Assembly (NCBI RefSeq): GCF_029894425.1
Contig: NZ_JARXYJ010000001.1
Coordinates: forward strand, 2,852,001-2,916,000
Length of the DNA: 64,000 nt
Source: Streptomyces sp. SAI-127
GTDB taxonomy: Bacteria; Actinomycetota; Actinomycetes; Streptomycetales; Streptomycetaceae
Direction: 5' to 3'
Numbering within the stretch: position 1 is the first letter of the stretch; the number at the start of each line of letters is the position of its first letter. The notes under the pieces are model-generated. The model was not told where the DNA came from and did no database searches. It saw only the letters and a program-made list of their open reading frames with translations. Of this stretch, positions 1 to 64,000 are shown piece after piece. The position numbers were made by a program, and so were the translations under genes.

Positions 1-602
1 CCGCCCGTCGCGAGCACCGGTGCGCGTACCGCGGGCGGGTCGCCAGGCTGGTAGATCTCGAACAACCGGTAGTCGTCGCGGATCATCGGCAGCAGCACCT
101 CGACCAGCTCCGGGCTGGCCAGCAGATCCGCGAACGACTCGTTGTCCCGGGCGACTTCGGCGGCGAACTCGGCGTCGGGCAGCCGGTGCACCTCGCCCGG
201 CTGCTTGCGGTGTGGTGCGGTCACGCCGGAGACCACGAGGAGGTCCACGACCGGTCCGCGACGGCGCTCCAGTTCCACGGCCACCTCGTAGGCGACGTAG
301 GCGCCCATGCTGTGGCCGAAGACGGTCAGGGGCTCGTCGGTGAACGGCTCGACCGCCGACGCGATCTCGTCGGCCATCTTCTCGATGCTGTCCGCGGCGG
401 GCTCGCCGTACCGGTCCTGGCGTCCGGGGTACTGCACCGCGTACACGCCGATGTCCGACGGTAGCAGTGCTGGCCAGGAGGTGTAGGTGTTGGCGGTGCC
501 GCCGGCGTGCGGCAGGCAGACGAGCCGTCGGCGGGGCCGCGAGACGGCGTCGCCGCAAGGGCGCAGCCAGAGTTCGGCCGTGGTCGCTTTCCTGGTGTGC
601 AT
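1..602 (-). CDS. Type II thioesterase, 3' end cut by window edge
   Basis: Alpha/beta-hydrolase of the GrsT/TEII type, which removes misloaded or stalled acyl groups from NRPS carrier proteins. The visible ~200 residues begin MHTRKATTAELW and show the N-terminal LVCLPHAGGTANTY oxyanion strand and the nucleophile elbow GHSMG with its serine. The catalytic Asp and His would lie beyond the window edge. The ATG at 602 follows a GGGGGAG ribosome site and starts 11 nt after the S9 peptidase stop, so it is the third gene of a P450-peptidase-TE operon. A second TEII is at 44778-45542, so this cluster carries two. The family call is secure; its division of labour with the other TE is unknown. Confidence 0.9.
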   Translation of the reverse strand, partial: MHTRKATTAELWLRPCGDAVSRPRRRLVCLPHAGGTANTYTSWPALLPSDIGVYAVQYPGRQDRYGEPAADSIEKMADEIASAVEPFTDEPLTVFGHSMGAYVAYEVAVELERRRGPVVDLLVVSGVTAPHRKQPGEVHRLPDAEFAAEVARDNESFADLLASPELVEVLLPMIRDDYRLFEIYQPGDPPAVRAPVLATG

Positions 603-613
603 GAATCTCCCCC

Positions 614-2905
614 TCATCCGAACAGGCCGGCGATCGCTTCCGGGTCCAGCGAGACGGGCGTGAGCCGGTACCCGTCCGGCGGTTCGGCGCCCCTCACATG
701 GCGGACCAGGAAGTCCCACCGGCGCCGGTTGAGGTAGTGGTCGTAACCGACGAAAGCATGGTCGGAGCCGGGCACGATGAGCAGCTCGAAGTCCTTGTCC
801 GCCGCGATCAGGCGCTCCACCAGACGCATCGTCAGATGCGGCGAGAAGCTGTCGTCCAGGCCGCCGTGCACCAGCAGCAACTTGCCGGTGAGCCGGTCCG
901 CGATGTCGACGTTGGAGGCGGCGGCATAGGTGTCGGCGTCGAACGGGCCGTTGTACATCTCGGCGACGCCCTGCTCGGCGTAGCGCAGGTCGTGGACCCC
1001 GCACTCGGCGACGCCGGCCTTGAACACCTCGGGGTGGTCGAGCAGGGCCCGTACAGCGGCGAACCCGCCGGAGGACATCCCGAACACCCCGACCCGGTTG
1101 AGGTCCATCCATGGGCGGTCGCGGCCCAGTTCCCGCAGTGCCGCCACGTGGTCGGCGAGGCCGGCCGCGTCGCCGACCCGGCCGTAGGAGGCGTCGTGGA
1201 ACGCCTTGTCCCGCCCCGGAGAGCCGCGGCCGTCGATCGCCACCACGACGAACCCGAGGGCGGCCATGGCCTCGGCGTCGTACCCGTAGTAGCCGGGGTC
1301 GAAGGAGGGCACGACCCGGGTCGCGCTGGGGAAGCCGTACGGGTGGTCCAGGACCGGGTACCGCGCGGCCGGATCGAAGCCGTGCGGCCGGTGGAGCATG
1401 CCGTGGATCTCGGTGTGCCCGTCGGCCGCTGTCACCCGGAACCGTTCCGGCGGGCTCCATCCCGTCTCTGTCAGGCGTGAGATGTCCGCGCGCGCCAGTT
1501 CGACGAGTACGCGCCCGTCCCACCCGCGCACGGTGGTCACCGGCGGGAGCGCGTTGGTGGATGCCGAGTCGATGAAGTACGCCGCGCCGGGCGGGACCGT
1601 TACCACGTGGTCGAGGTCGTCGTCGGTGACCTTGGCGCACCCCGAGCCGTCCAGGGCTGCCCGGCACACCGTGCGCCGGTAGGGGTCGTCGGCGACCATG
1701 CCGGACGCCAGGAAGTACACCACGCGCTGTTCCTCGTCGACATGGAGGATCTCCTGGACCGCCCACGAGCCCCGCGTCACCTGTGCGCGGAGCTCGCCGT
1801 CCCGGGTGCCGTGGAGGTAGAGGTGGCCCCAGTTGTCGCGCTGGGAGTACCACAGCACCTCCGTGCCATCGGACAGGACCCTGACCATCGGTGCCTGGCC
1901 GAGCAGTTGGGTGGGCTCCACACGGGTCGCTCCCGACTCGTTCAGCACGGTGCGCACCTCGCCCGAGGTCGGGTCGAGCCGGTGCAGGGTGAGGGTCCTC
2001 ATGTCCCGTGCCGAGCTCAGGTAGTACACCGCCGAGCCGTCCTCGGTCCACCAGGCCCAGCGGCGGGAGATGGGCGACATCAGCGGCATCGCGACCGGTT
2101 CCGCCAGAGCTGGCACCGCCTTCCCGGATTCGACGTCCAGCACCACGAACTCGGCCAGCGGCATCCGCTCGTCACCGGGGTGAGCGAACCTCTGCGTGCG
2201 CAGCTTCGGCGGTCCTCCGTCCGCCGGCAGCGCCTCGACGAGGTGCGTCTCGCGGACCCCGCGCATATCGGTCCGATGGGTGAGCACCCGTCGGGAGTCC
2301 GGCGACCACAGCACCGCGGGCGGCAGGTGCGGGATGCCGAGCTTGCCGAGCAGCGTGGAGTACATGAAGTAGTCCGGGTTGGCGCCGTAGTCACGGTCCG
2401 CCGAACCGTCGTCGGTCAGCGCCCAGTCCCGCCCGTCCGCCAGGGAGCGGGCCCGGATGTCGTACTCCTGCCGGAACACCGCGTGCCGGCCGTCCGGCGC
2501 GACGACGTCGAGGAGTCCACGGGGCGGTGGCCCCTCGACGCCGGCGCAGTCGTAGTCGTCCAGTGAGCACCGCCAGTGGGCACCGAGCGCGTCGAACTCG
2601 ATGGCGCCATCGGTCGGTTCGAACGCCGCGAAGGGCAGCGCGCCGGCGTCCACGTCCCGGCCCGAGGCCGTCGCCAGCGCGGTGGCGAGCCGCGCGTGGT
2701 CGAACGCGGCTTCCCGGGTGCCCTCGACGGGGTCGACGAGGAGGAAGCGGGGGCTGTCCGGGGCGTCGCTCGTGTACCAGAAGCGGGCGCCGCCGTCGAT
2801 CCACCTCGGACGGATCCTCCCGTCGAGCACGAGTTCGCCGCGGTTGTGCCGCAACAGGCGTTCCGCGGTTCGGTACGCGTCTGCGTCGAGCCTGGTCGGG
2901 TTCAT
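614..2905 (-). CDS. S9 family (prolyl oligopeptidase/DPP4-like) serine peptidase
   Basis: A 763-residue cytosolic-looking peptidase with no signal peptide. The first ~500 residues have repeating beta-propeller character (DPP4 N-terminal type). The C-terminal ~250 residues are an alpha/beta-hydrolase with the nucleophile motif GMSSGG (about residue 610), the acid in HGGLDDSFSP and the histidine in GSDHAFVGYDHY. Length and order fit family S9. ATG 2905 is preceded by GGAGGACC, and the start lies 25 nt after the P450 stop, so the genes are co-transcribed. Inside an NRPS operon it could trim a leader or prodrug peptide, hydrolyse shunt products or give self-protection; the sequence does not decide. 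Family assignment is firm, role is inference. Confidence 0.88.
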   Translation of the reverse strand: MNPTRLDADAYRTAERLLRHNRGELVLDGRIRPRWIDGGARFWYTSDAPDSPRFLLVDPVEGTREAAFDHARLATALATASGRDVDAGALPFAAFEPTDGAIEFDALGAHWRCSLDDYDCAGVEGPPPRGLLDVVAPDGRHAVFRQEYDIRARSLADGRDWALTDDGSADRDYGANPDYFMYSTLLGKLGIPHLPPAVLWSPDSRRVLTHRTDMRGVRETHLVEALPADGGPPKLRTQRFAHPGDERMPLAEFVVLDVESGKAVPALAEPVAMPLMSPISRRWAWWTEDGSAVYYLSSARDMRTLTLHRLDPTSGEVRTVLNESGATRVEPTQLLGQAPMVRVLSDGTEVLWYSQRDNWGHLYLHGTRDGELRAQVTRGSWAVQEILHVDEEQRVVYFLASGMVADDPYRRTVCRAALDGSGCAKVTDDDLDHVVTVPPGAAYFIDSASTNALPPVTTVRGWDGRVLVELARADISRLTETGWSPPERFRVTAADGHTEIHGMLHRPHGFDPAARYPVLDHPYGFPSATRVVPSFDPGYYGYDAEAMAALGFVVVAIDGRGSPGRDKAFHDASYGRVGDAAGLADHVAALRELGRDRPWMDLNRVGVFGMSSGGFAAVRALLDHPEVFKAGVAECGVHDLRYAEQGVAEMYNGPFDADTYAAASNVDIADRLTGKLLLVHGGLDDSFSPHLTMRLVERLIAADKDFELLIVPGSDHAFVGYDHYLNRRRWDFLVRHVRGAEPPDGYRLTPVSLDPEAIAGLFG

Positions 2906-2930
2906 CGGGGTGGTCCTCCAGACCGGCCGG

Positions 2931-4199
2931 TCAGCCGACGACGACGGGGAGCCGGGCCACGCCGTTGAGGTTGGGGTTGGTCATGAACGCCGGCGGGTTG
3001 TCCGGGTCGCAGCGCAGGTCCGGGAAGCGGTCGAACAGCGCGTTCATCGCGATACGGCCTTCCCGCCTGGCCAGCGCCGCCCCGATACAGAAGTGCACGC
3101 CCCGGCCGAAGGCGAGGTGCGGGTTGTGCTCACGGGTGGGGTCGAAGGTGTGCGGATCGGAGAAGACTCGCGGGTCGCGGTTGGCGGTCGAGATCCACAC
3201 ACCGACCATCTGATCGGCCCCGATCGTCACGCCGCCCACCTCGGCCGGTGCATTGGTCACCCGAACCATGGAGGCTATGGGGCTCAGGTAGCGCAGCGAC
3301 TCCTCCAGCAGCCCTGGGACCAGCCCGCGCTGCTGGCGGACCGTCCGGTCGATGTCCGGATGGGCGTCGAGGCACAGGACGGTACTGCTGATCAGCAGTG
3401 TGGTCGTGACGTGGCCGGCGACGAGCATGACGTTGGCGAAGTTGGCCACCTCGTTCTCGGTCAGCCGCTCACCGTCCACTTCCGCCTCGACGAGCCGGGT
3501 GAGCAGGTCGTCCCGCGGGGCGGAGCACCGGTCCCTGACGTGTTCGCGCAGGTAGTCGGTGATGTGGCGGACCTGCTCCATCGCGAACTCCACCTCGTTC
3601 CCCACGCTCTCGTCACGCTCACCGAGCGAGAACTCCGAGGTGATGCTCATCATCTTGTCGACCCACCCGTTGAGCAGGGCGTGATCGCTCGCGGGGATGC
3701 CGAGCAGTTCGGCGATCACGGTGATGGGCAGCGGATAGGCCAGTTCGGCAATGAGATCGAAGCTCTTGCGGTCGGCAACTTTGTCCAGCAGGTCGCCCAC
3801 GATGGCGTGGACCCGGGGTTCGAGTTCGTCGATCGCGCGGGGGGTGAAGGCGTGGGTGATGAGCTTGCGCAGCGCGGTGTGCCGCGGCGGGTCCAGCTGG
3901 GTGATGGAGCCTTCGTCGAACTCGCGTCGCTCCGGGATCAGCCGTCCGGTGTCCGACGAGAAGATGTGCGGGTTGTTCGCCACCTGCACCGCCTCGACGT
4001 GGCCGTACACGTTCCAGATGCCGGTCGCCTCGTCGAGCACGACCCGTCCGGACGACCTGTCCTCGCCGTACATCCAGAAATATCGCTGTCGGTCCAGTTT
4101 CCACTTTTCGGCCAGCGCAGACATGACACTCCCGTCGTCACGGATTCGGCGATACAGGCCATCTAATTTTCCGGGGAATTCGTCCATGGATTTCCGCAC
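2931..4199 (-). CDS. Cytochrome P450 (first of two)
   Basis: A 422-residue soluble bacterial class I P450. The heme loop FGRGVHFCIG carries the cysteine thiolate. The K-helix ExxR is in LEESLRYLSP. The I-helix reads VAGHVTTTLL, where the usual acidic residue before the conserved Thr is Val. The Pro/His-rich LDPPRHTALRKL segment is typical of actinomycete tailoring P450s. The start is GTG 4199 (AGGCGG about 11 nt upstream) or ATG 4187, four codons in. It heads an operon with the S9 peptidase and thioesterase. A GTCC-N8-GGAC palindrome lies 69 nt upstream. Electrons could come from the ferredoxin at 12896-13099. The substrate is probably a PCP-bound residue or the finished peptide, which cannot be resolved by eye. 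Confidence 0.93.
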   Translation of the reverse strand: MRKSMDEFPGKLDGLYRRIRDDGSVMSALAEKWKLDRQRYFWMYGEDRSSGRVVLDEATGIWNVYGHVEAVQVANNPHIFSSDTGRLIPERREFDEGSITQLDPPRHTALRKLITHAFTPRAIDELEPRVHAIVGDLLDKVADRKSFDLIAELAYPLPITVIAELLGIPASDHALLNGWVDKMMSITSEFSLGERDESVGNEVEFAMEQVRHITDYLREHVRDRCSAPRDDLLTRLVEAEVDGERLTENEVANFANVMLVAGHVTTTLLISSTVLCLDAHPDIDRTVRQQRGLVPGLLEESLRYLSPIASMVRVTNAPAEVGGVTIGADQMVGVWISTANRDPRVFSDPHTFDPTREHNPHLAFGRGVHFCIGAALARREGRIAMNALFDRFPDLRCDPDNPPAFMTNPNLNGVARLPVVVG

Positions 4200-4267
4200 C
4201 GGAATGAATACCGCCTGATTCTTTCAGACCGGCGACGCGCCTGTCGACGGTACGGCAATCCACCGGG

Positions 4268-4285
4268 CGTCCTGTCGGCGGGACA
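4268..4285. promoter_or_regulatory. Cluster-wide palindrome GTCC-N8-GGAC, site 1
   Basis: Reads CGTCCTGTCGGCGGGACA. It has the same GTCC(Y)G(Y)(Y)G(R)C(R)GGAC architecture as five other intergenic sites in this window. It lies 69 nt upstream of the P450 start on the minus strand and 178 nt upstream of the ribbon-helix-helix gene. A degenerate second copy (core CCGTCGACAGG, minus strand) lies nearer the P450 at about 4238-4250. Probably an activator operator for the P450 operon. Confidence 0.65.
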
Positions 4286-4315
4286 AGCCGGGGGCGGGGG
4301 CGGGGGCGCCGACGG

Positions 4316-4325
4316 ATGGCGCCAT
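4316..4325. promoter_or_regulatory. Isolated ATGGCGCCAT palindrome (RHH-type operator)
   Basis: A perfect 10-bp palindrome, ATGGCGCCAT. It matches the repeated elements in the promoter of the downstream ribbon-helix-helix gene (4433-4464) and in front of the exporter operon (6273-6334). It sits about 117 nt upstream of both the P450 start (4199) and the array at 4433, so it could let the same regulator affect the divergent P450 operon. Confidence 0.5.
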
Positions 4326-4427
4326 GCGAAACGGGGGCGGGGGTTCCGGAGTGGTCCGCACGGGGTCGTCGGCGCACCACCGGAGCGGGTGCGGTGCCGG
4401 GCGACTCGCTCCCCTTCCCCCCGCGGC

Positions 4428-4464
4428 TTGCGATGGCGCCACGCAGGCGCCATACTTGCGCCAT
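4428..4464 (+). promoter_or_regulatory. Leaderless promoter overlaid by three phased TGGCGCCA operators
   Basis: A -35 candidate TTGCGA (4428-4433), a 17-nt spacer and a -10 candidate CATACT (4451-4456) put the transcription start at the A of ATG 4463, and no ribosome site precedes that ATG. Three related elements, ATGGCGCCA, AGGCGCCAT and TTGCGCCA, have centres at 4437.5, 4448.5 and 4459.5, exactly 11 bp apart. They cover the spacer, the -10 and the start codon. This is the geometry expected for side-by-side ribbon-helix-helix dimers on one face of DNA repressing their own gene. Confidence 0.65.
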
Positions 4465-4993
4465 GGATCTCACACCCTACGTCGACGGTCTCCACCGTGA
4501 ACTCCTGGCCTCCGCCGGGGCGGGCGACGGCGAAGCCATGGCGCTGGCCGAGCGGCTGGCCGCCTCGGTCGCGTCCGCAACCCGGCTCACCATGCTGGAC
4601 GTCCTGTCGGCCGCCGCGGACGAGATCACCCGAGACCTCGTGCCCGGGTCGGTGGAGATCCGGCTGCGCGGACGCAACCCGCACTTCGTGGTCACGTCCC
4701 CCAGCTTCCACGAGGCGCCCGACGACGACCTCGAGCCACCCGAGGACGCACCCACGCCCGAGGAGGCGCTTCCGGCGCCGAGCGGCACCGAAGGCGCGGT
4801 GGGCCGCATCAACTTCCGGCCGCCCGAGCAGCTCAAGGCCCGTATCGAGGCCGCGGCCGCCAAGGAGGGGCTCTCGGTCAACGCCTGGCTGGTCCGGGTC
4901 GCCACGGCCGCGCTGGACGCCGGCGCCACCCAGCCCCGCTCAGGCCGCCGCAGCCCCGGACCGACGCGTCACTTCGTCGGCTGGGTCGGCTGA
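4463..4993 (+). CDS. Ribbon-helix-helix (HicB/Arc-like) transcriptional regulator
   Basis: A 176-residue protein. The N-terminal ~85 residues are a helical/beta region ending in EIRLRGRNPHFVV. An acidic Pro/Glu linker follows (about 90-120). The C-terminal INFRPPEQLKARIEAAAA then KEGLSVNAWLVRVATAAL is a ribbon-helix-helix DNA-binding fold: a beta strand followed by two helices with the SVNAWL turn. ATG 4463 was chosen over an in-frame ATG at 4316 because coding character starts at 4463 and an apparent leaderless promoter ends there. The gene is followed after 31 nt by a DUF4097 gene, a pairing that recurs with DrrAB exporters in Streptomyces (recalled, not searched). It probably binds the TGGCGCCA arrays at 4433-4464 and 6273-6334. 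No HicA toxin gene is adjacent, so it is likely a regulator rather than an antitoxin. Confidence 0.82.
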   Translation: MDLTPYVDGLHRELLASAGAGDGEAMALAERLAASVASATRLTMLDVLSAAADEITRDLVPGSVEIRLRGRNPHFVVTSPSFHEAPDDDLEPPEDAPTPEEALPAPSGTEGAVGRINFRPPEQLKARIEAAAAKEGLSVNAWLVRVATAALDAGATQPRSGRRSPGPTRHFVGWVG

Positions 4994-5024
4994 GCCCCGC
5001 CAACCACGAGACAGGACGGTTCCC

Positions 5025-5900
5025 ATGCCCGAGTTCACCACCCCCGAGCCCATCACCGTCGTACTCGCCATGAACAGCGGCAAGCTGTCCCTCGTGGCCG
5101 GGGACCGCACCGACACGGTCGTGCGGGTCCGGCCCGGCGACGAGACGGCCCCGGCAGACGTCAAGGCGGCCGAGCAGACCGTGGTCGACTACACCGCGGG
5201 CAGGCTGCAGGTGAAGGCCCCCGACCCGCACTGGCTGAGCGGCATCCTCGGGAACAGCCCCTCGATCGACGTCACCATCGAACTGCCGGTGGGCTCGAAC
5301 CTGCAGGCCGAGGTGAACAGGGCGCAGATCCAGGCCGAGGGCCTGCTGGACGAGGTCCACCTCAACAGCGTGTCGGGCCACGTCCACCTCGACAGGGTCG
5401 GCTCGCTCCACGCCGACACCGTCTCCGGGCACATCGCCGTCGACGACGTGTCCGGGTACGCGAACGTCAACGGAGTCTCGGGCAAGGTACGGGTGCGCCG
5501 CGCCCGGGGCAGCGCAGTGGTCAAAGGCGTCAACGGCGACATCTGGATCGGCGAGGCGGACAGCGAGCTGCACCTCAGCGCGGCCGGCGGCGACATCTTC
5601 GTGGACAGTGCCGGCCCCGGCACCACGGCCAAAACCGCCGGCGGCAGCATCCGCGTCGGCCGGGTGACGACAGGCGAGGTGGAACTGCTGACCTCCACGG
5701 GAGAGGTCGAGATCGGCATCGGCGAGGGCTCGACGGCCTGGATCGACGCGCGGAGCGCGACCGGGTCGGTGCGCAACTCGCTGCCGGCCCAGGACGGGCC
5801 CACGCAGCAGGCCGACATGGTCAAGGTGCGGGCCAGGTCGCGACACGGCGACATCATGATCCACCGTTCCCCGCAGCCCAGCCCGTCGGCGAACGTGTGA
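5025..5900 (+). CDS. DUF4097 beta-strand repeat protein (first of two)
   Basis: A 291-residue protein made of short beta repeats with a strong VSG(H/Y)..V / GDI / GSIRVGRV rhythm, typical of the right-handed beta-solenoid DUF4097 (putative adhesin) family. It has no signal peptide or membrane segment, so it is presumably cytosolic. It starts PEFTTPEPITVVLAMNSGKL; the ATG follows an ACAGGA ribosome site. It is co-transcribed with the ribbon-helix-helix gene. A paralogue at 9575-10423 closes the neighbouring exporter operon, and both share the C-terminal pattern ...GSVRNSLP / GRVRNSVP followed by VRARS.HGDI. Biochemical function of the family is unknown; association with exporters and regulators suggests sensing or scaffolding, which is inference. 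Confidence 0.85.
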   Translation: MPEFTTPEPITVVLAMNSGKLSLVAGDRTDTVVRVRPGDETAPADVKAAEQTVVDYTAGRLQVKAPDPHWLSGILGNSPSIDVTIELPVGSNLQAEVNRAQIQAEGLLDEVHLNSVSGHVHLDRVGSLHADTVSGHIAVDDVSGYANVNGVSGKVRVRRARGSAVVKGVNGDIWIGEADSELHLSAAGGDIFVDSAGPGTTAKTAGGSIRVGRVTTGEVELLTSTGEVEIGIGEGSTAWIDARSATGSVRNSLPAQDGPTQQADMVKVRARSRHGDIMIHRSPQPSPSANV

Positions 5901-5905
5901 CCGGC

Positions 5906-5942
5906 GCGGGGTGACGCACGTCAGGGCGTGCGTTCACCCCGC
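5906..5942. terminator. Hairpin terminator after the RHH-DUF4097 operon
   Basis: GCGGGGTGACGCACG (5906-5920) pairs with CGTGCGTTCACCCCGC (5927-5942) with one bulged T and a six-base loop. It begins 6 nt after the stop codon. There is no U tract, as is usual in high-GC actinomycetes. Confidence 0.75.
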
Positions 5943-6272
5943 CCCCACGCCGGGCGGCCGAGACTTCAGCGGGCGCGGCGATCGGACGCGCCCTTCAGGG
6001 ACGGCGGCTCCTGTCCAGCCGGCGCCCGCGCATCTGTTGCAGCGGGCAGCCCGTGCATCAGCCGTGGCGCGCAGCCCACGACCTTCGCGCATCAGCCGTA
6101 GCACCTTGGATCGCTGCCGGCGACAGCGCCTGACCCCGCACACCAGCCGCCGACTCAGTCGACCGGGAAGCGGCTCGAACCGTGGCGCTCAGCGGACCCC
6201 GCCGCACTGCGGCCAACGCGGGCTGGATACGCGGCCTGGCGGCACTCGCAGAGCTGCGATCAGCTTGTCAAT
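5943..6272. other. Intergenic, no gene supported
   Basis: About 330 nt between the terminator and the operator array. Open frames here lack ribosome sites and consistent GC3 coding bias. I see nothing else recognisable. Confidence 0.5.
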
Positions 6273-6334
6273 ATGGCGCCAATGGAACGCCAACTCCACT
6301 TGTATTGGCGCCATCCATGCGCCAAGCTGGCGCT
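6273..6334. promoter_or_regulatory. Array of TGGCGCCA-type operators upstream of the exporter operon
   Basis: Five related elements can be read: ATGGCGCCA (centre 6277.5), GAACGCCA (6288.5), TTGGCGCCAT (6309.5), ATGCGCCA (6320.5) and CTGGCGCT (6331.5). Spacings are 11, 21, 11 and 11 bp, so all lie on nearly the same DNA face. Elements 1 and 3 are the strongest. The array ends 146 nt before the ABC ATPase start. The same motif with the same 11-bp phasing covers the promoter of the ribbon-helix-helix gene, the obvious candidate binder. A clear -35/-10 pair was not found; TTGTCA at 6265-6270 is a possible -35. Confidence 0.65.
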
Positions 6335-6479
6335 CCCGGCAGACGCACCGCCCTGGACGTCCCGGCGACAGGACACGTCGTCCCGCAGCAACGGCAACAC
6401 GGGCGCCCCCACCCATTCCGCTCGGACAAGTCTTCCGACCGCGCGCCAGAAATCTTCCCCACGTCAAAAGGAGAGGGAT

Positions 6480-7448
6480 ATGACCACCACCAGCCCACCG
6501 GCCATCACAGCCACCGGGCTACGCAAGTCGTACGGCGAAAATCTGGTTCTCGACGGAATCGACTTCGTGATTCCCGCAGGTCGCATCTGGTCGTTACTCG
6601 GACCGAACGGCGCCGGTAAGACGACCCTCGTGCAGATCCTCTCCACGCTCATCCGTCCGGACGCCGGGACCGTACAGGTCGCCGGTCACGACCTGCAGCG
6701 CGAGCCCGAAGCGGTACGCCGGGCGATCGGCGTCACCGGACAGTTCGCGGCCGTCGACGAACTGCTCACCGGCGAGGAGAACCTGCTGCTGATGTGCGAC
6801 CTGCATCGGCTGAGCCGGCAGGAGAGCAGGCAGCGCACCGCTGAACTGCTCGAACGGTTCGAGCTGGCGGGCGACGACGCGAAGAAGCTCGCCGGAGCCT
6901 ACTCGGGCGGCATGCGCCGCAAGCTCGATCTCGCGATGACCCTCGTCGGCAGCCCGCGGATCATCTTTCTCGACGAGCCGACCACCGGTCTCGATCCCCG
7001 CAGTCGGCGCACCATGTGGGACATCATCCGGGATCTGGTCGCCGACGGTGTCACGATCTTCCTGACCACGCAGTACCTGGAAGAGGCGGACGAACTCGCC
7101 GACAGGATCGCGGTGTTGCACCACGGCACCTTCGTCGCGGAGGGAACCCCGGCGGAGCTCAAGCGTCTCGTTCCCGGCGGCGACATCCGACTCACCTTCG
7201 ACAGTGCCGAGCAACTGGCCACGGCCGCGGCGGCGTTGGGGGTCTCCGACGTCGACGAGGAGGCGCTGAGCCTGCGGGTGCCCAGCGAGGGCGACTTGGG
7301 CTCGATGCGGCAGGTCATCGACCGGCTCGACCGGGCATCGGTCACCGCGTCCAGCCTGTCGATGCACAGCCCCGACCTCGACGACGTGTTCCTGACCCTG
7401 ACGTCCCAGACCGCCACGACGGGCGGAAAGCAGGAGGCAGCACGATGA
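6480..7448 (+). CDS. ABC exporter ATP-binding protein, DrrA type
   Basis: A 322-residue ATPase of the daunorubicin-resistance family. It has Walker A GPNGAGKT, the Q-loop region VTGQFAAVDELLTGEENL, signature YSGGMRRKLDLAM, Walker B IIFLDEPTTGLD and an H-loop position occupied by Gln (TTQYLEEADELAD), as in DrrA. The ~90-residue C-terminal extension after VLHHGTFVAEGTPAELK is normal for the family. ATG 6480 has an AAAGGAGAGGG ribosome site. The stop overlaps the permease start by ATGA. It powers export of the cluster product and thus self-resistance, together with the next gene; this role is inferred from family and context. Upstream TGGCGCCA operators suggest repression relieved by a ligand. 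Confidence 0.95.
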   Translation: MTTTSPPAITATGLRKSYGENLVLDGIDFVIPAGRIWSLLGPNGAGKTTLVQILSTLIRPDAGTVQVAGHDLQREPEAVRRAIGVTGQFAAVDELLTGEENLLLMCDLHRLSRQESRQRTAELLERFELAGDDAKKLAGAYSGGMRRKLDLAMTLVGSPRIIFLDEPTTGLDPRSRRTMWDIIRDLVADGVTIFLTTQYLEEADELADRIAVLHHGTFVAEGTPAELKRLVPGGDIRLTFDSAEQLATAAAALGVSDVDEEALSLRVPSEGDLGSMRQVIDRLDRASVTASSLSMHSPDLDDVFLTLTSQTATTGGKQEAAR

Positions 7449-8236
7449 GCACCCTCTCCCTCGCATGGCACGACTCCTCCACGATGCTGCGCCGCAACCT
7501 GCGGCACGCAACCCGCAACCCGTCGACGCTGCTCGGGTCGGTTGTCATGCCGTGCGTGCTCATGCTGTTGTTCGTCTTCGCCTTCGGCGGCACGATGGGC
7601 AACGGGCTGGGCGGAGCCGCACAGGGCATCGACTACGTCGACTACCTCGCCCCGGGCATCTTCCTGCTGGCCCTGACCGTGGGAGCGATGGGCACCTCCA
7701 TCGCGGTCGCGGTCGACATGACCAAGGGCATCATCAACCGGTTCCGCACCATGGCCATCTCCCGCGCGTCGGTCCTGACCGGACATGTGGTGGGCAGCGT
7801 GATCCAATCGATGGTCAGCATCATCGTGGTCATCGGCATCGCGGTCGCGGTCGGTTTCCGCCCCACGGCGGGTGTGCTGGGCTGGCTCGCGGCCTTCGGC
7901 CTGATGGCTCTGGTGAGCTTCGCGCTCACCTGGGTGGCGGTCGGCTTCGGCCTGCTGGCCAAAACCGTCGACTCGGCGAGCAACATGCCGATGATCCTGC
8001 AGGTCCTGCCGTTCCTGTCCAGCACGTTCGTACCGGCCGAGTCGATGGCCTCCGGTCTGCGCTGGTTCTCCGAGAACGAGCCCTTCACCCCGATCACCGA
8101 CACCCTGCGCAACCTGCTCCTCGACCGGCCGGTCGGCAACGACTGGATCATCGGCGTCGCCTGGTGCCTCGGCATCGCACTGGTCGGCTACCTGTGGTCG
8201 AAGAAGCTCTACAAGCGCGACCCGCGGCACACCTGA
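7445..8236 (+). CDS. ABC-2 type permease, DrrB type
   Basis: A 263-residue integral membrane subunit with six hydrophobic segments. The first is near residues 30-50 (LLGSVVMPCVLMLLFVFAFG) and the last near 235-252. It carries the ABC-2 motif region around NRFRTMAISRASVLTGHVVGS and a C-terminal basic tail (KKLYKRDP). It starts inside the ATPase stop (ATGA), so the two are translationally coupled. It pairs with the DrrA-like ATPase to form an efflux pump for the peptide. A second P450 gene follows after 45 nt in the same operon. Confidence 0.94.
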   Translation: MSTLSLAWHDSSTMLRRNLRHATRNPSTLLGSVVMPCVLMLLFVFAFGGTMGNGLGGAAQGIDYVDYLAPGIFLLALTVGAMGTSIAVAVDMTKGIINRFRTMAISRASVLTGHVVGSVIQSMVSIIVVIGIAVAVGFRPTAGVLGWLAAFGLMALVSFALTWVAVGFGLLAKTVDSASNMPMILQVLPFLSSTFVPAESMASGLRWFSENEPFTPITDTLRNLLLDRPVGNDWIIGVAWCLGIALVGYLWSKKLYKRDPRHT

Positions 8237-8281
8237 CGCACCACCCCCTCACCCCCCATCCCTCACACGAGGAGGCTCTCG

Positions 8282-9538
8282 ATGGCAACGGAAGCACTCG
8301 ATCCGCCGGACGTCATGTCGGACGCGATGATGACGGACCCGTACCACGGTGCCGGTCTGCTGCGCGAACAGGCGCCGGTGGTACGCGGTCGGCTCATGGG
8401 CGCCGTGCCGGTCTGGTACGTGACCCGGTACGAGGAGGCGATGACGGTCCTCGGCGACCGCAGGTTCGTCAGCAACATCGCCTCGGTGTCGGGGTCTCAG
8501 GGCGAGGACGCCCGGACGCAAATGGCGGAGCGGCTCGGGGTGCCGGCCGAGGACTATCCGTACCTCGCCAACGGAATGCTCGGCCAGGACGCGCCGGACC
8601 ACTCGCGGCTGCGCAAGCTGGTGATGCGCGTCTTCACGGTCCGCCGGATCACCGAACTGCGCCCGCGGCTGGAGGCGATCACCACATCCCTCATCGACGC
8701 GTTCGACGACTCCGGGCGCGTGGACCTGATCGCTCGGTTCGCCTACCCGCTGCCCCTCACAGTGATCTGCGAGCTCATGGGCATCCCGGAGTCCGATCAC
8801 GCGGACTGGCATGCGTGGAGCAGCGGGCTGGCGTCGCTGGAGCCGGGTGTCATGCCGCGCGCGCTGCACGACATGGTGACGGGAGTGCGCGAGCTCGTCG
8901 AGCGGCGCCGCGACTCGCCGGCCGACGACCTGCTGACGACGCTGATCAGGACCCACGACGAGGACGGTGACCGCCTGAGCGTCGAGGAGCTGGTCACTTT
9001 CGTCATCACACTGATGACGGCCGGTCACGAACCGTCCGCCCACGCCCTCGGCAACAGCATCGCCGAACTGCTGACCCATCCCGACCAGCTCGCCCGGCTC
9101 AGCCAGGACCCCGAACTGTGGCAGACGGCGGTCGACGAACTGGTGCGCCGGTGCGGCCCGACGCAGGTCTCCGTGCCGCGGTACGCGGCGGTCGACGTCG
9201 AACTGGGCGGCGTCCTGATACGAGCCGGAGACGTCGTCCAACCGATGCTCACGGCTGCCAACTACGATCCGCGCCGCTACGCCGATCCGGACCGGTTCGA
9301 CGTCGGTCGCCGTATGAAGGCGCCCGGCCACGGCCACCTCGGTTTCGGGCACGGTCCGCACTACTGCCTCGGCGCCTACCTGGCGAAGCTGCAACTGGGC
9401 GTCGCCCTTCCGGCGCTGTTCGGCCGCTTCCCCCGGCTGGCGCTGGCGGTGGATCCGGCGGACCTCCCCTGGCAGAAGCTGCCGGGTCTGCGGCGGCTGG
9501 CCGAACTGCCGGTCGTCCTCGCTCCCGCCGACCGGTGA
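8282..9538 (+). CDS. Cytochrome P450 (second of two)
   Basis: A 418-residue class I bacterial P450 with heme loop FGHGPHYCLG, K-helix ExxR in VDELVRRCGP and NYDPRRYADPDRFDVGRR before the heme loop. The I-helix reads MTAGHEPSAHAL, with Pro-Ser in place of the usual Thr-Thr, so proton delivery may differ from standard hydroxylases. Good AGGAGG ribosome site before ATG 8282. It sits in the exporter operon between the permease and the second DUF4097 gene, so it is expressed with self-resistance rather than with the NRPS genes. Likely a tailoring oxidase (for example hydroxylation of piperazate or an amino acid side chain). Substrate unknown. Confidence 0.93.
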   Translation: MATEALDPPDVMSDAMMTDPYHGAGLLREQAPVVRGRLMGAVPVWYVTRYEEAMTVLGDRRFVSNIASVSGSQGEDARTQMAERLGVPAEDYPYLANGMLGQDAPDHSRLRKLVMRVFTVRRITELRPRLEAITTSLIDAFDDSGRVDLIARFAYPLPLTVICELMGIPESDHADWHAWSSGLASLEPGVMPRALHDMVTGVRELVERRRDSPADDLLTTLIRTHDEDGDRLSVEELVTFVITLMTAGHEPSAHALGNSIAELLTHPDQLARLSQDPELWQTAVDELVRRCGPTQVSVPRYAAVDVELGGVLIRAGDVVQPMLTAANYDPRRYADPDRFDVGRRMKAPGHGHLGFGHGPHYCLGAYLAKLQLGVALPALFGRFPRLALAVDPADLPWQKLPGLRRLAELPVVLAPADR

Positions 9539-9574
9539 CGCGCCACTCCCCCATCACGTCCAAGGACGGACTTC

Positions 9575-10423
9575 ATGCCCACCTTCTCGACCCCCGGCGG
9601 GGTCTCCGTCACCGTCAACCTGCCGGCCGGCGATCTGCTGCTCGTCGCGAGCGACCGGACGGACACCGTCGTGCTGCCGCACGCCGGTGATGACGACTCC
9701 GCCGGTCTGCGCGTCTCCTACGCCGACGGCAGGCTCGTCGTCGACGGCCCGCAACCGCGCAACGGTTTCGCCAGCTGGCTCGGATTCGGTGAGTCGTTCG
9801 AAGCGAGAATCGATCTGCCGGAGGGCTCGAACGTGCGGGGCGTGGCCCTGGAGGGCGGCTTCCGCAGCATGGGCAGGCTGGGCGCGTGCACGTTCCGGAC
9901 CGACTACGGCGAGATCTTCCTGGACGAGACCGGTCCCCTGACGGTCACCACCGACAGCGGCGACATCGCCGTACGGCAGGTCACCGGTGACGCCGAGGTG
10001 ACCAGCGACTCCGGCGTGATCCAGATCCAGAGGATCGACGGGAGCGCCACCATCACCAACGAATACGGTGAGACGGAAATTCGCGAAATCACCGGAGTAC
10101 TACGCGCACGCGGTCGCGATTCCGATCTCCTCGTCGGCCGTACCCACGGCGATGTCGAGGCCTTCAGCGAATCCGGTGACATCCGTATCGCGGAAGTCAC
10201 CCGCGGGACGGTCGACACGACGTCCGACTCGGGAAACATCGACATCTCCGTTCCCGAGGACGCCGCGGTGGCGGTCGACCTCGAATCCCCGAACGGACGG
10301 GTGCGCAACTCGGTGCCCCGGAGCGGGACGGCCGGAAAGCCGGACCGGAGCATCACCGTCCGGGCCCGCTCGCACCAGGGGGACGTCACCCTCACACCGC
10401 TCCGGCCGCGGCCGGGCACGTGA
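9575..10423 (+). CDS. DUF4097 beta-strand repeat protein (second of two)
   Basis: A 282-residue paralogue of the protein at 5025-5900. It opens PTFSTPGGVSVTVNLPAGDLLLVASDRTDT, closely matching the other protein's MNSGKLSLVAGDRTDT segment. Short beta repeats follow (TTDSGDIAVRQV, TSDSGVIQIQRI, ESGDIRIAEV), and the end is RVRNSVP...RARSHQGDVTL. No signal peptide or transmembrane helix. ATG 9575 has an AAGGA site, 36 nt after the P450 stop, closing the exporter operon. Having one copy with the regulator and one with the exporter suggests that the two proteins act together; this is inference. Confidence 0.85.
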   Translation: MPTFSTPGGVSVTVNLPAGDLLLVASDRTDTVVLPHAGDDDSAGLRVSYADGRLVVDGPQPRNGFASWLGFGESFEARIDLPEGSNVRGVALEGGFRSMGRLGACTFRTDYGEIFLDETGPLTVTTDSGDIAVRQVTGDAEVTSDSGVIQIQRIDGSATITNEYGETEIREITGVLRARGRDSDLLVGRTHGDVEAFSESGDIRIAEVTRGTVDTTSDSGNIDISVPEDAAVAVDLESPNGRVRNSVPRSGTAGKPDRSITVRARSHQGDVTLTPLRPRPGT

Positions 10424-10779
10424 CCACCACGCGGGCGCGCGCCGGCCGTACGGCGTTCGCCCGCGCACGGGTGTCCTGTCGACCGGACAACATCACGTCA
10501 CGCACGCGAAATCGGGCGCGACCGCAGGAATTTCGCACCCTTGGTAATTCCGCGTGGACATCGGTCGGCCACCGGTCCAAACTGGCAGCCGATTCCGGCG
10601 AACGCTTTCCGGCCCGCCTTTCTCTTCTCGCGGCGCTGCGCCCAGCACGGCGCTTTCCACCTTGCTCTGCGCCTTAAGAATTCACCCGGCCGTCCAGCAA
10701 TCCACAGCGGAGGCGCGCGGGTTGCCGCGGTCAGTGCGGGTGCCGGTCGCCGTGACAGATCCCAAGGCAGGAGGTTGGC
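10424..10779. promoter_or_regulatory. Intergenic region with GTCC-N8-GGAC site 2 (10472-10489)
   Basis: TGTCCTGTCGACCGGACA at 10472-10489 is the second copy of the cluster palindrome. It lies 291 nt upstream of the DoxX-like gene. The first part (about 10430-10465) is inverted-repeat rich (GCGGGCG...CGCCCGC) and may terminate the upstream operon. The rest shows no coding bias. An AGGAGG ribosome site precedes ATG 10780. Confidence 0.6.
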
Positions 10780-12186
10780 ATGACACGAGTGCTCAAAGCC
10801 GCCGGGCCCGCGAGTCCGGAGACACCCGACCAACTCGATACGCCCGACCAGCAGACGGACGTCCCGCTGGTGGTGCCGTGGAGCCCTGCCACGCGTGTGG
10901 CGTTCCGGTTCGGGCTGGCCTATGTCGCCCTGTTCTTCCTGACCGAGATGCGGATCATGTATCCGCTGCTCGGAGTCTTCGGCAATGACCTGCCCGCGGG
11001 GGCACTGGTCTGGCAGTACCACCTCGTGCGCCCTGTGGTGACCTGGGTCGGCGAGCATGTGTTCGGCGTCGACGCGGCGTTGATCGAGCCCGTGCAGAGC
11101 GGCGACCAGAGATTCTTCTGGGTGCTGGCCTTCTGCTGGTTCGTCGGTGCCCTCGTGGTCACGGCGGTGTGGTCCGTGATCGACCGGCACCGCACCGACT
11201 ACGTGTGGCTGCACAAGTGGTTCCACGTCGTCGTCCGGTTGTGCCTGGCGGCCCAGTTGTTCTCTTTCGGGTTCGCCAAGGTGTTCCCGCTGCAGATGTC
11301 GCTGCCGCTGACCCGGCTGGTGGAACCGTACGGCGACTTCGGGATGCTGAACGTCTTGTGGTCACAGGTCGGCAGCTCCCAGCCGTACGAGATCCTGCTC
11401 GGGTGCGCCGAGGTCACCGCTGCTGTCCTGCTCCTGGTCCCCCGGACCGCGATCCTGGGGGCGCTCCTGGCGTCGGTCGAGTTGACCCAGGTGCTCATCC
11501 TCAACGTCACCTACCAGGTGCCGCTGAAGATCTTCACGTTCCACCTGCTGCTGCTGGCCCTGATCCTGCTGGCTCCGCACGCGGTCCGTCTGGTCGGGTT
11601 CTTCGTGACGGACCGGGGTGTGGGCCCCCTCCGCAGGCCACAACTGTTCCGGACCCGCCGGGCCGCGTCCCTCGCCCTTGCCGTGCAGATCCTCTTCGGG
11701 GCATGGCTGGCCGGCTCCCAGGTGCACGAGGAATGGAAGCTGTGGGACTCGATCGGCACGTCGGGGCCGAAGCCGCCGCTGTACGGCATCTGGAACGTCG
11801 CCGAGTTCTCTCTGGACGGGCACGACCGCCCGCCCCTGACGACGGACGGCGAGCGGTGGAACCGCCTCATCGTGGACACCAGCCACTCCTACCAACCGGG
11901 GCCCGTGTCCAGCCAGCGCATGGACGGCTCCATCGTCGACTACGCGGCCACCTTCGACGCGAAGAGCCGGACGATGGCCCTGGCACGGCTCGACGACCCG
12001 ACCTGGTCCGCGCGGCTGGTCTTCACCCAGTCCACGCCCGACCGGCTGACGCTGAACGGCGTGCTGCACGGTCACAAGGTCCGTATGCGGCTGGAGAAGG
12101 CCGACCTCTCGTCCTTCCCCCTCACTCACAACGGTCCGCGCTGGGTGCAGGACGGTCCCTACCAGCCGCGTCTGGAACTTCGGTGA
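10780..12186 (+). CDS. DoxX-like integral membrane protein, function unknown
   Basis: A 468-residue protein with a soluble N-terminus (about 35 residues) and hydrophobic segments near 45-65, 105-130, 150-175, 205-230, 235-270 and 290-310. A ~150-residue C-terminal extracytoplasmic-looking domain ends in ...PRWVQDGPYQPRLELR. The membrane part resembles DoxX/HTTM-type quinone-pathway membrane proteins; the tail is not recognised. AGGAGG ribosome site. It stands alone between a GTCC-N8-GGAC site and a strong terminator, so it is probably a member of the cluster regulon. It could support redox chemistry or resistance at the membrane. The family call is tentative. Confidence 0.7.
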   Translation: MTRVLKAAGPASPETPDQLDTPDQQTDVPLVVPWSPATRVAFRFGLAYVALFFLTEMRIMYPLLGVFGNDLPAGALVWQYHLVRPVVTWVGEHVFGVDAALIEPVQSGDQRFFWVLAFCWFVGALVVTAVWSVIDRHRTDYVWLHKWFHVVVRLCLAAQLFSFGFAKVFPLQMSLPLTRLVEPYGDFGMLNVLWSQVGSSQPYEILLGCAEVTAAVLLLVPRTAILGALLASVELTQVLILNVTYQVPLKIFTFHLLLLALILLAPHAVRLVGFFVTDRGVGPLRRPQLFRTRRAASLALAVQILFGAWLAGSQVHEEWKLWDSIGTSGPKPPLYGIWNVAEFSLDGHDRPPLTTDGERWNRLIVDTSHSYQPGPVSSQRMDGSIVDYAATFDAKSRTMALARLDDPTWSARLVFTQSTPDRLTLNGVLHGHKVRMRLEKADLSSFPLTHNGPRWVQDGPYQPRLELR

Positions 12187-12236
12187 CGCACCGGAGCCGT
12201 CAGCGGACCGACACAGGGAAACCGGCGGGCCGGCGC

Positions 12237-12284
12237 GCGCCTCGGCGCACGGCCCGCTGGTCGGCGGGCCGTGCGCCGAGGCGC
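12237..12284. terminator. Strong bidirectional hairpin terminator
   Basis: A perfect 21-bp stem (12237-12257 with 12264-12284) and a six-base loop TGGTCG. It lies 51 nt past the DoxX-like stop and just past the end of the minus-strand remnant at 12308, so it can end transcripts from both sides, including the long NRPS-ferredoxin transcript. Confidence 0.88.
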
Positions 12285-12307
12285 CGGCACAGGGCGCAGC
12301 GCCTCGT

Positions 12308-12466
12308 TCAACCGCGCACCACCATCGCCCCGAGCCCCGCCGTCGGCAGCTCCCGCGCGAACCGGAAGTCCCTCTCGCGCCTCTCCTCCACCGTGTCGCC
12401 GCCGCAGGCCGCCAGGATCTCCTCCGCCTCCCGTACGACGTCGGCGGCTTCGGGCACCTGAGTCAC
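12308..12466 (-). pseudogene. Truncated coding remnant, possibly acyl-CoA dehydrogenase N-terminus
   Basis: A 52-codon minus-strand frame from GTG 12466 with almost every third position G or C, a clear coding signature. It contains ADVVREAEEILAACGG and ERDFRFARELPTAGLGAMVV and then stops at once. The spacing of an opening helix followed by EL..AGLGAMVV resembles the N-terminal region of acyl-CoA dehydrogenase-like flavoproteins (KtzA is one in the kutzneride cluster), where PxEYGG would follow. The rest of such a protein is absent, so it looks like a gene fragment. The identification is weak; the coding bias is what is directly seen. Confidence 0.35.
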
Positions 12467-12895
12467 CGCACTCGTCGCCTGCCGGTGACCGGCGTCCCGG
12501 GTCGACCCGGCGTCCGCCCGACAGGCGCACGGAGTGGTCGTCGATCGTGCGAATCGGTACACGAACCGGAGGACGGTACACAGGGCGGCCGCGTGCCGGT
12601 GGGCGGGCAGTCCGGCTCCGCGGATGATCCCTGCTCCCGCCGGTCCTCGTCGGCGTCCGCCTCGGCCAGCCGCAGCCGCCGAAGGTGACGTCCACCCCGG
12701 CGGCCAGCGCGTGGAGAACCTCGGCAGGCCCTCGGCGTCCGAGGCCGGACCGCCGCCGTGACGATCCGGTCGCGGTCTGGCGCAGACGGATGCCGACCGT
12801 GCCCGGCACGGCGTGCCCGTCCCTCCGCCCCTTACGGCCCGCCCGGCCTGCCACGGCGTACCTCCTGCCGGCGCGGGCGCGGGCGCGGGCGCGGT
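12467..12895 (-). other. Degenerate, coding-like but frame-broken sequence
   Basis: Between the remnant and the ferredoxin, short minus-strand stretches have coding-like third positions in changing frames, for example AEVLHALAAGVDVTF, then RLRLAEADADEDRRE one frame over at about 12650-12720. This suggests a decayed gene with frameshifts. No intact gene, ribosome site or known motif could be supported. The proximal end (12840-12895) is a GCGGGC-rich simple repeat. Confidence 0.35.
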
Positions 12896-13099
12896 TCAGC
12901 GGTCGGCGGACTCCCCCAGCGCGATGGCCTGCACCGGACAGGAGCGGGCCGCGTCCCGCACCAGCGGGTCGCCGGCTCCGTCGTCCCGTCCAGGCAGCAC
13001 CGCGCCGTACCCGTCGTCGTCCTGGGTGAAGACGCCCGGCGCCGTGAGGGCGCACATGCCCGCACCCACGCATCGGTGGATGTCCACATGGATCCGCAT
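12896..13099 (-). CDS. Ferredoxin, 3Fe-4S/4Fe-4S single-cluster type
   Basis: A 67-residue small acidic ferredoxin of the kind that serves actinomycete P450s. Visible ligands are CVGAGMC near the N-terminus and CPVQAI near the C-terminus, the CxxxxxC...CP layout of single-cluster ferredoxins. It starts MRIHVDIHRCVGAG, 15 nt after the stop of the second NRPS and with a GAGGAG-like site, so it is the last gene of the NRPS transcript. It probably passes electrons to one or both P450s (2931-4199, 8282-9538), which lie in other operons. No ferredoxin reductase is in the window. Confidence 0.93.
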   Translation of the reverse strand: MRIHVDIHRCVGAGMCALTAPGVFTQDDDGYGAVLPGRDDGAGDPLVRDAARSCPVQAIALGESADR

Positions 13100-13114
13100 G
13101 GTTCATCTCCTCGC

Positions 13115-16100
13115 TCAGCCCTGCAGGGCTCGGTCGATCACCGAGCAGATCTCGGCCGCGTACTCCGGCTGGGACATGTCCCGGTGCTTGCAGGCGATCC
13201 GGTGCTCCTCGATCCGGCCGCGCACATAGGGCGGCCACTGCGCGGCGAAGCCGTGGTCGTCGACCGTGGCGGTGAAGAACAGCACGTCACCGTCGAAGAG
13301 CGGGGTGGCGTACTCGTCGAGGAGTTTCGTGTGGCGCACGGTCACGGCCGCCACGGTCTCGACGACCGACTGATAGTCGGCCGCGCCCGCGGACCGGCCG
13401 AGGTAGTCCCTGACGAACGCCTGCGTGTTGGCGTCCTCGATGACGTCGGCCTCCGCGAAGTCGTTCTCCGTGCCCAGACCGCCGGCGACGGCGCTGTCCA
13501 GCATGGCCAATAGGCCCACCGCCTTGCCGCGCCGGCGCAGCTCCACCGCGATCGCGTGGGCCAGGGTGCCACCGCCCGACCAGCCGAACAGCAGGTAGGG
13601 CCCGTTCGGCTGGAGCGCGGTGATGTGCCGCAGATAGTGGGTGACCATGTCGTCGACGGAGGTCGCCTGCGGCTGCGTCGGGTCGTACTCGCGTGCTTGG
13701 ATGCCGTACATCGGCTGGTTCGGCAGGTGGTCGGCGAAGCTCATGTAAGCCCAGCACAGTCCGCTGCCCGGGTGGATCATCCACAGGGGCGGCCGGTCGC
13801 CCTCCGTGCGGATCGGCAGCACCACGGCGAACGGGTCCTCCGGGGCCGCATCGGCGACGCTCCGCAACCGGGCGGCGAGGTCGGCCACCACCGGGTGCTG
13901 GAACACCGTCCGGACCGGCACGGACACCCCCAGCACTGCGGCGATCCGGTTGACCAGCCGGACCACGAGCATGGAGTGGCCGCCGAGCAGGAAGAAGTCG
14001 TCGTCCACGCCGACCCGTTCGACACCGAGCACCTCGCCGACCAGGTCGGCCAGGGCCTGCTCGTCGGCGGTACGCGGCGCGCGGTACTCGTCGGCGGCGA
14101 AGTCCGGGGCCGGCAGGGCCGCGCGGTCCAGTTTCTGGTGTGAGGTCAGCGGCAGCCGGTCCAGGAACACGATCGCCGACGGCACCATGTAGTCCGGAAG
14201 TCTGCTCGCCAGGTACTGGCGCAGCTCGTCGTCGGTGGTGCCGTCGGCGACCACGTAGGCGAGCAGGTGGGTACCGAGGTCGCGCAGTTCACGGGCGATC
14301 ACCACGGCCTGCCCCACGGCCGGGTGCTCGGTGAGCACCGACTCCACCTCACCGGGCTCGATCCGGTATCCGCGGACCTTGACCTGGTGGTCCGCCCTGC
14401 CGCGGAACTCCAGGACCCCGCGGGAGTTCCACAGGCCGAGGTCGCCGGTCCGGTACATCCGCTCCCCCGGTTCGCCGAACGGGCAGGCCACGAACCGGCC
14501 GGCGGTCAGCCCCGCCCGGTTCAGATAGCCCCGGGCGAGCCCGTGGCCCGCCATGTACAGCTCCCCCGGGACGCCCGGCGGGACGGGACGCAGCCGCCCG
14601 TCGAGGACGTAGACGCGCATGTTGTCCATCGGCAGTCCGACGGGTACGTCGGTGCGCACCGGTCCGGGGCCGATCTCGTGCACCGTCGAGTTGCAGGTGA
14701 TCTCGGTCGGTCCGAAGGCGTTCACGAACGTGGTGTCCGGGCACGCCGTGACGGCTCGGTCGACGGCGGCGGGCGAGAGGCGTTCGCCGCCGATCCACAC
14801 CTCGTTCAGGCGGGCGAGGCAGCGCGGGTTCTGCTCGACCAGGTGGTTGAAGACCGGGGTGATCAGCAGCGTGCTGGTGACGCCGTGCCGGGTGACGAAG
14901 GACTCGAAGACATCGGCGTCGAGGTCGTCGGGCGGCGCCAGAACGACGCAGTCGCCGCGCAGCAGCGTCGGCCACAGCTCGTACGTCATGGGGTCGAAGG
15001 TGTGCCGGGTGCGCAGCAGTACCCGTTCGTTGCCCTCCCGGCGGCACCACTTGTCGACCGCGAACTGCACGACGCCGCGGTGGGAGATGGCCACGCCCTT
15101 GGGACGTCCGGTCGATCCCGAGGTGTAGATGACGTAGGCCAACTGGTCGCCGGAGAGGGCCCGGCCGGTGAGGTCGAAGGGAGCGCCGTGGCCGGCGAGG
15201 TCGCCGTAGGCCACTCGCGGGCAGTCGTCCTGGGCTGGCCGTCGGGTGAACTCCTCGTCTCCCACGATGAGTTGCGGACGGGCGTCGTCGAGCACGAACG
15301 CCAGCCGCTCCGCCGGGTACTCGGGGTCGACGGGCAAGTAGGCGGCGCCGGCCTTCAGCACCGCCAGCAGCGTGACGATCATCTCCGGGGACCGCGGCAG
15401 GGCGACGCCCACCAGGGATTCGGCGGTGACTCCGCGCCGCGCCAGCTCCGCCCCCACACGGTCGGCCGCCGCGTCCAGCTCCCGGTACGTCAGCGACGCC
15501 GCGTCGCCCGTCACGGCGAGCGCGTCCGGTGTGGCCGCTGCCTGCCGGGCGAACAGTTCCGTGATCGTCTCCCCCGGCAGGTCCGCGGCCGTGTCGTTGA
15601 CCTCGTGGACGAACCGGTCGAACTCACCGGGTTCGAACAGATCGACCGCGCTGAGCGGCACCGCCGGGTCGGCAACGACCTGGTGGACGACGCTGAGCAG
15701 GCGGTTGACGAGTCCGCGCACGGTGTCGCGGTCGAACAGGTCGGTGTCGTACTCGGCCAGGCCGAGCGCGCCCGAGCCGCTCGGGTCGGGGCCCAGCGAG
15801 ACGGCGAGGTCGAACTTGGCGGTGGTCGTACGGGCGAAGGGCTCGACCTCGATCACCAGGCCGGGCAGGCGCAGCTCGGCCTCGGGGCTGTTCTGCCACG
15901 CGCAGATGACCTGGACCAGCGGGTGGTGGGCCGCGGAACGGTTGGGGTTGACCAGTTCGACCAGCCGGTCGAAGGGCGCCTCCTGGTTGTCGTAGGCGGC
16001 CAGCGCCTTGGTGCGGACCGCGTCGAGCACCGTCTCGAAGGAGGGGTCGCCGCCGAGGTCGACCCGCAGCACCCAGGTATTGACGAAGAAACCGACGAGG

Positions 16101-19100
16101 TCGGCCATGGCCTCGTCCGTCCGGCCCGCGATCGGCGATCCGATGGTGATGTCGTCGCCGCTGCCCATGCGGTGCAGCAGGGTCGCCAGCGCGGCCTGGA
16201 GCACCATGGAGACGGTCACGCTGCGCCGGCGCGCCAGTTCCTCGACGGCGGCCATGAGATCGGGCCCAAGCGCGAACTCGATCCGGTCCTCGCGGCGTTC
16301 CCCGGCCGCCGAGCGCGGGCGGTCCAGTGGCAGGGGCAGGGGTTCCGGGGCGCCGTCCAGCTCACGCCGCCAGTACTCGACCTCGGCGGCCATCACGCTG
16401 TCCGGGTCGGACTCGTCGCCGAGCAGGGAGCGCTGCCACAGCGCGTAGTCCGCGTACTGCACGGCCAGGGGCCGCCAGGCCGGCGAGCGGCCGTCCCGGC
16501 GCGCGGTGTACGCCGTCGTGAGGTCCTTGACCAGTGGTGCCGCCGAGCTCCCGTCGCTGGCGATGTGATGGATGACCAGCGCGAGCACGTGGTCGTCGGG
16601 GGCGCTGCGGAACACCTTGGCGCGCAGCGGGATCTCCGTCGCCAGGTCGAAACGGTGGGCGGCCTCCGCGGTCAGGGCGTTCCCGAGGTCCGCACGCGGG
16701 ATCTCGGTGACGGGCACGTCCGGCGTGATGTCGTTGGCGGGCACGATCCGCTGATACGGGGCGCCGTCGTCGTCCTCGGCGATCAGAGTGCGCAGGCTCT
16801 CGTGCCGGTGCACCACGTCACCCACGGCTGCCCGCAGGGCCCGCACGTCCAGCTCGCCGCGCAACCTCAGCATGGTGGTCGTGTTGTAGGTGGTCGAGGG
16901 GCCCTCGAACCGGTGCAGGAACCACAGCCGTTGCTGGGCGAACGACAGCGGCACCCGCTCGGGCCGCGGCTGGGCGGTCAGCGGCGGCCGTGCCGTCTGC
17001 GCCGCGGCCAGCCGTGCGGCGAGCCCGGCGACCGTGCCGACCTCGAACACGGTGCGGACCGGTGTCTCCACGCCGAGTTCGGCGCGGATACGGCCGACGA
17101 GCCGGGTGGCCAGCAGGGAGTGGCCGCCCAGCAGGAAGAAGTCGTCGTCCACGCCGACCTGGTCGAGGCCCAGCACCTCGGCGAACAGGCCGGCCAGGAT
17201 CTCCTCGTACGGCGTCCGCGGTGCCTGTCCGTCGGACGCCGAGGTGAACTCCGGTGCCGGCAGGGCCCGTCGGTCCAGCTTCCCGTTGGGCGACAGCGGG
17301 ATGCTGCCGACGGCCACGACCGCCGACGGCACCATGTACTCGGGCAGTCGCTCCCTGGCGTACCCGCGTAGGGCGGCAAGCAGTTTGCCGGACTCGCGTA
17401 CGCGGGTGGGGTGGTTGGCCAGTGGCCGGGCGGGCGCGCCGGCGGTGACGAAGCCGCCGCCGAACACCTGTCCCGGTGCGGGGCGGTCGGGCAGCACCAC
17501 CGCGTCGAACCGGTCGGCCGCGTCGGCGGACCAGGTCACCAGCGCGTCCCGGCCGCGGGCGGCGGCCCACTCCTGGAGGCACTGCGGATCGACGGCGGCG
17601 GGGCCGGGAGGTGCCGGTTCGTCCGTCGTGGTTTCCCCGGACAGACGCGCGTTGGGGATGCCTGCGATCCGCACGGGGGTTCCTTCGCGCAGGCGGCCCG
17701 GTCGGTCCAGGTCCGTCAGCTCCTCGATGTCGGATCCCCACACCAGTGTCGGTAGGCCGGCGAGGGAGACGGCGGTGACCGGTGCCTTGTGCAGGACCAC
17801 CTCGTAGCGGTGCCGGGTCAGCTCGTTGTGGGCACGGCCCGCCTTGAGCCGTATGTCGACGGTGGCTCCTGCCCGCTCGCTCCACCGGGTGAACCACTCG
17901 GGGTCGAGCACCAGTTCCTTCTCCAGGAAGACGGCGTGCTCCACGGCGGCCCGCAGCACGCCGGGTGCGGCGCCGGGGCGCCGGGCCCGCTGTACGGCGT
18001 GGTGCAGCAGGCGCAGCGATCCCGCGTGCCGCACGTCACCGACGACCAGGCGGCCGCCCGGGGCCAGGAGGTCGAAGGCCTGGCGCAGCACGCGGTCGAG
18101 GTAGTCGGCGTCCGGGAAGTACTGCACAACGGAGTTGAGTACGACTGTATCGAATCGCCGCGTGGGCAGGCCCGAGATGTCGTCGGCGGCCTGGCAGCGC
18201 AGGTGTGTCCGGCCCGCCCAGCCCGCCGCCTCAACCTGGCCGCGCAGCCGGTCGACGGCGACGGCGGAGAAGTCCGTGCCCCAGTACTCCTCGACGTGCG
18301 GCACGATGTGGGCGAGCAACAGCCCGGAGCCGACGCCGATTTCCAGGACCTTCCGCGGCGCCCAGCACAGCACCCGCTCGACCGCGGCGTCACGCCACTG
18401 GCGCATCTCGGTGCGCGGTATGGGCTTTCCGGTGTAGCTGGAGTTCCAGCCGGAGAAGTCCTCGCCGAAACCGGCTTCCGGGGCGGCGTACATCCGCTCG
18501 TAGACCTGCTGCCACTCGTCGATGTGATCGTCCGCGGAGTCGGCCTCCTCGAGGTCCGGCACGACGTAGGCGACCAGGCGCTGGTCGTCGTCGTTGTCCT
18601 CGCGGGCGACCACGACCGCCTGGGCCACGGCGGGGTGCTCGGTCAGCGCGGCCTCGACCTCGCCCGGCTCGATCCGGAACCCGCGCACCTTCACCTGGGT
18701 GTCCGCCCGGCCGTGGAAGACCAACTCCCCCGCCCTGTTCCAGGCGGCCAGGTCCCCGGTGCGGTACATCCGTTCCCCGGGCCCGGCGAAGGGACAGGCC
18801 AGGAACCGTTCTGCGGTCAGGCCGGCCCGGCCCAGGTAGCCGCGCGCGAGGCCGACCCCGGCGACGTACAACTCCCCCACCACGCCGGGCGGAACCGGCC
18901 GCAGTCCGGGGTCGAGCACGTAGGTGCGCATGTTGTCCATGGGCCCGCCGATCGGCACCCGCGTGACCGGCTGCCCCGCCGGGACTACGTGGGCGGTCGC
19001 GAAGACGGTGGTCTCCGTGGGGCCGTACCCGTCGACCACCTTCAGCCCGGGGCACGCGGCACGTACGCGCGCCACCGCGTCCGGGGAGACCACGTCGCCG

Positions 19101-21247
19101 CCCACCCACAGCTCGCGCAACCCGTTCAGACAGCCCGGGTCCTGGTCGGCGACCACCGAGAACAGCCCGGCGGTCAGCCACATCGCGGTGAGCTGCCGGT
19201 CCTTCACCAGGGCGGCCAGGGCTGCGGTGTCCGGGTTTCCCGGCGGGCCGACGACAACCCGGCCTCCGCGCAGCAGGGGCACCCACAGCTCGAAGGTCGA
19301 GGCGTCGAACGTGTGGGGAGAGTGCAGCAGCACCCGGTCGTGCGCGTCGCTCCACCGCCGGTCCAGCGCCAGGCCGGCGACGCTGCGGTGGGTGATCGCG
19401 ATGCCCTTGGGGACACCGCTCGAACCCGACGTGTACATGACGTAGGCGAGGTGATCGGTGTGCCGTGCGTCGGGCAGCGGGTCGTCGGCGGCACCGGTCA
19501 ACTCGTCGATCCGTACGCCCGTCATACCGCCGGGCGGGGTGAACCCGCCCTCGGTGATCACGAGAGCCGGGGCGGCGTCGCGCAGCATGAAGGCCAGGCG
19601 CTCCGCGGGGTAGGCGGTGTCGAGGGGGAGGTAGGCGCCGCCCGCCTTGAGCACCGCCAGCAGGGCGACCACCAGGTCCGCCGACCGCGGCAGGGCGACC
19701 GCCACCAAAGTCTCCGGACCCACTCCCCCGCGGACGAGGTTGCGCGCGACGGCGGAGGCCAGGCGGTCGAGTTCGCGGTACGTCAGGGTCGTGGTGCCGG
19801 ACTCGACCGCGACGGCGTCGGGAGTCGCCGCCGCCTGCGCCTCGAACAGGGCGTGGAGCGGCAGCGGCGGCAGCGGGGCTTCGGTGTCGTTGAACTCGTG
19901 CAGCAGCAGGTCCCGTTCGCCGGGTTCCAGGACGTCGACGGAGTCGATCCCGACGTCGGGGTGTGCGACGACCCGGCGGAGCACCGTCCGCAGGCGGGCG
20001 GCGAGCCGCTCGACGGTGTCCCGGTCGAACAGGTCCGTCGAGTACTCGATGACGCCGCCGGCGCCGCGTGCCGTCGGGTCCGGGACGATGTTGAAGAACA
20101 GGTCGAACTTGGCGGTCCTGGTCGCGACCGGCTCGGCCGTGACCCGCAATCCCGGCATCTCGAGGTCGAGCCGGGCGCTGTTCTGCCAGGCGAACATCAC
20201 CTGGAAGAACGGGTGGTAGGCCAGCGAGCGGTCGGGGTTGAGCAGTTCGACCAGCCGCTCGAAGGGCGCGTCCTGGTTGTCGTAGGCGGCCAGGGCCTTG
20301 TCCCGCACCTGCTGGAGCACCTGGTCGAAGGAGGGATTGCCGACCAGATCCACCCGCAGCACCCAGGTGTTGACGAAGAACCCGACCATGTCGGTGAGCG
20401 CCTCGTCCGTCCGGCCCGCGATCGGCGACCCGACGGTGATGTCGTCACCGCCGCCGAGCCGATGCAACAGGACCGTAAGAGCGGCCTGCAACACCATGGA
20501 CACGGTGCTGCCGCGGCTGCGGGCGAGCTCCTCGATGCCGGTGAGAAGCTCCGGGTCGATGGAGAAGTCGACGACGTCGCCCCGGTAACTGGCCATCGTG
20601 GGACGGGGGCGGTCCAGCGGCAGCGGCAGCGGCAGCGGCAGGTCCGCCAGTTCGCTCCGCCAGTACGCCACCTGCTTGGCCAGCAGGCTGTTCTCGGCGG
20701 ACTCGTCACCCAGCAGCTCCCGCTGCCACAACGTGTAGTCCACGTACCGCACGGGCAGCGGGGACCAGCTCGGCGCGCAGCCGTTCGTCCGGGCCTTGTA
20801 GGCGAGGGCGAGATCGCGGGTGAACGGGGCCGAGGAACCGCCGTCGGCCGCGATGTGGTGGACGACCAGCACGAGCACGTGCTCGTCCGCCGCGCACCGC
20901 AGGATCCGCGCGCGCACCGGGATCTCGGTATACAGATCAAACGGATACTCGATCGCCTGCGCGACGGTGGAGGCGATGTCGGCCGGGTCCACGGGCACCA
21001 GCGGCACGTCCAGGGTCGTCTCGCTCGCCGACAGCACCCGCTGCGCAGGGGAGTCCGTGGCGTCGTCGACGATGAGCGTGCGCAGGCTGTCGTGCCGCAG
21101 CACGACGTCACGGAGGGCCGCACGGAGCGCTCCGACGTCCAGCCGGCCGTGCAGCCGCAGCACCGCGGGGATGTTGTACGTCGGCGACGGCCCGGTGAAC
21201 CTGTACAGGAACCACAGCCGACGCTGGGCGAAGGACAGGGGAACCAT
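13115..21247 (-). CDS. NRPS, modules 6-7: C-A(NMT)-PCP-C-A-PCP-TE
   Basis: A 2710-residue terminating NRPS. Approximate domains: C 1-442 (HHIAADGG); A 455-1330, interrupted between motifs A8 and A10 by an N-methyltransferase at 895-1275 (SAM motif [15 protein letters not shown]); PCP 1349-1419 (GGHSLL); C 1432-1876 (HHIASDGS); A 1889-2379; PCP 2389-2462 (GGHSML); thioesterase 2482-2710 with GWSGG. Codes read by eye: DAFWWGGVFK for module 6 (Val-like; N-methylated) and DPYLWGACNK for module 7 (not recognised). No epimerase is present, so both residues should be L unless an unusual C or TE acts. ATG 21247 lies 3 nt after the first NRPS stop with GAGGAG inside the stop region, so the two are coupled and the module order follows. 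The TE releases or cyclises the chain. Confidence 0.96.
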
Positions 21248-21250
21248 GTC

Positions 21251-24200
21251 TCACTCCTCGGTCATCTTGCGCAGGCGGGGCCGGACGGAGGCGGACAGAT
21301 CGGTCCACCGGGTACTCAGGGCGGCGACCGTCGAGTGCCCGAAGAACGTCCTGATCGGTACGTCGACGCCCAGCTCGGCACGGATCCGGCCGATCAGGCG
21401 GGTGGCGAGCAGCGAGTGGCCGCCGAACGCGAAGAAGTCGTCGTCCAGACCGATCCGCTCGAGCCCGAGGACCTCGGCGAACAACCGGCACAGAGCCCTC
21501 TCCTCGGGTGTGCGCGGCGGGCGTGTGGCGGCGGGCGCGTAGTCGGGCGCGGGCAGAGCGCGCCGGTCGACCTTGCCGTTGGGCGTCAGGGGGATCTCGG
21601 AGAGGACGACGACGGCCGACGGCACCATGTAGTCCGGCAGCCGTGCCGCGAGGTGTTCGCGCAGTTCGGCGGCGAGCGCCCCGGATTCGCGTTCCCCGGC
21701 CCGGCCGTCTGTTCGGCGGACCACGTAGCCGACCAGCCGACGGTCGCCGGGGCCCGCGTCCCGGGCGGTCACCACGGCCCGCGCCACTTCGGGGTGCGAC
21801 AGCAGGGCCGCCTCCACTTCGCCGGGTTCGATGCGGTAGCCGCGGACCTTCACCTGGAAGTCCGCCCGGCCGAGGTAGTCGAGGGCACCGTCCGGCCGCC
21901 ATCGCACGAGGTCGCCGGTGCGGTACATCCGCTCCCCCGGCGCGAACGGGTCGGCCACGAAGCGGCCCGCGCTCAGCCCCGGCCGGCCGATGTAGCCGCG
22001 GGCCACGCCCGCGCCCGCGATGTAGAGTTCGCCGACGACGCCGGGTGGCACCAAAGACAGGCCCTCGTCCAGCACGTAGACCCGTGTGTTGGCGATCGGC
22101 CGGCCGATCGGCGGCGGGCCGGGGGCCCTGGTGACCGGTGACGCCGTGGACCAGATGGCCGTCTCGGTCGGCCCGTACAGGTTGGTGACCTCGTCCGCCG
22201 AGCTCAGCAGTGCCTCGGCCAGGTCGGCCGGGAGCGCCTCTCCGCCCACCAGGGCCCGTACGCCACGCAGACGTTCCGGGTCGTGGGACACCAGCATCTG
22301 CCACAGCGAGGGCGTGCCCTGGACGACGGTGATCCCGTGCCGCTCGATCAGACCGGCCAGGGCGGCGGGCTGGGCGACGTCCTCCTTGGCAGCCATCACC
22401 ACGGTGCCGCCGGACAGCAGCGGCAGGAACATTTCCAGTGCCGCGATGTCGAACGCCGTGGTCGTGATCGCCAGCAGCCGGTCGTGCGGCCGCAGGGGGA
22501 ACCGTCCCGCCATCGCGCTCAGGAAGTTGCCGAGCGAGGCGTGCGACACCGCGACGCCCTTCGGTGTCCCGGTCGAGCCCGACGTGTAGATGATGTAGGC
22601 CAGTTGGTCGGCGACGGCGCGCCGGACGTCCGGCGCGATGTCCGGGTACCTCGTGAAGTCCCGTGTCAGCGCATCCGTGTCGACCACCAGCGTCGGCTCC
22701 GCGTCACGCAGGACGAACGCGGTCCGTGCCGCGGGGTGGTCGGGGTCGACGGGGACATAGGCGCCGCCGGCCTTCAGTACGGCCAGGACGGCCACCACCA
22801 GGTCCGCCGACCGCGGCAGCGCCAGCGCCACCCGCCTCTCGGGGCCGACTCCGCGCTCCACGAGCCAGTGCGCGACCCGGTTCGCGCGGCTGTCCAGCTG
22901 CCGGTAGGTGACCGTGACGCCGTCGAAGACCAGCGCGGCGGAGTCCGGCGTGGCCCTCGCCTGGCGTTCGAACAGATCCAGGACCGTCTGGGTCGGCACC
23001 GGCCGCGCGGTGGCGTTGTACTCGCGCAGCAGCAGGTTCCGTTCGGCCGGATCCAGTACCTGCACCGATCCGATCGGTGCGTCCGGGTCGGCCGCGATAC
23101 CGGTCAGCACGCGGGCGAGCCGGCCGGCGATGTCGCGTGCCCGTTCCTCGGTGACGTGCTCGGGCCGGAACTGCAGGCCCACCCGCAGGTGGGGGGCCGC
23201 GTCGGCGGCGACGATCAGCGGGTAGTGGGTGCCGGTCGAGGGGCGGATGCCGGTGATGGCGATGCCCGCTGCCGTGTTCGCCTCGGTGAGCCCGGCCCGG
23301 TCGATGGGATACGACTCGAACAGCACCAGGGTGTCGAACAGGGTTCCCAGGCCCGCCTGTTGCTGGATCTCCGGCAGGCCGCAGTGATGATGGTCCATCA
23401 GGGCGGCGTGCCGGTCGTGCAGCGCCGTGAGCAGATCGGTGAACGTGTCCCCGGGCGCGTACCGGACCCGTACGGGCAGCGTGTTGACGAACAGCCCCAC
23501 CATCTCCTCGGCGTCCGGCACTGCGTGCGGACGGCCGGAGACCGTGGCACCGAACACGACGTCGCGCCGGCCGGTCAGCCGTCCGAGCAGGACGGCCCAG
23601 GCTCCCTGGACGAGGGTGCTCATCGTGACGCCCAGCTCGGCCGCCCGCCGGGACAGCTCACGGGCGACGTCCGGCGGTACCGGCACTTCGAGCTGGGCGA
23701 GCCCCCCGTGGGCGGCTTCGGCGCCGGCGCCGGGGACGAGCGTCGTCGGCTCCTGAAGCCCGTCGAGCTCCCGCGCCCAGGCGCGCAGCGACTCCGCGCG
23801 GTCCCGCCCGGACAGCCAGGTCAGGAAGTCCGAGTAGCCGCGCGTCCGCGGCAGCTTCGAGGCGTCACCGCCGGTTCCGTACAGTCGCAGGAGGTCCTTC
23901 ATCAGCAGCGGCAGCGACCAGCCGTCGAACAACGCGTGGTGTGCGGTGAGGACGAGTTCGGCACGGTCGGGACCGGTGCTGACCAGGGTCATCCGCAGCA
24001 ACGGCGGTACGTCCGGCCGGAAGTGGGTCGCGTGGTCCTCGGCCAGCAGCTGTTCGAGCGCGTCCGGCGTGCGCAGGTCGTACACGCGCCACGGCAGCTC
24101 GACCCGTTCCAGTACGAGCTGGACCTGTCGGCCGTAGGAGTCGGTGACGAACGCGGTGCGCAGGTTCGCGTGCCGGTCGAGCAGGGCCTGACCGGCCGCC

Positions 24201-27200
24201 CGCATGCGGTCAGGGTCCACGGTTCCCTCCAGGTGGAGCACCAGCTGGACGTGGTAGGCGTCGAAGGATGACCCGGCGAGCATGCTGTGGAACAGCAGCC
24301 CGGACTGCATCGGGGTGGCCGGCCATACGTCGGCGAGGCGGGGGTACCGGGCCTCCCACCGGTCGATGTCCTGCTGGCTCACCGTGACCAGCGGCAGGTC
24401 GGAGGGGGTCATGCCGCCCGCGCCGGGACCGCTGACGTGACCGGCGATGCCCTCCAGGGCGGCCACCCACAGGTCGGCCAGCCGTTGTACCTCCGCCGCG
24501 GACAGCACGCCGGTGGGGAAGCTGAACACGGCGGACAGCCGAGGCTCCTCGCCCGTGACCGCGGCGGAGATCTCCAGCGCGGACATGACGGGCAGGTCGC
24601 TGTCGGGGGCGGGGGCGCCGACGGTGGTGATCGCCCGCCAGCCCTCGGCGCGGCCGGGCATGTCGGCCGCGGTGAACTGGCCGAGGTAGTTGAAGGTGAT
24701 CTGCCCCTCCGGCAGCCCCGCCAACTCCCCACACGTCTCCGCATTCACAAACCGCAGCAACCCATAACCGAGCCCCTTGTCCGGCACCGCCGCCAACTGC
24801 TCCTTGACCGACTTCACCAACCCACCGACAACACCCCCACCGGACACCACCTCACCCACATCCACCCCCGACACATCCACCCGCACCGGGAACATGCTCG
24901 TGAACCACCCCACCGACCGCGACAGATCCGCCCCCGCCACCACCTCCTCCTGCCGCCCATGCCCCTCCAACCGCAACACCACCGACGACCCACCCCCACC
25001 CCGCCACGCACGCACCGCCACCGCCAACGCAGCCACCAGCCCATCCCCAGCACCACACCGAAACGCCCCAGGAACCCCCCGCACCAACGCACCCGTCACC
25101 CCGGCCGACAACTCCACCCGCACGCTGTCCACCGTCCCCACCACATCCACCACCGGATCCACACCCCGCGACCCCACCAGCGGATCCCCACCCGCCAACA
25201 TCCCCCGCCACCACGCCACCTCAGCCACCCGCCCCGGCCGCGACGCCTCCTCCACCAACGCATGCGCCCACCGCCGCACCGACGTCGACCCCACCGCCAA
25301 CACCGGCACACCACCCCCACACAACACCCGCCACGCCGCAGCCAAATCCCCCACCAACACCCGCCACGACACCCCATCCACCACCAAGTGATGCAACACC
25401 ACCAACAACCGGCCGGGTCCCGCCGTCGGTCGCAGCCAGACGAACTGCCCCATCACCCCGGCCGCCGGGGCGAGTCGGGCCGCGGCGGCGTCGAGCTCGG
25501 CCGCCGTGCGCCGTTCCCACGCGTCGGCCGCGCCGACGTCGACGACGCGGAGCCATGCGGCGGCGTCCACGGACCCGGGGGCGCCGACCACCAGGCCCGG
25601 TTCGGGCTCGGTGGTGAGGGTCGAGCGCAGTACGTCGTGGCGCTCGACCACGGCGGCCAGCGTCGCGGTCAGGCCGTCCTCAGTGATGCCGTCCGGAAGT
25701 TCGAGCACCATCGACATGGCGTACCGGTCGTGGCTCCCGCCCAGTTCGAGCAGGTACCTGGCCATGGGCAGCAGCGGCATCCAGCCCACGCCGCCGCCGG
25801 GCAGCTCCGCGAGCACCGGGGCGCCGCCGTCCGCGCCCTCCTGGAGGGCGGCCCGGGCGAGTTCGGCCACCGTCCGGCATTCGAAGACCTGGCGCGGGGT
25901 GATGGACAGACCCTGGGTCTTCGCGCGGGCGACCACCTGGATGGAGCGGATGCTGTCGCCGCCGATGGCGAAGAAGTCGTCGTCCACGCCGACCCGGTCC
26001 AGCCCCAGCACCTCGGCGTAGACGCCGGCCAGGACCTGCTCCGGCACCGAGGCGGGCGCCCGGTAGGCACCACCGGCCGACTCCGGTTCGGGCAGCGCGG
26101 CCCGGTCGAGCTTGCCGTTGGCGTTCAGTGGGAGCCGGTCGAGCACGACGAAGGCGGAGGGGACCATGTAGTCGGGCAGTCTGGCGGCGACGTGCCCGCG
26201 CAGTTCGGTCACCGACATGCCCGCCGTCAGGTCGACGTCCTCGAGAGTGCCCGGGCCCACCGGGACGACGTATCCGACCAGCCGTTTGCCCCCGCCGGCC
26301 TCCTCCCGGGCGGTCACCACGGCCTGGGCCACGCCCGGGTGGCCGGTGAGGACGGCTTCGATCTCCGCGGGTTCGATGCGGAACCCGCGCACCTTCACCT
26401 GGGCGTCGGCACGTCCGACGCACTCGATCTGTCCGTCGGTGGTGATCCGCGCCAGGTCGCCGGTGCGGTACATCCGGGCGCCGGGCGAGCCGAACGGGTC
26501 CGGAACGAACCGCTCGGCGGTCAGCCCGGCGCGTCCCCGGTAGCCGCGGCCGACCAGGCCGCCGACGTACAGTTCGCCCACGGCGCCCGGCGGCAGGGGG
26601 GCGAACCCGGCCCCCAGGACGTACATCCGCATGTTGGCCAGCGGCCTGCCGACCGGCACCACGCCGGTGTCCGGCAGTGCGTCGGCGTCGGCCACCTCGA
26701 ACGCGCCGGCGTAGAAGGACTCGCTCTGCCCATACGCGTTGATCAGGCGCGCACCGGGCAGTGCCGTGCGGACCTGCCGGGCCAGCCGCGTGGTCAGCGC
26801 CTCGCCGGCGAGAACGACCGTGTCCACGCCGGCGCGTCCGGCGATGTCGTCCGCCAGCCCGGCGAGGACCGACGGCACGGTACTGAGCACACCGCCGGTC
26901 CATTGGTCCCCCTCGCCCAGGACCAGGGCGTCCCGCACCAGTTCGACGGTCCCGCCCGCGCACAGCGTGGTGAACATCTCGAACAGTGACACGTCGAAGT
27001 TGACCGAGGTGCCGGCGAGCATCCGGGTCCGCTCCGTCACGCCGACCGTGCGGATGAGGGCGAGGACACCGTTGGTGAGTGCCTCGTGGGTGATGCCCAC
27101 GCCCTTGGGCGTGCCGGTGGTCCCGGAGGTGTACATCAGATAGGCCAGGTTGTCCGGCCGTGCGCCGAGCGGGTTCCGCTCGGATGCGTCGTACGGCCGG

Positions 27201-30200
27201 TCGAGCGTCAGCCGGGGCAGACCGTCGAGCGGCAGCTCGGCCGCGGTGGCGGTGTCGGTCACCACCAGGTGCGGCCGCGCGTCGGCCAGTATGTGGCCGA
27301 GGCGCCGGCTGGGGTGGGCGGGGTCGACCGGCAGGTAGACGCCGCCCGACATGAGCACGGCCAGCATCGCCACGACCAGGTGGGGAGTCCTGGGCAGCGC
27401 GACGGCCACCAGCGCTTCTGGGCGCACCCCGCGCCCGGACAGCGTCCGGGCGAGGCGGGCGGCCCGGGTGTGCAGCTGCCGATAGGTCAACTCCGTGTCC
27501 CGCCACACCAGAGCGGTCGCGTCCGGCGTCCGCTCCGCCTGCCGGGTGAAGAGACCGGCGACGGTGAGTTCCGGCAGCGGGGCGTGGGTGTCGTTCACCT
27601 CCCCCAGCAGTCGGTCCCGTTCGCCGTCGTCGAGGGCGTCGACGGCGCCGACCCGCGTCTCCGGTTCGGTGACGACCCGGCGCAACACCCGCAGGAAGCG
27701 GTCGCCGATCCGTTCGACGCTCTGCCGGTCGAACAGGTCGGTGGCGTACTCGAGGGCGCCCGAGGCACCGCCGTCCGGGTCCGGGGCGAGGTTGACCAGC
27801 AGGTCGAACTTGGCGGTGAGGGCCGGGACCGGCTCGGCGGTCACCCGCAGATCCGGCAGGTCGAGGTCCAGTGGGGCCGTGTTCTGCCAGGCGAACATGA
27901 CCTGGAACAGCGGGTGGTACGCGGTGGAACGGTCCGGGTTGAGCAGCTCCACCAGCCGTTCGAAGGGCGCGTCCTGGTGATCGTAGGCCGCCAGCGCCTT
28001 GCCGCGGACCTGCTCCAGGAGGCGGGTGAAGGAGGGGTTGCCGGACAGTCCGGTGCGCAGCACCCAGGTGTTGACGAAGAAGCCGACCAGGTCGGTGAGC
28101 GCCTCGTCGGTGCGTCCCGCGATCGGCGAACCGATGGTGATGTCGTCGCCCGCGCCCAGCTGGTGCAGCAGCACGGCCAACGCCGCCTGCAGCACCATGG
28201 CCGTGGTCGCCCCGTGCGACTGTGCCAGCTCGTCGACGGCCGCCATCAGGTCCGCGTCGATCGAGAACGCGATGCGGTCACCTTGATGGCCGGCCACCGC
28301 GGGCCTGGGCCGGTCGGCCGGCAGCGTGATGGGTCCGGGGGCGTCGGCCAGTTCGGCACGCCAGTAGGCGAACTGCTCGGCGAGCAGGCTGTCCTGGTCG
28401 TTCTCGGCGCCGAGCAGCTCGGCGTGCCACAGGGTGTAGTCGGCGTACTGCACCGACAGGTCCGGCCACGCCGGCGCCCGGCCCGCGTGCCGTGCCGCGT
28501 AGGCGGCGGACAGGTCCCGGGTCAGGGGTGCCGCGGACCCGCCGTCGGCGGCGATGTGGTGGACCACCAGCACCAGCACGTGCGTGTCGGAGGCGAGGCG
28601 CAGCAGCCGGATCCGCAGTGGCAGCTCCGTGTACAGGTCGAACTCGTGCGCGGCGAACTCGGCGACCAGCCGGGGTACGTCGTCCTCGGTCGCCGGCAGG
28701 ACCGGGATGTCCGGCATCACCTGATCGACGGGGATCACGCGCTGGTACCCGGTCCCCGCCTCGTCCTCGGTGACCAGGGTGCGCAGGCTCTCGTGCCGGG
28801 CGAGCACGTCCAGGACCGCCGAACCGAGCGCGGGCACGTCCAGCGGACCGTGCAGGCGCACCGCGAGCGGCAGGTTGTAGGTGGCGGACGGTCCCTCGAA
28901 GCGGTCGATGAACCACATGCGGCGCTGCGCGTACGACAGCGGGATGCGGTCCGGGCGCTGCGCGCGGGTCAGCGCCGGCCGGACGCGTGCGCCGTCCCGC
29001 AGCCGGGCGGCCAGCCGGGCGACCGTGGGTGCTTCGAGTACGGCGCGGATCGGCACCTCCGCGCCCAGGTCCGCGCGGATCCGGCCGACCAGCCGGGTGG
29101 CGAGCAGGGAGTGGCCGCCGAGTGCGAAGAAGTCGTCGTCCACGCCGACCCGGTCCGCCCCGAGGACCTCGGCGAACAGCCGGGCCAGGGCGTCCTCGCC
29201 CCGGGTGCGCGGGGCGATGTAGGTGGTGCCGGTGAACTCCGGCTCGGGCAGGGCGCGCCTGTCCAGCTTTCCGCTCGGTGTCAGCGGGAACCGGTCCAGC
29301 AGCACCACGGCGGAGGGCACCATGTACGAGGGCAGCCGGGTCTCGGCGAAGGCGCGTATCTCTTCCGCCGGTACAGGGCCGACGGGCGTCACGTACGCGA
29401 CCAGCCGCCGCTCGGCGCCGGCAGCCCTGGCCACGACCACGACCTGACCCACCGCGGGATGTTCGGCCAGCGTGGCCTCCACCTCCGCGGGCTCGATGCG
29501 GTATCCGCGGACCTTCACCTGTGCGTCTGCCCGCCCGGTGTACTCGAGTTCGCCGTGGGCGTTGCGCCGGCCGAGGTCTCCGGTGCGGTACATCCGGGCA
29601 CCGGGCGGTCCGAACGGGTCGGCCACGAAGCGTTCGGCGGTCAGCCCGCAGCGGCCCAGGTATCCCCGGCCCACGCACGCGCCCGCGACGTAGAGTTCAC
29701 CCGGCACGCCCGCCGGGACGGGCTGGAGTCCCGGGCCGAGGACGTACACCCGTACATTGCCCAGCGGCAGGCCGATCGGCACGGCCGCGTCGGCCGGCAG
29801 GTCCCGGTCGTCGGGCAGGGTGAACGTGGTGGCGTAGAACGTCTCGCTCTGTCCGTACGCGTTGACGACACGTGCGCCGGGCAGTGTCTGCCGGACTCGG
29901 TCGGCCAGTCCGGCGGACAGCCCCTCACCGGCGAAGACCACCGCGTCCGCGGTGACCCGGCCGGCCAGTCGCCCGGCCAGCTCGCCGAACGCGGACGGCA
30001 CCGTGCTGAGCACTCCGCCGGACCAGTTCTCCCGCTCACCGAGTGCCAGCACGTCACGGACCACGTCCACGGTGCCGCCCGTGCTCAGCGTGGTGAACAT
30101 CTCGAACACCGAGACGTCGAAGGAGATCGAGGTGCCGGCCAGCGTCCGGCCGCCGGACGGCATGCCCGGACTGTCCAGCAGGCCCAGCACTCCGTTGACC

Positions 30201-33200
30201 ACGTTGCGATGCGTGATCGTCACTCCCTTGGGGGTGCCGCTGGACCCCGAGGTGTACATCACGTAGGCGGCGTTGCCGGGCCGTGCCCGGCGGCCCGGAT
30301 CGGTGTCCGCGGTCGCGGGGATCGCGTCGGCGAGGAGGAGCCGGGGAAGGTCCGGGCAGGGCAGTGCCGCGCAGGTCGCTTCGTCGGTCAGGATCAGCAG
30401 GGGCCGGGCGTCGGACAGTACGTGGTCGAGCCGTGTGCCGGGGAAGTCGGGGTCGACGGGGAGGTAGGCCGCTCCTGACTTCAGGACGCCGAGGATCACC
30501 GTCACCAGCCGGGCCGATCGCGGCAGCGCCACGGCGATCACGGACTCCGGGCCCGCGCCGCGGGCGATGAGCGCGTGCGCCAGCCGGTTGGCCTCGGCTT
30601 CGAGCTCTCGGTAGGTGAGCGAATCGTGTTCGTCGGCCACGGCGACCGCCCCGGGGGTGCGGGCGGCCTGTCGTGCGGTCAACTCGACAACAGTCAGGTC
30701 GGGCAGCGGCACGCTCGTGTCGTTGTGCGCGTGCAGCAGGTGGTCGCGCTCACCTGGCAGCAGCGTGTCCAGCGCGGCCAGCGGCGTGGCGGGGTCCCCG
30801 GTGAGCAGGCACAGGACATGGCCGAGCCGCTCCGCCAGGTCCTCGGCCGTCTCGGGGCCGAGCACCTGCCGCTGGTACTGGAGGGTGACGCGCAGGTGGG
30901 GGTCGGCGGCGGCGAGCAGGGTGAGCGGGTAGTGGGTGACGGTGAAGGGGCGGATGCCGGTGATCTCGACGCCCGCGGCGGTGTTGGCCTCGCTGATGCC
31001 CGCCCGGTCGACCGGGTAGGACTCGTAGGCGACCAGGGTGTCGAACAGCACGTCCAGCCCGGTCAGCCGGTGCAGTTCGGTGAGCGGGTGGTGGTGGTGT
31101 TCGAGCAGTGCGGCCTGCCGCCGCTGCAACCCGGTCAGCAGGTCGCCGACGGTGTCGCCCGGGGTGAACCGCACGCGTGCCGGGACCGTGTTGACGAACA
31201 GTCCGATCATCGTGTCCACTTCGGCGACCTCGGCCGGCCGGCCCGAGACAGTGACGCCGAACACGACGTCCTGCCGTCCGGTGAGCTGGGCCAGCAGCAG
31301 TCCCCAGGCGCTCTGGAGCACGGTGTTGACCGTGACGCCGAGGTCGGCCGCGCGCCGGGTCAGGAGCATCGCGTCCGCGGCGGACAGCGGTACGTCGAGC
31401 CGCCCGATGCCAACGGGGTCGTCGCCGGGCGCGGTGCCCGGGCCGGTGAGGACGGGGGCGAGCAGGGTGGGTTCCTCGACGCCGTCGAGTTCGTCGGCCC
31501 ATGCCCACTCCGAGGCGGCGGGATCCCGCCGGGCCAGCCAGTCCAGGAACTGCCGGAAGTCGCGTGGCCGGGGCAGCGCGGCCGGGTCACCCGCGGTGGT
31601 GTACAGCCGTAGCAGCTCGGTCATCAGGACCGGCAGCGACCAGCCGTCGAACAGCAGATGGTGGGAGGTGAGGACGAGTTCGGCGCGCTCGGTGCCGGTG
31701 CGCAGCAGGGTCATCCGCAGTAGCGGCGGGGTGTCGAGGGCGAAGTGGTCGCCCAGGTCCTCGGCCAGGAACCGGTCGACGGCTCGGCCGACGCCGTCGG
31801 CGGGCAGGTCGGCGAGGTTGATCTCCCGCCAGGGCAGGGTCACACCGTCGACCACGAGTTGCACGGGCTCACCGTCGTCCGCGGTGACGAACGCGGTGCG
31901 CAGGCTGGTGTGCCGGTCGAGCAGGGCCTGACCGGCCGCCCGCATACGGTCCGCGTCCACCGGTCCGCTCAGGTGGAAGACGAGCTGGATCCGGTAGGCG
32001 TCGAACGACGTGTCGGCCAGGGCGGCGTGGAACAGCAGTCCCGACTGGAGCGGGGTCAGCGACCATACGTCGGCGAGGCGGGGATACCGGGCCTCCCACC
32101 GGTCGATGTCCTGCTGGCTCACCGTGACCAGCGGCAGGTCGGAGGGGGTCAGGCCGCCCGCGCCGGGACCGCTGACGTGACCGGCGATGCCCTCCAGGGC
32201 GGCCACCCACAGGTCGGCCAGCCGTTGTACCTCCGCCGCGGACAGCACACCGGTGGGGAAGCTGAACACGGCGGACAGCCGAGGCTCCTCGCCCGTGACC
32301 GCGGCGGTCACGTCGAGGGCGGACATGACGGGCATGTCCGCGGCCGGCGGTGCCTGCAGGCCGCCGGCCTCGGGAGCGGGGACCCAGCCGTCGTGTCCCG
32401 AACCGGAGGGGGTCCGGGCCAGGTCGCCGAGGTAGTTGAAGGTGATCTGCCCCTCCGGCAGCCCCGCCAACTCCCCACACGTCTCCGCATTCAAAAACCG
32501 CAACAACCCATAACCGAGCCCCTTGTCCGGCACCGCCGCCAACTGCTCCTTGACCGACTTCACCAACCCACCGACAACACCCCCACCGGACACCACCTCA
32601 CCCACATCCACCCCCGACACATCCACCCGCATCGGGAACATGCTCGTGAACCACCCCACCGACCGCGACAGATCCGCCCCCGCCACCACCTCCTCCTGCC
32701 GCCCATGCCCCTCCAACCGCAACACCACCGACGACCCACCCCCACCCCGCCACGCACGCACCGCCACCGCCAACGCAGCCACCAGCCCATCCCCAGCACC
32801 ACACCGAAACGCCCCAGGAACCCCCCGCACCAACGCACCCGTCACCCCGGCCGACAACTCCACCCGCACGCTGTCCACCGTCCCCACCACATCCACCACC
32901 GGATCCACACCCCGCGACCCCACCAGCGGATCCCCACCCGCCAACATCCCCCGCCACCACGCCACCTCAGCCACCCGCCCCGGCCGCGACGCCTCCTCCA
33001 CCAACGCATGCGCCCACCGCCGCACCGACGTCGACCCCACCGCCAACACCGGCACACCACCCCCACACACCACACGCCACGCCGCAGCCAAATCCCCCAC
33101 CAACACCCGCCACGACACCCCATCCACCACCAAGTGATGCAACACCACCAACAACCGGCGGGCGGTGGGGAACCAGACCATGCGCGCCATCACGCCCGCG

Positions 33201-36200
33201 GCCGGGTCGAGTTCGGCGGCGGCGGCCCGGGCTTCCTCGTCCAGCAGCCGTCGCCAGTCCTCCCCGTCCGTGTCCCCGGCCCACGCGGCGCGCCGGATCA
33301 GGCCGTCCGTGCGCAGGGGTTCGCCGGCCACCAGACCGGGCTCGGGTTCCTGAACCAGGCAGGACCGCAGGACGGCGTGGTGGTCCAGTACCGCGGTCAC
33401 GGTCGCGGTGAGCCCGGCCTCGTCCACGTCGGGCGGCAGGGTCAGCACCATGCTCTGTGCGAAGGCCGCACAGTCCCCACCGAGTTGGAGGACGTATCGC
33501 GCGATCGGCGACAGCGGCATCCACCCGGCGGCGCCGCCGTCGAGTTCGGCCAGCGCCGTGCCTCGCTCGCCGGTGGTGTCCGCGGCCGCGGCGAGGCGGG
33601 CGACGGTCCGGTGCTCGAACACCTGCCGGGGGTCGATTCCGATGCCGGCCGCGCGAGCCTGTACGGCCACCTGGATGGAGCGGATGCTCTCTCCCCCGGC
33701 GGCGAAGAAGTCGTCGTCCACGCCGACCCGGTCCAGCCCCAGCACCTCGGCGTAGATGGTGGCCAAGATCTCCTCGACCGCCGACTCCGGGGCCCGGTAA
33801 GTCTCTGACGTCGTGTCGGGCGCGGGCAGGGCGGCACGGTCCAGCTCACCGGCGTCGGTCATCGGCAGCCGGTCCAGGACGACGAGCGCGGCGGGCACCA
33901 TGGGTTCCGGCAGCCGGCGGGCCGCGAAAGCCCGCAGTTCGGCGACGGAGACGCCTGCCGTCAGGTCGACATCGGTGTCGCCGGTCGCCCCGGAGGCCGC
34001 GACCACGTATGCCACCAGCCGCCGTTCGCCCCTGGCCCCCTCGCTCGGCAGGACGACGGCCTGTGTGACACCCGGGTAGGCCAGCAGCGCCGTCTCCACC
34101 TCGGCCGGTTCGGCGAGGAGACCGTCCACCCGCACGCGCGTGGCGGTCGTGCCGACGAACTCCAGCGCCCCGTCCGGGGTGATCCGCGCCAGGTCACCGG
34201 TGCGGTACATCCGCGCGCCGGGTGGCCCGAAGGGGTCCGGAACGAACCGCACGGCGGTCAGCCCGGCGTGTCCCCGGTAGCCGCGCGCGACACCGGCACC
34301 GGCGACGTACACCTCGCCCACCGAGCCCGGTGGCGGCGGTGTCAGACCGGGCCCGAGCAGACGCACATGGGCGAGGGGAGTGTCCGTGGCCGTCTCGGAG
34401 CTCCCGTAGAGGTCGGCCAACGCGAGGGACCGGGGCAGTTGGGCGGTCCACTCGGCCAGCCGTGCCCTGTCGGGGCGTTCGCCGACCAGGAGCACGGTGC
34501 GGGACCTCGCGTCGGAGTCGGGTCGTTCGGCGGCGGTGTGTGCGTGCGTGACCAGCGCGTCGAGCGTGGCCGGATCGAGGGTGAGCGTGGTGACGGTGCC
34601 GTCGGCGAGCAGTCCCCACAGCGCGGCGGGAGACCGCCGTACCTCCTCCGTCACGACCGCCGTGCGGCCGCCGTTCAGCAGGGCCGCGCACACTTCCCAC
34701 ACCGCGATGTCGGTCGCGGGCGAGTGGCTCCAGGCCACTACGTCGTCCCGGCCCGGACCGCGGTCGGCGCTGGTGGTGATCGACGACAGTACGTTGCGGT
34801 GGGTCAGGGCGACGCCGCGCGGCCGCCCGTCCGGGCCGGACACGGACAACAGGAAGGCCAGGCCGTCGGGGTGCGCGAGGTCGACGCCGGCCGTCTGCTC
34901 GCCGGTGTTCTCCTGCGGCGGGAGAAGCAGTCTCGGGATGCCGACGGCGGGCAGCCGGTCGGCGCACGCCACGTCGGTCAGCACCAGTCGTGGGGCGGCG
35001 TCGGCCAGGACGAGGGCGGTCCGGTCGGCGGGGTGGGCCGGGTCGACCGGCAGACAGGCCCCGCCGGCCTTGAGCACGGCGAGGGCGGCCACGGCCCACT
35101 CCGGGGAGCGCGCAAGGGCGATCGCCACGACGCTCTCCGGGACGACGCCATAGTCCATCAGGACGTGGGCCAGGCGGTCGGCTCGGGCGTCCAGCTCGCG
35201 GTAGGTCAGCTCCGCCGGGCCGTGGACCAGCGCGACGGCATCCGGTGTCTCCGCCACCCTCCGGGCGAACTCGCCGGTGAGGGTGGTCTGCGGCACAGGT
35301 GAGGCGGCGTGGATCCGCCCGCCGGTCCGCTCGCCAGGGGTGCGGACATCGACGGCGCCCACGGGCAGCGCAGGGTCGGCCACGACCTGGCGCAGCACCC
35401 GGACGTACCGGTCCGCGATCCGTTCGACGCCGGCCCGGTCAAACAGGTCGGTCGCGTACTCGATCCCGCCGCGCAGCCCCCGCCCCTGGGCGTCCGGTCC
35501 CACGTTGAACAGCAGGTCGAACTTCGACGTGCCGGTGGAAGCGAAGGTCCACTCCGCGCGCACCCCGGCCAGGTCGAACCCTGGCAATACGTCCTGCCAG
35601 GCGAACATCACCTGGAACAGGGGGTGGTAGCCGAGGGAGCGCTCGGGGTTGAGGTGCTCGACGAGCTGGTCGAACGGCGCGTCCTGGTTGTCGTAGGCGG
35701 CCAGTGCCTTGGCTCCGACCTGCGCCAGCACGCGTTCGAACGGCTGGTGCGGGGACAGCCGCACGCGCAGCACCCAGGTGTTGACGAAGAAGCCCACCAG
35801 GTCGGCGAGGACCTCGTCCGTGCGGCCCGCGATGGGCGAGCCAAGGGCGAGGTCGTCCCCGCAGCCCATCTGGTGGAGCAGCACCGCCAGCGCCGTCTGC
35901 AGCACCATCGACGGCGTGGCACCCCGGTCACGAGCCAACTGCTGTACTGCGTAGAGCAGTTCGGGTTCGACGCCGAACTCGACGACACCGCCGCGGTGGT
36001 CGGCCACCTCCGGGCGCGGTCGGTCGGCCGGCAGCCGCATCGGCTGCGGCAGGCCCGCGAGTTCGCGCTGCCAGTACGTCAGCTGGCGGGCCAGCAGGCC
36101 GTCCGCGTCGGGTCCGTCCGCCAGCAACTGCCGCTGCCAGAGGGTGTAGTCGGCGTACTGCACGGGCAGTGCGGGCCAGTCCGGAGCAGTGCCGCGCAGC

Positions 36201-39200
36201 CGGGCCGTGTACGCCGTGGACAGGTCCCGTCCGAGCGGCAGGACGCTTTCACCGTCCCCGGCGATGTGGTGGAGGACCAGGACCAGTACGTGCTCCTCGG
36301 CGGAGAGGCGGAGCAGGTCCGCGCGGACCGGTAGGTCGCGGGCGAGGTCGAACAGCCGAGCCGCCGACTCGGTCACCGCGGCGTCGAGCGTCTCCGGCCG
36401 GGCCTGCAGGACGGGGATGTCGATCACGGCCTCGGCCGCGGGGATGACCCGCTGGTGGGGGACGCCGTGCTCGTCCTCGGCGACCACCGTGCGCAGGGCT
36501 TCGTGGCGGCCGACCACGTCCCGCAGCGCGGCGCCGAGGGCGGCCGGGTCGAGCGGGCCGCTCAGTCGGAACACCGCGGGGATGTTGTAGTCGGCCGACG
36601 GCTCCTGGAACCGGTGCAGGAACCACAGCCGCCGCTGTGCGTAGGACAGCGGCAGGCGGTCCGGACGCTGCGCCGGCCGCAGCGGCGGGCGCGCGGGGGC
36701 CTCTGCGTCCAGCCGGCCGGCGAGTTCGGCGACGGTGGGCCCGGCGAAGACCACGCCGATGGAGAGCTCGGCACCCAGCTCGGCCCGGATACGGTTCACG
36801 AGCCGGGTGACGAGCAGCGAATGGCCGCCGAGCAGGAAGAAGTTGTCGTCGACGCCGACCCGTTCCACACCGGTCAACTCGGAGAACAGCCGTGCGAGGG
36901 TCTCCTCGCGCGGTGTGCGGGGTGCCCGGTAGCGCTCGTGGTGGAGCTCCGGGTCGGGCAGCGCGGCGCGGTCCACCTTGCCGTTCGGGTTGATCGGCAG
37001 TCGGTCGAGCACGACGAAGGCCGCGGGCACCATGAACTCCGGCAGTCGGTCGGTCAGGAACCGGCGCAGGTCGTCCACGGCCGGCGGCTCGGCCGCGGCC
37101 ACATAGGCCACCAGTTGCTTCCCGCCGCCCGCGCCCGGGTCGTCGCGGGCGACCACGACGGCCCCGGAGAGCTCCGGGTGGCTTTCGAGGGTGGCGGCGA
37201 TCTCGCCGGGCTCGATCCGGAAGCCGCGGATCTTGACCTGGTCGTCGGCGCGGCCGACGAACACCAGCTCCGCGTCGGCCGTCCACACAACGACGTCCCC
37301 TGTGCGGTACATCCGCTCGCCCATCCCGCCGTAGGGGCAGGCGACGAACCGCTCCGCCGTCAGCGCGCTTCGGCCCAGGTAGCCCCGGGCGAGGCCGGAA
37401 CCGGCCAGATACAGCTCACCGGGGCAACCGGGGGGCACCGGCCGCAACGCGTCGTCCAGCACGTAGGCGCGGGTGTTGTCCATCGGGCGGCCGATCGGGA
37501 TGTCGTCGCCGGCGTTCCCCTCGGTGCCCACCGGGTGGCAGGTCGCGTAGACGGTCGTCTCGGTGGGGCCGTAGACGTGGACGAACGTCGTCCCCGGGCA
37601 GGCGCGCACCGCCGTGCGGACGGTCTCGGGGCTGACCCGCTCGCCGCCCGTCCACACCTGGCTCAAGCCGGTGAAGCAGCCGGGATCCTGCTCCACCAGG
37701 AGGTTGAAGAGTGCGGTCGTCAGAAACACCGACGAGAGGCGCTCTACGGCCACGAGGTCCGCGAGCGCGGCACAGTCGAGGTCCCCAGGGGGCGCCACGA
37801 CGATGCGTCCGCCGTGCGCCAGCGGCACCCAGATCTCGTACGTCGACGCGTCGAAGACGTGCGGCGACCGCAGCAGCACCCGTTCCTGGCCGGACTCCCA
37901 CCGCTCATCCAGCACAAGGTCGACGATGTTTCGGTGGGTCACACCGATGCCCTTGGGCACCCCGGTCGATCCAGAGGTGTACATGACGTAGGCGAGCCGG
38001 TCGGCCTGACCGCCCTCGCTGATCGTCTCGTCCGGCAGAGCACCCGGACTGTCCAGAAGGACCGAGGGGCAGACGGTGTCGGGGACGGCACCGACATGTG
38101 CGGTGGTGGTGAGCGTCAGCACCGGACGGGCGTCGCGAACCATGCGCGTCACCCGCTCGGGCGGGTACCCGGGGTCGATCGGCAGGTAGGCGCCGCCCGC
38201 TTTGAGGACCGCGAGCAGTGCCACCACCAAGTCGGACGACCTGGGCAGCACCACCGCCACCAGGGAGTCGGGGGTGACGCCGCGCCGTCGCAGCCCGGCA
38301 GCGAGCCGATCCGAGCGTTCGTCGAGTTCCCGATGGCTGAGCGAGGTCTCACCGTCGACCACGGCGACCGCGTCGGGCGTGGCGCGGGCCTGCCGCCGCA
38401 CCAGGTCCGGAACGGTCCGCTCGGGGGTCGGCCTGGTGGTGTCGTTGACCTCGGTGACCAGCAGGTCGCGATGGTCCGGCCGGACCACGTCGAGCCGCCC
38501 GACGGGCACGTCGGGCCGGTCCGCCACGGCGCGTGTCAGCTGGAGCAGTTCCTCGGCGAGCAGCCGCAGTTCGGCGGCGCCGTAGAGAGACGGCGGGGCA
38601 TCCAGGCGGATGTTGAGGTCTCCGCCGTCGCGACCGTCGTGGTACGTGGAGATCGTCAGTTCGTCGACGGTGCCCCATGCCCCGCTGTACAGGTGCGCCC
38701 GGCTGCCCGCGAAGTCGAGCGCGGTGACGTACGGGATCACGTTGACCAGGACTCCGAACGGGCTCCGCGTGGTCCCGACCGCGCCGGTGCCGCGCTGAAT
38801 GTCGCTCACGTGGTGCCGGGCGTGGGCGAACACCACCCGGCGCTCCGCGGCCACGGCAGCGGTGATCTCGGCGAAGCTCGCCGAGACCGGGACCCGGGCC
38901 CGGATGGGCACCACGTTCATGGTCAGTCCGGGGGCGCGCTGCACTGCCTCGTCCCGGTTCTTCGTACTGAGGGAGAACACCAGTTCACGCAGTCCGCACC
39001 GTCGGCCGAGGTAGGTGGCCGCGGCTGCGGCGAGGAAGGCCGGCATGCGTACGCCCAGGTCACCGGCCGCCTTCTCCCACGCCGCCGCCTCGCTCCCGGG
39101 GACGGCCACCACGCGGCTCACCACGCCGATGGCGTCGCTCAGGCCGGCCCAGCGGTCCGCCGGCTCGGTCCGCTCGTGAAGGCCGTGGCCCAGCAGCCGT

Positions 39201-39844
39201 GACGCGGTGGTGCCGAGACCTGGCAGCCGGGCCGGTGCGGTGCCCTGCGCCAGGTAGTCCTGCCAGAAGCGCGCGTCGTCGGTGTACCGCTGCGACGTCC
39301 GGTACCGCCGGTCGGCGTCCACGATCCCCTCGGCTCCGTCGAACCGTGCCTCGGGCACGGGCCGTCCGCCGACCAGTGCGGTGTAGATCTCCGCCGTACG
39401 ACCGGACAGCAGGGACATCACGCCGTAGCCATCGGCCACCACGTGGTGGAACACCTGCACCAGCAAATGCCGGGCGGGCGCGAGGCGGATCACGCCGACG
39501 CGGTACAGGAGGTCGCGGGCCAGGTCGAAGGGGCGACCGATCAGGTCGGTGAGGAGGGTGTAGGCGGCCGCTTCGGGATCCGGTCGGTCGCTGACATCGT
39601 GCAGGAACGGGCGCAGTCGGCCCGGGTCGCCGATCACCTGCCGGAGTGCGTCCCCCTGCTCCACGAAGTTCACGAGCGTGGCATCAGCCTCGTGGAACAC
39701 CTGCCGGATTGCGGTCTCCAGGACGCCCGGATCGACGTCGCCGACGATGTCCCAGAGCATCGACGCGTTGTTGGAAAACTCCGGAGCCATTTTCTGTGCA
39801 AGCCACAGTCCTTGCTGGGCCGACGACACGCCAAACGAACGCAA
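21251..39844 (-). CDS. NRPS, modules 1-5 (C-A-PCP, C-A*-PCP-E, C-A-PCP, C-A-PCP-E, C-A-PCP)
   Basis: A 6197-residue NRPS. Approximate domains: C1 1-470 (HHVVADG); A1 473-960; PCP1 968-1040; C2 1061-1505; A2 1518-2005 (degenerate); PCP2 2018-2085 (GGES); E1 2101-2548 ([11 protein letters not shown]); C3 2580-3028; A3 3041-3531; PCP3 3545-3615; C4 3630-4075; A4 4088-4585; PCP4 4595-4665 (GGDS); E2 4680-5128; C5 5161-5600; A5 5618-6095; PCP5 6115-6178. Codes by eye: A1 DAYFWGVVYK (unassigned); A3 and A4 DVFSVAAYAK (piperazate); A5 DILQLGLIWK (glycine). C3 and C5 follow E domains and carry [18 protein letters not shown], the DCL form. A starting C1 implies an acyl or aminoacyl donor in trans. A GTCC-N8-GGAC palindrome lies about 95 nt upstream. 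Confidence 0.96.
24322..24567 (-). repeat. E2-C5 junction block, copy of 32062-32307
   Basis: Nearly identical over ~246 nt to 32062-32307 (offset 7740). It encodes the end of the epimerase ([18 protein letters not shown]) and the linker into the next C domain ([22 protein letters not shown]). It is separated from the larger duplicated block (24681-25413) by ~113 nt of diverged sequence with a 6-nt length difference, a pattern of patchy gene conversion. Confidence 0.85.
24681..25413 (-). repeat. Near-identical epimerase segment, copy 1 (module 4)
   Basis: 733 nt matching 32427-33159 with no indels and about five base differences by eye (offset 7746). It covers the central and C-terminal half of the E domain, from HHLVVDG to FNYLG. 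Its sense strand uses many GGT, GAT, GTT, TTG and GGG codons, whereas flanking NRPS sequence is dominated by GGC, GAC, GTC and CTG. The plus strand is accordingly CCACC-rich. Confidence 0.92.
32062..32307 (-). repeat. E1-C3 junction block, copy of 24322-24567
   Basis: Partner of the block at 24322-24567, encoding the E domain end and E-C linker of module 2/3. Identity stops abruptly at both ends. Confidence 0.85.
32427..33159 (-). repeat. Near-identical epimerase segment, copy 2 (module 2)
   Basis: Partner of 24681-25413. Outside this block the two E domains diverge (for example the N-terminal parts ending ...[13 protein letters not shown] versus ...[14 protein letters not shown]). The homogenised core is therefore a recombination or gene-conversion tract rather than a recent whole-domain duplication. 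Confidence 0.92.
33830..35290 (-). other. Inactivated adenylation domain of module 2
   Basis: An A-domain fold is recognisable (YRTGD and the flanking C and PCP are intact), but core motifs are lost. The A3 phosphate loop, normally TSGSTGxPKG, reads [12 protein letters not shown] (about 34801-34865). A5, normally YGPTE, reads YGSSE (about 34395-34415). A8, normally GRxDxQVKxRG, reads [11 protein letters not shown]. The A10 lysine of GKxDR is Glu (AGELDR; GAG codon at 33845-33847). The reading frame is open throughout, so the domain is expressed but should not activate an amino acid. The WE(V)CAALLNGG stretch resembles the free-standing A domain at 45813 (WEIWAALLNGG). Confidence 0.85.
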
Positions 39845-39924
39845 GGTTCTGCTCCCTCGTCACTTCAATTCCCGGATCGACGCGGACTCGCGCATTTCTC
39901 ACTCTCAGCCGCGCACACCTGGTC

Positions 39925-39978
39925 GGTCAATGTCGGTGCTGTCCTGCCGGCAGGACAGCGCGGAATTCCCTAGGGAAT
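39925..39978 (-). promoter_or_regulatory. NRPS promoter region with palindrome site 3
   Basis: CTGTCCTGCCGGCAGGACAG (39939-39958) is a perfect 20-bp palindrome and the best copy of the GTCC-N8-GGAC element. Reading toward the NRPS gene, TTGACC (39925-39930) follows 8 nt later as a -35 candidate, with a GAGAGT -10-like hexamer 18 nt on; this layout suits an activator bound just upstream of polymerase. A second perfect palindrome, ATTCCCTAGGGAAT (39965-39978), abuts it. The ~220-nt gap 39845-40063 contains no gene. Confidence 0.65.
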
Positions 39979-40063
39979 GCGCGGCACTGCGGAGTTGAAT
40001 CGGTTACGCCGCTGCGCCGTTCACCCGTGGAACCGCGGGGCATTTCGAGAAACGGTCACCCAT

Positions 40064-40558
40064 TCATGGCCGGGGCGCCGCGTGGGGCAGGGTCACGACG
40101 ATCGGCGACTCGACGGCCTCGAGGTCCTTCGGGTCGAGGATCACGGACCGGTCGAGCACGCCGGCGTTGAAGAAGATCCTTTTCTGTGCGAGCAGACGGG
40201 CGTCCATGCTCAGCGGCAGTCCGAAGACGGAGCCGACGGACGGCAGTTCCCCGAAGGAGCAGCCGGTGGCCTCCCTCAGTTCACCGCCGCGGGCCATGCG
40301 AAGGCGCTTGGCCTCCAGGGGACCGGCCAGCGCATCGAGATCACCCCGCTGGTCGCCGGGCAGCACATGGATGAGCAGGTCCTTGCCACCGCCGCGGCGG
40401 TGGCGTCGCAGGAGCAGCGCCTTCGCCTGTTCGTGCAGTGCCGAACCCACCACCCGGCGGTATTCCTCGGCGGAGGCGGCAGGCGGATGCTCGATTTCCT
40501 GAAAGGGCACTCCGTTGTTCCTGAGATGGTCGACCAACCGGTGGTAGACCTCACTCAT
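40064..40558 (-). CDS. YbaK/EbsC-type aminoacyl-tRNA deacylase
   Basis: A 164-residue INS/YbaK-superfamily protein. MSEVYHRLVDHLRNNGVPFQEIEHPP is the family's N-terminal helix and strand. A KxLLL-like core (EQAKALLLRR) follows, then HVLPGDQRGDLDALAGPLEAKRLRMARGGELREATGCSFGELPSVG, which matches the conserved D.....AK..R.A...EL...TG...G...P.G pattern. Such proteins hydrolyse mischarged aminoacyl-tRNA, for example non-proline residues from tRNA-Pro. It lies between the flavoprotein genes and the piperazate-using NRPS, so a plausible job is clearing piperazate or another analogue from tRNA as self-protection. Family secure; role inferred. Confidence 0.88.
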   Translation of the reverse strand: MSEVYHRLVDHLRNNGVPFQEIEHPPAASAEEYRRVVGSALHEQAKALLLRRHRRGGGKDLLIHVLPGDQRGDLDALAGPLEAKRLRMARGGELREATGCSFGELPSVGSVFGLPLSMDARLLAQKRIFFNAGVLDRSVILDPKDLEAVESPIVVTLPHAAPRP

Positions 40559-40654
40559 CGGCCGGTCCTTCGTGGTCGCGGGGCAACGGGCATGTGGACC
40601 GAGTCCTCCTCGGGAAGATCGAAGCGGCGCGCAGGCCTGGGATCGGACACCGCT

Positions 40655-40930
40655 TCACAGGCCAACGTGGATCCCGATCTGGCAGGGCACCGAGGACGGC
40701 CACATCCCGAACGGGGCCGCCCCGCCGGAATCGGCCGCGAGTGCGGCGCGGACGATCTCCGCGTCCTGCGGCCCGAGAATGATCTCGAACTGGGCTGCCC
40801 GTCCGGACAGACCGCCGTCGGAACCGAGTTCGACGTGTAACGAGACCTCGCGGTCGGCGCCCATGCTGATCGTCAGCGAACCGTCGACGACTCCGGGAAC
40901 CGCCGTGGGGCGGGTGTCGCTGTGCCTCAT
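40655..40930 (-). CDS. Unknown 91-residue protein coupled to the ETF gene
   Basis: No family recognised. The protein has hydrophobic/acidic beta-like strands (DGSLTISMG, EVSLHVEL, AQFEIILGPQDAEIVRAALA) and a C-terminal GMWPSSVPCQIGIHVGL with its single Cys. No signal peptide or membrane helix. Its ATG overlaps the ETF stop as ATGA (40927-40930), strong evidence for a real, translationally coupled gene. It is followed after ~96 nt by the YbaK gene. It could be a small partner of the diiron oxidase/ETF pair; this is speculation. Confidence 0.75.
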   Translation of the reverse strand: MRHSDTRPTAVPGVVDGSLTISMGADREVSLHVELGSDGGLSGRAAQFEIILGPQDAEIVRAALAADSGGAAPFGMWPSSVPCQIGIHVGL

Positions 40931-42750
40931 CGCGTACTTCCTCTCGCGAGCAGGGGGGTGCCGTGCGGGAGCCCGTGCTGTTCCACGGCGGTCACGAGCC
41001 GCGCGACGGCGTCCCGCCAGTCAGCGACCACCCCGACGTCGACGGCCTCGAACAGGGGAGCCGTGGGATCGCTGTTGATCCCCAGGACGAGACCGGCCCC
41101 GCGGGCGCCGGCCATGTTGGTGAACTTGCCGCTGGTGCCGATCGCGACGTACAGCCGTGGTGCCACGCTGCGACCGGTCACACCGATCTGGCGGGCGCGG
41201 GGCTGCCATCCCCGGTCGGTGACCTTGCGTGTCGCGGCGAGCTCGGCGCCCAGTACGTGCAGCAGGGGGTCCAGCAGGGGGTAGTCCTCGGGCGGTACGG
41301 CCGCCCCCAGACACACCACGGCCGGGGCGACCTCCAGGGCTTCGAGGTCGTCGTCGAACTCGCGGACGCCACCCCCTGCTTCTCGCCGGCGGACCACGAC
41401 CAGGTCCGGCGCCCGCCTGGCGACCGCGCCGCGCGGCACGAGCAGCCGCAGCGTGCCCCCGCGGACCGTCGCGAACCGGGTGGTGGACCGGCAGGTCACC
41501 GCGGCGACGAGACCGCCACTGAACGCCGGTTTCCAGCAGACCAGTTCGCCCTGCGGGTTCGTCATCACGTCGACGGCGTCACCCACCAGGCCGGCCCCCA
41601 GCCGAGCGGCCACTCGTCCGGCGATCTCGCGTCCCCACATGGTCGACGGGGCCAGGACGGCCCAGGGGTGACGGGCGGAACACCACGCGGCGAGCCCCTC
41701 GGCGATGTCCTGCTCGGCATCCGAACCGGTGATGGTGCCGACCGTGTCGGCGCCCCACGACCCGGCGAGCACCGGAGACGGCGGAGCCGGGCCGAGGGCC
41801 ACGACGCGCCTGCCGGTGGATGCCGCCAGCAGGGCGGCGCGCCCCAGCAGCTCCCGGGTGAGCCGGTCACGGCCGGGTTCGGCCAGCACGAGGACGTCGC
41901 CGGAGCCGCTGTCCCCGGACGGCTCGGGCACCGGGAGCAGCGGTGGCTCGGGAGCGGTGTCGAAGGCGCCGAGTTCGGCCAGCTTGACCACCGCGCGCTC
42001 CACCTGGGTGTCGACGTCGCCGTCGAACCGGAGCCGCAAGCGGGTGCCGTCGAGCCGGCGGCTGGCGCCCACCACCGTCATGCTCGCCGCGTCGCCCCAC
42101 GGTCCCGGGCCCAGCTCGGTCGCGTTCATGCGGCGGATGCGGTCGGCGCTCACGCCGGCGCGTTCGACGGGGGCCGCCTTCGCCGGGTGGATCAACCGCT
42201 CCGCGCAGGTGAGCAGCGCGGGCAGCGGCAGTTCGGTCCGCAGCCAGCCGTCGTCGTGTTCGCAGCGCACGACGAGAGTGGTGTCCTTCAGCGTCAGCTC
42301 GCGCACGCCGGCCGCCATGGGCAAGTCGAGCAGTTCGGCGATCTGCGCGGGCGTCTGACCCGTCTCCGCGTCGACCGAGTTGCGTCCGCAGAGCACGAGG
42401 TCGAACGGGCCCAGCCGGAGCAGCGCTGCCGCCAGCGCACGTGCGGTGGCCAGGGTGTCGCTGCCTGCGAAGACCTCGTCGCTGACCAGTACGCCGTGTG
42501 CGGCGCCGCAGGCGACGGCCTCGCGCAGGCAGTCCTCGGCCGCCGGCGGCCCCAGGGTGAGGACGACACATTCGCCGCCTGACTCGCGTGCCAGTTCCAC
42601 GCCCTTGGCCACGGCGCGTTGGCAGTAGGGGTTCATCTCCAGCTGCTGCCCGGTCCGCTCCAGCCTGCGGTCACCGCCCAGCCGCAGGCTCTCGAAGTTC
42701 GGCACCTGCTTGACGAGAACCGCGATCCTCAACGGACGTACCACAGTCAC
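40927..42750 (-). CDS. Fused electron-transfer flavoprotein (EtfB-EtfA in one chain)
   Basis: A 607-residue protein joining both ETF subunits. Residues ~1-265 are beta-like: IAVLVKQVPN, NPYCQRAVAKGVEL and GRNSVDAETGQTPAQIAELL. After a Pro/Ser/Gly-rich linker (~270-290), residues ~290-600 are alpha-like: VLVLAEPGRD, the FAD region YVAIGTSGKFTNMAGARGAG and INSDPTAPLFEAVDVGVVADW. Bacterial ETFs are normally two proteins, so the fusion is unusual. It should carry FAD and shuttle single electrons between a dehydrogenase and an oxidase or quinone. The gene just upstream encodes a diiron oxidase-like protein and the one downstream is coupled by ATGA, so the ETF may feed that enzyme. No intact acyl-CoA dehydrogenase is in the window. 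Confidence 0.93.
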   Translation of the reverse strand: MTVVRPLRIAVLVKQVPNFESLRLGGDRRLERTGQQLEMNPYCQRAVAKGVELARESGGECVVLTLGPPAAEDCLREAVACGAAHGVLVSDEVFAGSDTLATARALAAALLRLGPFDLVLCGRNSVDAETGQTPAQIAELLDLPMAAGVRELTLKDTTLVVRCEHDDGWLRTELPLPALLTCAERLIHPAKAAPVERAGVSADRIRRMNATELGPGPWGDAASMTVVGASRRLDGTRLRLRFDGDVDTQVERAVVKLAELGAFDTAPEPPLLPVPEPSGDSGSGDVLVLAEPGRDRLTRELLGRAALLAASTGRRVVALGPAPPSPVLAGSWGADTVGTITGSDAEQDIAEGLAAWCSARHPWAVLAPSTMWGREIAGRVAARLGAGLVGDAVDVMTNPQGELVCWKPAFSGGLVAAVTCRSTTRFATVRGGTLRLLVPRGAVARRAPDLVVVRRREAGGGVREFDDDLEALEVAPAVVCLGAAVPPEDYPLLDPLLHVLGAELAATRKVTDRGWQPRARQIGVTGRSVAPRLYVAIGTSGKFTNMAGARGAGLVLGINSDPTAPLFEAVDVGVVADWRDAVARLVTAVEQHGLPHGTPLLARGSTR

Positions 42751-42776
42751 ATCCCCTTCGTCGTCTGCGGGAACGC

Positions 42777-42813
42777 CCGGGAGCCCGCCGCCTCGTGAGC
42801 AGCGGGCTCCCGG
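42777..42813 (-). terminator. Intercistronic hairpin between oxidase and ETF genes
   Basis: CCGGGAGCCCGC (42777-42788) pairs perfectly with GCGGGCTCCCGG (42802-42813), a 12-bp stem with a 13-nt loop in the 69-nt gap. It could be a partial terminator or an RNA-stability element setting the oxidase:downstream ratio, rather than the operon end, because all the following genes share its direction. Confidence 0.6.
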
Positions 42814-42819
42814 TTCCGG

Positions 42820-43632
42820 TCAGGCCGATATGAGGTCGGTCGCCGGCCGACCGGAAGTCAGCAGCGCGGAGTCGAGGACGTCCCACAGGGCGACCAGCGA
42901 GTCGAGGAAAGTGTCGACTCCTTCCAGGACCAGGGCCTGGTTCTGCTCGTTCAGCACGGAGCCGACAGCGGCGACCGCGTTCTTCTCGTGCTGCTGCTCG
43001 GCGCCGATCTCGCCCCAGTGCTCGAGCAGGTAGTGCATTTCCGCGTCCTCCAGCTCGGCGCCGTAGTTGCCGGCGTCGACGAGCGCGGTTTTCTCACCCG
43101 GGATCAGATGACGGTTGGAGATCATCTCCAGGGCCAGCGCTGTGCCGAGATTGCGCAGCGTGGAGTCCCGATCGACCTGCTGGCGGCCGTCGAACACGGC
43201 ACGTGCCCGGCGGGTCTGGGCGAGGAGACCGGTCTTCGGGTCGTAGCCGGGCAGGTTCTTCAGGAGCTGGTCGGAGAACTCCTTGAGTCCCTGTTCGACC
43301 AGTTCCTGGTCGTAGAGGTCGCTGAAGACCGTGTGGCCGGCCGCCTGGTTGACGATGTAGCCGGCCATCGTGGCGAGTTCGGGTGCGTGGTTCTCCTCGC
43401 TCTCGATGATCTCCTGGAGCAGGTCGCTCTCCTTGGAGAGTTTGTGCATCGCCAGCGCCTGGGGGAACTTGCCGCCCGGGCGGGTGGCGTCGCAGAAGTT
43501 GCGGATCTGGTGGAAGAGCGCCCCCACCACCGTGCTCTCCGGCCGGACTTCGGCCCAGTGCTCGAAGATCGGGTGGTTGTAGCAGCGGTGACCGCGGATG
43601 CGGTCGACGAGGTCGTCGATGGTGACGGGCAT
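42820..43632 (-). CDS. Heme-oxygenase-like diiron oxidase (HDO family)
   Basis: A 270-residue all-helical protein of the TENA/heme-oxygenase-like iron oxidase group (BelK/HrmI, SznF, UndA, BesC are characterised members). Carboxylate/His-rich helices expected to hold two irons are visible: EIIESEENHAPELA (~95-110), ALALEMISNRHLI and ELEDAEMHYLLEHWGEI. Members N-oxygenate amines to nitro or hydroxylamino groups, or cleave C-C bonds, on amino acids or fatty acids. ATG 43632 has a GAGGAG ribosome site. It heads the minus-strand operon that continues through ETF to the NRPS genes. It probably makes a non-proteinogenic residue; with a halogenase nearby, BesC-like chemistry on a chlorinated amino acid is one option. 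Exact ligands and reaction are not provable by eye. Confidence 0.82.
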   Translation of the reverse strand: MPVTIDDLVDRIRGHRCYNHPIFEHWAEVRPESTVVGALFHQIRNFCDATRPGGKFPQALAMHKLSKESDLLQEIIESEENHAPELATMAGYIVNQAAGHTVFSDLYDQELVEQGLKEFSDQLLKNLPGYDPKTGLLAQTRRARAVFDGRQQVDRDSTLRNLGTALALEMISNRHLIPGEKTALVDAGNYGAELEDAEMHYLLEHWGEIGAEQQHEKNAVAAVGSVLNEQNQALVLEGVDTFLDSLVALWDVLDSALLTSGRPATDLISA

Positions 43633-44008
43633 GGCGTAGCACTCCTCTTGGCGAAAGGTGGTCGTGTATCTGGTCGGCACCGCGCGGGAATATCCGGACG
43701 GTCGATTCCGCAGCGACCTGCCCCCTTTTTTTGCTTCACCGACCGGGCTACCGAGGAAAGTCGAGGGCTCGTGGCACGGCGTGGTTCGACTCGCGAAATC
43801 GGCGAAAACTGCGACTGATTGTCGCGTCATGAAGGAAGGTGGCACGTCGAGCCTAGCGGATATTTCGCCCCATGACCCCTGAGCGCTGCCCGCCGCAGCT
43901 CGACCGTCCCGTCGACAGGACAGGGAATTGACGGCCCCCGGAACGGTCAAGGCGCACCGGCCGCATTACCCAGGACCTTTCCGAAAGCGAGGCGGTAGCA
44001 TCGCCGAC
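43633..44008. promoter_or_regulatory. Divergent promoter region with palindrome site 4 (43905-43922)
   Basis: CGTCCCGTCGACAGGACA (43905-43922) is the fourth GTCC-N8-GGAC element, 87 nt before the LuxR-type gene start and 273 nt before the diiron oxidase start. TTGACG at 43928-43933 follows 5 nt later toward the regulator as a -35 candidate; no convincing -10 was found. The remainder is A/T-richer than its surroundings (for example CCCCCTTTTTTTG near 43727) and holds no gene. Confidence 0.6.
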
Positions 44009-44803
44009 ATGACAACCCGGTTTTCCCAGGACGCAGTTCGCGATCTTTCGAATCCGCATCCCGAGGAGGAATTGACCGACACCTGGAACCCACGTCCTTC
44101 GTCCGGCAATGCCATGAGGGTTGTGGTCGTCGAGGAGCAGGAGGTGATCCGTCGCGGCCTGCTCGCCCTCATGTCGTCAATACCGGGGGTCTCCGCCTCC
44201 GCCGTGGCGTGCGTGCCGGCCCGGGACGAGCAGATGTCCGCGGACTTCGACGTCACGCTGATCTCCACTTCCGCGCTGGTGAGCGCGGAACGTGCCGGAT
44301 GTGGCGTGGAACACCTGCGGCCGGTGATCGTGATAGTTCCCGCGGCCGAACCACATCTGTTCGAGATCGCGACGCGGCAGCCGGCCGACGGCTATCTCAT
44401 GCAGGACGAGCTGACGTCTCGATCACTGCACACCGCTCTCGTACAGGTGAGGGAGGGGCAACTGGCCGTTCCGGACACGGTGGCCGCCTATCTGCTCAGC
44501 CGCTCCCGCGGCACGAGTTCCGTGCTACTGCCTCAGCTCTACCACTTGAGTTCACGCGGGGCCGAGGTGCTGGGCCTCCTGGTCGCCGGGGCGAGCAACA
44601 AGGAGATCGCCAGCAGGATGGGCATCTCCATTCACGGGGTGAAGCGCCATGTCTCGGCGCTGCTCAGCCAGTTCCACTCACCCAACCGGGTCCATCTCGT
44701 CTCCCTGGTCCTGCAGTCCGGCGCGCTGTCCGCCGGAGAGTTCAACGGTACGTTCTCGGCGACGGCCGTCCCCACCGCTACGGCACCCACGCGCCGGCGC
44801 TGA
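44009..44803 (+). CDS. LuxR/NarL-type transcriptional regulator with atypical receiver
   Basis: A 264-residue protein (a shorter start at ATG 44114, MRVVVVEEQEV, is possible). The middle has a CheY-like receiver fold (VVVVEEQEVIRRGLLALM), but the expected phospho-Asp strand reads FDVTLISTS, so it probably is not phosphorylated. The C-terminal ~65 residues are a LuxR helix-turn-helix: LSSRGAEVLGLLVAG then SNKEIASRMGISIHGVKRHV. The region between 43633 and its start holds a GTCC-N8-GGAC palindrome, and five other copies stand before cluster genes, so this is the leading candidate for the pathway activator that binds them. Its 3' end overlaps the convergent thioesterase gene by 26 nt. Confidence 0.87.
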   Translation: MTTRFSQDAVRDLSNPHPEEELTDTWNPRPSSGNAMRVVVVEEQEVIRRGLLALMSSIPGVSASAVACVPARDEQMSADFDVTLISTSALVSAERAGCGVEHLRPVIVIVPAAEPHLFEIATRQPADGYLMQDELTSRSLHTALVQVREGQLAVPDTVAAYLLSRSRGTSSVLLPQLYHLSSRGAEVLGLLVAGASNKEIASRMGISIHGVKRHVSALLSQFHSPNRVHLVSLVLQSGALSAGEFNGTFSATAVPTATAPTRRR

Positions 44804-45542
44804 CCGCCGCCACGTCCTCGACGAGGGCCTCGACGACCTGGTCCACATGGTCGCGGACGAAGAAGTGATCCCCGGGGAAGTGGGTGACCCCGAGGAACCT
44901 GCTCGCGTGGCCGGCCCAGCTCGCCATCTCCTCGACCGGGGTCACGGTGTCGGCGACACCGCCCATGGCACGCACCGGCACACCCAGCCGCGGCCCATCC
45001 GGTTCGTACACGTATGTCCGACAGAGTCGGAAGTCGGCCCGCAGCACCGGCAGCGTGAAGGCCAGCACCTCCGGGTCCGCCAGGACCTCCGGCGGCACCC
45101 CGCCGAGCCGCCCGAGCACCTCGACGAACCGGTCGTCCGGTGCGGCCGGGTCCGGCAGTCGTTCCTGCGGCGTGCCCTCCACCAGCCAGGAGGCAGAGAC
45201 ATAGAGAGCGGGCGGGGCCAGTCGGCGGCGCTGGACGGCCCGGATCAGCTGGTGCGCGAGGAGCGCGCCCATGCTGTGCCCGAACAGCACGTACGGCGGC
45301 CGCAGTTCGGGTCCGAGACCGGCGGCCAGTCGGTCCGCCGCCGCGGTGCAGTCCGTGAACGCCGGCTCGGGGTGCCAGGCATGCCGGCCCGGCAGCCGGA
45401 TCGCCCGCAACTCGATACCGGGCGGCAGACGGTGCGCCCACGCCCGGAACATCGTCGCGTCCCCGCCGGCGCACGGCAGGCAGTACAGCCGTACCGCGGC
45501 GGCCGGACGGGGAGCGTAGACGGAGAACCAGGGAGAGGGCAC
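44778..45542 (-). CDS. Type II thioesterase of the halogenation cassette
   Basis: A 254-residue alpha/beta-hydrolase with LYCLPCAGGDATMF, nucleophile elbow GHSMG (about residue 94), an acid in GGVADTVTPVEEM and the catalytic His in HFPGDHFFV. All are TEII features. The nucleophile is Ser, unlike the Cys of SyrC-type aminoacyl transferases. The start is GTG 45542, one base after the PCP stop (TGAGGTG), so it is coupled to the PCP. It could release the chlorinated amino acid from the free PCP (as in CytC-type systems), transfer it, or proofread. Family certain; role inferred from position. Confidence 0.92.
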   Translation of the reverse strand: MPSPWFSVYAPRPAAAVRLYCLPCAGGDATMFRAWAHRLPPGIELRAIRLPGRHAWHPEPAFTDCTAAADRLAAGLGPELRPPYVLFGHSMGALLAHQLIRAVQRRRLAPPALYVSASWLVEGTPQERLPDPAAPDDRFVEVLGRLGGVPPEVLADPEVLAFTLPVLRADFRLCRTYVYEPDGPRLGVPVRAMGGVADTVTPVEEMASWAGHASRFLGVTHFPGDHFFVRDHVDQVVEALVEDVAAVSAGAWVP

Positions 45543-45543
45543 C

Positions 45544-45816
45544 TCAGCCGCGCCCGGTCGCGCGGTCGATCGCGCGGGCCAGGCTGCCGAGCCTCGGGTC
45601 CTCGTAGAGGGTGTCAGGCGACAGGACGTCGGGCCCGAACCTCTTCTCGACGCGCTGCAGCAGCTTGATCGCGGTGAGCGAGGTGCCCCCGGCTTCGAAG
45701 AAGTCGTCCGTGGAGCGGACGTCCGGGCGCGCCAGCAGGTCGCGCCACATCTCGGCGAGTGCCGACTCGGTGGGGGTCATCGTCTCCACGGCGGACTGGT
45801 GGGTCGCTTCGCTCAT
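45544..45816 (-). CDS. Free-standing peptidyl carrier protein
   Basis: A 90-residue carrier with the phosphopantetheine site DDFFEAGGTSLTAIKL, serine in GGTSL. The start is ATG 45816, overlapping the A-domain stop by ATGA; the longer upstream frame belongs to A-domain DNA. It carries the amino acid activated by the adjacent A domain while the SyrB2-type halogenase acts on it, as SyrB1-T, CytC2 and KtzC do in their systems. The loaded PCP may then feed the first C domain, or module 2 whose own A domain is dead. Confidence 0.94.
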   Translation of the reverse strand: MSEATHQSAVETMTPTESALAEMWRDLLARPDVRSTDDFFEAGGTSLTAIKLLQRVEKRFGPDVLSPDTLYEDPRLGSLARAIDRATGRG

Positions 45817-47435
45817 CGGATGAACTCTCCTGACGGGGCTGGCGATGAATGTGCGGTGAGCAAGGCACGGCGATCGATCTTCCCGTTGGACGTCAGCGGG
45901 AAGCGCTCGCACAGGTGGATCTGCGCCGGGACCATGTAGCGGGGCAACTTGGCCACCAGGTGCTCGCGGAAACCGTCCGGCGAGGCGTCGGGCCCGGTCG
46001 GCACGACGAACGCCACCAGGGACTTGTCGCCCCGGTTGTCGTGCACGGCCACACAACTCTGCTTAACCAGCGGGTGACTGTTCAGGTGGTGGGTGATCTC
46101 GCCGAGTTCGATGCGGAAACCGTTGATCTTGACTTGGTCGTCCCGCCGACCCTCGAAGACCACGTCCCCGCCGGGCAGCAGCCGGCCCATGTCGCCGGTC
46201 CGGTAGAGGCGCTCGGGCACTCCGCCGATGTCCCGGTGGACGAAGGCCGCTTCCGTCAGATCGGGCCGGCCCAGGTAGCCGACCGCCAGACCGTCGCCCG
46301 CCAGGCAGATCTCCCCCGTCTCGCCCGGCTCGCAGAGCCTGCGCGCGTCGTCGGCGAGCACGTAGAGCCGCGTGTTCTGGATGGGCCGGCCGATCGGCAG
46401 CGGCACGTCTGGGCGCGGCGGCTCGTCGACCGGATAGTACGTGGCGATGCAGGTGCACTCGGTGGGCCCGTAGAGGTTGACCACCCGGCCGGACCCGTAG
46501 GTCCGCACCGCCTTGGTCATGTGCCGGTGCGAGTGGGCCTCGCCACCGCTGGTGATGGTCGCCACCGTCTCCAGCGCTTCGGGTGCCTCGTCCACGACGG
46601 AGTTGAACAGGGCCGTGGTGAGCAGGAGGATGGTGACGCGCCCCGCCTTGATGACCCGCTCGAGGTGGGACAGCTGGACGAACTCGGCGGGGTACATCAC
46701 GGACGTCCCGCCGTTGAGCAACGCCGCCCAGATCTCCCACGTGGCGATGTCGAAGGTCACCGGTGTCACCTGCAGGACATGGCTGTTCTCGTCCAGCGGC
46801 CCGTAGCTGGCGCCGTGCACCAGCCGGACGATGCCCCGGTGCAGGATGGGCACACCCTTGGCACGGCCGGTCGAGCCCGAGGTGAAGTTGATGCAGGCGA
46901 CGCTCTCGGGGCCGGCCGGGCACTCGGGGCCGGTGTCGAGCGGGACCAGCGTCCGTTCCATGACCTCCAGCACACGGCAGCCGGTACCCTCCAGCCGCTG
47001 CGCCAGCGTGCCGGGCCGATCGCTGAGCACCCGGGTGCAGCCGGCGTCCGAGAGCACGGCGCGCAAGCGCTCGTCCGGCCACAGCGGGTCCACCGGCACG
47101 TAGGTTCCGCCGCACTTGAGCACTCCGAGCAGGGCGACGAGCATCTCGGGCGAGCGGGCCACGCACACCGCGACGGCCGTTCCCAGACCCACCCCGTCCT
47201 CGCCAAGTTCACGGGCCAGCCCGTTGGCGAGTCGGTCGAGTTCGCGGTAGGTGAGCGTACGGTCCTCCTGCACGGCGGCCGTTGCGTGCGGGCGGCGGGC
47301 GGCCCAGTACTCGAACCGTGCCACCACGCTGCTGTCGCGCGGATAGGGCGTCGTCGTCCGATTGATCTGCCGGTGCACGGCCAGGGCCGCTGAGGAACAG
47401 GCCACAGCCGGGGCGGCGGCTTCTTCCGTCTTCAT
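45813..47435 (-). CDS. Free-standing adenylation domain
   Basis: A 540-residue amino-acid-activating enzyme with intact A3 FTSGSTGRAKG, A5 NLYGPTE, A7 YRTGD, A8 GRRDDQVKINGFRIE and A10 SNGKIDRRALL (catalytic Lys). Specificity code by eye is DIWLTGLCIK; it is not one I can assign, though Trp239 is shared with Thr-activating SyrB1. The start is ATG 47435 (MKTEEAAAP), overlapping the halogenase stop by ATGA; the frame extends further upstream but that is halogenase DNA. It loads the neighbouring PCP for halogenation. It could also charge module 2 in trans. An MbtH protein, often required by such domains, is encoded at 48778. Confidence 0.95.
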   Translation of the reverse strand: MKTEEAAAPAVACSSAALAVHRQINRTTTPYPRDSSVVARFEYWAARRPHATAAVQEDRTLTYRELDRLANGLARELGEDGVGLGTAVAVCVARSPEMLVALLGVLKCGGTYVPVDPLWPDERLRAVLSDAGCTRVLSDRPGTLAQRLEGTGCRVLEVMERTLVPLDTGPECPAGPESVACINFTSGSTGRAKGVPILHRGIVRLVHGASYGPLDENSHVLQVTPVTFDIATWEIWAALLNGGTSVMYPAEFVQLSHLERVIKAGRVTILLLTTALFNSVVDEAPEALETVATITSGGEAHSHRHMTKAVRTYGSGRVVNLYGPTECTCIATYYPVDEPPRPDVPLPIGRPIQNTRLYVLADDARRLCEPGETGEICLAGDGLAVGYLGRPDLTEAAFVHRDIGGVPERLYRTGDMGRLLPGGDVVFEGRRDDQVKINGFRIELGEITHHLNSHPLVKQSCVAVHDNRGDKSLVAFVVPTGPDASPDGFREHLVAKLPRYMVPAQIHLCERFPLTSNGKIDRRALLTAHSSPAPSGEFIR

Positions 47436-48382
47436 CGCCCCTCGAAGGGTGTGCCGTTGATCGTGCGGTCGACGAACCGGTTGTGGCCGAACTCGTCCTT
47501 GCCGGAGACCAGCACGCAGCCCCACTTCTCCAAGCTGACCTCGACTCCGTACTCCGCCAGGGTGTCCTGATACGGGTAGACCCGCACCGCCGTGGGCACG
47601 TACCGCGCGGTGAAGCCGAGGCGCATCTTGTCGGTCAGGCCGCTGTGCGGATGCGAGGCATGCATGAGCGTCGACCAGAACATGATCGCCTGGCCTTGGC
47701 GCATGACCATCGACTCGGCCCTGGACTCGTCGGGGCTCCAGTTCGGGTCCTTCTGCAGCTGCCGGTAGTCGTAGCCGTAGAAGCCGCGCCGGACACCGTT
47801 CTTGACACTCTGGTTGATGCGGTCGGCGTCGTACTCGATGGCCTTGTTCTCGTCATAGTTCATCGTCCGGTGCGAGCCCGGGATGAATTGGAGGCAGCCG
47901 TTCTCGATGGTGGAATCCGTGAAGGCGGTCCACACGGTGAGGGCGCCGCCGAAGCCGGCGTCCTCCGGCCAGACGATCTGCGGATGCTTCCCCACGTTGG
48001 CGAAGTTGTCCGCCTGGTGCCAGTCGGTACCCTCGTCGCCGGGGTACTTGGGGAAGAACTCCGTCCGCCAACACAGCGCATCGGCACCGAGGACGCTTGT
48101 CACCCGGTCGACGATCTCCGGCCGAGTGACGTGCTTGGCCAGGAAATCGACGTCCAGGTGCCGATCATAGCTGGCCAGGTTGGTCGTGCCGGACAGTGCG
48201 TTGCCCTGATGGTAGACGCCCTTTCGACTGTCGATGAGTTTCGGCCGCATGGCCTGAAGCGCCCGCTCCATCTCCTCGGGCTCGTACACGTCGAATGGAC
48301 CGATGAATCCATCGCGCTGGAATTGATCGAGTTCTTGAGAGCTCAGTGCGTGATTGACGGCCGCGCCGACGGCATTCGCCAT
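47432..48382 (-). CDS. Fe(II)/2-oxoglutarate halogenase, SyrB2/CytC3 type
   Basis: 316 residues, nearly the length of SyrB2, with very similar sequence throughout (FFPKYPGDEGTDWHQADNFAN, TVWTAFTDSTIENGCLQFIPG, GVRRGFYGYDYRQLQ, FWSTLMHASHPHSG). The decisive feature is HQA at the iron site: Ala replaces the carboxylate of the usual HxD, which opens a place for chloride. The second His is in LMHASHPHSG and the 2-oxoglutarate Arg in KMRLGFTARYV. It chlorinates an unactivated carbon of an amino acid held on a PCP. It heads a four-gene coupled cassette (halogenase, A, PCP, TE; ATGA overlaps). A GGAAGGG site precedes ATG 48382. Chlorine might be retained, or used to form a ring or alkene later. Confidence 0.95.
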   Translation of the reverse strand: MANAVGAAVNHALSSQELDQFQRDGFIGPFDVYEPEEMERALQAMRPKLIDSRKGVYHQGNALSGTTNLASYDRHLDVDFLAKHVTRPEIVDRVTSVLGADALCWRTEFFPKYPGDEGTDWHQADNFANVGKHPQIVWPEDAGFGGALTVWTAFTDSTIENGCLQFIPGSHRTMNYDENKAIEYDADRINQSVKNGVRRGFYGYDYRQLQKDPNWSPDESRAESMVMRQGQAIMFWSTLMHASHPHSGLTDKMRLGFTARYVPTAVRVYPYQDTLAEYGVEVSLEKWGCVLVSGKDEFGHNRFVDRTINGTPFEGR

Positions 48383-48777
48383 GTGGCATCACCCTTCCAG
48401 AGTACGTGAGGTCCACCGCGTTCCACACCGTGTGGTCCGACCCTAGGACGCGTCTCGGTGTGGAGAGAAGAGCCCTCGGAACGCCGGACGGTGCGCACCA
48501 AAGGGGTAGCCGATCGGCTACCCGGAGAGGCATGTTGGCGTTACGGGCGAGCCCCGGGCGCATTTCTCCGGTATCCCCTACGCCAAGCAGGAATGGCGTG
48601 CCAAAATGGCGGCGGCGCGATGAGTTGTGATGCGAGTTGACCCGACTCCGCCCCGCCTCGACAGTCCTTGTTTCACATGGGGCCCCGGCTCACGGATCGG
48701 TGCGCTCTGCACTCCGCCGGAAGCGGCTGTGCAGTCCGGAATTCTCCGCCGAACAGCAGCAGAAATTGGAGTTGATC
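48383..48777. promoter_or_regulatory. Divergent halogenase/MbtH promoter region with palindromes
   Basis: GGGTAGCCGATCGGCTACCC at 48504-48523 is a perfect 20-bp palindrome, probably an operator. GTCCGACCCTAGGAC at 48435-48449 looks like a degenerate copy of the cluster GTCC-N8-GGAC element with a 7-nt spacer. It lies 53 nt upstream of the halogenase start. No gene is supported in this interval; the frame running into MbtH from 48637 lacks a ribosome site. Confidence 0.55.
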
Positions 48778-49014
48778 ATGGGTGGCAACCCCTTCGACGA
48801 TGACGAGGGACGCTTCTTCGTCTTGGTGAACGACGAGGAGCAGCACTCCTTGTGGCCGACCTTCGCAGAGGTCCCTTCCGGCTGGCGGGTCGTCTTCGGC
48901 GAGGCCGGCCGCCAGGAGTGCCTCGACTACGTCGAGACCCATTGGACCGATCTGCGGCCGAAGAGTCTCCGGGACGCCATGGCCGCCGACCAGGTGTCCA
49001 CCGGCAGCGCATAG
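48778..49014 (+). CDS. mbtH: MbtH-like protein
   Basis: A 78-residue chaperone/activator of NRPS adenylation domains. [27 protein letters not shown], then PSGW, then the [20 protein letters not shown] end, covers the whole family signature. ATG 48778 is preceded by TTGGAG; a longer in-frame start at 48637 adds non-family sequence and was rejected. It is the only MbtH in the window and so probably serves all six active A domains of the NRPSs plus the free-standing one. Confidence 0.96.
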
Positions 49015-49032
49015 CGAGTCCGGACAGGCCGA

Positions 49033-49071
49033 GGGGCGGGCACGGCGCTGCGGGAGCGCCGTACCCGCCCC
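49033..49071. terminator. Bidirectional hairpin terminator
   Basis: GGGGCGGGCACGGCGCT (49033-49049) pairs with AGCGCCGTACCCGCCCC (49055-49071) with one mismatch and a 5-nt loop. It lies between the convergent MbtH and ornithine hydroxylase genes. Confidence 0.82.
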
Positions 49072-49104
49072 TTCGTGCGCCGGGTACGTCTGTGTCGGTG
49101 CCGG

Positions 49105-50442
49105 TCAGCGCGGATTACCGGCGTGCTCTGCGGGGATCGGCCGTTCGAGCTCACGCTCGATCCGGCGACGGCTGACGATGGACTCCGCGATCTCACCACT
49201 GCGCACCGCGATATTGGACAGGAGCGACGACGACAGCCCGTGGGTGTGCTCGGTCCCACCCTGCAGATAGATTCCGCCGGGCAGTTCGGGTCCGGCCGTC
49301 AGCCGGTAGTCGCGCTCGACCCGGTGCCGACCGGCCTCGTCCCGCAGGCAGTACTGATCGAGCTCCCCGAGCAGGCCGGTGGGCTCCATCGCCTGGTATC
49401 CGGTGGCGAACACGCAGAGGTCGACCTCGAGTTCCCGTGTCTCGCCGTTCATGAGCAGCACGCGGGTGTCGTCTCCAGCCCGCTTGACCTCGCTGACCCG
49501 GGTCAGGTTGAGGAAGTGCAGTCGCCTCGCGCCGCGGACGTCCTCCTCGTACGAACGGCGGTAGAGATCCCTGATCACGTCGTCGTCGACGACCGAGTAG
49601 TTGGTGTTCTTGTGGTAGTCCCAGAACGCCTGGCGGGCCCGGTCGGTTCCGAAGTAGTAGTCGTCCACCGCGTTCGGATCGAACACCTGGTTGGCGAAAG
49701 GCGTGTCGTCGGCGAGGGAGTATCCATACGCCGGGATGATCGAATGGACCTGGGCGTGGGGCACCGAGTCATGCAGGTAGCGCGTGATCTCGGCCGCGCT
49801 CTGGCCCGCCCCCACCACCGCGACGGACCTGAGGCCGGTCCGGTCCAGCCGGCGGAAGCTGGTCAGGAACTGCGAGCTGTGCCAGACCCGGTCGTCACAC
49901 GGCACGCCTTCGGGCATACGGGGGACCAGCCCCGTCGAGACCACTACGTTGCGCGCGCGGACCGATCGCCTTTCCCGACTCGCTCCCCCACGTACCTCAA
50001 TCTCCAGGCACGTGGGCACGCCCGAGCCGCCTTCCGGACGGCGCAGGCCGATGACCTCGGCTCCGTAGGAGACCCGATCGGTGAAGTTGGACGCCACCCA
50101 CTCCAAGTACTGGTGGAACTCCAACCGAGTCGGGAAGAACGTCTGGTTGTTGACGAAGCCGGCCAGCCGGCCCGAAGCGTGCAGGTAGGAGACGAAGCTG
50201 TAGTGGGACGCCGGATTGCGGAAAGTGGCGACGTCCTTCAGGAAGGGTATCTGCATCGTCGTGGTCGGAAGCAGCATATTGCGGTGCCAGCCGAACGCTT
50301 CCTGCCGTTCGAAGAAAAACGCCGTGACCGGATCGTCCGGTGCCTGGATATTGTGCTCTTCCAGGGCCACGGCCAGCGATAGGTTGGACGGCCCGAAACC
50401 GATACCCACCACGTCGTAGACTTCAGCCGCACGAGCATCCAT
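49105..50442 (-). CDS. ktzI: L-ornithine N5-hydroxylase, KtzI type (piperazate pathway)
   Basis: A 445-residue flavin N-monooxygenase of the SidA/PvdA/KtzI family. FAD motif GIGFGPSNL at the N-terminus, substrate region WHRNMLLPTTTMQIPFLKDVATFRNPASHYSFVSYL, NADPH motif GAGQSAAE near the middle, and the ATGY motif (FATGYQAMEP) are all visible. The enzyme hydroxylates the side-chain amine of ornithine (lysine is the alternative substrate in this family). A KtzT-type piperazate synthase lies at 52397-53041 and two NRPS modules read as piperazate, so ornithine and the piperazate route are strongly favoured. A GTCC-N8-GGAC site is 246 nt upstream. The symbol denotes the homologue. Confidence 0.93.
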   Translation of the reverse strand: MDARAAEVYDVVGIGFGPSNLSLAVALEEHNIQAPDDPVTAFFFERQEAFGWHRNMLLPTTTMQIPFLKDVATFRNPASHYSFVSYLHASGRLAGFVNNQTFFPTRLEFHQYLEWVASNFTDRVSYGAEVIGLRRPEGGSGVPTCLEIEVRGGASRERRSVRARNVVVSTGLVPRMPEGVPCDDRVWHSSQFLTSFRRLDRTGLRSVAVVGAGQSAAEITRYLHDSVPHAQVHSIIPAYGYSLADDTPFANQVFDPNAVDDYYFGTDRARQAFWDYHKNTNYSVVDDDVIRDLYRRSYEEDVRGARRLHFLNLTRVSEVKRAGDDTRVLLMNGETRELEVDLCVFATGYQAMEPTGLLGELDQYCLRDEAGRHRVERDYRLTAGPELPGGIYLQGGTEHTHGLSSSLLSNIAVRSGEIAESIVSRRRIERELERPIPAEHAGNPR

Positions 50443-50772
50443 GAGAAACCTCCCGCCAGCGCTGCCCCATCAGGCAGCCACATTCTTGATCGGTCAATTC
50501 CCTAGCTCCCGGTGAATCCGGGTGAAAAATATGCCGACGAGTATCGTTGGTGTCACGTCGGACAGGATCGACCGCTGCCAGAAGCAGCGGAACGAAGGCG
50601 GGTTCGGGATGGGGACGCAGCGGAATTACCGGCGTCAATCTAGAACGCGCCCTTCTCCCTTTCAAGAGTCCCTGAGTCCTGGAGCAATGTCCCGCTGACA
50701 GGACGAGCGCGGATTCCGGGATTTCCACGTCCCGGCATCCTGGCGGACCCGCTGCACACGGCCGGCCCGGGG
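50443..50772. promoter_or_regulatory. Intergenic region with palindrome site 5 (50688-50705)
   Basis: TGTCCCGCTGACAGGACG at 50688-50705 is the fifth cluster palindrome, identical in its 8-nt core to site 6. It probably serves the ornithine hydroxylase gene (minus strand). AATTCCCTAG near 50495 recalls the ATTCCCTAGGGAAT palindrome beside site 3. No gene seen. Confidence 0.6.
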
Positions 50773-52125
50773 TCAGACACCTTTCTCCACACTCGGCTGA
50801 GGAATGGGCGCCGGAAGCGACTTCGACTCAAGGCGCAGGCGTTGCAGCAGCGGTCCCGTCATGAGGCTGGTGACCAGCGCCATGACGACCATCGCGCTGA
50901 ACACGCGGTCGTCCAGCACCCCCAGGCCGAGGCCCACGTTCAGAATGACCAGTTCCGTCAGACCGCGGGCGTTGAGAAGGACGCCGAGCGCCATCGATTC
51001 CCGTCCCGACGCTCCCGTCAGCCGGGCCGATGTGGCGGCTCCGGCGAACTTGCCCACACAGGCCACCACGATGACGGCGACGGTCATGATGACGCCGTGC
51101 CCGCCGAGGCCACCCAGATCCACCGACAGCCCGGTCACGGTGAAGAAGACCGGCAGCAGGAAGAGACTGGTCTGTTCGATGCGTTCGGCGACCTGCGGGG
51201 CCTGTGCCTCGATGTGCTCGCGTGGCACCGCGGCACCGAAGGCGAAGGCACCGAACACGGCGTGCAGTCCGATCTCGTTGGTCGCCCAGGCTGACAGCAG
51301 GACCCCGGTGACGAGGAGGGCGTGGATGAGGGCGCCGCCCGCCGCCCACCGTCGCTGCGGGGCCAGCAGCCAGCGCAGTCCCGGACGCACGATGTAGACC
51401 AGGCAGATCAAAAACATGCCCGATTCCAGCACCATCCGCACCAAAGGAGAGGGGCCGCTCGCAGTCGCGATGACGACGATGACGGCGAGTACGCACCAGG
51501 CGAGGAAGTCCTGGATGGCAGCGCAGGCCAGTGACAGGGCACCGATACGGCTGCGCTGCAGGCCCCCTTCGGAGATGATCCGGGCCAGCACCGGGAAGGC
51601 GGTGATCGACATAGCCGCCCCGAGGAAGAGCGCCGGGGCCAACACGCCCTCGGTGCTCAGCTGCGACTTGTCGTACCAGGGGTACAGGAGCACGGCGAGT
51701 CCCGCACCCAGTGCGAACGGCAGCGCCACAGAACTGAGGGACACCACGGTGACCTGGCGGCCGGCGCCTCGCAGCCGGCGAAAGTCCAGCTCGTAACCGA
51801 TGCCGAACATGAAGAGCACGAGCCCGAGTTGCGACAGGGCCTGGAGGATCGGCCGTGTGTCTGACGGGAACAGGTCTTCGGTGAGGTTGCCCGGCAGGAG
51901 GCCCAGCAGGCTCGGCCCCAGCGCCAGACCGGCGACGATCTCTCCCATGACCGCCGGCTGGCGAACGCTTCTGGCCAGCCGGGCGAACACGAATGCCGCG
52001 GCGAGAATCACGGCCAGCCCGGCGAGCATGTCGCCAGTCACAGCGTCGCCGGAGCGGGCGGCGGCCAAATTGACATCCAATATCAACACCCTTCCCGTCA
52101 CTAAAAAAACGCGAGATATATTCAC
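50773..52125 (-). CDS. CPA2-family cation/proton antiporter
   Basis: A polytopic Na+(K+)/H+ exchanger, up to 450 residues with about 12-13 hydrophobic segments. It has ARLARSVRQPAVMGEIVAGLALGPSLLG near the N-terminus and FMFGIGYELD, AMSITAFPVLARII, PVFFTVTGLSVDL and LLNARGLTELVILNVGL later, all typical of KefB/NapA-type antiporters. The start is uncertain: GTG 52125 (no ribosome site, and codon 8 is the rare TTA), TTG 52080 (after GGGAAGGG) or GTG 52041 just before MLAGLAVIL. It lies between the two piperazate genes, and a cluster palindrome stands upstream. It may adjust ion balance or aid self-resistance; the link to the product is by position only. Confidence 0.9.
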   Translation of the reverse strand: MNISRVFLVTGRVLILDVNLAAARSGDAVTGDMLAGLAVILAAAFVFARLARSVRQPAVMGEIVAGLALGPSLLGLLPGNLTEDLFPSDTRPILQALSQLGLVLFMFGIGYELDFRRLRGAGRQVTVVSLSSVALPFALGAGLAVLLYPWYDKSQLSTEGVLAPALFLGAAMSITAFPVLARIISEGGLQRSRIGALSLACAAIQDFLAWCVLAVIVVIATASGPSPLVRMVLESGMFLICLVYIVRPGLRWLLAPQRRWAAGGALIHALLVTGVLLSAWATNEIGLHAVFGAFAFGAAVPREHIEAQAPQVAERIEQTSLFLLPVFFTVTGLSVDLGGLGGHGVIMTVAVIVVACVGKFAGAATSARLTGASGRESMALGVLLNARGLTELVILNVGLGLGVLDDRVFSAMVVMALVTSLMTGPLLQRLRLESKSLPAPIPQPSVEKGV

Positions 52126-52396
52126 CAGGACACTGGTCGACGGTGATCAGCGGCAAACCGGAGTCTGCTGCGACCGTTTTCACGCCCTTCGATGACAGTA
52201 CGAGCCAATGCACCCCCATGACGACACCATCCTGTCCCGCTGACAGGACAAGGCGCATTCTGATTCCAACTCGCCGCCCGTCTGGTACGGTACGCCGGGC
52301 GCGAAAATAGAGCAGGCCGTCTACAACCTGGCTCAAACAACCAGGACACCAGAGGTACATTCACGGAGATGCATTCCAAAGGAAGGGACTGCTGTC
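52126..52396. promoter_or_regulatory. Divergent promoter region with palindrome site 6 (52233-52250)
   Basis: TGTCCCGCTGACAGGACA at 52233-52250, a well conserved cluster palindrome. It lies 147 nt before the piperazate synthase and 108-192 nt before the antiporter. TACGGT at 52286-52291 is a -10 candidate for the synthase gene. No gene lies in the interval. Confidence 0.65.
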
Positions 52397-53041
52397 ATGT
52401 TCGTTCCCTGCCAATATCGCCAACCGAACGGTACCTGGATGGCTGACCTGATCCGCAAAAATCCGTTGGCGTTGCTGACGACCAATGGCACAGACCATCG
52501 GGAGCCGTTCGCCACACACTTGCCCGTAATTCCGGATCCCCGGATGACCGGGGAGTGGGCCGCCGACCTGTCAGGCGGCCTCCTGCTCGGACACATGAAC
52601 GTTCAGAACCCCCATTGGTCAGCGCTCAGGGACGGTGACCCGGTCCTGCTGGTCTTCACCGGTCCGCACGCCTACGTCTCGCCGACGGTGTACGAGAAGG
52701 CCCCCGCTGCTCCCACCTGGAACTTCACTTCTGTTCACGTGCACGGCGTGGCCGAGAAAATCAAACGCACCGAAGAGACCTTGGACGTCGTACAGTCCAC
52801 GGTCCGCACCTTCGAGGCTGAATTCGGCACCGACTGGGACATGGCGGACTCCGTCGACTACTTCCGCAAAATTCTCCCTGGCGTGGGCGCATTTCGCGTC
52901 ACAGTGTCCGGAGCGGACGGCATGTTCAAACTCAGCCAGGAACAGGAGCCCCAGATCCGCGAGCGAGTGCGACAGTCGTTCGCCGACAGTTCGCGCGGCA
53001 TCCACCGGGAAACCGCGGATTACATGGGCCGACTGCCGTAG
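52397..53041 (+). CDS. ktzT: Piperazate synthase, KtzT/PipB type (PaiB fold)
   Basis: A 214-residue member of the family usually auto-annotated as FMN-binding negative transcriptional regulator (PaiB). Characterised KtzT is a heme enzyme that joins the two nitrogens of N5-hydroxyornithine to give piperazate. Family landmarks seen: FVPCQYRQPNGTWMADLI, NPLALLTTNG, FATHLPVIPD, GHMNVQNPHW, FTGPHAYVSPTVY, PTWNFTSVHVHGVAE and the C-terminal FKLSQEQEP. The KtzI-type hydroxylase nearby and piperazate codes in modules 3 and 4 make the enzyme, not the regulator, assignment the right one. The symbol denotes the homologue. Confidence 0.93.
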   Translation: MFVPCQYRQPNGTWMADLIRKNPLALLTTNGTDHREPFATHLPVIPDPRMTGEWAADLSGGLLLGHMNVQNPHWSALRDGDPVLLVFTGPHAYVSPTVYEKAPAAPTWNFTSVHVHGVAEKIKRTEETLDVVQSTVRTFEAEFGTDWDMADSVDYFRKILPGVGAFRVTVSGADGMFKLSQEQEPQIRERVRQSFADSSRGIHRETADYMGRLP

Positions 53042-53070
53042 GGGCGGTGGACCCGGGCCGGTCCCGCCCC
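53041..53070. terminator. Hairpin terminator between convergent genes
   Basis: GGGGCG-GT-GGACC (from 53041, overlapping the stop codon) pairs with GGTCC-CGCCCC ending at 53070, with a 2-nt bulge and 6-nt loop. It separates the piperazate synthase from the convergent LmbU-type gene. Confidence 0.6.
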
Positions 53071-53102
53071 TGTCGTGGGACCGACCACGGCGGACCCGCT
53101 GG

Positions 53103-53795
53103 TCAGACTTCGGCCTCAGGCCGGTCCGCCAGCGCTTCAAGATCCTCCAGCGCCCGTTCAGCCGCGCGGTCGAGCGTCGTCAGGACCCATTTCTCGAGTT
53201 CGATGCCGGAATGCTCCGCCGCTTCATGCCATCGTCGGAAACGATTGCCGGGAACCTCTAGGCGGCGAGTGGCGTTGGATTGTTCCTTACCACTCACCTC
53301 TTTCTCGCGCGAGCCTTGGATGGCCTTGCGTAACTGCTTGGTGGTCCAGTTCCGCTGCTCCGCGCTGTTGAGCCAATACTCCTGTTCATCCACCGTCAGT
53401 GAAGCCACCTCGGCGTGATGCTGGAAGCTCAGCCTGGCGCGCCGACGACCGAACTCGAAACGGCGGGCGACCCACGCATAGTTGCGCAGTGTCTGGTATT
53501 TCAGCCCGGCCGATCGAATGCCCCGTTCGTACCGGTCCGCGTAGTTGTCCTTCCCGTAAACGAGCCAGTCGCCCAGCCACCAAGCGGACGAGTCCACAAC
53601 GCCGGCTAGGGTGCGGCCGGCCCGCTCCCAGGTTTCAAAATTCAGGCCGGACGGTATCTGCAGACCGACTCGTGTAGTCAATACCTCGTTTCCCTGCGGC
53701 GCGGTGTGCGCCGATCTCGAGTTTCCGCGTCCTGACGCCGAGGCTCTCGCGGACAGGGCGACACCGGGCGAGGTCATGTTACGGACAGCACTCAT
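53103..53795 (-). CDS. LmbU-family transcriptional regulator
   Basis: A 230-residue protein. The stretch IPSGLNFETWERAGRTLAGVVDSSAWWLGDWLVYGKDNYADRYERGI, continued by LKYQTLRNYAWVARRFE and SFQHHAEVASL, is the hallmark of LmbU/NovE/HrmB-type regulators, which activate lincomycin, novobiocin and hormaomycin clusters. It lacks a classic HTH annotation but binds DNA in LmbU. The extra ~40 N-terminal residues are low complexity, so a start at a later codon is possible. It lies at the right flank of the cluster, convergent with the piperazate synthase. A likely second pathway activator, beside the LuxR-type protein. Confidence 0.9.
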   Translation of the reverse strand: MSAVRNMTSPGVALSARASASGRGNSRSAHTAPQGNEVLTTRVGLQIPSGLNFETWERAGRTLAGVVDSSAWWLGDWLVYGKDNYADRYERGIRSAGLKYQTLRNYAWVARRFEFGRRRARLSFQHHAEVASLTVDEQEYWLNSAEQRNWTTKQLRKAIQGSREKEVSGKEQSNATRRLEVPGNRFRRWHEAAEHSGIELEKWVLTTLDRAAERALEDLEALADRPEAEV

Positions 53796-54485
53796 GATCT
53801 TTCCTCCCGTTGGCCATTGAATCGAGTCAACAAACGGTGCCGATACTCCTGCTCACGCAGTCGATGCGGACGGTCGAGGTCGGAGAAATTCTTAGTTGTC
53901 GAAGGCCACCGGCTCAACCGGAGCACCTGGCGGTCACCCCCTGACACACGGCGCCGCAGGGCCTTTCACTCGCGTTCCCTCACGCACATCCGGATGCGCT
54001 GATCCGGCCACATTGAGGCCGAGCCGCCAAGGCAGTCATCCCTCGGCGGGACGGACGCAAGTCAAACCCAGCGCGCACAGCAGCAGCAAGGAACACACTG
54101 CGACCCACCGGGACTTTGGAATGTTTATACGTCCCGCCAGGCTGAAGCGTCTGGTCATTCCTGCCGCGCTGAACAGACCCTTTTACCTTCGTGACGACCG
54201 ATGCCGATGCGTGGCCGCCGCCACGGGCGACGTCCGACCGGGCGGGCGCGCACACCTGTCACTGCTGTCTCAAAGGAGCCGCTGGAAGATCGGTTCCCCT
54301 TGCACCTACACCTCTGGCTGCGGATGCTTGCCGAGGGTTCCGAAGCGACCTCTCGACACCGGAAGGGTGACGGAAGTGGGACAGGCATGGAGCGACTCTC
54401 CGCAGTTCAGGGCCGAAGTCGATCATTCCCACAGAGCCGCGCACACCGTCCCGCACCGGCTGCATGACACTCCAGCAAGATCAAA
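53796..54485. other. Intergenic, no gene supported
   Basis: About 690 nt between divergent regulator genes. Local composition is less GC-biased at third positions in every frame. Apart from the promoters at its two ends, nothing recognisable was seen. Confidence 0.5.
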
Positions 54486-54538
54486 ACTGTCATGACACAA
54501 ATTTGTGTCATGACAGTCAGGGCAGCTATGCTGCTAAT
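54486..54538 (+). promoter_or_regulatory. 32-bp perfect palindrome and leaderless promoter of the MarR-like gene
   Basis: 54486-54517 is a perfect 32-bp inverted repeat centred between AAA and TTT; the inner half is TGACACAAATTTGTGTCA. TTGTGT (54503-54508) as -35, an 18-nt spacer and TATGCT (54527-54532) as -10 place the start point at GTG 54539, six bases downstream, so the mRNA would be leaderless. The palindrome covers the -35, ideal for autorepression by the MarR-like product. Confidence 0.75.
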
Positions 54539-55036
54539 GTGCCGCATGATACGCAGTTGATCTTCGCCGATCACCTCGGCCGCTTTTACGCGCGCCAGTA
54601 CGGCTTCCCTCCGATGGCCGGCCGCCTGCTCGGGTACCTCTTCGTCTGTGATCCGCCGCAGCAGACGATCGACGAGCTGAGCGAGGCTCTACTGGCCAGC
54701 CGAAGTGCCATCACCGGGGCGGTCAAGCTGCTGGAGGGCTACCAGATGGCACGCCGAACGCGGACCGCCGGCGAGCGCGTGGACCGGGTGAGCCTGAACC
54801 CGGTGAGCCAGCAACCCCAGCACTTCGACTCAGCCGTCCACAAGGAGCATGCAGAGCTGTTCCGCGAGGGCCTGGCCTTGCTGGCCGATGCCCCACCGGA
54901 GCGTCGAGCGCCATTGGAGGAAATGATCGCACTGGCCGAGTTCCTGGCCGCGCGCTTGCCCGCGCTCCTGAATGAGTGGCACAAACACCGCGACCAGCTT
55001 CGAGCACCGACGAGCCAGCCCGCGTCGCCTGAATAG
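54539..55036 (+). CDS. MarR/GbsR-like winged-helix regulator
   Basis: A 165-residue protein: HDTQLIFADHLGRFYARQYGFPPMAGRLLGYLFVCDPPQQTIDELSEALLASRSAITGAVKLLEGYQMARRTRTAGERVDRVSLNP by content is a GbsR/MarR-type winged helix, with the recognition helix around SRSAITGAVKLLEG and the wing at RTAGERVDRV. The C-terminal ~70 residues are helical, for dimerisation. GTG 54539 was chosen over ATG 54464 because the latter lies upstream of the perfect operator palindrome and -10 element. A small repeat protein gene follows after 70 nt. It probably represses its own operon; the ligand is unknown. Confidence 0.85.
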   Translation: MPHDTQLIFADHLGRFYARQYGFPPMAGRLLGYLFVCDPPQQTIDELSEALLASRSAITGAVKLLEGYQMARRTRTAGERVDRVSLNPVSQQPQHFDSAVHKEHAELFREGLALLADAPPERRAPLEEMIALAEFLAARLPALLNEWHKHRDQLRAPTSQPASPE

Positions 55037-55106
55037 GCGGGTCCTTGCGGGGGCACACCGGCCAGGGCCGACCGGCTCTGGGAGAGACCATGGGAGAGCG
55101 TCCGGC

Positions 55107-55451
55107 ATGACCGACTCCGATCTGTCCGACCTGCGTGAACGAGCCGCGAAAGGCGACACCGCCGCGGCCGACGAGCTGATCGAACTCGCCACCGAGAACG
55201 GCGACATGAAAGAACTGCGCCGCCTCGCCGACCAAGGCAACAGCACAGCCACCGACCAACTCATCGAACTCGCCACCGAGAACGGCGACATGAAAGAACT
55301 GCGCCGCCTCGCCGACCAAGGCAACAGCACAGCCACCGACCAACTCATCGAACTCGCCACCGAGAACGGCGACATGAAAGAACTGCGCCGCCTCGCCGAC
55401 CAGGGCAACAGCACAGCCACCGACCAGCTCATCGAACTCTCTTCCGAGTAG
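55107..55451 (+). CDS. Small helical-repeat protein of unknown function
   Basis: A 114-residue protein that is almost wholly a 28-residue repeat: IELATENGDMKELRRLADQG then NSTATDQL, three perfect or near-perfect copies after a diverged first unit (LSDLRERAAKGDTAAADEL). The pattern resembles two-helix Sel1/TPR-like or HEAT-like solenoid repeats. No signal peptide. ATG 55107 follows the MarR-like gene, and the two are probably co-transcribed. Function unknown; such solenoids usually bind proteins. Confidence 0.78.
   Translation: MTDSDLSDLRERAAKGDTAAADELIELATENGDMKELRRLADQGNSTATDQLIELATENGDMKELRRLADQGNSTATDQLIELATENGDMKELRRLADQGNSTATDQLIELSSE
55179..55430 (+). repeat. Three tandem 84-bp units inside the repeat protein gene
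   Basis: Units start at 55179, 55263 and 55347, each 84 nt (28 codons) and identical or within a few bases of each other, with a partial fourth from 55431. The near-identity at DNA level, including synonymous positions, indicates very recent expansion and likely copy-number variation among strains. Confidence 0.93.
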
Positions 55452-55602
55452 CCGTCCTTCGCCGGTTCCTCGAGCGAGAGGCAGACCAGGAAGGCAGCCT
55501 CCTCCCGGCCGCCGTACTTCCATGGCACTCTTCCGACCTCGCACATCCACTGGGCCGGGCGAGCCACGGTGACGGGCACGGTCTCGACCGCCGCGTGTCC
55601 CA

Positions 55603-56895
55603 GTGACTCCCGCGACCAACCACCGCCCGCTCAATGAGAAGCCGAAAGTTTCAGATTACGGGGGAAGTGTGGCGAAACACTGCGGACTTGAAACACTCGA
55701 CGAAATCATCGGTGACCACGCACCAGCGGCTGATGGTGAGCACCTCAAAGAGTTCTGCTCACAGATCTTCCGTCACCTTTCGCGGGTCGACCAGCGCCGC
55801 TGCGCGCACGCCTACCTGGAGGCTCTTCTCGCCACTCCTGGTAAGAAGTCCATCCAGCGCCTGGCCCGCACAGTTTCCGCCTCCCCTGCAGCAGCCCAGT
55901 CATTGCGTCAGTTCGTCAACGCCAGCCCCTGGAGTTGGGAACCGGCCATGCACGAACTCGCCGCTTGGGCCGAAGGGCACGGCCCGGTCAACGCCTGGTC
56001 CATCGGTCGTGCCTTCCTGCCCAAGTGCGGGGAGCGCTCGGTCGGGGTGCACCGCCACTACGACCCATTCTCCAACCGCACCCTCAACTGCCAAGTGGGT
56101 TACGGGGCATTCCTGAACATCGGCGCCGCGTACATACCCGTGGCATGGGAGCTGTCGCTGCCCGGGCCATGGAACGACAGTCCCAAACTGCGTCAACGCT
56201 CCCGCGTTCCGGACACCGAACGCTATCGTCCGCCATGGGCCCACGTCCTCGGTCTGGTGGACACCCTAGCGGTCCGTCGGAAACCCGCGCCCATAGTGGC
56301 GGACCTGGACGACGAGCAGGACGTAGGACTTCTCGTCGACGGCCTCACCCAACGCGGTCACACCTTCGTCATCGCTGTGCCGCGCAATATGCCGGTGACC
56401 GTGGACGAGCGCCTCGGCACCCACCGAATGCGGCGCGCCGCAACGCAACTCGCTTCCCTGGGCGGTCCGTTGAAGACGCTGGCCCTCGCCACGCGGGGCG
56501 GCGGACGCCGCCTTGCCCACATCCTGTCCGTGCCGGTGCACCTGCAGGGGACGAAGTCCGGTGCAGCCCCGGACCGGCCGTATCAGCTCTTCACCGAGAT
56601 GCGGGCGGACAACCGCCCCGGTCCTGTCTGGCTCACCAATCTTCCGCACCAGGGTCTGCCGATCGCCGTCAACCTGGCATCGCATGCGGCCGGCCCTGCG
56701 GTCGCCGTGACTGCAATGGCCCAGTGGTTCGGATTACTGGACTTCGAGGGACGCTCGTTTCCCGGCTGGCACCATCACATGTGCCTGGTCTCTTCCGCGT
56801 ACGCCTACAGACGCCTCGGCCGATCGTCAGGTCAAAAACTCCACGTGCCCACCCCATGCCGGGAAACCACACCCGCCCCCTGCAGGATTCAGTAG
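55603..56895 (+). CDS. IS701-like DDE transposase homologue
   Basis: About 430 residues from GTG 55603 (a later GTG in the frame is possible). SIGRAFLPKCGERSVGVHRHYDPFSNRTLNCQVGYGAFL, then WELSLPGPWNDSPKLRQRSRVPDTE, then PIVADLDDEQDVGLLVDGL by content matches the IS701-type transposases common in Streptomyces. The C-terminal LLDFEGRSFPGWHHHMCLVSSAYAYRRL is also family-like. No terminal inverted repeats or target duplication were found, so the element may be domesticated or degraded. It lies where the cluster seems to end. Confidence 0.75.
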   Translation: MTPATNHRPLNEKPKVSDYGGSVAKHCGLETLDEIIGDHAPAADGEHLKEFCSQIFRHLSRVDQRRCAHAYLEALLATPGKKSIQRLARTVSASPAAAQSLRQFVNASPWSWEPAMHELAAWAEGHGPVNAWSIGRAFLPKCGERSVGVHRHYDPFSNRTLNCQVGYGAFLNIGAAYIPVAWELSLPGPWNDSPKLRQRSRVPDTERYRPPWAHVLGLVDTLAVRRKPAPIVADLDDEQDVGLLVDGLTQRGHTFVIAVPRNMPVTVDERLGTHRMRRAATQLASLGGPLKTLALATRGGGRRLAHILSVPVHLQGTKSGAAPDRPYQLFTEMRADNRPGPVWLTNLPHQGLPIAVNLASHAAGPAVAVTAMAQWFGLLDFEGRSFPGWHHHMCLVSSAYAYRRLGRSSGQKLHVPTPCRETTPAPCRIQ

Positions 56896-56959
56896 CGCAC
56901 GCCGTCGTCCTCCTGACATCCGCAGGCACACAGCGGAACGCGAGAAGCTTCTCCATACC

Positions 56960-57400
56960 ACGTGTATGGGAGGGATGAGGGACGCGGTCGCGGCGGCAGG
57001 CGACGCGTCGTACGTCGACTCGTTGCCAGAACTCGCCGACATGAGGAGGCATCACCAGTCGCTCCTTCGCGTGTCTGAGCGCGCCCACGACCGGATGAGG
57101 AGAAGTCAGCCGCGTGAGAACCGGAATCACCGGGGCATCGCCCGTCGGCTTCCGGCTCCGTGAGTTGGGCCCCTCTGCGAGGTACAGCTCCCACACACCT
57201 GCCCCGATGCGGACCTTCTCGATGCGTTTGCCGGGAGGTTCCAGTCCGTGCCGCTTCGCACAACCGATGACCTTCCGCCACTTGGCGCCCTGGTCGTCAT
57301 CGGCGACAGGACACGCTCCACGGTGAGAAGCCGCTCGACCAACTCGGTCGCCTCGGCTTGTCGCGCACGAGCGACGGGCCGCTCGGCGTGGGACACGGAG
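56960..57400 (-). pseudogene. Frame-broken remnant of an actinomycete hypothetical protein
   Basis: Minus-strand coding-like sequence reads RQAEATELVERLLTVERVLS (about 57310-57370), then changes frame near 57300 to DDQGAKWRKVIGCAKRHGLEP, PGKRIEKVRIGAGVWELYLA and later TRLTSPHPVVGALRHAKERL. The style (AAKRHG.PPGK..., HPVV.A.R) is that of a large Streptomyces hypothetical protein family of unknown function. The frameshift and missing ends mark it as a decayed fragment. Borders approximate. Confidence 0.4.
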
Positions 57401-57890
57401 CTACGCCCGCGCCCGGCAGGTCCGCCGGATGCCGCCTGGTCGCCCCCTGCAGTCGACGTCGGCTCCCCAGGACAGGAAGTAGCGACCATCCTCGGTGGCC
57501 TCCACGATCGCTTCCCCATCCGCCCCGACTGATCCTCAACAACCCTCGATCACGCAATGCATATGCCGACCGCCAAGCCCCCGGCGCCCAGGCTGCGAGA
57601 TTTTCCTCACCGGCCGCGAGCCCTGGGACTTTCCTGGGACTTCCGGCCGCATCAGCCAGTACGAGCGTGAAACAACCGAAAGAGCATTCATGCAGGTCAA
57701 CGACCTGCGACAGCAAGACACCGCAGGCTACGGCGTTGGCTCGTCTCTTCCGGGACATCTGACCGCGCCATGAGCTGGTCGGTGTCCGCGTCGTCCGGCG
57801 GTCCGGAGTGCCGGACGGCAAGGAGCACATCCAGCGGGTCCGTCTGATCCGTTCCCTCATCCAACGCGTCGGCCCCCTCGCTTGCACTGC
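57401..57890. other. Intergenic, no gene supported
   Basis: About 490 nt without consistent coding bias in any frame; frames that are open lack ribosome sites. Together with the preceding remnant and transposase it looks like a scar zone at the cluster border. Confidence 0.45.
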
Positions 57891-57932
57891 GGAAACCGAT
57901 CTGTTTTCCTACCTGGAAACAGATCGGTTTCC
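57891..57932. promoter_or_regulatory. Paired TetR-type operators upstream of the MFS gene
   Basis: AAACCGATCTGTTT and its inverse AAACAGATCGGTTT are centred at 57899.5 and 57923.5, forming a larger inverted repeat with arms GGAAACCGATCTGTTT... A third copy, AAACCGATCAGTTT, lies at 59473-59486 before the tetR gene. Shared sites at both promoters imply that the adjacent TetR-family protein controls the exporter and itself. Confidence 0.8.
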
Positions 57933-57970
57933 TACCGGTGCTCGGGCACGACCAGCGACAGAGGGAAAAG

Positions 57971-59470
57971 ATGACCACCACCTACGACCGTGGGGCGCCC
58001 GCCTCCGGGAAAACAGACCTTGGCCGCCGCGGCTCACACGCCGTGCGCTGGTGGGTGCTCGTCGTGCTGGGCGTGGCACAGCTCATGGTCACGCTCGACG
58101 CGACCGTCGTGAACATCGCGCTGCCCGCCGCGCAGCATGACCTCGGTTTCAGCGACGGCAGCCGGCAGTGGGTCATCACGGGTTACGCCCTGGCGTTCGG
58201 CAGCCTGCTCCTCCTCGGCGGCCGACTCGGTGACCTGTTCGGCCGGCGTACCACCTTCGTCATCGGCCTGATCGGTTTCGCGGCCGCTTCCGTCGCCGGC
58301 GGGGCGGCCGGCAGCTTCGAAATCCTTGTCGCGGCACGTGTGGCCCAGGGACTCTTCGCCGCGCTGCTCGCACCCGCGGCCCTCTCACTGCTCAGCGTGA
58401 CCTTCACCCGACCGTCCGAGAGGGCGAAGGCTTTCGGCATCTTCAGCGCGCTGTCCGGTGCGGGCGGCGCGGTCGGGCTGCTGCTCGGCGGCATGCTCAC
58501 CGAATGGGCGTCGTGGCGCTGGGTGATGTACGTGAACGTCGTCTTCGCGGCGGTCGCGCTGGTCGGCGCGCTGCTGCTGCTGGCCAAGCCCGCGGTCACC
58601 GAGCGGCCCAAGCTCGATATTCCGGGCACCGTCGTGGTGAGCGCCGCGCTGTTCGCCGTCGTCTACGGGTTCGCGCACGTCGAATCCACCAGTTGGACCA
58701 ACCCGGTCACCCTCGGCTCCATGATCGTCGGCGTGGTGCTGCTCGCCGTGTTCGTGTGGCTGGAGTCCCGGGTCGCGCATCCGCTGCTGCCGCTGCGTCT
58801 CGTGCTGGACCGGACCCGGGGCGGTTCCTTCCTGGCCGTGTTCGTCGTGGGCATGGGGATGTTTTCGATCTTCCTGTTCCTGACCTATTACCTGGAGGCA
58901 AGCATCGGCTACTCGCCGATCAAGACCGGTCTGGCGTTCCTGCCGATGGTCGGGGGAATCGTTGCCGCGGCGACCACGGCGCCTTCGCTGCTGCTGCCCA
59001 GGGTCGGTCCGAAGATCGTGGTCTCCGCCAGCTTCCTGGTCGCCGCGACCGGTATGGCCCTGCTGAACCGGCTCGCCCTGGACAGCGGCTACGTCGCCGA
59101 CATCATGCCCGGCATGATCCTGCTGGGTCTCGGCCTCGGCGGGGTGATGACCACCGCGTTCCAGGGTGCGACGGCAGGTGTGCACCACGAGGACACGGGC
59201 GTCGCCTCGGCGCTGATCAACACCAGCCAGCAGGTGGGCGGCTCGATCAGCACGGCCCTGCTGACCACCGTCGCCTCATCGGCCGCGACCGACTATCTGA
59301 CCTCGCACAAGCCCGGCGCGCTGACCGTGGCGCAGGCCGGGGTCGAGGGCTACACGGCCACCCTGGCGTGGGGCGCCGGGTTCTTCGTGGTCGGTGCGGT
59401 GCTCGCAGCGTTCCTGGTACCGAACGCACCCCTGGCACCGTCGGAAGGCGAGCCCGTCATCGCCCACTGA
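57971..59470 (+). CDS. MFS drug exporter, DHA2 (14-helix) family
   Basis: A 499-residue transporter with about 14 hydrophobic segments. Motifs: LMVTLDATVVNIALPAAQHDLGFS in helix 1 (motif D1 of EmrB/QacA-type pumps), GGRLGDLFGRRTTFVIGL (motif A), and LSGAGGAVGLLLGGMLTEWASWRWVMYVNV (motif C region). ATG 57971 follows a GAGGGAAAA site. TetR-type operators lie upstream and a TetR gene follows 48 nt after the stop. It likely exports a toxic compound sensed by the repressor. Distance and separate regulation argue against its being the peptide exporter. Confidence 0.95.
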   Translation: MTTTYDRGAPASGKTDLGRRGSHAVRWWVLVVLGVAQLMVTLDATVVNIALPAAQHDLGFSDGSRQWVITGYALAFGSLLLLGGRLGDLFGRRTTFVIGLIGFAAASVAGGAAGSFEILVAARVAQGLFAALLAPAALSLLSVTFTRPSERAKAFGIFSALSGAGGAVGLLLGGMLTEWASWRWVMYVNVVFAAVALVGALLLLAKPAVTERPKLDIPGTVVVSAALFAVVYGFAHVESTSWTNPVTLGSMIVGVVLLAVFVWLESRVAHPLLPLRLVLDRTRGGSFLAVFVVGMGMFSIFLFLTYYLEASIGYSPIKTGLAFLPMVGGIVAAATTAPSLLLPRVGPKIVVSASFLVAATGMALLNRLALDSGYVADIMPGMILLGLGLGGVMTTAFQGATAGVHHEDTGVASALINTSQQVGGSISTALLTTVASSAATDYLTSHKPGALTVAQAGVEGYTATLAWGAGFFVVGAVLAAFLVPNAPLAPSEGEPVIAH

Positions 59471-59472
59471 GT

Positions 59473-59486
59473 AAACCGATCAGTTT
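59473..59486. promoter_or_regulatory. TetR-type operator in front of tetR
   Basis: AAACCGATCAGTTT, nearly identical to the two operators before the MFS gene. It overlaps the region where a tetR promoter would sit (TTAACC at about 59505 is a -10 candidate). Confidence 0.75.
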
Positions 59487-59518
59487 TCATTTCTCCGGAA
59501 CCGGGTTAACCTCGCGGT

Positions 59519-60088
59519 ATGACCACCGAGGCGAAGTCAAGTTCAAGGGAGCGGCTGCTGGAGGCGGCGGCCAGGCTCACCTACCGGGATGGGGTCGGCA
59601 TCGGTGTCGATGCGCTGTGCAAGGCGGCGAAGGTGTCGAAGCGTTCCATGTACCAGCTGTTCGAGAGCAAGGACGAACTGCTGGCAGCGAGCCTGGAGGA
59701 ACGCGCCGCCGCCTTCGTCGCCGGGCTCCTGCCCGCGGCGGACGACGGCCGTCCACCCCGCGAGCGGATCCTGCACGTCTTCGAGCAGTTGGAGTCGCAG
59801 GCCGGCGCCCCCGAGTTCCTGGGCTGCCGGTATCTGACCGTTCAGGTCGAGCTCAAGGACCAGAGCCACCCTGCGAGCCGGGTGGCCCACCGGATCAAGG
59901 CGAACCTGACCGGGTTCTTCCGTTCCGAGGCCGAACAGGGTGGCGCGAGCGATCCCGATCTGCTGGCCCGGCAGCTGATCCTGGTCTTCGACGGCGCCAG
60001 CGCCCGCGCGGGGATCCAGGCCGACAACCTGACGGGGCTCATCGCACCCACGGTGACGACCCTGCTCGATACGGCAGGAGTGCGCTGA
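59519..60088 (+). CDS. TetR-family repressor
   Basis: A 189-residue regulator. The N-terminal HTH includes RERLLEAAARLTYRDG then IGVDALCKAAKVSKRSMYQLFESKDELLAASL, the classic TetR pattern. The rest is a helical ligand-binding/dimer domain (LGCRYLTVQVELKDQSHPASRVAHRIK...). No clear ribosome site precedes ATG 59519, so a short or absent leader is possible. It should bind the AAACCGATC(T/A)GTTT sites at 57893-57930 and 59473-59486, controlling the MFS pump. Its ligand is unknown. Confidence 0.93.
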   Translation: MTTEAKSSSRERLLEAAARLTYRDGVGIGVDALCKAAKVSKRSMYQLFESKDELLAASLEERAAAFVAGLLPAADDGRPPRERILHVFEQLESQAGAPEFLGCRYLTVQVELKDQSHPASRVAHRIKANLTGFFRSEAEQGGASDPDLLARQLILVFDGASARAGIQADNLTGLIAPTVTTLLDTAGVR

Positions 60089-60898
60089 CGCGACCTCACG
60101 GGGTCACGCCCTCGCCCCCAGCCGAATCCCGTCGGCCGTGGGCGTTGATGAGCATGCCGACGCGAGTGAGGCCGTTGTCTCGTCGACCTCGACCCCCTTT
60201 GCGGGGTGCGCCGCGATCAACCGCGTGCATGCGTTCACCATGGCGCGGAGGCCGGCTCGGCGACGTCCCCCTGCCCCGTCTGGAAAGCACGGGCCCGCTG
60301 GGGCCTCGTGGAGACGCCACGGAATGCCGACGGCCATGAGACGCAGCCCCGGATCGCTGCGCGTCACGGCAGCGCTCCGCGCCAACTTCGCCGAGAGTCC
60401 GCAGGCGGCGCCCCCGCCATCGTCGCCGAGGTGATCGCCGCGGCGGCGACCGACGCGAGGCCGAAGCCGCGCTGCATCGCCGGATCCCGGGCCGGACGCG
60501 CGAGCACGCCGCGACTTCACCATGACCCGCTGCTGACGTGCCTGCGAGTGCGCTGCGCTCGGTGACGGCGTCAGCCGACTGGCCGGCTGAGCTTGTGGAT
60601 CTGCTCGTCGAAGGCCCCGGGGGGAAGGACACGGCGATCGGCGCCTCCCCAACGGTCCGATCGAGATCGTCGACACCGCCGTCCGACCAGGCCCTGCGCT
60701 GCCTCGCCGACGCCTTCCGGAGCAAGCCCAGAGCAAGCCCGGAGTATCGAAAGCAGCAGACCGGCAAGCCCCCAACCTTTCCCCCGATCGACGTCCCGTA
60801 CACGAAGTGACAGGCCCCGGTCAAAGGCTTCCCAAGTGCCGTGACACTCCCTTCCACCCATGGTCGGGTCCCAACGAAGGCCGTACGTATGCCTGTTT
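60089..60898. other. Intergenic, no gene supported
   Basis: About 800 nt. Several open frames exist on both strands, but none has a convincing ribosome site, family motif or sustained GC3 bias. Short coding-like patches suggest an old decayed gene. Promoter elements for the secreted protein should lie near the right end but were not clear. Confidence 0.45.
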
Positions 60899-60909
60899 GG
60901 GAGGACCTC

Positions 60910-63576
60910 GTGTCAGTACCGACCCGTAAGAGACGATGGCTCACGACCTGGGCCATCACCGCATCCGCCGCACTCGTCGCGATACCCGCAAGCGCCGCGT
61001 CCGGCCAGAGCAGCAGCCCCTTCGGCGCCCGCGCGCTCGCTCAACTCGCCGCCGAACGCGCGGACTCGGTGGGCGCCATGAGCCCCAAGGCGAAGGCCGA
61101 GGACGGCGACGGTGACGGCGACGACGGCAACGAGGCCGACGAGATAGCCGAGGGCGCGGACCAGTACGCCGAGGCGCGCACCTCCCCCGGCGTCGTCGCG
61201 CCGGGCGCCTACGGTGCCGCCTGGTCCAGCCTGACCAAACTGCCGAGCAGCGGCGGCAGTTGGCGCAACGTCACCGACCTGCCGTACAACTCCGACGACC
61301 CCCGCTACCGCGACATCGACTCCAACTCAAGCGGCGGCTCCGGCAACGTCACCGGCCGGATGGCCGCGATCGCCTCCGACGACGACGGGTACGTGTACGC
61401 GGGCAGTGCGGGCGGCGGCGTGTGGCGGTCCCGGTCCGGCGGTGGACACTGGCAGCCGATCAGCGACCGGCTGCCCGCACAGTCCACCGGAGCGCTCGCG
61501 CTCGACGGGACCGGCCGCCTGTGGCTGGGCACCGGCGAGGCGACGACCAACGCGGACGCCTACCTCGGCAGCGGTGTCTACGTCCTGTCCCACCCGCACC
61601 AAGGCACCTTCTCCACCCGCAGCCGGGTCGGCGGCGACGAACTGGAGTCCACCACCATCCACGAGCTGCGCTTCGGCGGCGGCAAGGTGTGGGCGGCGAC
61701 CAGCGAGGGCGTGTGGAGCCACTCCACGAAGACGCTGAAGGGCGCCTGGAAGCTGGAGTTCGCGCCCAACCCCGATTATCTGCCCGGCCGTTCGGAGGCC
61801 GACGACCCCGACGCCCCGTACAAGAACATCGCCAACGACATCGCGATCGACCCGAAGGACCCGAGCAAGGTCGTTCTTGCGGTGGGCTGGCGCAGCGGTG
61901 ACGACTACAACGGCTTCTACACCAAGGGCGCGGGCGGCGCCTGGACACGGATCACCAGCGGCCTGGGCGACCTGCCCGCCGACGCGGACGACGTCGGCAA
62001 CGTCACCTTCGCCCGCTCCGCCGACGGCTCCCGCTACTACGCCATCGACCAGTCACCGGAGCAGCTGAACACCAACCCGGACAGCGGCCTGGAGGGCATC
62101 TACGTCTCCAAGTCCGGCTCCCCCACGGGCCCTTGGACGAAGATCGCCGACTATCAGGGCCTGGCCGCCGACGGCTCCGCGCTGACCACCAGCGGCTACA
62201 TGCCGGGCGTGCAGGCCTGGTACAACCAGTTCCTGACGGTCGACCCGGCGAACGCGGAGCACGTGTACGCGGGTCTGGAGGAGGTCTACGAGACCAAGGA
62301 CGGCGGCAGCACCTGGTCGACCGTGGGCCCGTACTGGAACTTCTCCTTCCCCTGCTGGAACATCGACCCGGCCAAGCAGACCGGTGACTGCAGCCAGACC
62401 ACCCACTCCGACCAGCACGGCGTGGCGATCGGCAGCTACCACGGCAAGAGCTTCGTGTACGTCGGCAACGACGGCGGCGTCTACAAGCGGCCGGTCAACG
62501 GCTCCCAGGACTCCTCCGGGCACGCCACCGACTGGACCTCGCTGAACGACGGCACCATCGACACCCTGCAGTACTACTCGGTGGGCATCGGCAAGGACCT
62601 GGACCACGGCGGCGTCTCCGTCACCGGCGGCCTGCAGGACAACGGCCAGTCCGTCCTGCGCAGCAACGACAAGGTGATGGGCTCCAACTTCGGCGGGGAC
62701 GGCGGCGACACGCTCACCGACCCGGCCAACGGGTGCAACATGGCCGAGGAGTACGTCTACCTCTCCATCCAGGTGACCCAGAACTGTGCCGTCAACGACG
62801 GGAGTTGGATCGACGACGCCGCCAAGGCCACGTCGTACAACGTCGCCCCGGCGGACAACGCAACCGGCGAGGCCCGCTTCATCGCCCCGCTCGCGGCCGA
62901 CGCCAAGAACCCCTCGACCTGGATCGCGGGCGGCCGTCACGTGTGGGTGCAGACCCACGGCTACGCCATCCGCAGCGGCAGCGAGTGGACCAGCCTGTAC
63001 GACCTCGGCGAAGGCCGCACCGCGACCGCCGTCGCCACCTCCGGCGGCAAGGTCTACGCGGCCTGGTGCGGGCCCTGCAACAACCAGGGCTTCGCCCGCG
63101 GAATCTCCGTCGGCAACACGGACGGCACCGGCTGGCACGACATCGCCCTGCCGGCCACCGGCGCGGACGGGACCGTACCCAACCGCTACCTCAGCGGCTT
63201 CGCCGTCGACCCGAAGAACGCCGACCACGTCTACCTCACGGTCAACGGCTTCTCCCGGCAGTGGACCGAGGGGCCGGGCGCGGGCGTGGGTCACGTCTTC
63301 GAGTCCAAGGACGGCGGTACCACCTGGAAGGACATCTCGAAGAACCTCCCCGACGTGCCGGCCGACTCCGCGGTCGTCACACCGAACGGTGGTCTCGCCG
63401 TGGGCACCGACCTCGGTGTCGTCTACCGGGCGCCGGGACGTACGACCTGGCAGCGCGTCGGCAACCTCCCGGCGGTCGCCGTGCTCCAGGTGAAGCTGAG
63501 CCCCGACGGCAGCACGCTGTACGCGGCCACCCACGGCCGCGGCATCTACGCGATCAAGGTGCGCGACTGCGGCTGA
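60910..63576 (+). CDS. Secreted BNR/sortilin-like beta-propeller protein
   Basis: An 888-residue protein from GTG 60910, preceded by GGGAGG (60899-60904). Signal peptide: basic VPTRKRRWLTTW, hydrophobic AITASAALVAIPASA, cleavage near ASAASG. An acidic Asp/Gly-rich stretch follows (~55-80), then repeats with the Asp-box rhythm S.DGG.TW / SRSGGGHWQPI / TKDGGSTWSTV / SKDGGTTWKDI and AGSAGGGVWRS blades, ending in YAATHGRGIYAIKV. These features are shared with sialidase-like, VPS10 and xyloglucanase-type propellers. Likely extracellular binding or glycoside hydrolysis; the specific activity is not identifiable. Not evidently part of the NRPS cluster. Confidence 0.88.
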   Translation: MSVPTRKRRWLTTWAITASAALVAIPASAASGQSSSPFGARALAQLAAERADSVGAMSPKAKAEDGDGDGDDGNEADEIAEGADQYAEARTSPGVVAPGAYGAAWSSLTKLPSSGGSWRNVTDLPYNSDDPRYRDIDSNSSGGSGNVTGRMAAIASDDDGYVYAGSAGGGVWRSRSGGGHWQPISDRLPAQSTGALALDGTGRLWLGTGEATTNADAYLGSGVYVLSHPHQGTFSTRSRVGGDELESTTIHELRFGGGKVWAATSEGVWSHSTKTLKGAWKLEFAPNPDYLPGRSEADDPDAPYKNIANDIAIDPKDPSKVVLAVGWRSGDDYNGFYTKGAGGAWTRITSGLGDLPADADDVGNVTFARSADGSRYYAIDQSPEQLNTNPDSGLEGIYVSKSGSPTGPWTKIADYQGLAADGSALTTSGYMPGVQAWYNQFLTVDPANAEHVYAGLEEVYETKDGGSTWSTVGPYWNFSFPCWNIDPAKQTGDCSQTTHSDQHGVAIGSYHGKSFVYVGNDGGVYKRPVNGSQDSSGHATDWTSLNDGTIDTLQYYSVGIGKDLDHGGVSVTGGLQDNGQSVLRSNDKVMGSNFGGDGGDTLTDPANGCNMAEEYVYLSIQVTQNCAVNDGSWIDDAAKATSYNVAPADNATGEARFIAPLAADAKNPSTWIAGGRHVWVQTHGYAIRSGSEWTSLYDLGEGRTATAVATSGGKVYAAWCGPCNNQGFARGISVGNTDGTGWHDIALPATGADGTVPNRYLSGFAVDPKNADHVYLTVNGFSRQWTEGPGAGVGHVFESKDGGTTWKDISKNLPDVPADSAVVTPNGGLAVGTDLGVVYRAPGRTTWQRVGNLPAVAVLQVKLSPDGSTLYAATHGRGIYAIKVRDCG

Positions 63577-63587
63577 CAGCGGCGTGA

Positions 63588-63621
63588 CAGGGGGTGGCTC
63601 CGGCTTCCGGGGTCACCCCTG
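63588..63621. terminator. Possible bidirectional hairpin terminator
   Basis: CAGGGGGTG (63588-63596) pairs with CACCCCTG (63614-63621) with one bulged G around a 17-nt loop, in the 36-nt gap between convergent genes and overlapping the last codons of the minus-strand gene. Confidence 0.4.
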
Positions 63622-64000
63622 CTTCGGGTACGGCAGCACGTCGACATGCAGGGTGAAGGCGACCCGCGCCGCGCCCGCCACGTCCGGGGCCTTCGCCCGC
63701 GCGGTGATCGCGGCCGTACCGCCCCGGGTGCCCGCGCACCGCAGCGATGCGCGGGCCGTGCCGTCCGCGTCCACCCGCCATCCGGACGCCAGGACGAAGG
63801 CCGGCGCGGAACTGAGCACGGCCGTCCAACGCCTGTCGTCCGTCCGGGGCTCCAGCACCAGGGACACGACGGCTCCCGGCCGCAGGCACAGCCGCTGGAC
63901 GACCGCGTCACCGGGGCTGACGAGGACCTCAGCGCGTCCGGAGACACAGCTCACGGACGAGGACGGAGACGAGGACGAGGACGATGATGGAGACGGGGAC
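63613..64000 (-). CDS. Secreted or lipoprotein-like protein, 5' end beyond window
   Basis: A frame open to the window edge. The visible part starts in a Ser/Pro tract (SPSPSSSS-like, about 64000-63955), then SCVSGRAEVLVSPGDAVVQR, RPGAVVSLVLEP, WTAVLSSAPAFVL, ARASLRCAGTRGGTAAITARAK and ends FTLHVDVLPYPKQG. A Ser/Pro linker followed by a small all-beta, two-cysteine domain suggests an exported protein whose signal peptide lies outside the window. No named family recognised. A start at GTG 63954 would remove the linker; the upstream in-frame linker makes the longer form likelier. Confidence 0.65.
   Translation of the reverse strand, partial: SPSPSSSSSSSPSSSVSCVSGRAEVLVSPGDAVVQRLCLRPGAVVSLVLEPRTDDRRWTAVLSSAPAFVLASGWRVDADGTARASLRCAGTRGGTAAITARAKAPDVAGAARVAFTLHVDVLPYPKQG

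Follow-up and report, generated by a model that had tools for sequence, protein, structure and literature searches.

Free chlorinated amino acids are produced by CytC1-C3 and Thr1 of Streptomyces, for which we know of no acceptor nonribosomal peptide synthetase (NRPS) module, and 4-chlorothreonine is also contained in actinomycins G and Z of Streptomyces. Delivery of chlorothreonine to an assembly line is described for syringomycin of Pseudomonas, where the residue is shuttled with the participation of SyrB1, SyrB2, SyrC, and SyrE (PMC8949500, section 4.1). The same section describes the albicidin, cystobactamid, ramoplanin, and enduracidin systems, in which an inactive adenylation (A) domain in cis is complemented by a stand-alone A-T protein. 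Complementation of an inactive A domain in trans and shuttling of chlorothreonine are each already known separately from this account (PMC8949500).

Here, we analyze an NRPS locus of Streptomyces sp. SAI-127 in which the two appear to be combined. The stretch of DNA under study (hereafter, the window) comprises 64,000 nucleotides, positions 2852001-2916000 of contig C1 of this genome (G000); coordinates below refer to the window unless preceded by C1, in which case they refer to the genome. Judging from the sequences, module 2 of NRPS-A is predicted, with a probability of about 0.83, to be filled in trans by an operon similar in composition to SyrB1, SyrB2, and SyrC that lies outside the window, with the A domain of the module, A2, kept as a dead scaffold and D-4-chlorothreonine placed at position 2 of the product.

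The assembly line and its surroundings

The assembly line consists of two proteins encoded on the minus strand. NRPS-A (21251..39844) has the domain order C1-A1-T1, C2-A2-T2-E1, C3-A3-T3, C4-A4-T4-E2, and C5-A5-T5, and NRPS-B (13115..21247) has the order C6-A6-MT-T6 and C7-A7-T7-TE, with Ser as the nucleophile of the thioesterase (GWSGG). The domain borders, including those of C2 and E1, and the assignment of the epimerization (E) domains were set by us. The code of both A3 and A4 is DVFSVAAYAK, which we take to be a piperazate code, and that of A5, DILQLGLIWK, is presumably for glycine. The piperazate reading of A3 and A4 is consistent with two other proteins encoded in the window, namely, an ornithine N-monooxygenase at 49105-50442 and, at 52397-53041, an FMN_bind_2 protein that is presumably of the KtzT family. 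A dimethylargininase/arginine dihydrolase family protein (L052:18920-19798; NF045659, 429 bits), encoded ~0.2-1.1 kb left of the window, might supply ornithine toward piperazate.

Several other features of the assembly line were observed, some of them in comparison with the related NRPSs introduced below. E1 (32195-33517) and E2 (24425-25777) have a run of 145 identical residues in common, and in P0018 the two domains share a run of 114 residues, the E1 domains of P0018 and the window being 73% identical; this looks like gene conversion between E1 and E2 within each lineage. The A5 core (21530-23017) is only 53-54% identical to its counterparts in P0013, P0016, P0017, P0048, and P0067, and the adjoining C5 and T5 are 65-70% identical, which would fit a swap of the A5 domain in one lineage. 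NRPS-A starts with C1 (38495-39844), in which HHVVADG is intact; because no module precedes C1 in the same protein, its donor has to be supplied from elsewhere. Of 392 Streptomyces genomes, 31 encode a relative of C1 at 42-48% identity, the frame being 1,066-1,200 aa long in 23 cases; relatives at 41-43% were also detected in Rhodococcus (L003-L007). Between the gene for an electron-transfer flavoprotein and NRPS-A lies a YbaK/EbsC-like gene (40064-40558; TIGR00011, 49 bits, under the cutoff of 153), without a match at the corresponding place in S. curacoi, that possibly provides self-protection against a mischarged analog.

Lesions in the adenylation domain of module 2

A2 (33830..35302, minus strand; residues 1515-2005 of NRPS-A) was aligned with the eight further A domains that the cluster encodes, namely, A1, A3, A4, A5, A6 (minus its C-terminal part), A7, and two free-standing ones. 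The preliminary description, made from the window alone, had correctly located A2 (given there as 33830-35290) within an open frame, which extends over 6,197 aa, and had listed the P-loop, the A5 and A8 motifs, and the A10 lysine as all lost. The alignment bears this out for the P-loop (A3 motif; 34814..34855), for the A8 motif (34109..34153), and for the A10 motif (33836..33853), which reads AGELDR, with Glu replacing the catalytic Lys; the A5 motif (DLYGSSE; 34394-34414), by contrast, is just partly degenerate (all on the minus strand). The A7 motif (YRTGD) is intact. Between the A5 and A6 motifs, A2 is short of ~21 residues, with 25 left compared to 43-48 in the eight other domains. Both the P-loop and the A10 lysine are kept in A1, A3, A4, A5, A7, and the two free A domains, and A6, which is interrupted by a methyltransferase, has a P-loop and NGKLDR at A10. 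As judged by these motifs, A2 is the sole dead A domain among the seven of NRPS-A and NRPS-B, which makes the carrier domain of its module, PCP2, the obvious acceptor.

The other domains of module 2 carry intact motifs, as already observed in the preliminary description. C2 (35336..36658, minus strand), a match to Pfam Condensation, retains HHIAGDG; PCP2 (T2; 33560..33757, minus strand), the proposed acceptor of 4-chlorothreonine, retains GGESIRS; and in E1 (32195..33517, minus strand), which matches the Condensation family, the motif is intact as well. Downstream, C3 retains HHLLFDGWS. By motif, module 2 has C and T domains yet no working A domain.

A sequencing or assembly error as the cause of the lesions is unlikely and was set aside because the A2 of S. 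curacoi, 79% identical to that of the window, carries the same lesions. Weak residual activity of A2, with threonine still loaded in cis, would be compatible with its Pfam AMP-binding match (200 bits, against 244-322 for five of the intact A domains in this cluster and 313 for the free A domain outside the window) and with the A10 lysine kept in three relatives. The chance of this is close to negligible, however, given that in the window and in S. curacoi the P-loop, the A8 motif, and the A10 lysine are all gone, with a deletion besides, and that the pocket residues of A2 (DIWTLVLTD) no longer fit the threonine code. With a score of 200 bits, A2 would pass automatic annotation at the Pfam level as a normal A domain, and a wrong product would be predicted.

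Module 2 in related NRPSs

For comparison, we compiled a set of nine NRPSs: those of the window and S. curacoi (L001), P0013, P0016, P0017 (S. natalensis), P0018, P0023, P0048, and P0067 (S. ziwulingensis). These are the best BLAST matches to the A2 region among the best 120 of 811 proteins, with P0003, the window's own copy, dropped; the next match, P0028, starts with a different C domain, and the comparison was stopped there. The S. curacoi sequence ends at a contig end after 2,254 residues, the assembly breaking inside NRPS-A. A separate search for close A2 domains (E 1e-105) covered 395 relatives and had the SAI-127 genome itself as its sole match.

A2 is degenerate in eight of the nine NRPSs, the window counted, and the degenerate domains form one clade (support 100/100). 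All eight have V[SAG]GP in the position where intact domains have TSG[ST]. The A10 lysine is lost in five of the eight and kept in P0017, P0048, and P0067, and the A2 of S. natalensis, at 253 bits in Pfam, falls inside the range of intact domains; by these features, the latter three may have residual activity. In P0023, A2 is intact and has the threonine code DFWNVGMVHK, and the mildly decayed A2 of P0013 still reads DVWNIAMVH. In the phylogenetic tree, the A2s group with the free A domain from outside the window (support 92/99), and the P0023 A2 is placed with the free A domains, apart from the other A2s, with moderate support (82/85); the branch of the free A domains is long, and that of P0067 was also flagged for its length. 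The simplest reading, which we infer from the clade of degenerate A2s and the V[SAG]GP change common to them, is an ancestral threonine-activating A domain that was inactivated once and has been decaying since.

The pattern of selection is compatible with this reading. Between the window and S. curacoi, dN/dS is 0.454 for A2 (bootstrap 0.334-0.609), compared to 0.204 for A1, 0.222 for C1, 0.253 for C2, 0.129 for T1+T2, and 0.213 for part of E1, and the A2 value exceeded that of A1 in 1000 of 1000 resamplings. Being above its neighbors yet not neutral, A2 appears to evolve under relaxed rather than absent selection, as expected of a body kept without an enzymatic role; together with the Pfam scores, these values suggest that the fold is retained. 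The comparison with S. natalensis is weaker in that the value for the A2 core (0.51) is not unique there (A5 core, 0.54; T5, 0.52; C1, 0.41).

Relaxed selection on A2 would also be expected if module 2 were skipped or the entire assembly line were decaying, an explanation that we consider highly improbable and set aside on the evidence from selection and motifs. The motifs of C2, PCP2, and E1 are intact, and dN/dS is low for both T1+T2 (0.13) and the E1 part (0.21), the former implying that PCP2 is in use. Furthermore, PCP2 shows 95% amino acid identity to its counterpart in S. curacoi and 82% in S. natalensis, the latter value being higher than those of the A and C domains, and module 2 could be aligned end to end in seven full-length relatives.

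The halogenase cassette inside the window

The window itself encodes a set of proteins that the preliminary description had proposed as the donor to PCP2. This cassette, denoted cassette 1 (40927-48382), includes halogenase 1 (47432..48382; HQAD; TIGR01762), a close relative of SyrB2 and CytC3 (428 bits to SyrB2 chain 2fct and 410 bits to CytC3), a free A domain with the code DIWLTGLCIK (45813..47435), a free PCP (45544..45816; Pfam PP-binding), and a type II thioesterase with a Ser nucleophile in GHSMG (44778..45542; Pfam Thioesterase), all on the minus strand. Also present in cassette 1 are a fused electron-transfer flavoprotein and a 270-aa protein (42820-43632) that has no match in Pfam, NCBIfam, or the PDB and, by eye, resembles a haem-oxygenase-like diiron oxidase.

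Filling of PCP2 by the free A domain, PCP, and halogenase of cassette 1 is consistent with the location of the cassette in the same cluster and on the same strand as the NRPS genes, which it adjoins in S. curacoi too, with the similarity of halogenase 1 to SyrB2, and with the apparent presence of halogenase 1 and the NRPS on one contig in NPDC004629. The code of its A domain, however, is unlike that for threonine, whereas the intact relative of A2 has a threonine code; the only candidate for a transferase is the Ser thioesterase, in place of a Cys enzyme; and the free A domain of cassette 1 was not found in the S. natalensis cluster (78 kb examined), although A2 is degenerate there. On these three grounds, cassette 1 (44778-48382) was set aside as the donor to PCP2, the original proposal being probably wrong and the scenario unlikely. 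A relative with the composition Hal-PCP-TE-A (70, 44, 29, and 54% identity, respectively) on contig C18 of S. natalensis (L065) leaves room for action at a distance by a cassette of this type.

Clusters of this kind seem to include both cassettes, since halogenase 1 and the SyrC-like gene described below apparently reside on one contig in NPDC004629, NPDC007095, S. lavendulae, and S. mirabilis. A plausible client of cassette 1 is C1, perhaps via the PCP of the cassette.

A second halogenase operon outside the window

In S. natalensis, four genes located ~13-17 kb downstream of NRPS-B, on the same contig as the NRPS, encode a free A domain together with a PCP, a halogenase, and an alpha/beta-hydrolase that contains GLCGG. 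This hydrolase was used to search the SAI-127 genome and yielded a 71% match 5 kb to the left of the window, at C1:2845741-2846937. The match belongs to an operon (C1:2845723-2849818, minus strand) just left of the window start (2852001), with the gene order A, PCP, halogenase, and SyrC-like.

The first gene encodes a free A domain (C1:2848220-2849818; AMP-binding) with an intact P-loop and A10 Lys. Its best stand-alone A domain matches among those listed from the PDB are 3vnq (371 bits) and 5n9w (361 bits), which we take to be CytC1 and Thr1, ranked eighth and ninth behind LgrA chains, 8xjz, and ObiF1. The code, DFWNIGMVHK, has been published as a threonine code, both in PMC4169593 and in the section of PMC12283262 devoted to this amino acid, which points to a free threonine-specific A domain. 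A carrier protein (C1:2847932-2848192; PF00550 PP-binding, 41.5 bits) is encoded between the A domain and the halogenase. The halogenase of the Fe/2OG type (C1:2846966-2847913; TIGR01762, 450 bits against a cutoff of 226) has WHQAD, an HxA motif in which Ala replaces the iron-ligand Asp/Glu; we take this Ala to occupy the iron-ligand position of Fe/2OG halogenases.

The last gene (C1:2845723-2846937) encodes an alpha/beta-hydrolase (PF00561 Abhydrolase_1) that we denote SyrC-like, purely as a label. Cys227, an Asp, and a His are each invariant in the best 120 of 449 homologs, the own copy counted, and the GxCxG elbow suggests that these residues are catalytic. The preliminary description, having found no thioesterase with a Cys nucleophile, had left the transfer step unexplained. 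This holds within the window but not beyond it: 5 kb outside, a Cys enzyme is encoded together with a threonine-coded A domain, a PCP, and a second halogenase. These genes, invisible to a reading limited to the window, offer an answer to the question of who loads module 2 and how.

In S. curacoi and S. natalensis, the four genes lie beside the same NRPS genes, with identities of 87-96% and 67-87%, respectively; in S. curacoi, a contig other than that of the NRPS-A start holds all four as well as NRPS-B and the NRPS-A tail (89 and 88%, respectively). Going by equal lengths of the longest contig, the SyrC-like gene and the NRPS apparently also share a contig in NPDC004629 (133,826), NPDC018045 (334,718), and P9-2B-2, the last being a whole chromosome (8,743,146) that implies no distance between the genes. 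In S. ziwulingensis (P0067), the SyrC-like gene is on a contig other than that of the NRPS, and none was found alongside P0048 (degenerate A2) or P0023 (intact A2) among the best 120 of 449 homologs.

The SyrC-like gene (E 1e-60 or better) is present in 10 of 392 Streptomyces genomes, including SAI-127 itself and G316. Among eight further Streptomyces genomes with this gene, seven encode the A domain, the halogenase, and the SyrC-like enzyme side by side. The A frames of these seven span 605-681 aa and could thus accommodate an A-T didomain, and all seven codes conform to DFW[NS]VGMVHK, or to DFW[NS][IV]GMVHK with S. curacoi and S. natalensis included. No halogenase or A domain was detected within the 20 kb region examined around the SyrC-like gene at L057:9377-10522.

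An operon of this composition could be used in another way, with the threonine-specific A domain loading PCP2 directly, without halogenation or a shuttle, and the halogenase and the Cys enzyme serving a different step or making free 4-chlorothreonine. Direct trans-acting A domains for threonine are known in Streptomyces, as in the case of WS9326A (PMC7539972), and the title of one of the references in PMC8949500 names 4-chlorothreonine biosynthesis in Streptomyces sp. OH-5093. We nevertheless regard direct loading as very unlikely: it would leave a dedicated PCP and a Cys enzyme idle, and the four genes stay together in three species, as do those for the A domain, halogenase, and SyrC-like enzyme in seven of eight further genomes.

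Proposed route to position 2

Under the favored scheme, that is, loading of module 2 through the halogenating operon, module 2 of NRPS-A would originally have activated threonine through its own A domain, which then lost catalysis and stayed as a structural part of the module. The free A domain encoded outside the window would activate L-Thr and load the free PCP; the Fe/2OG halogenase would chlorinate the PCP-bound Thr to 4-Cl-Thr; and the alpha/beta-hydrolase-fold enzyme would take 4-Cl-Thr on its Cys and hand it to PCP2. C2 would then join 4-Cl-Thr to residue 1, and E1 would invert it to D-4-chlorothreonine at position 2, with no prediction as to the configuration at C3. In kind, this agrees with the preliminary description, which was probably right in suggesting SyrE-like loading in trans and a D-configured, possibly chlorinated residue; A2 is very probably dead.

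A more comprehensive reading, to which we give somewhat better than even odds, is that a portable cassette for threonine chlorination took over a working threonine module. In this reading, with 4-chlorothreonine being supplied in trans, A2 was inactivated once in an ancestor shared by the eight NRPSs (TSGST to V[SAG]GP), decayed stepwise in all of them, and persists as a scaffold between C2 and PCP2. The relatives would then form a cis-to-trans series, and the product would be a previously unreported peptide that contains two piperazates and an internal D-4-chlorothreonine and may carry a further chlorinated unit, which C1 would receive from cassette 1. Svetamycin was considered as the product and set aside, there being no chlorothreonine in the portions of its published descriptions that were consulted.

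The prediction is specific as to both the residue and its position. The nine NRPSs present graded states of A2 (intact; P-loop changed and lysine kept; all lost) and would allow the switch from cis to trans to be studied stepwise. The series bears on the reprogramming of modules and on the question of what regions of a dead A domain are still required by its module.

Comparison with known systems

The presence of an ornithine N-monooxygenase, an FMN_bind_2 protein, and two A domains with DVFSVAAYAK (presumably specific for piperazate) likens the locus to the clusters for kutzneride and other piperazic acid NRPS products. A literature search combining piperazic acid with chlorothreonine had an engineered pyoverdine as the sole match among the records seen. 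Among the titles and abstract openings of the matches listed, with subscription journals mostly outside the coverage, the literature on inactive A domains, chlorothreonine, SyrC/SyrB2, and piperazic acid yielded no case of a replaced A domain still in place in an internal epimerizing module with relatives at stages of the switch.

With the albicidin type, as presented in section 4.1 of PMC8949500, the locus shares an A domain that is kept in cis but non-functional, with eroded core motifs (low motif conservation is described for albicidin), and complementation in trans. The difference is that there, a stand-alone A-T didomain acts, whereas here, A and PCP are encoded by separate genes, accompanied by a halogenase and a Cys enzyme; that section describes neither a shuttle enzyme nor a halogenase for albicidin, cystobactamid, ramoplanin, or enduracidin.

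The likeness to syringomycin encompasses a threonine-activating free A domain, a carrier protein, a SyrB2-type halogenase, a shuttle protein, and a module unable to activate its own residue (PMC8949500, section 4.1). In contrast to SyrE, in which, according to that section, the ninth module is wholly without an A domain and last in the line, A2 is present, although degenerate, and its module is internal and epimerizing. Furthermore, SyrB1 is an A-T protein, whereas the A domain and PCP are separate proteins here. Because A2 is physically present, the arrangement is a variant of the syringomycin scheme rather than the same one. We conclude that the combination of a probably dead A domain scaffold, predicted shuttling of chlorothreonine, an internal epimerizing module, and graded relatives represents a new variant of that scheme.
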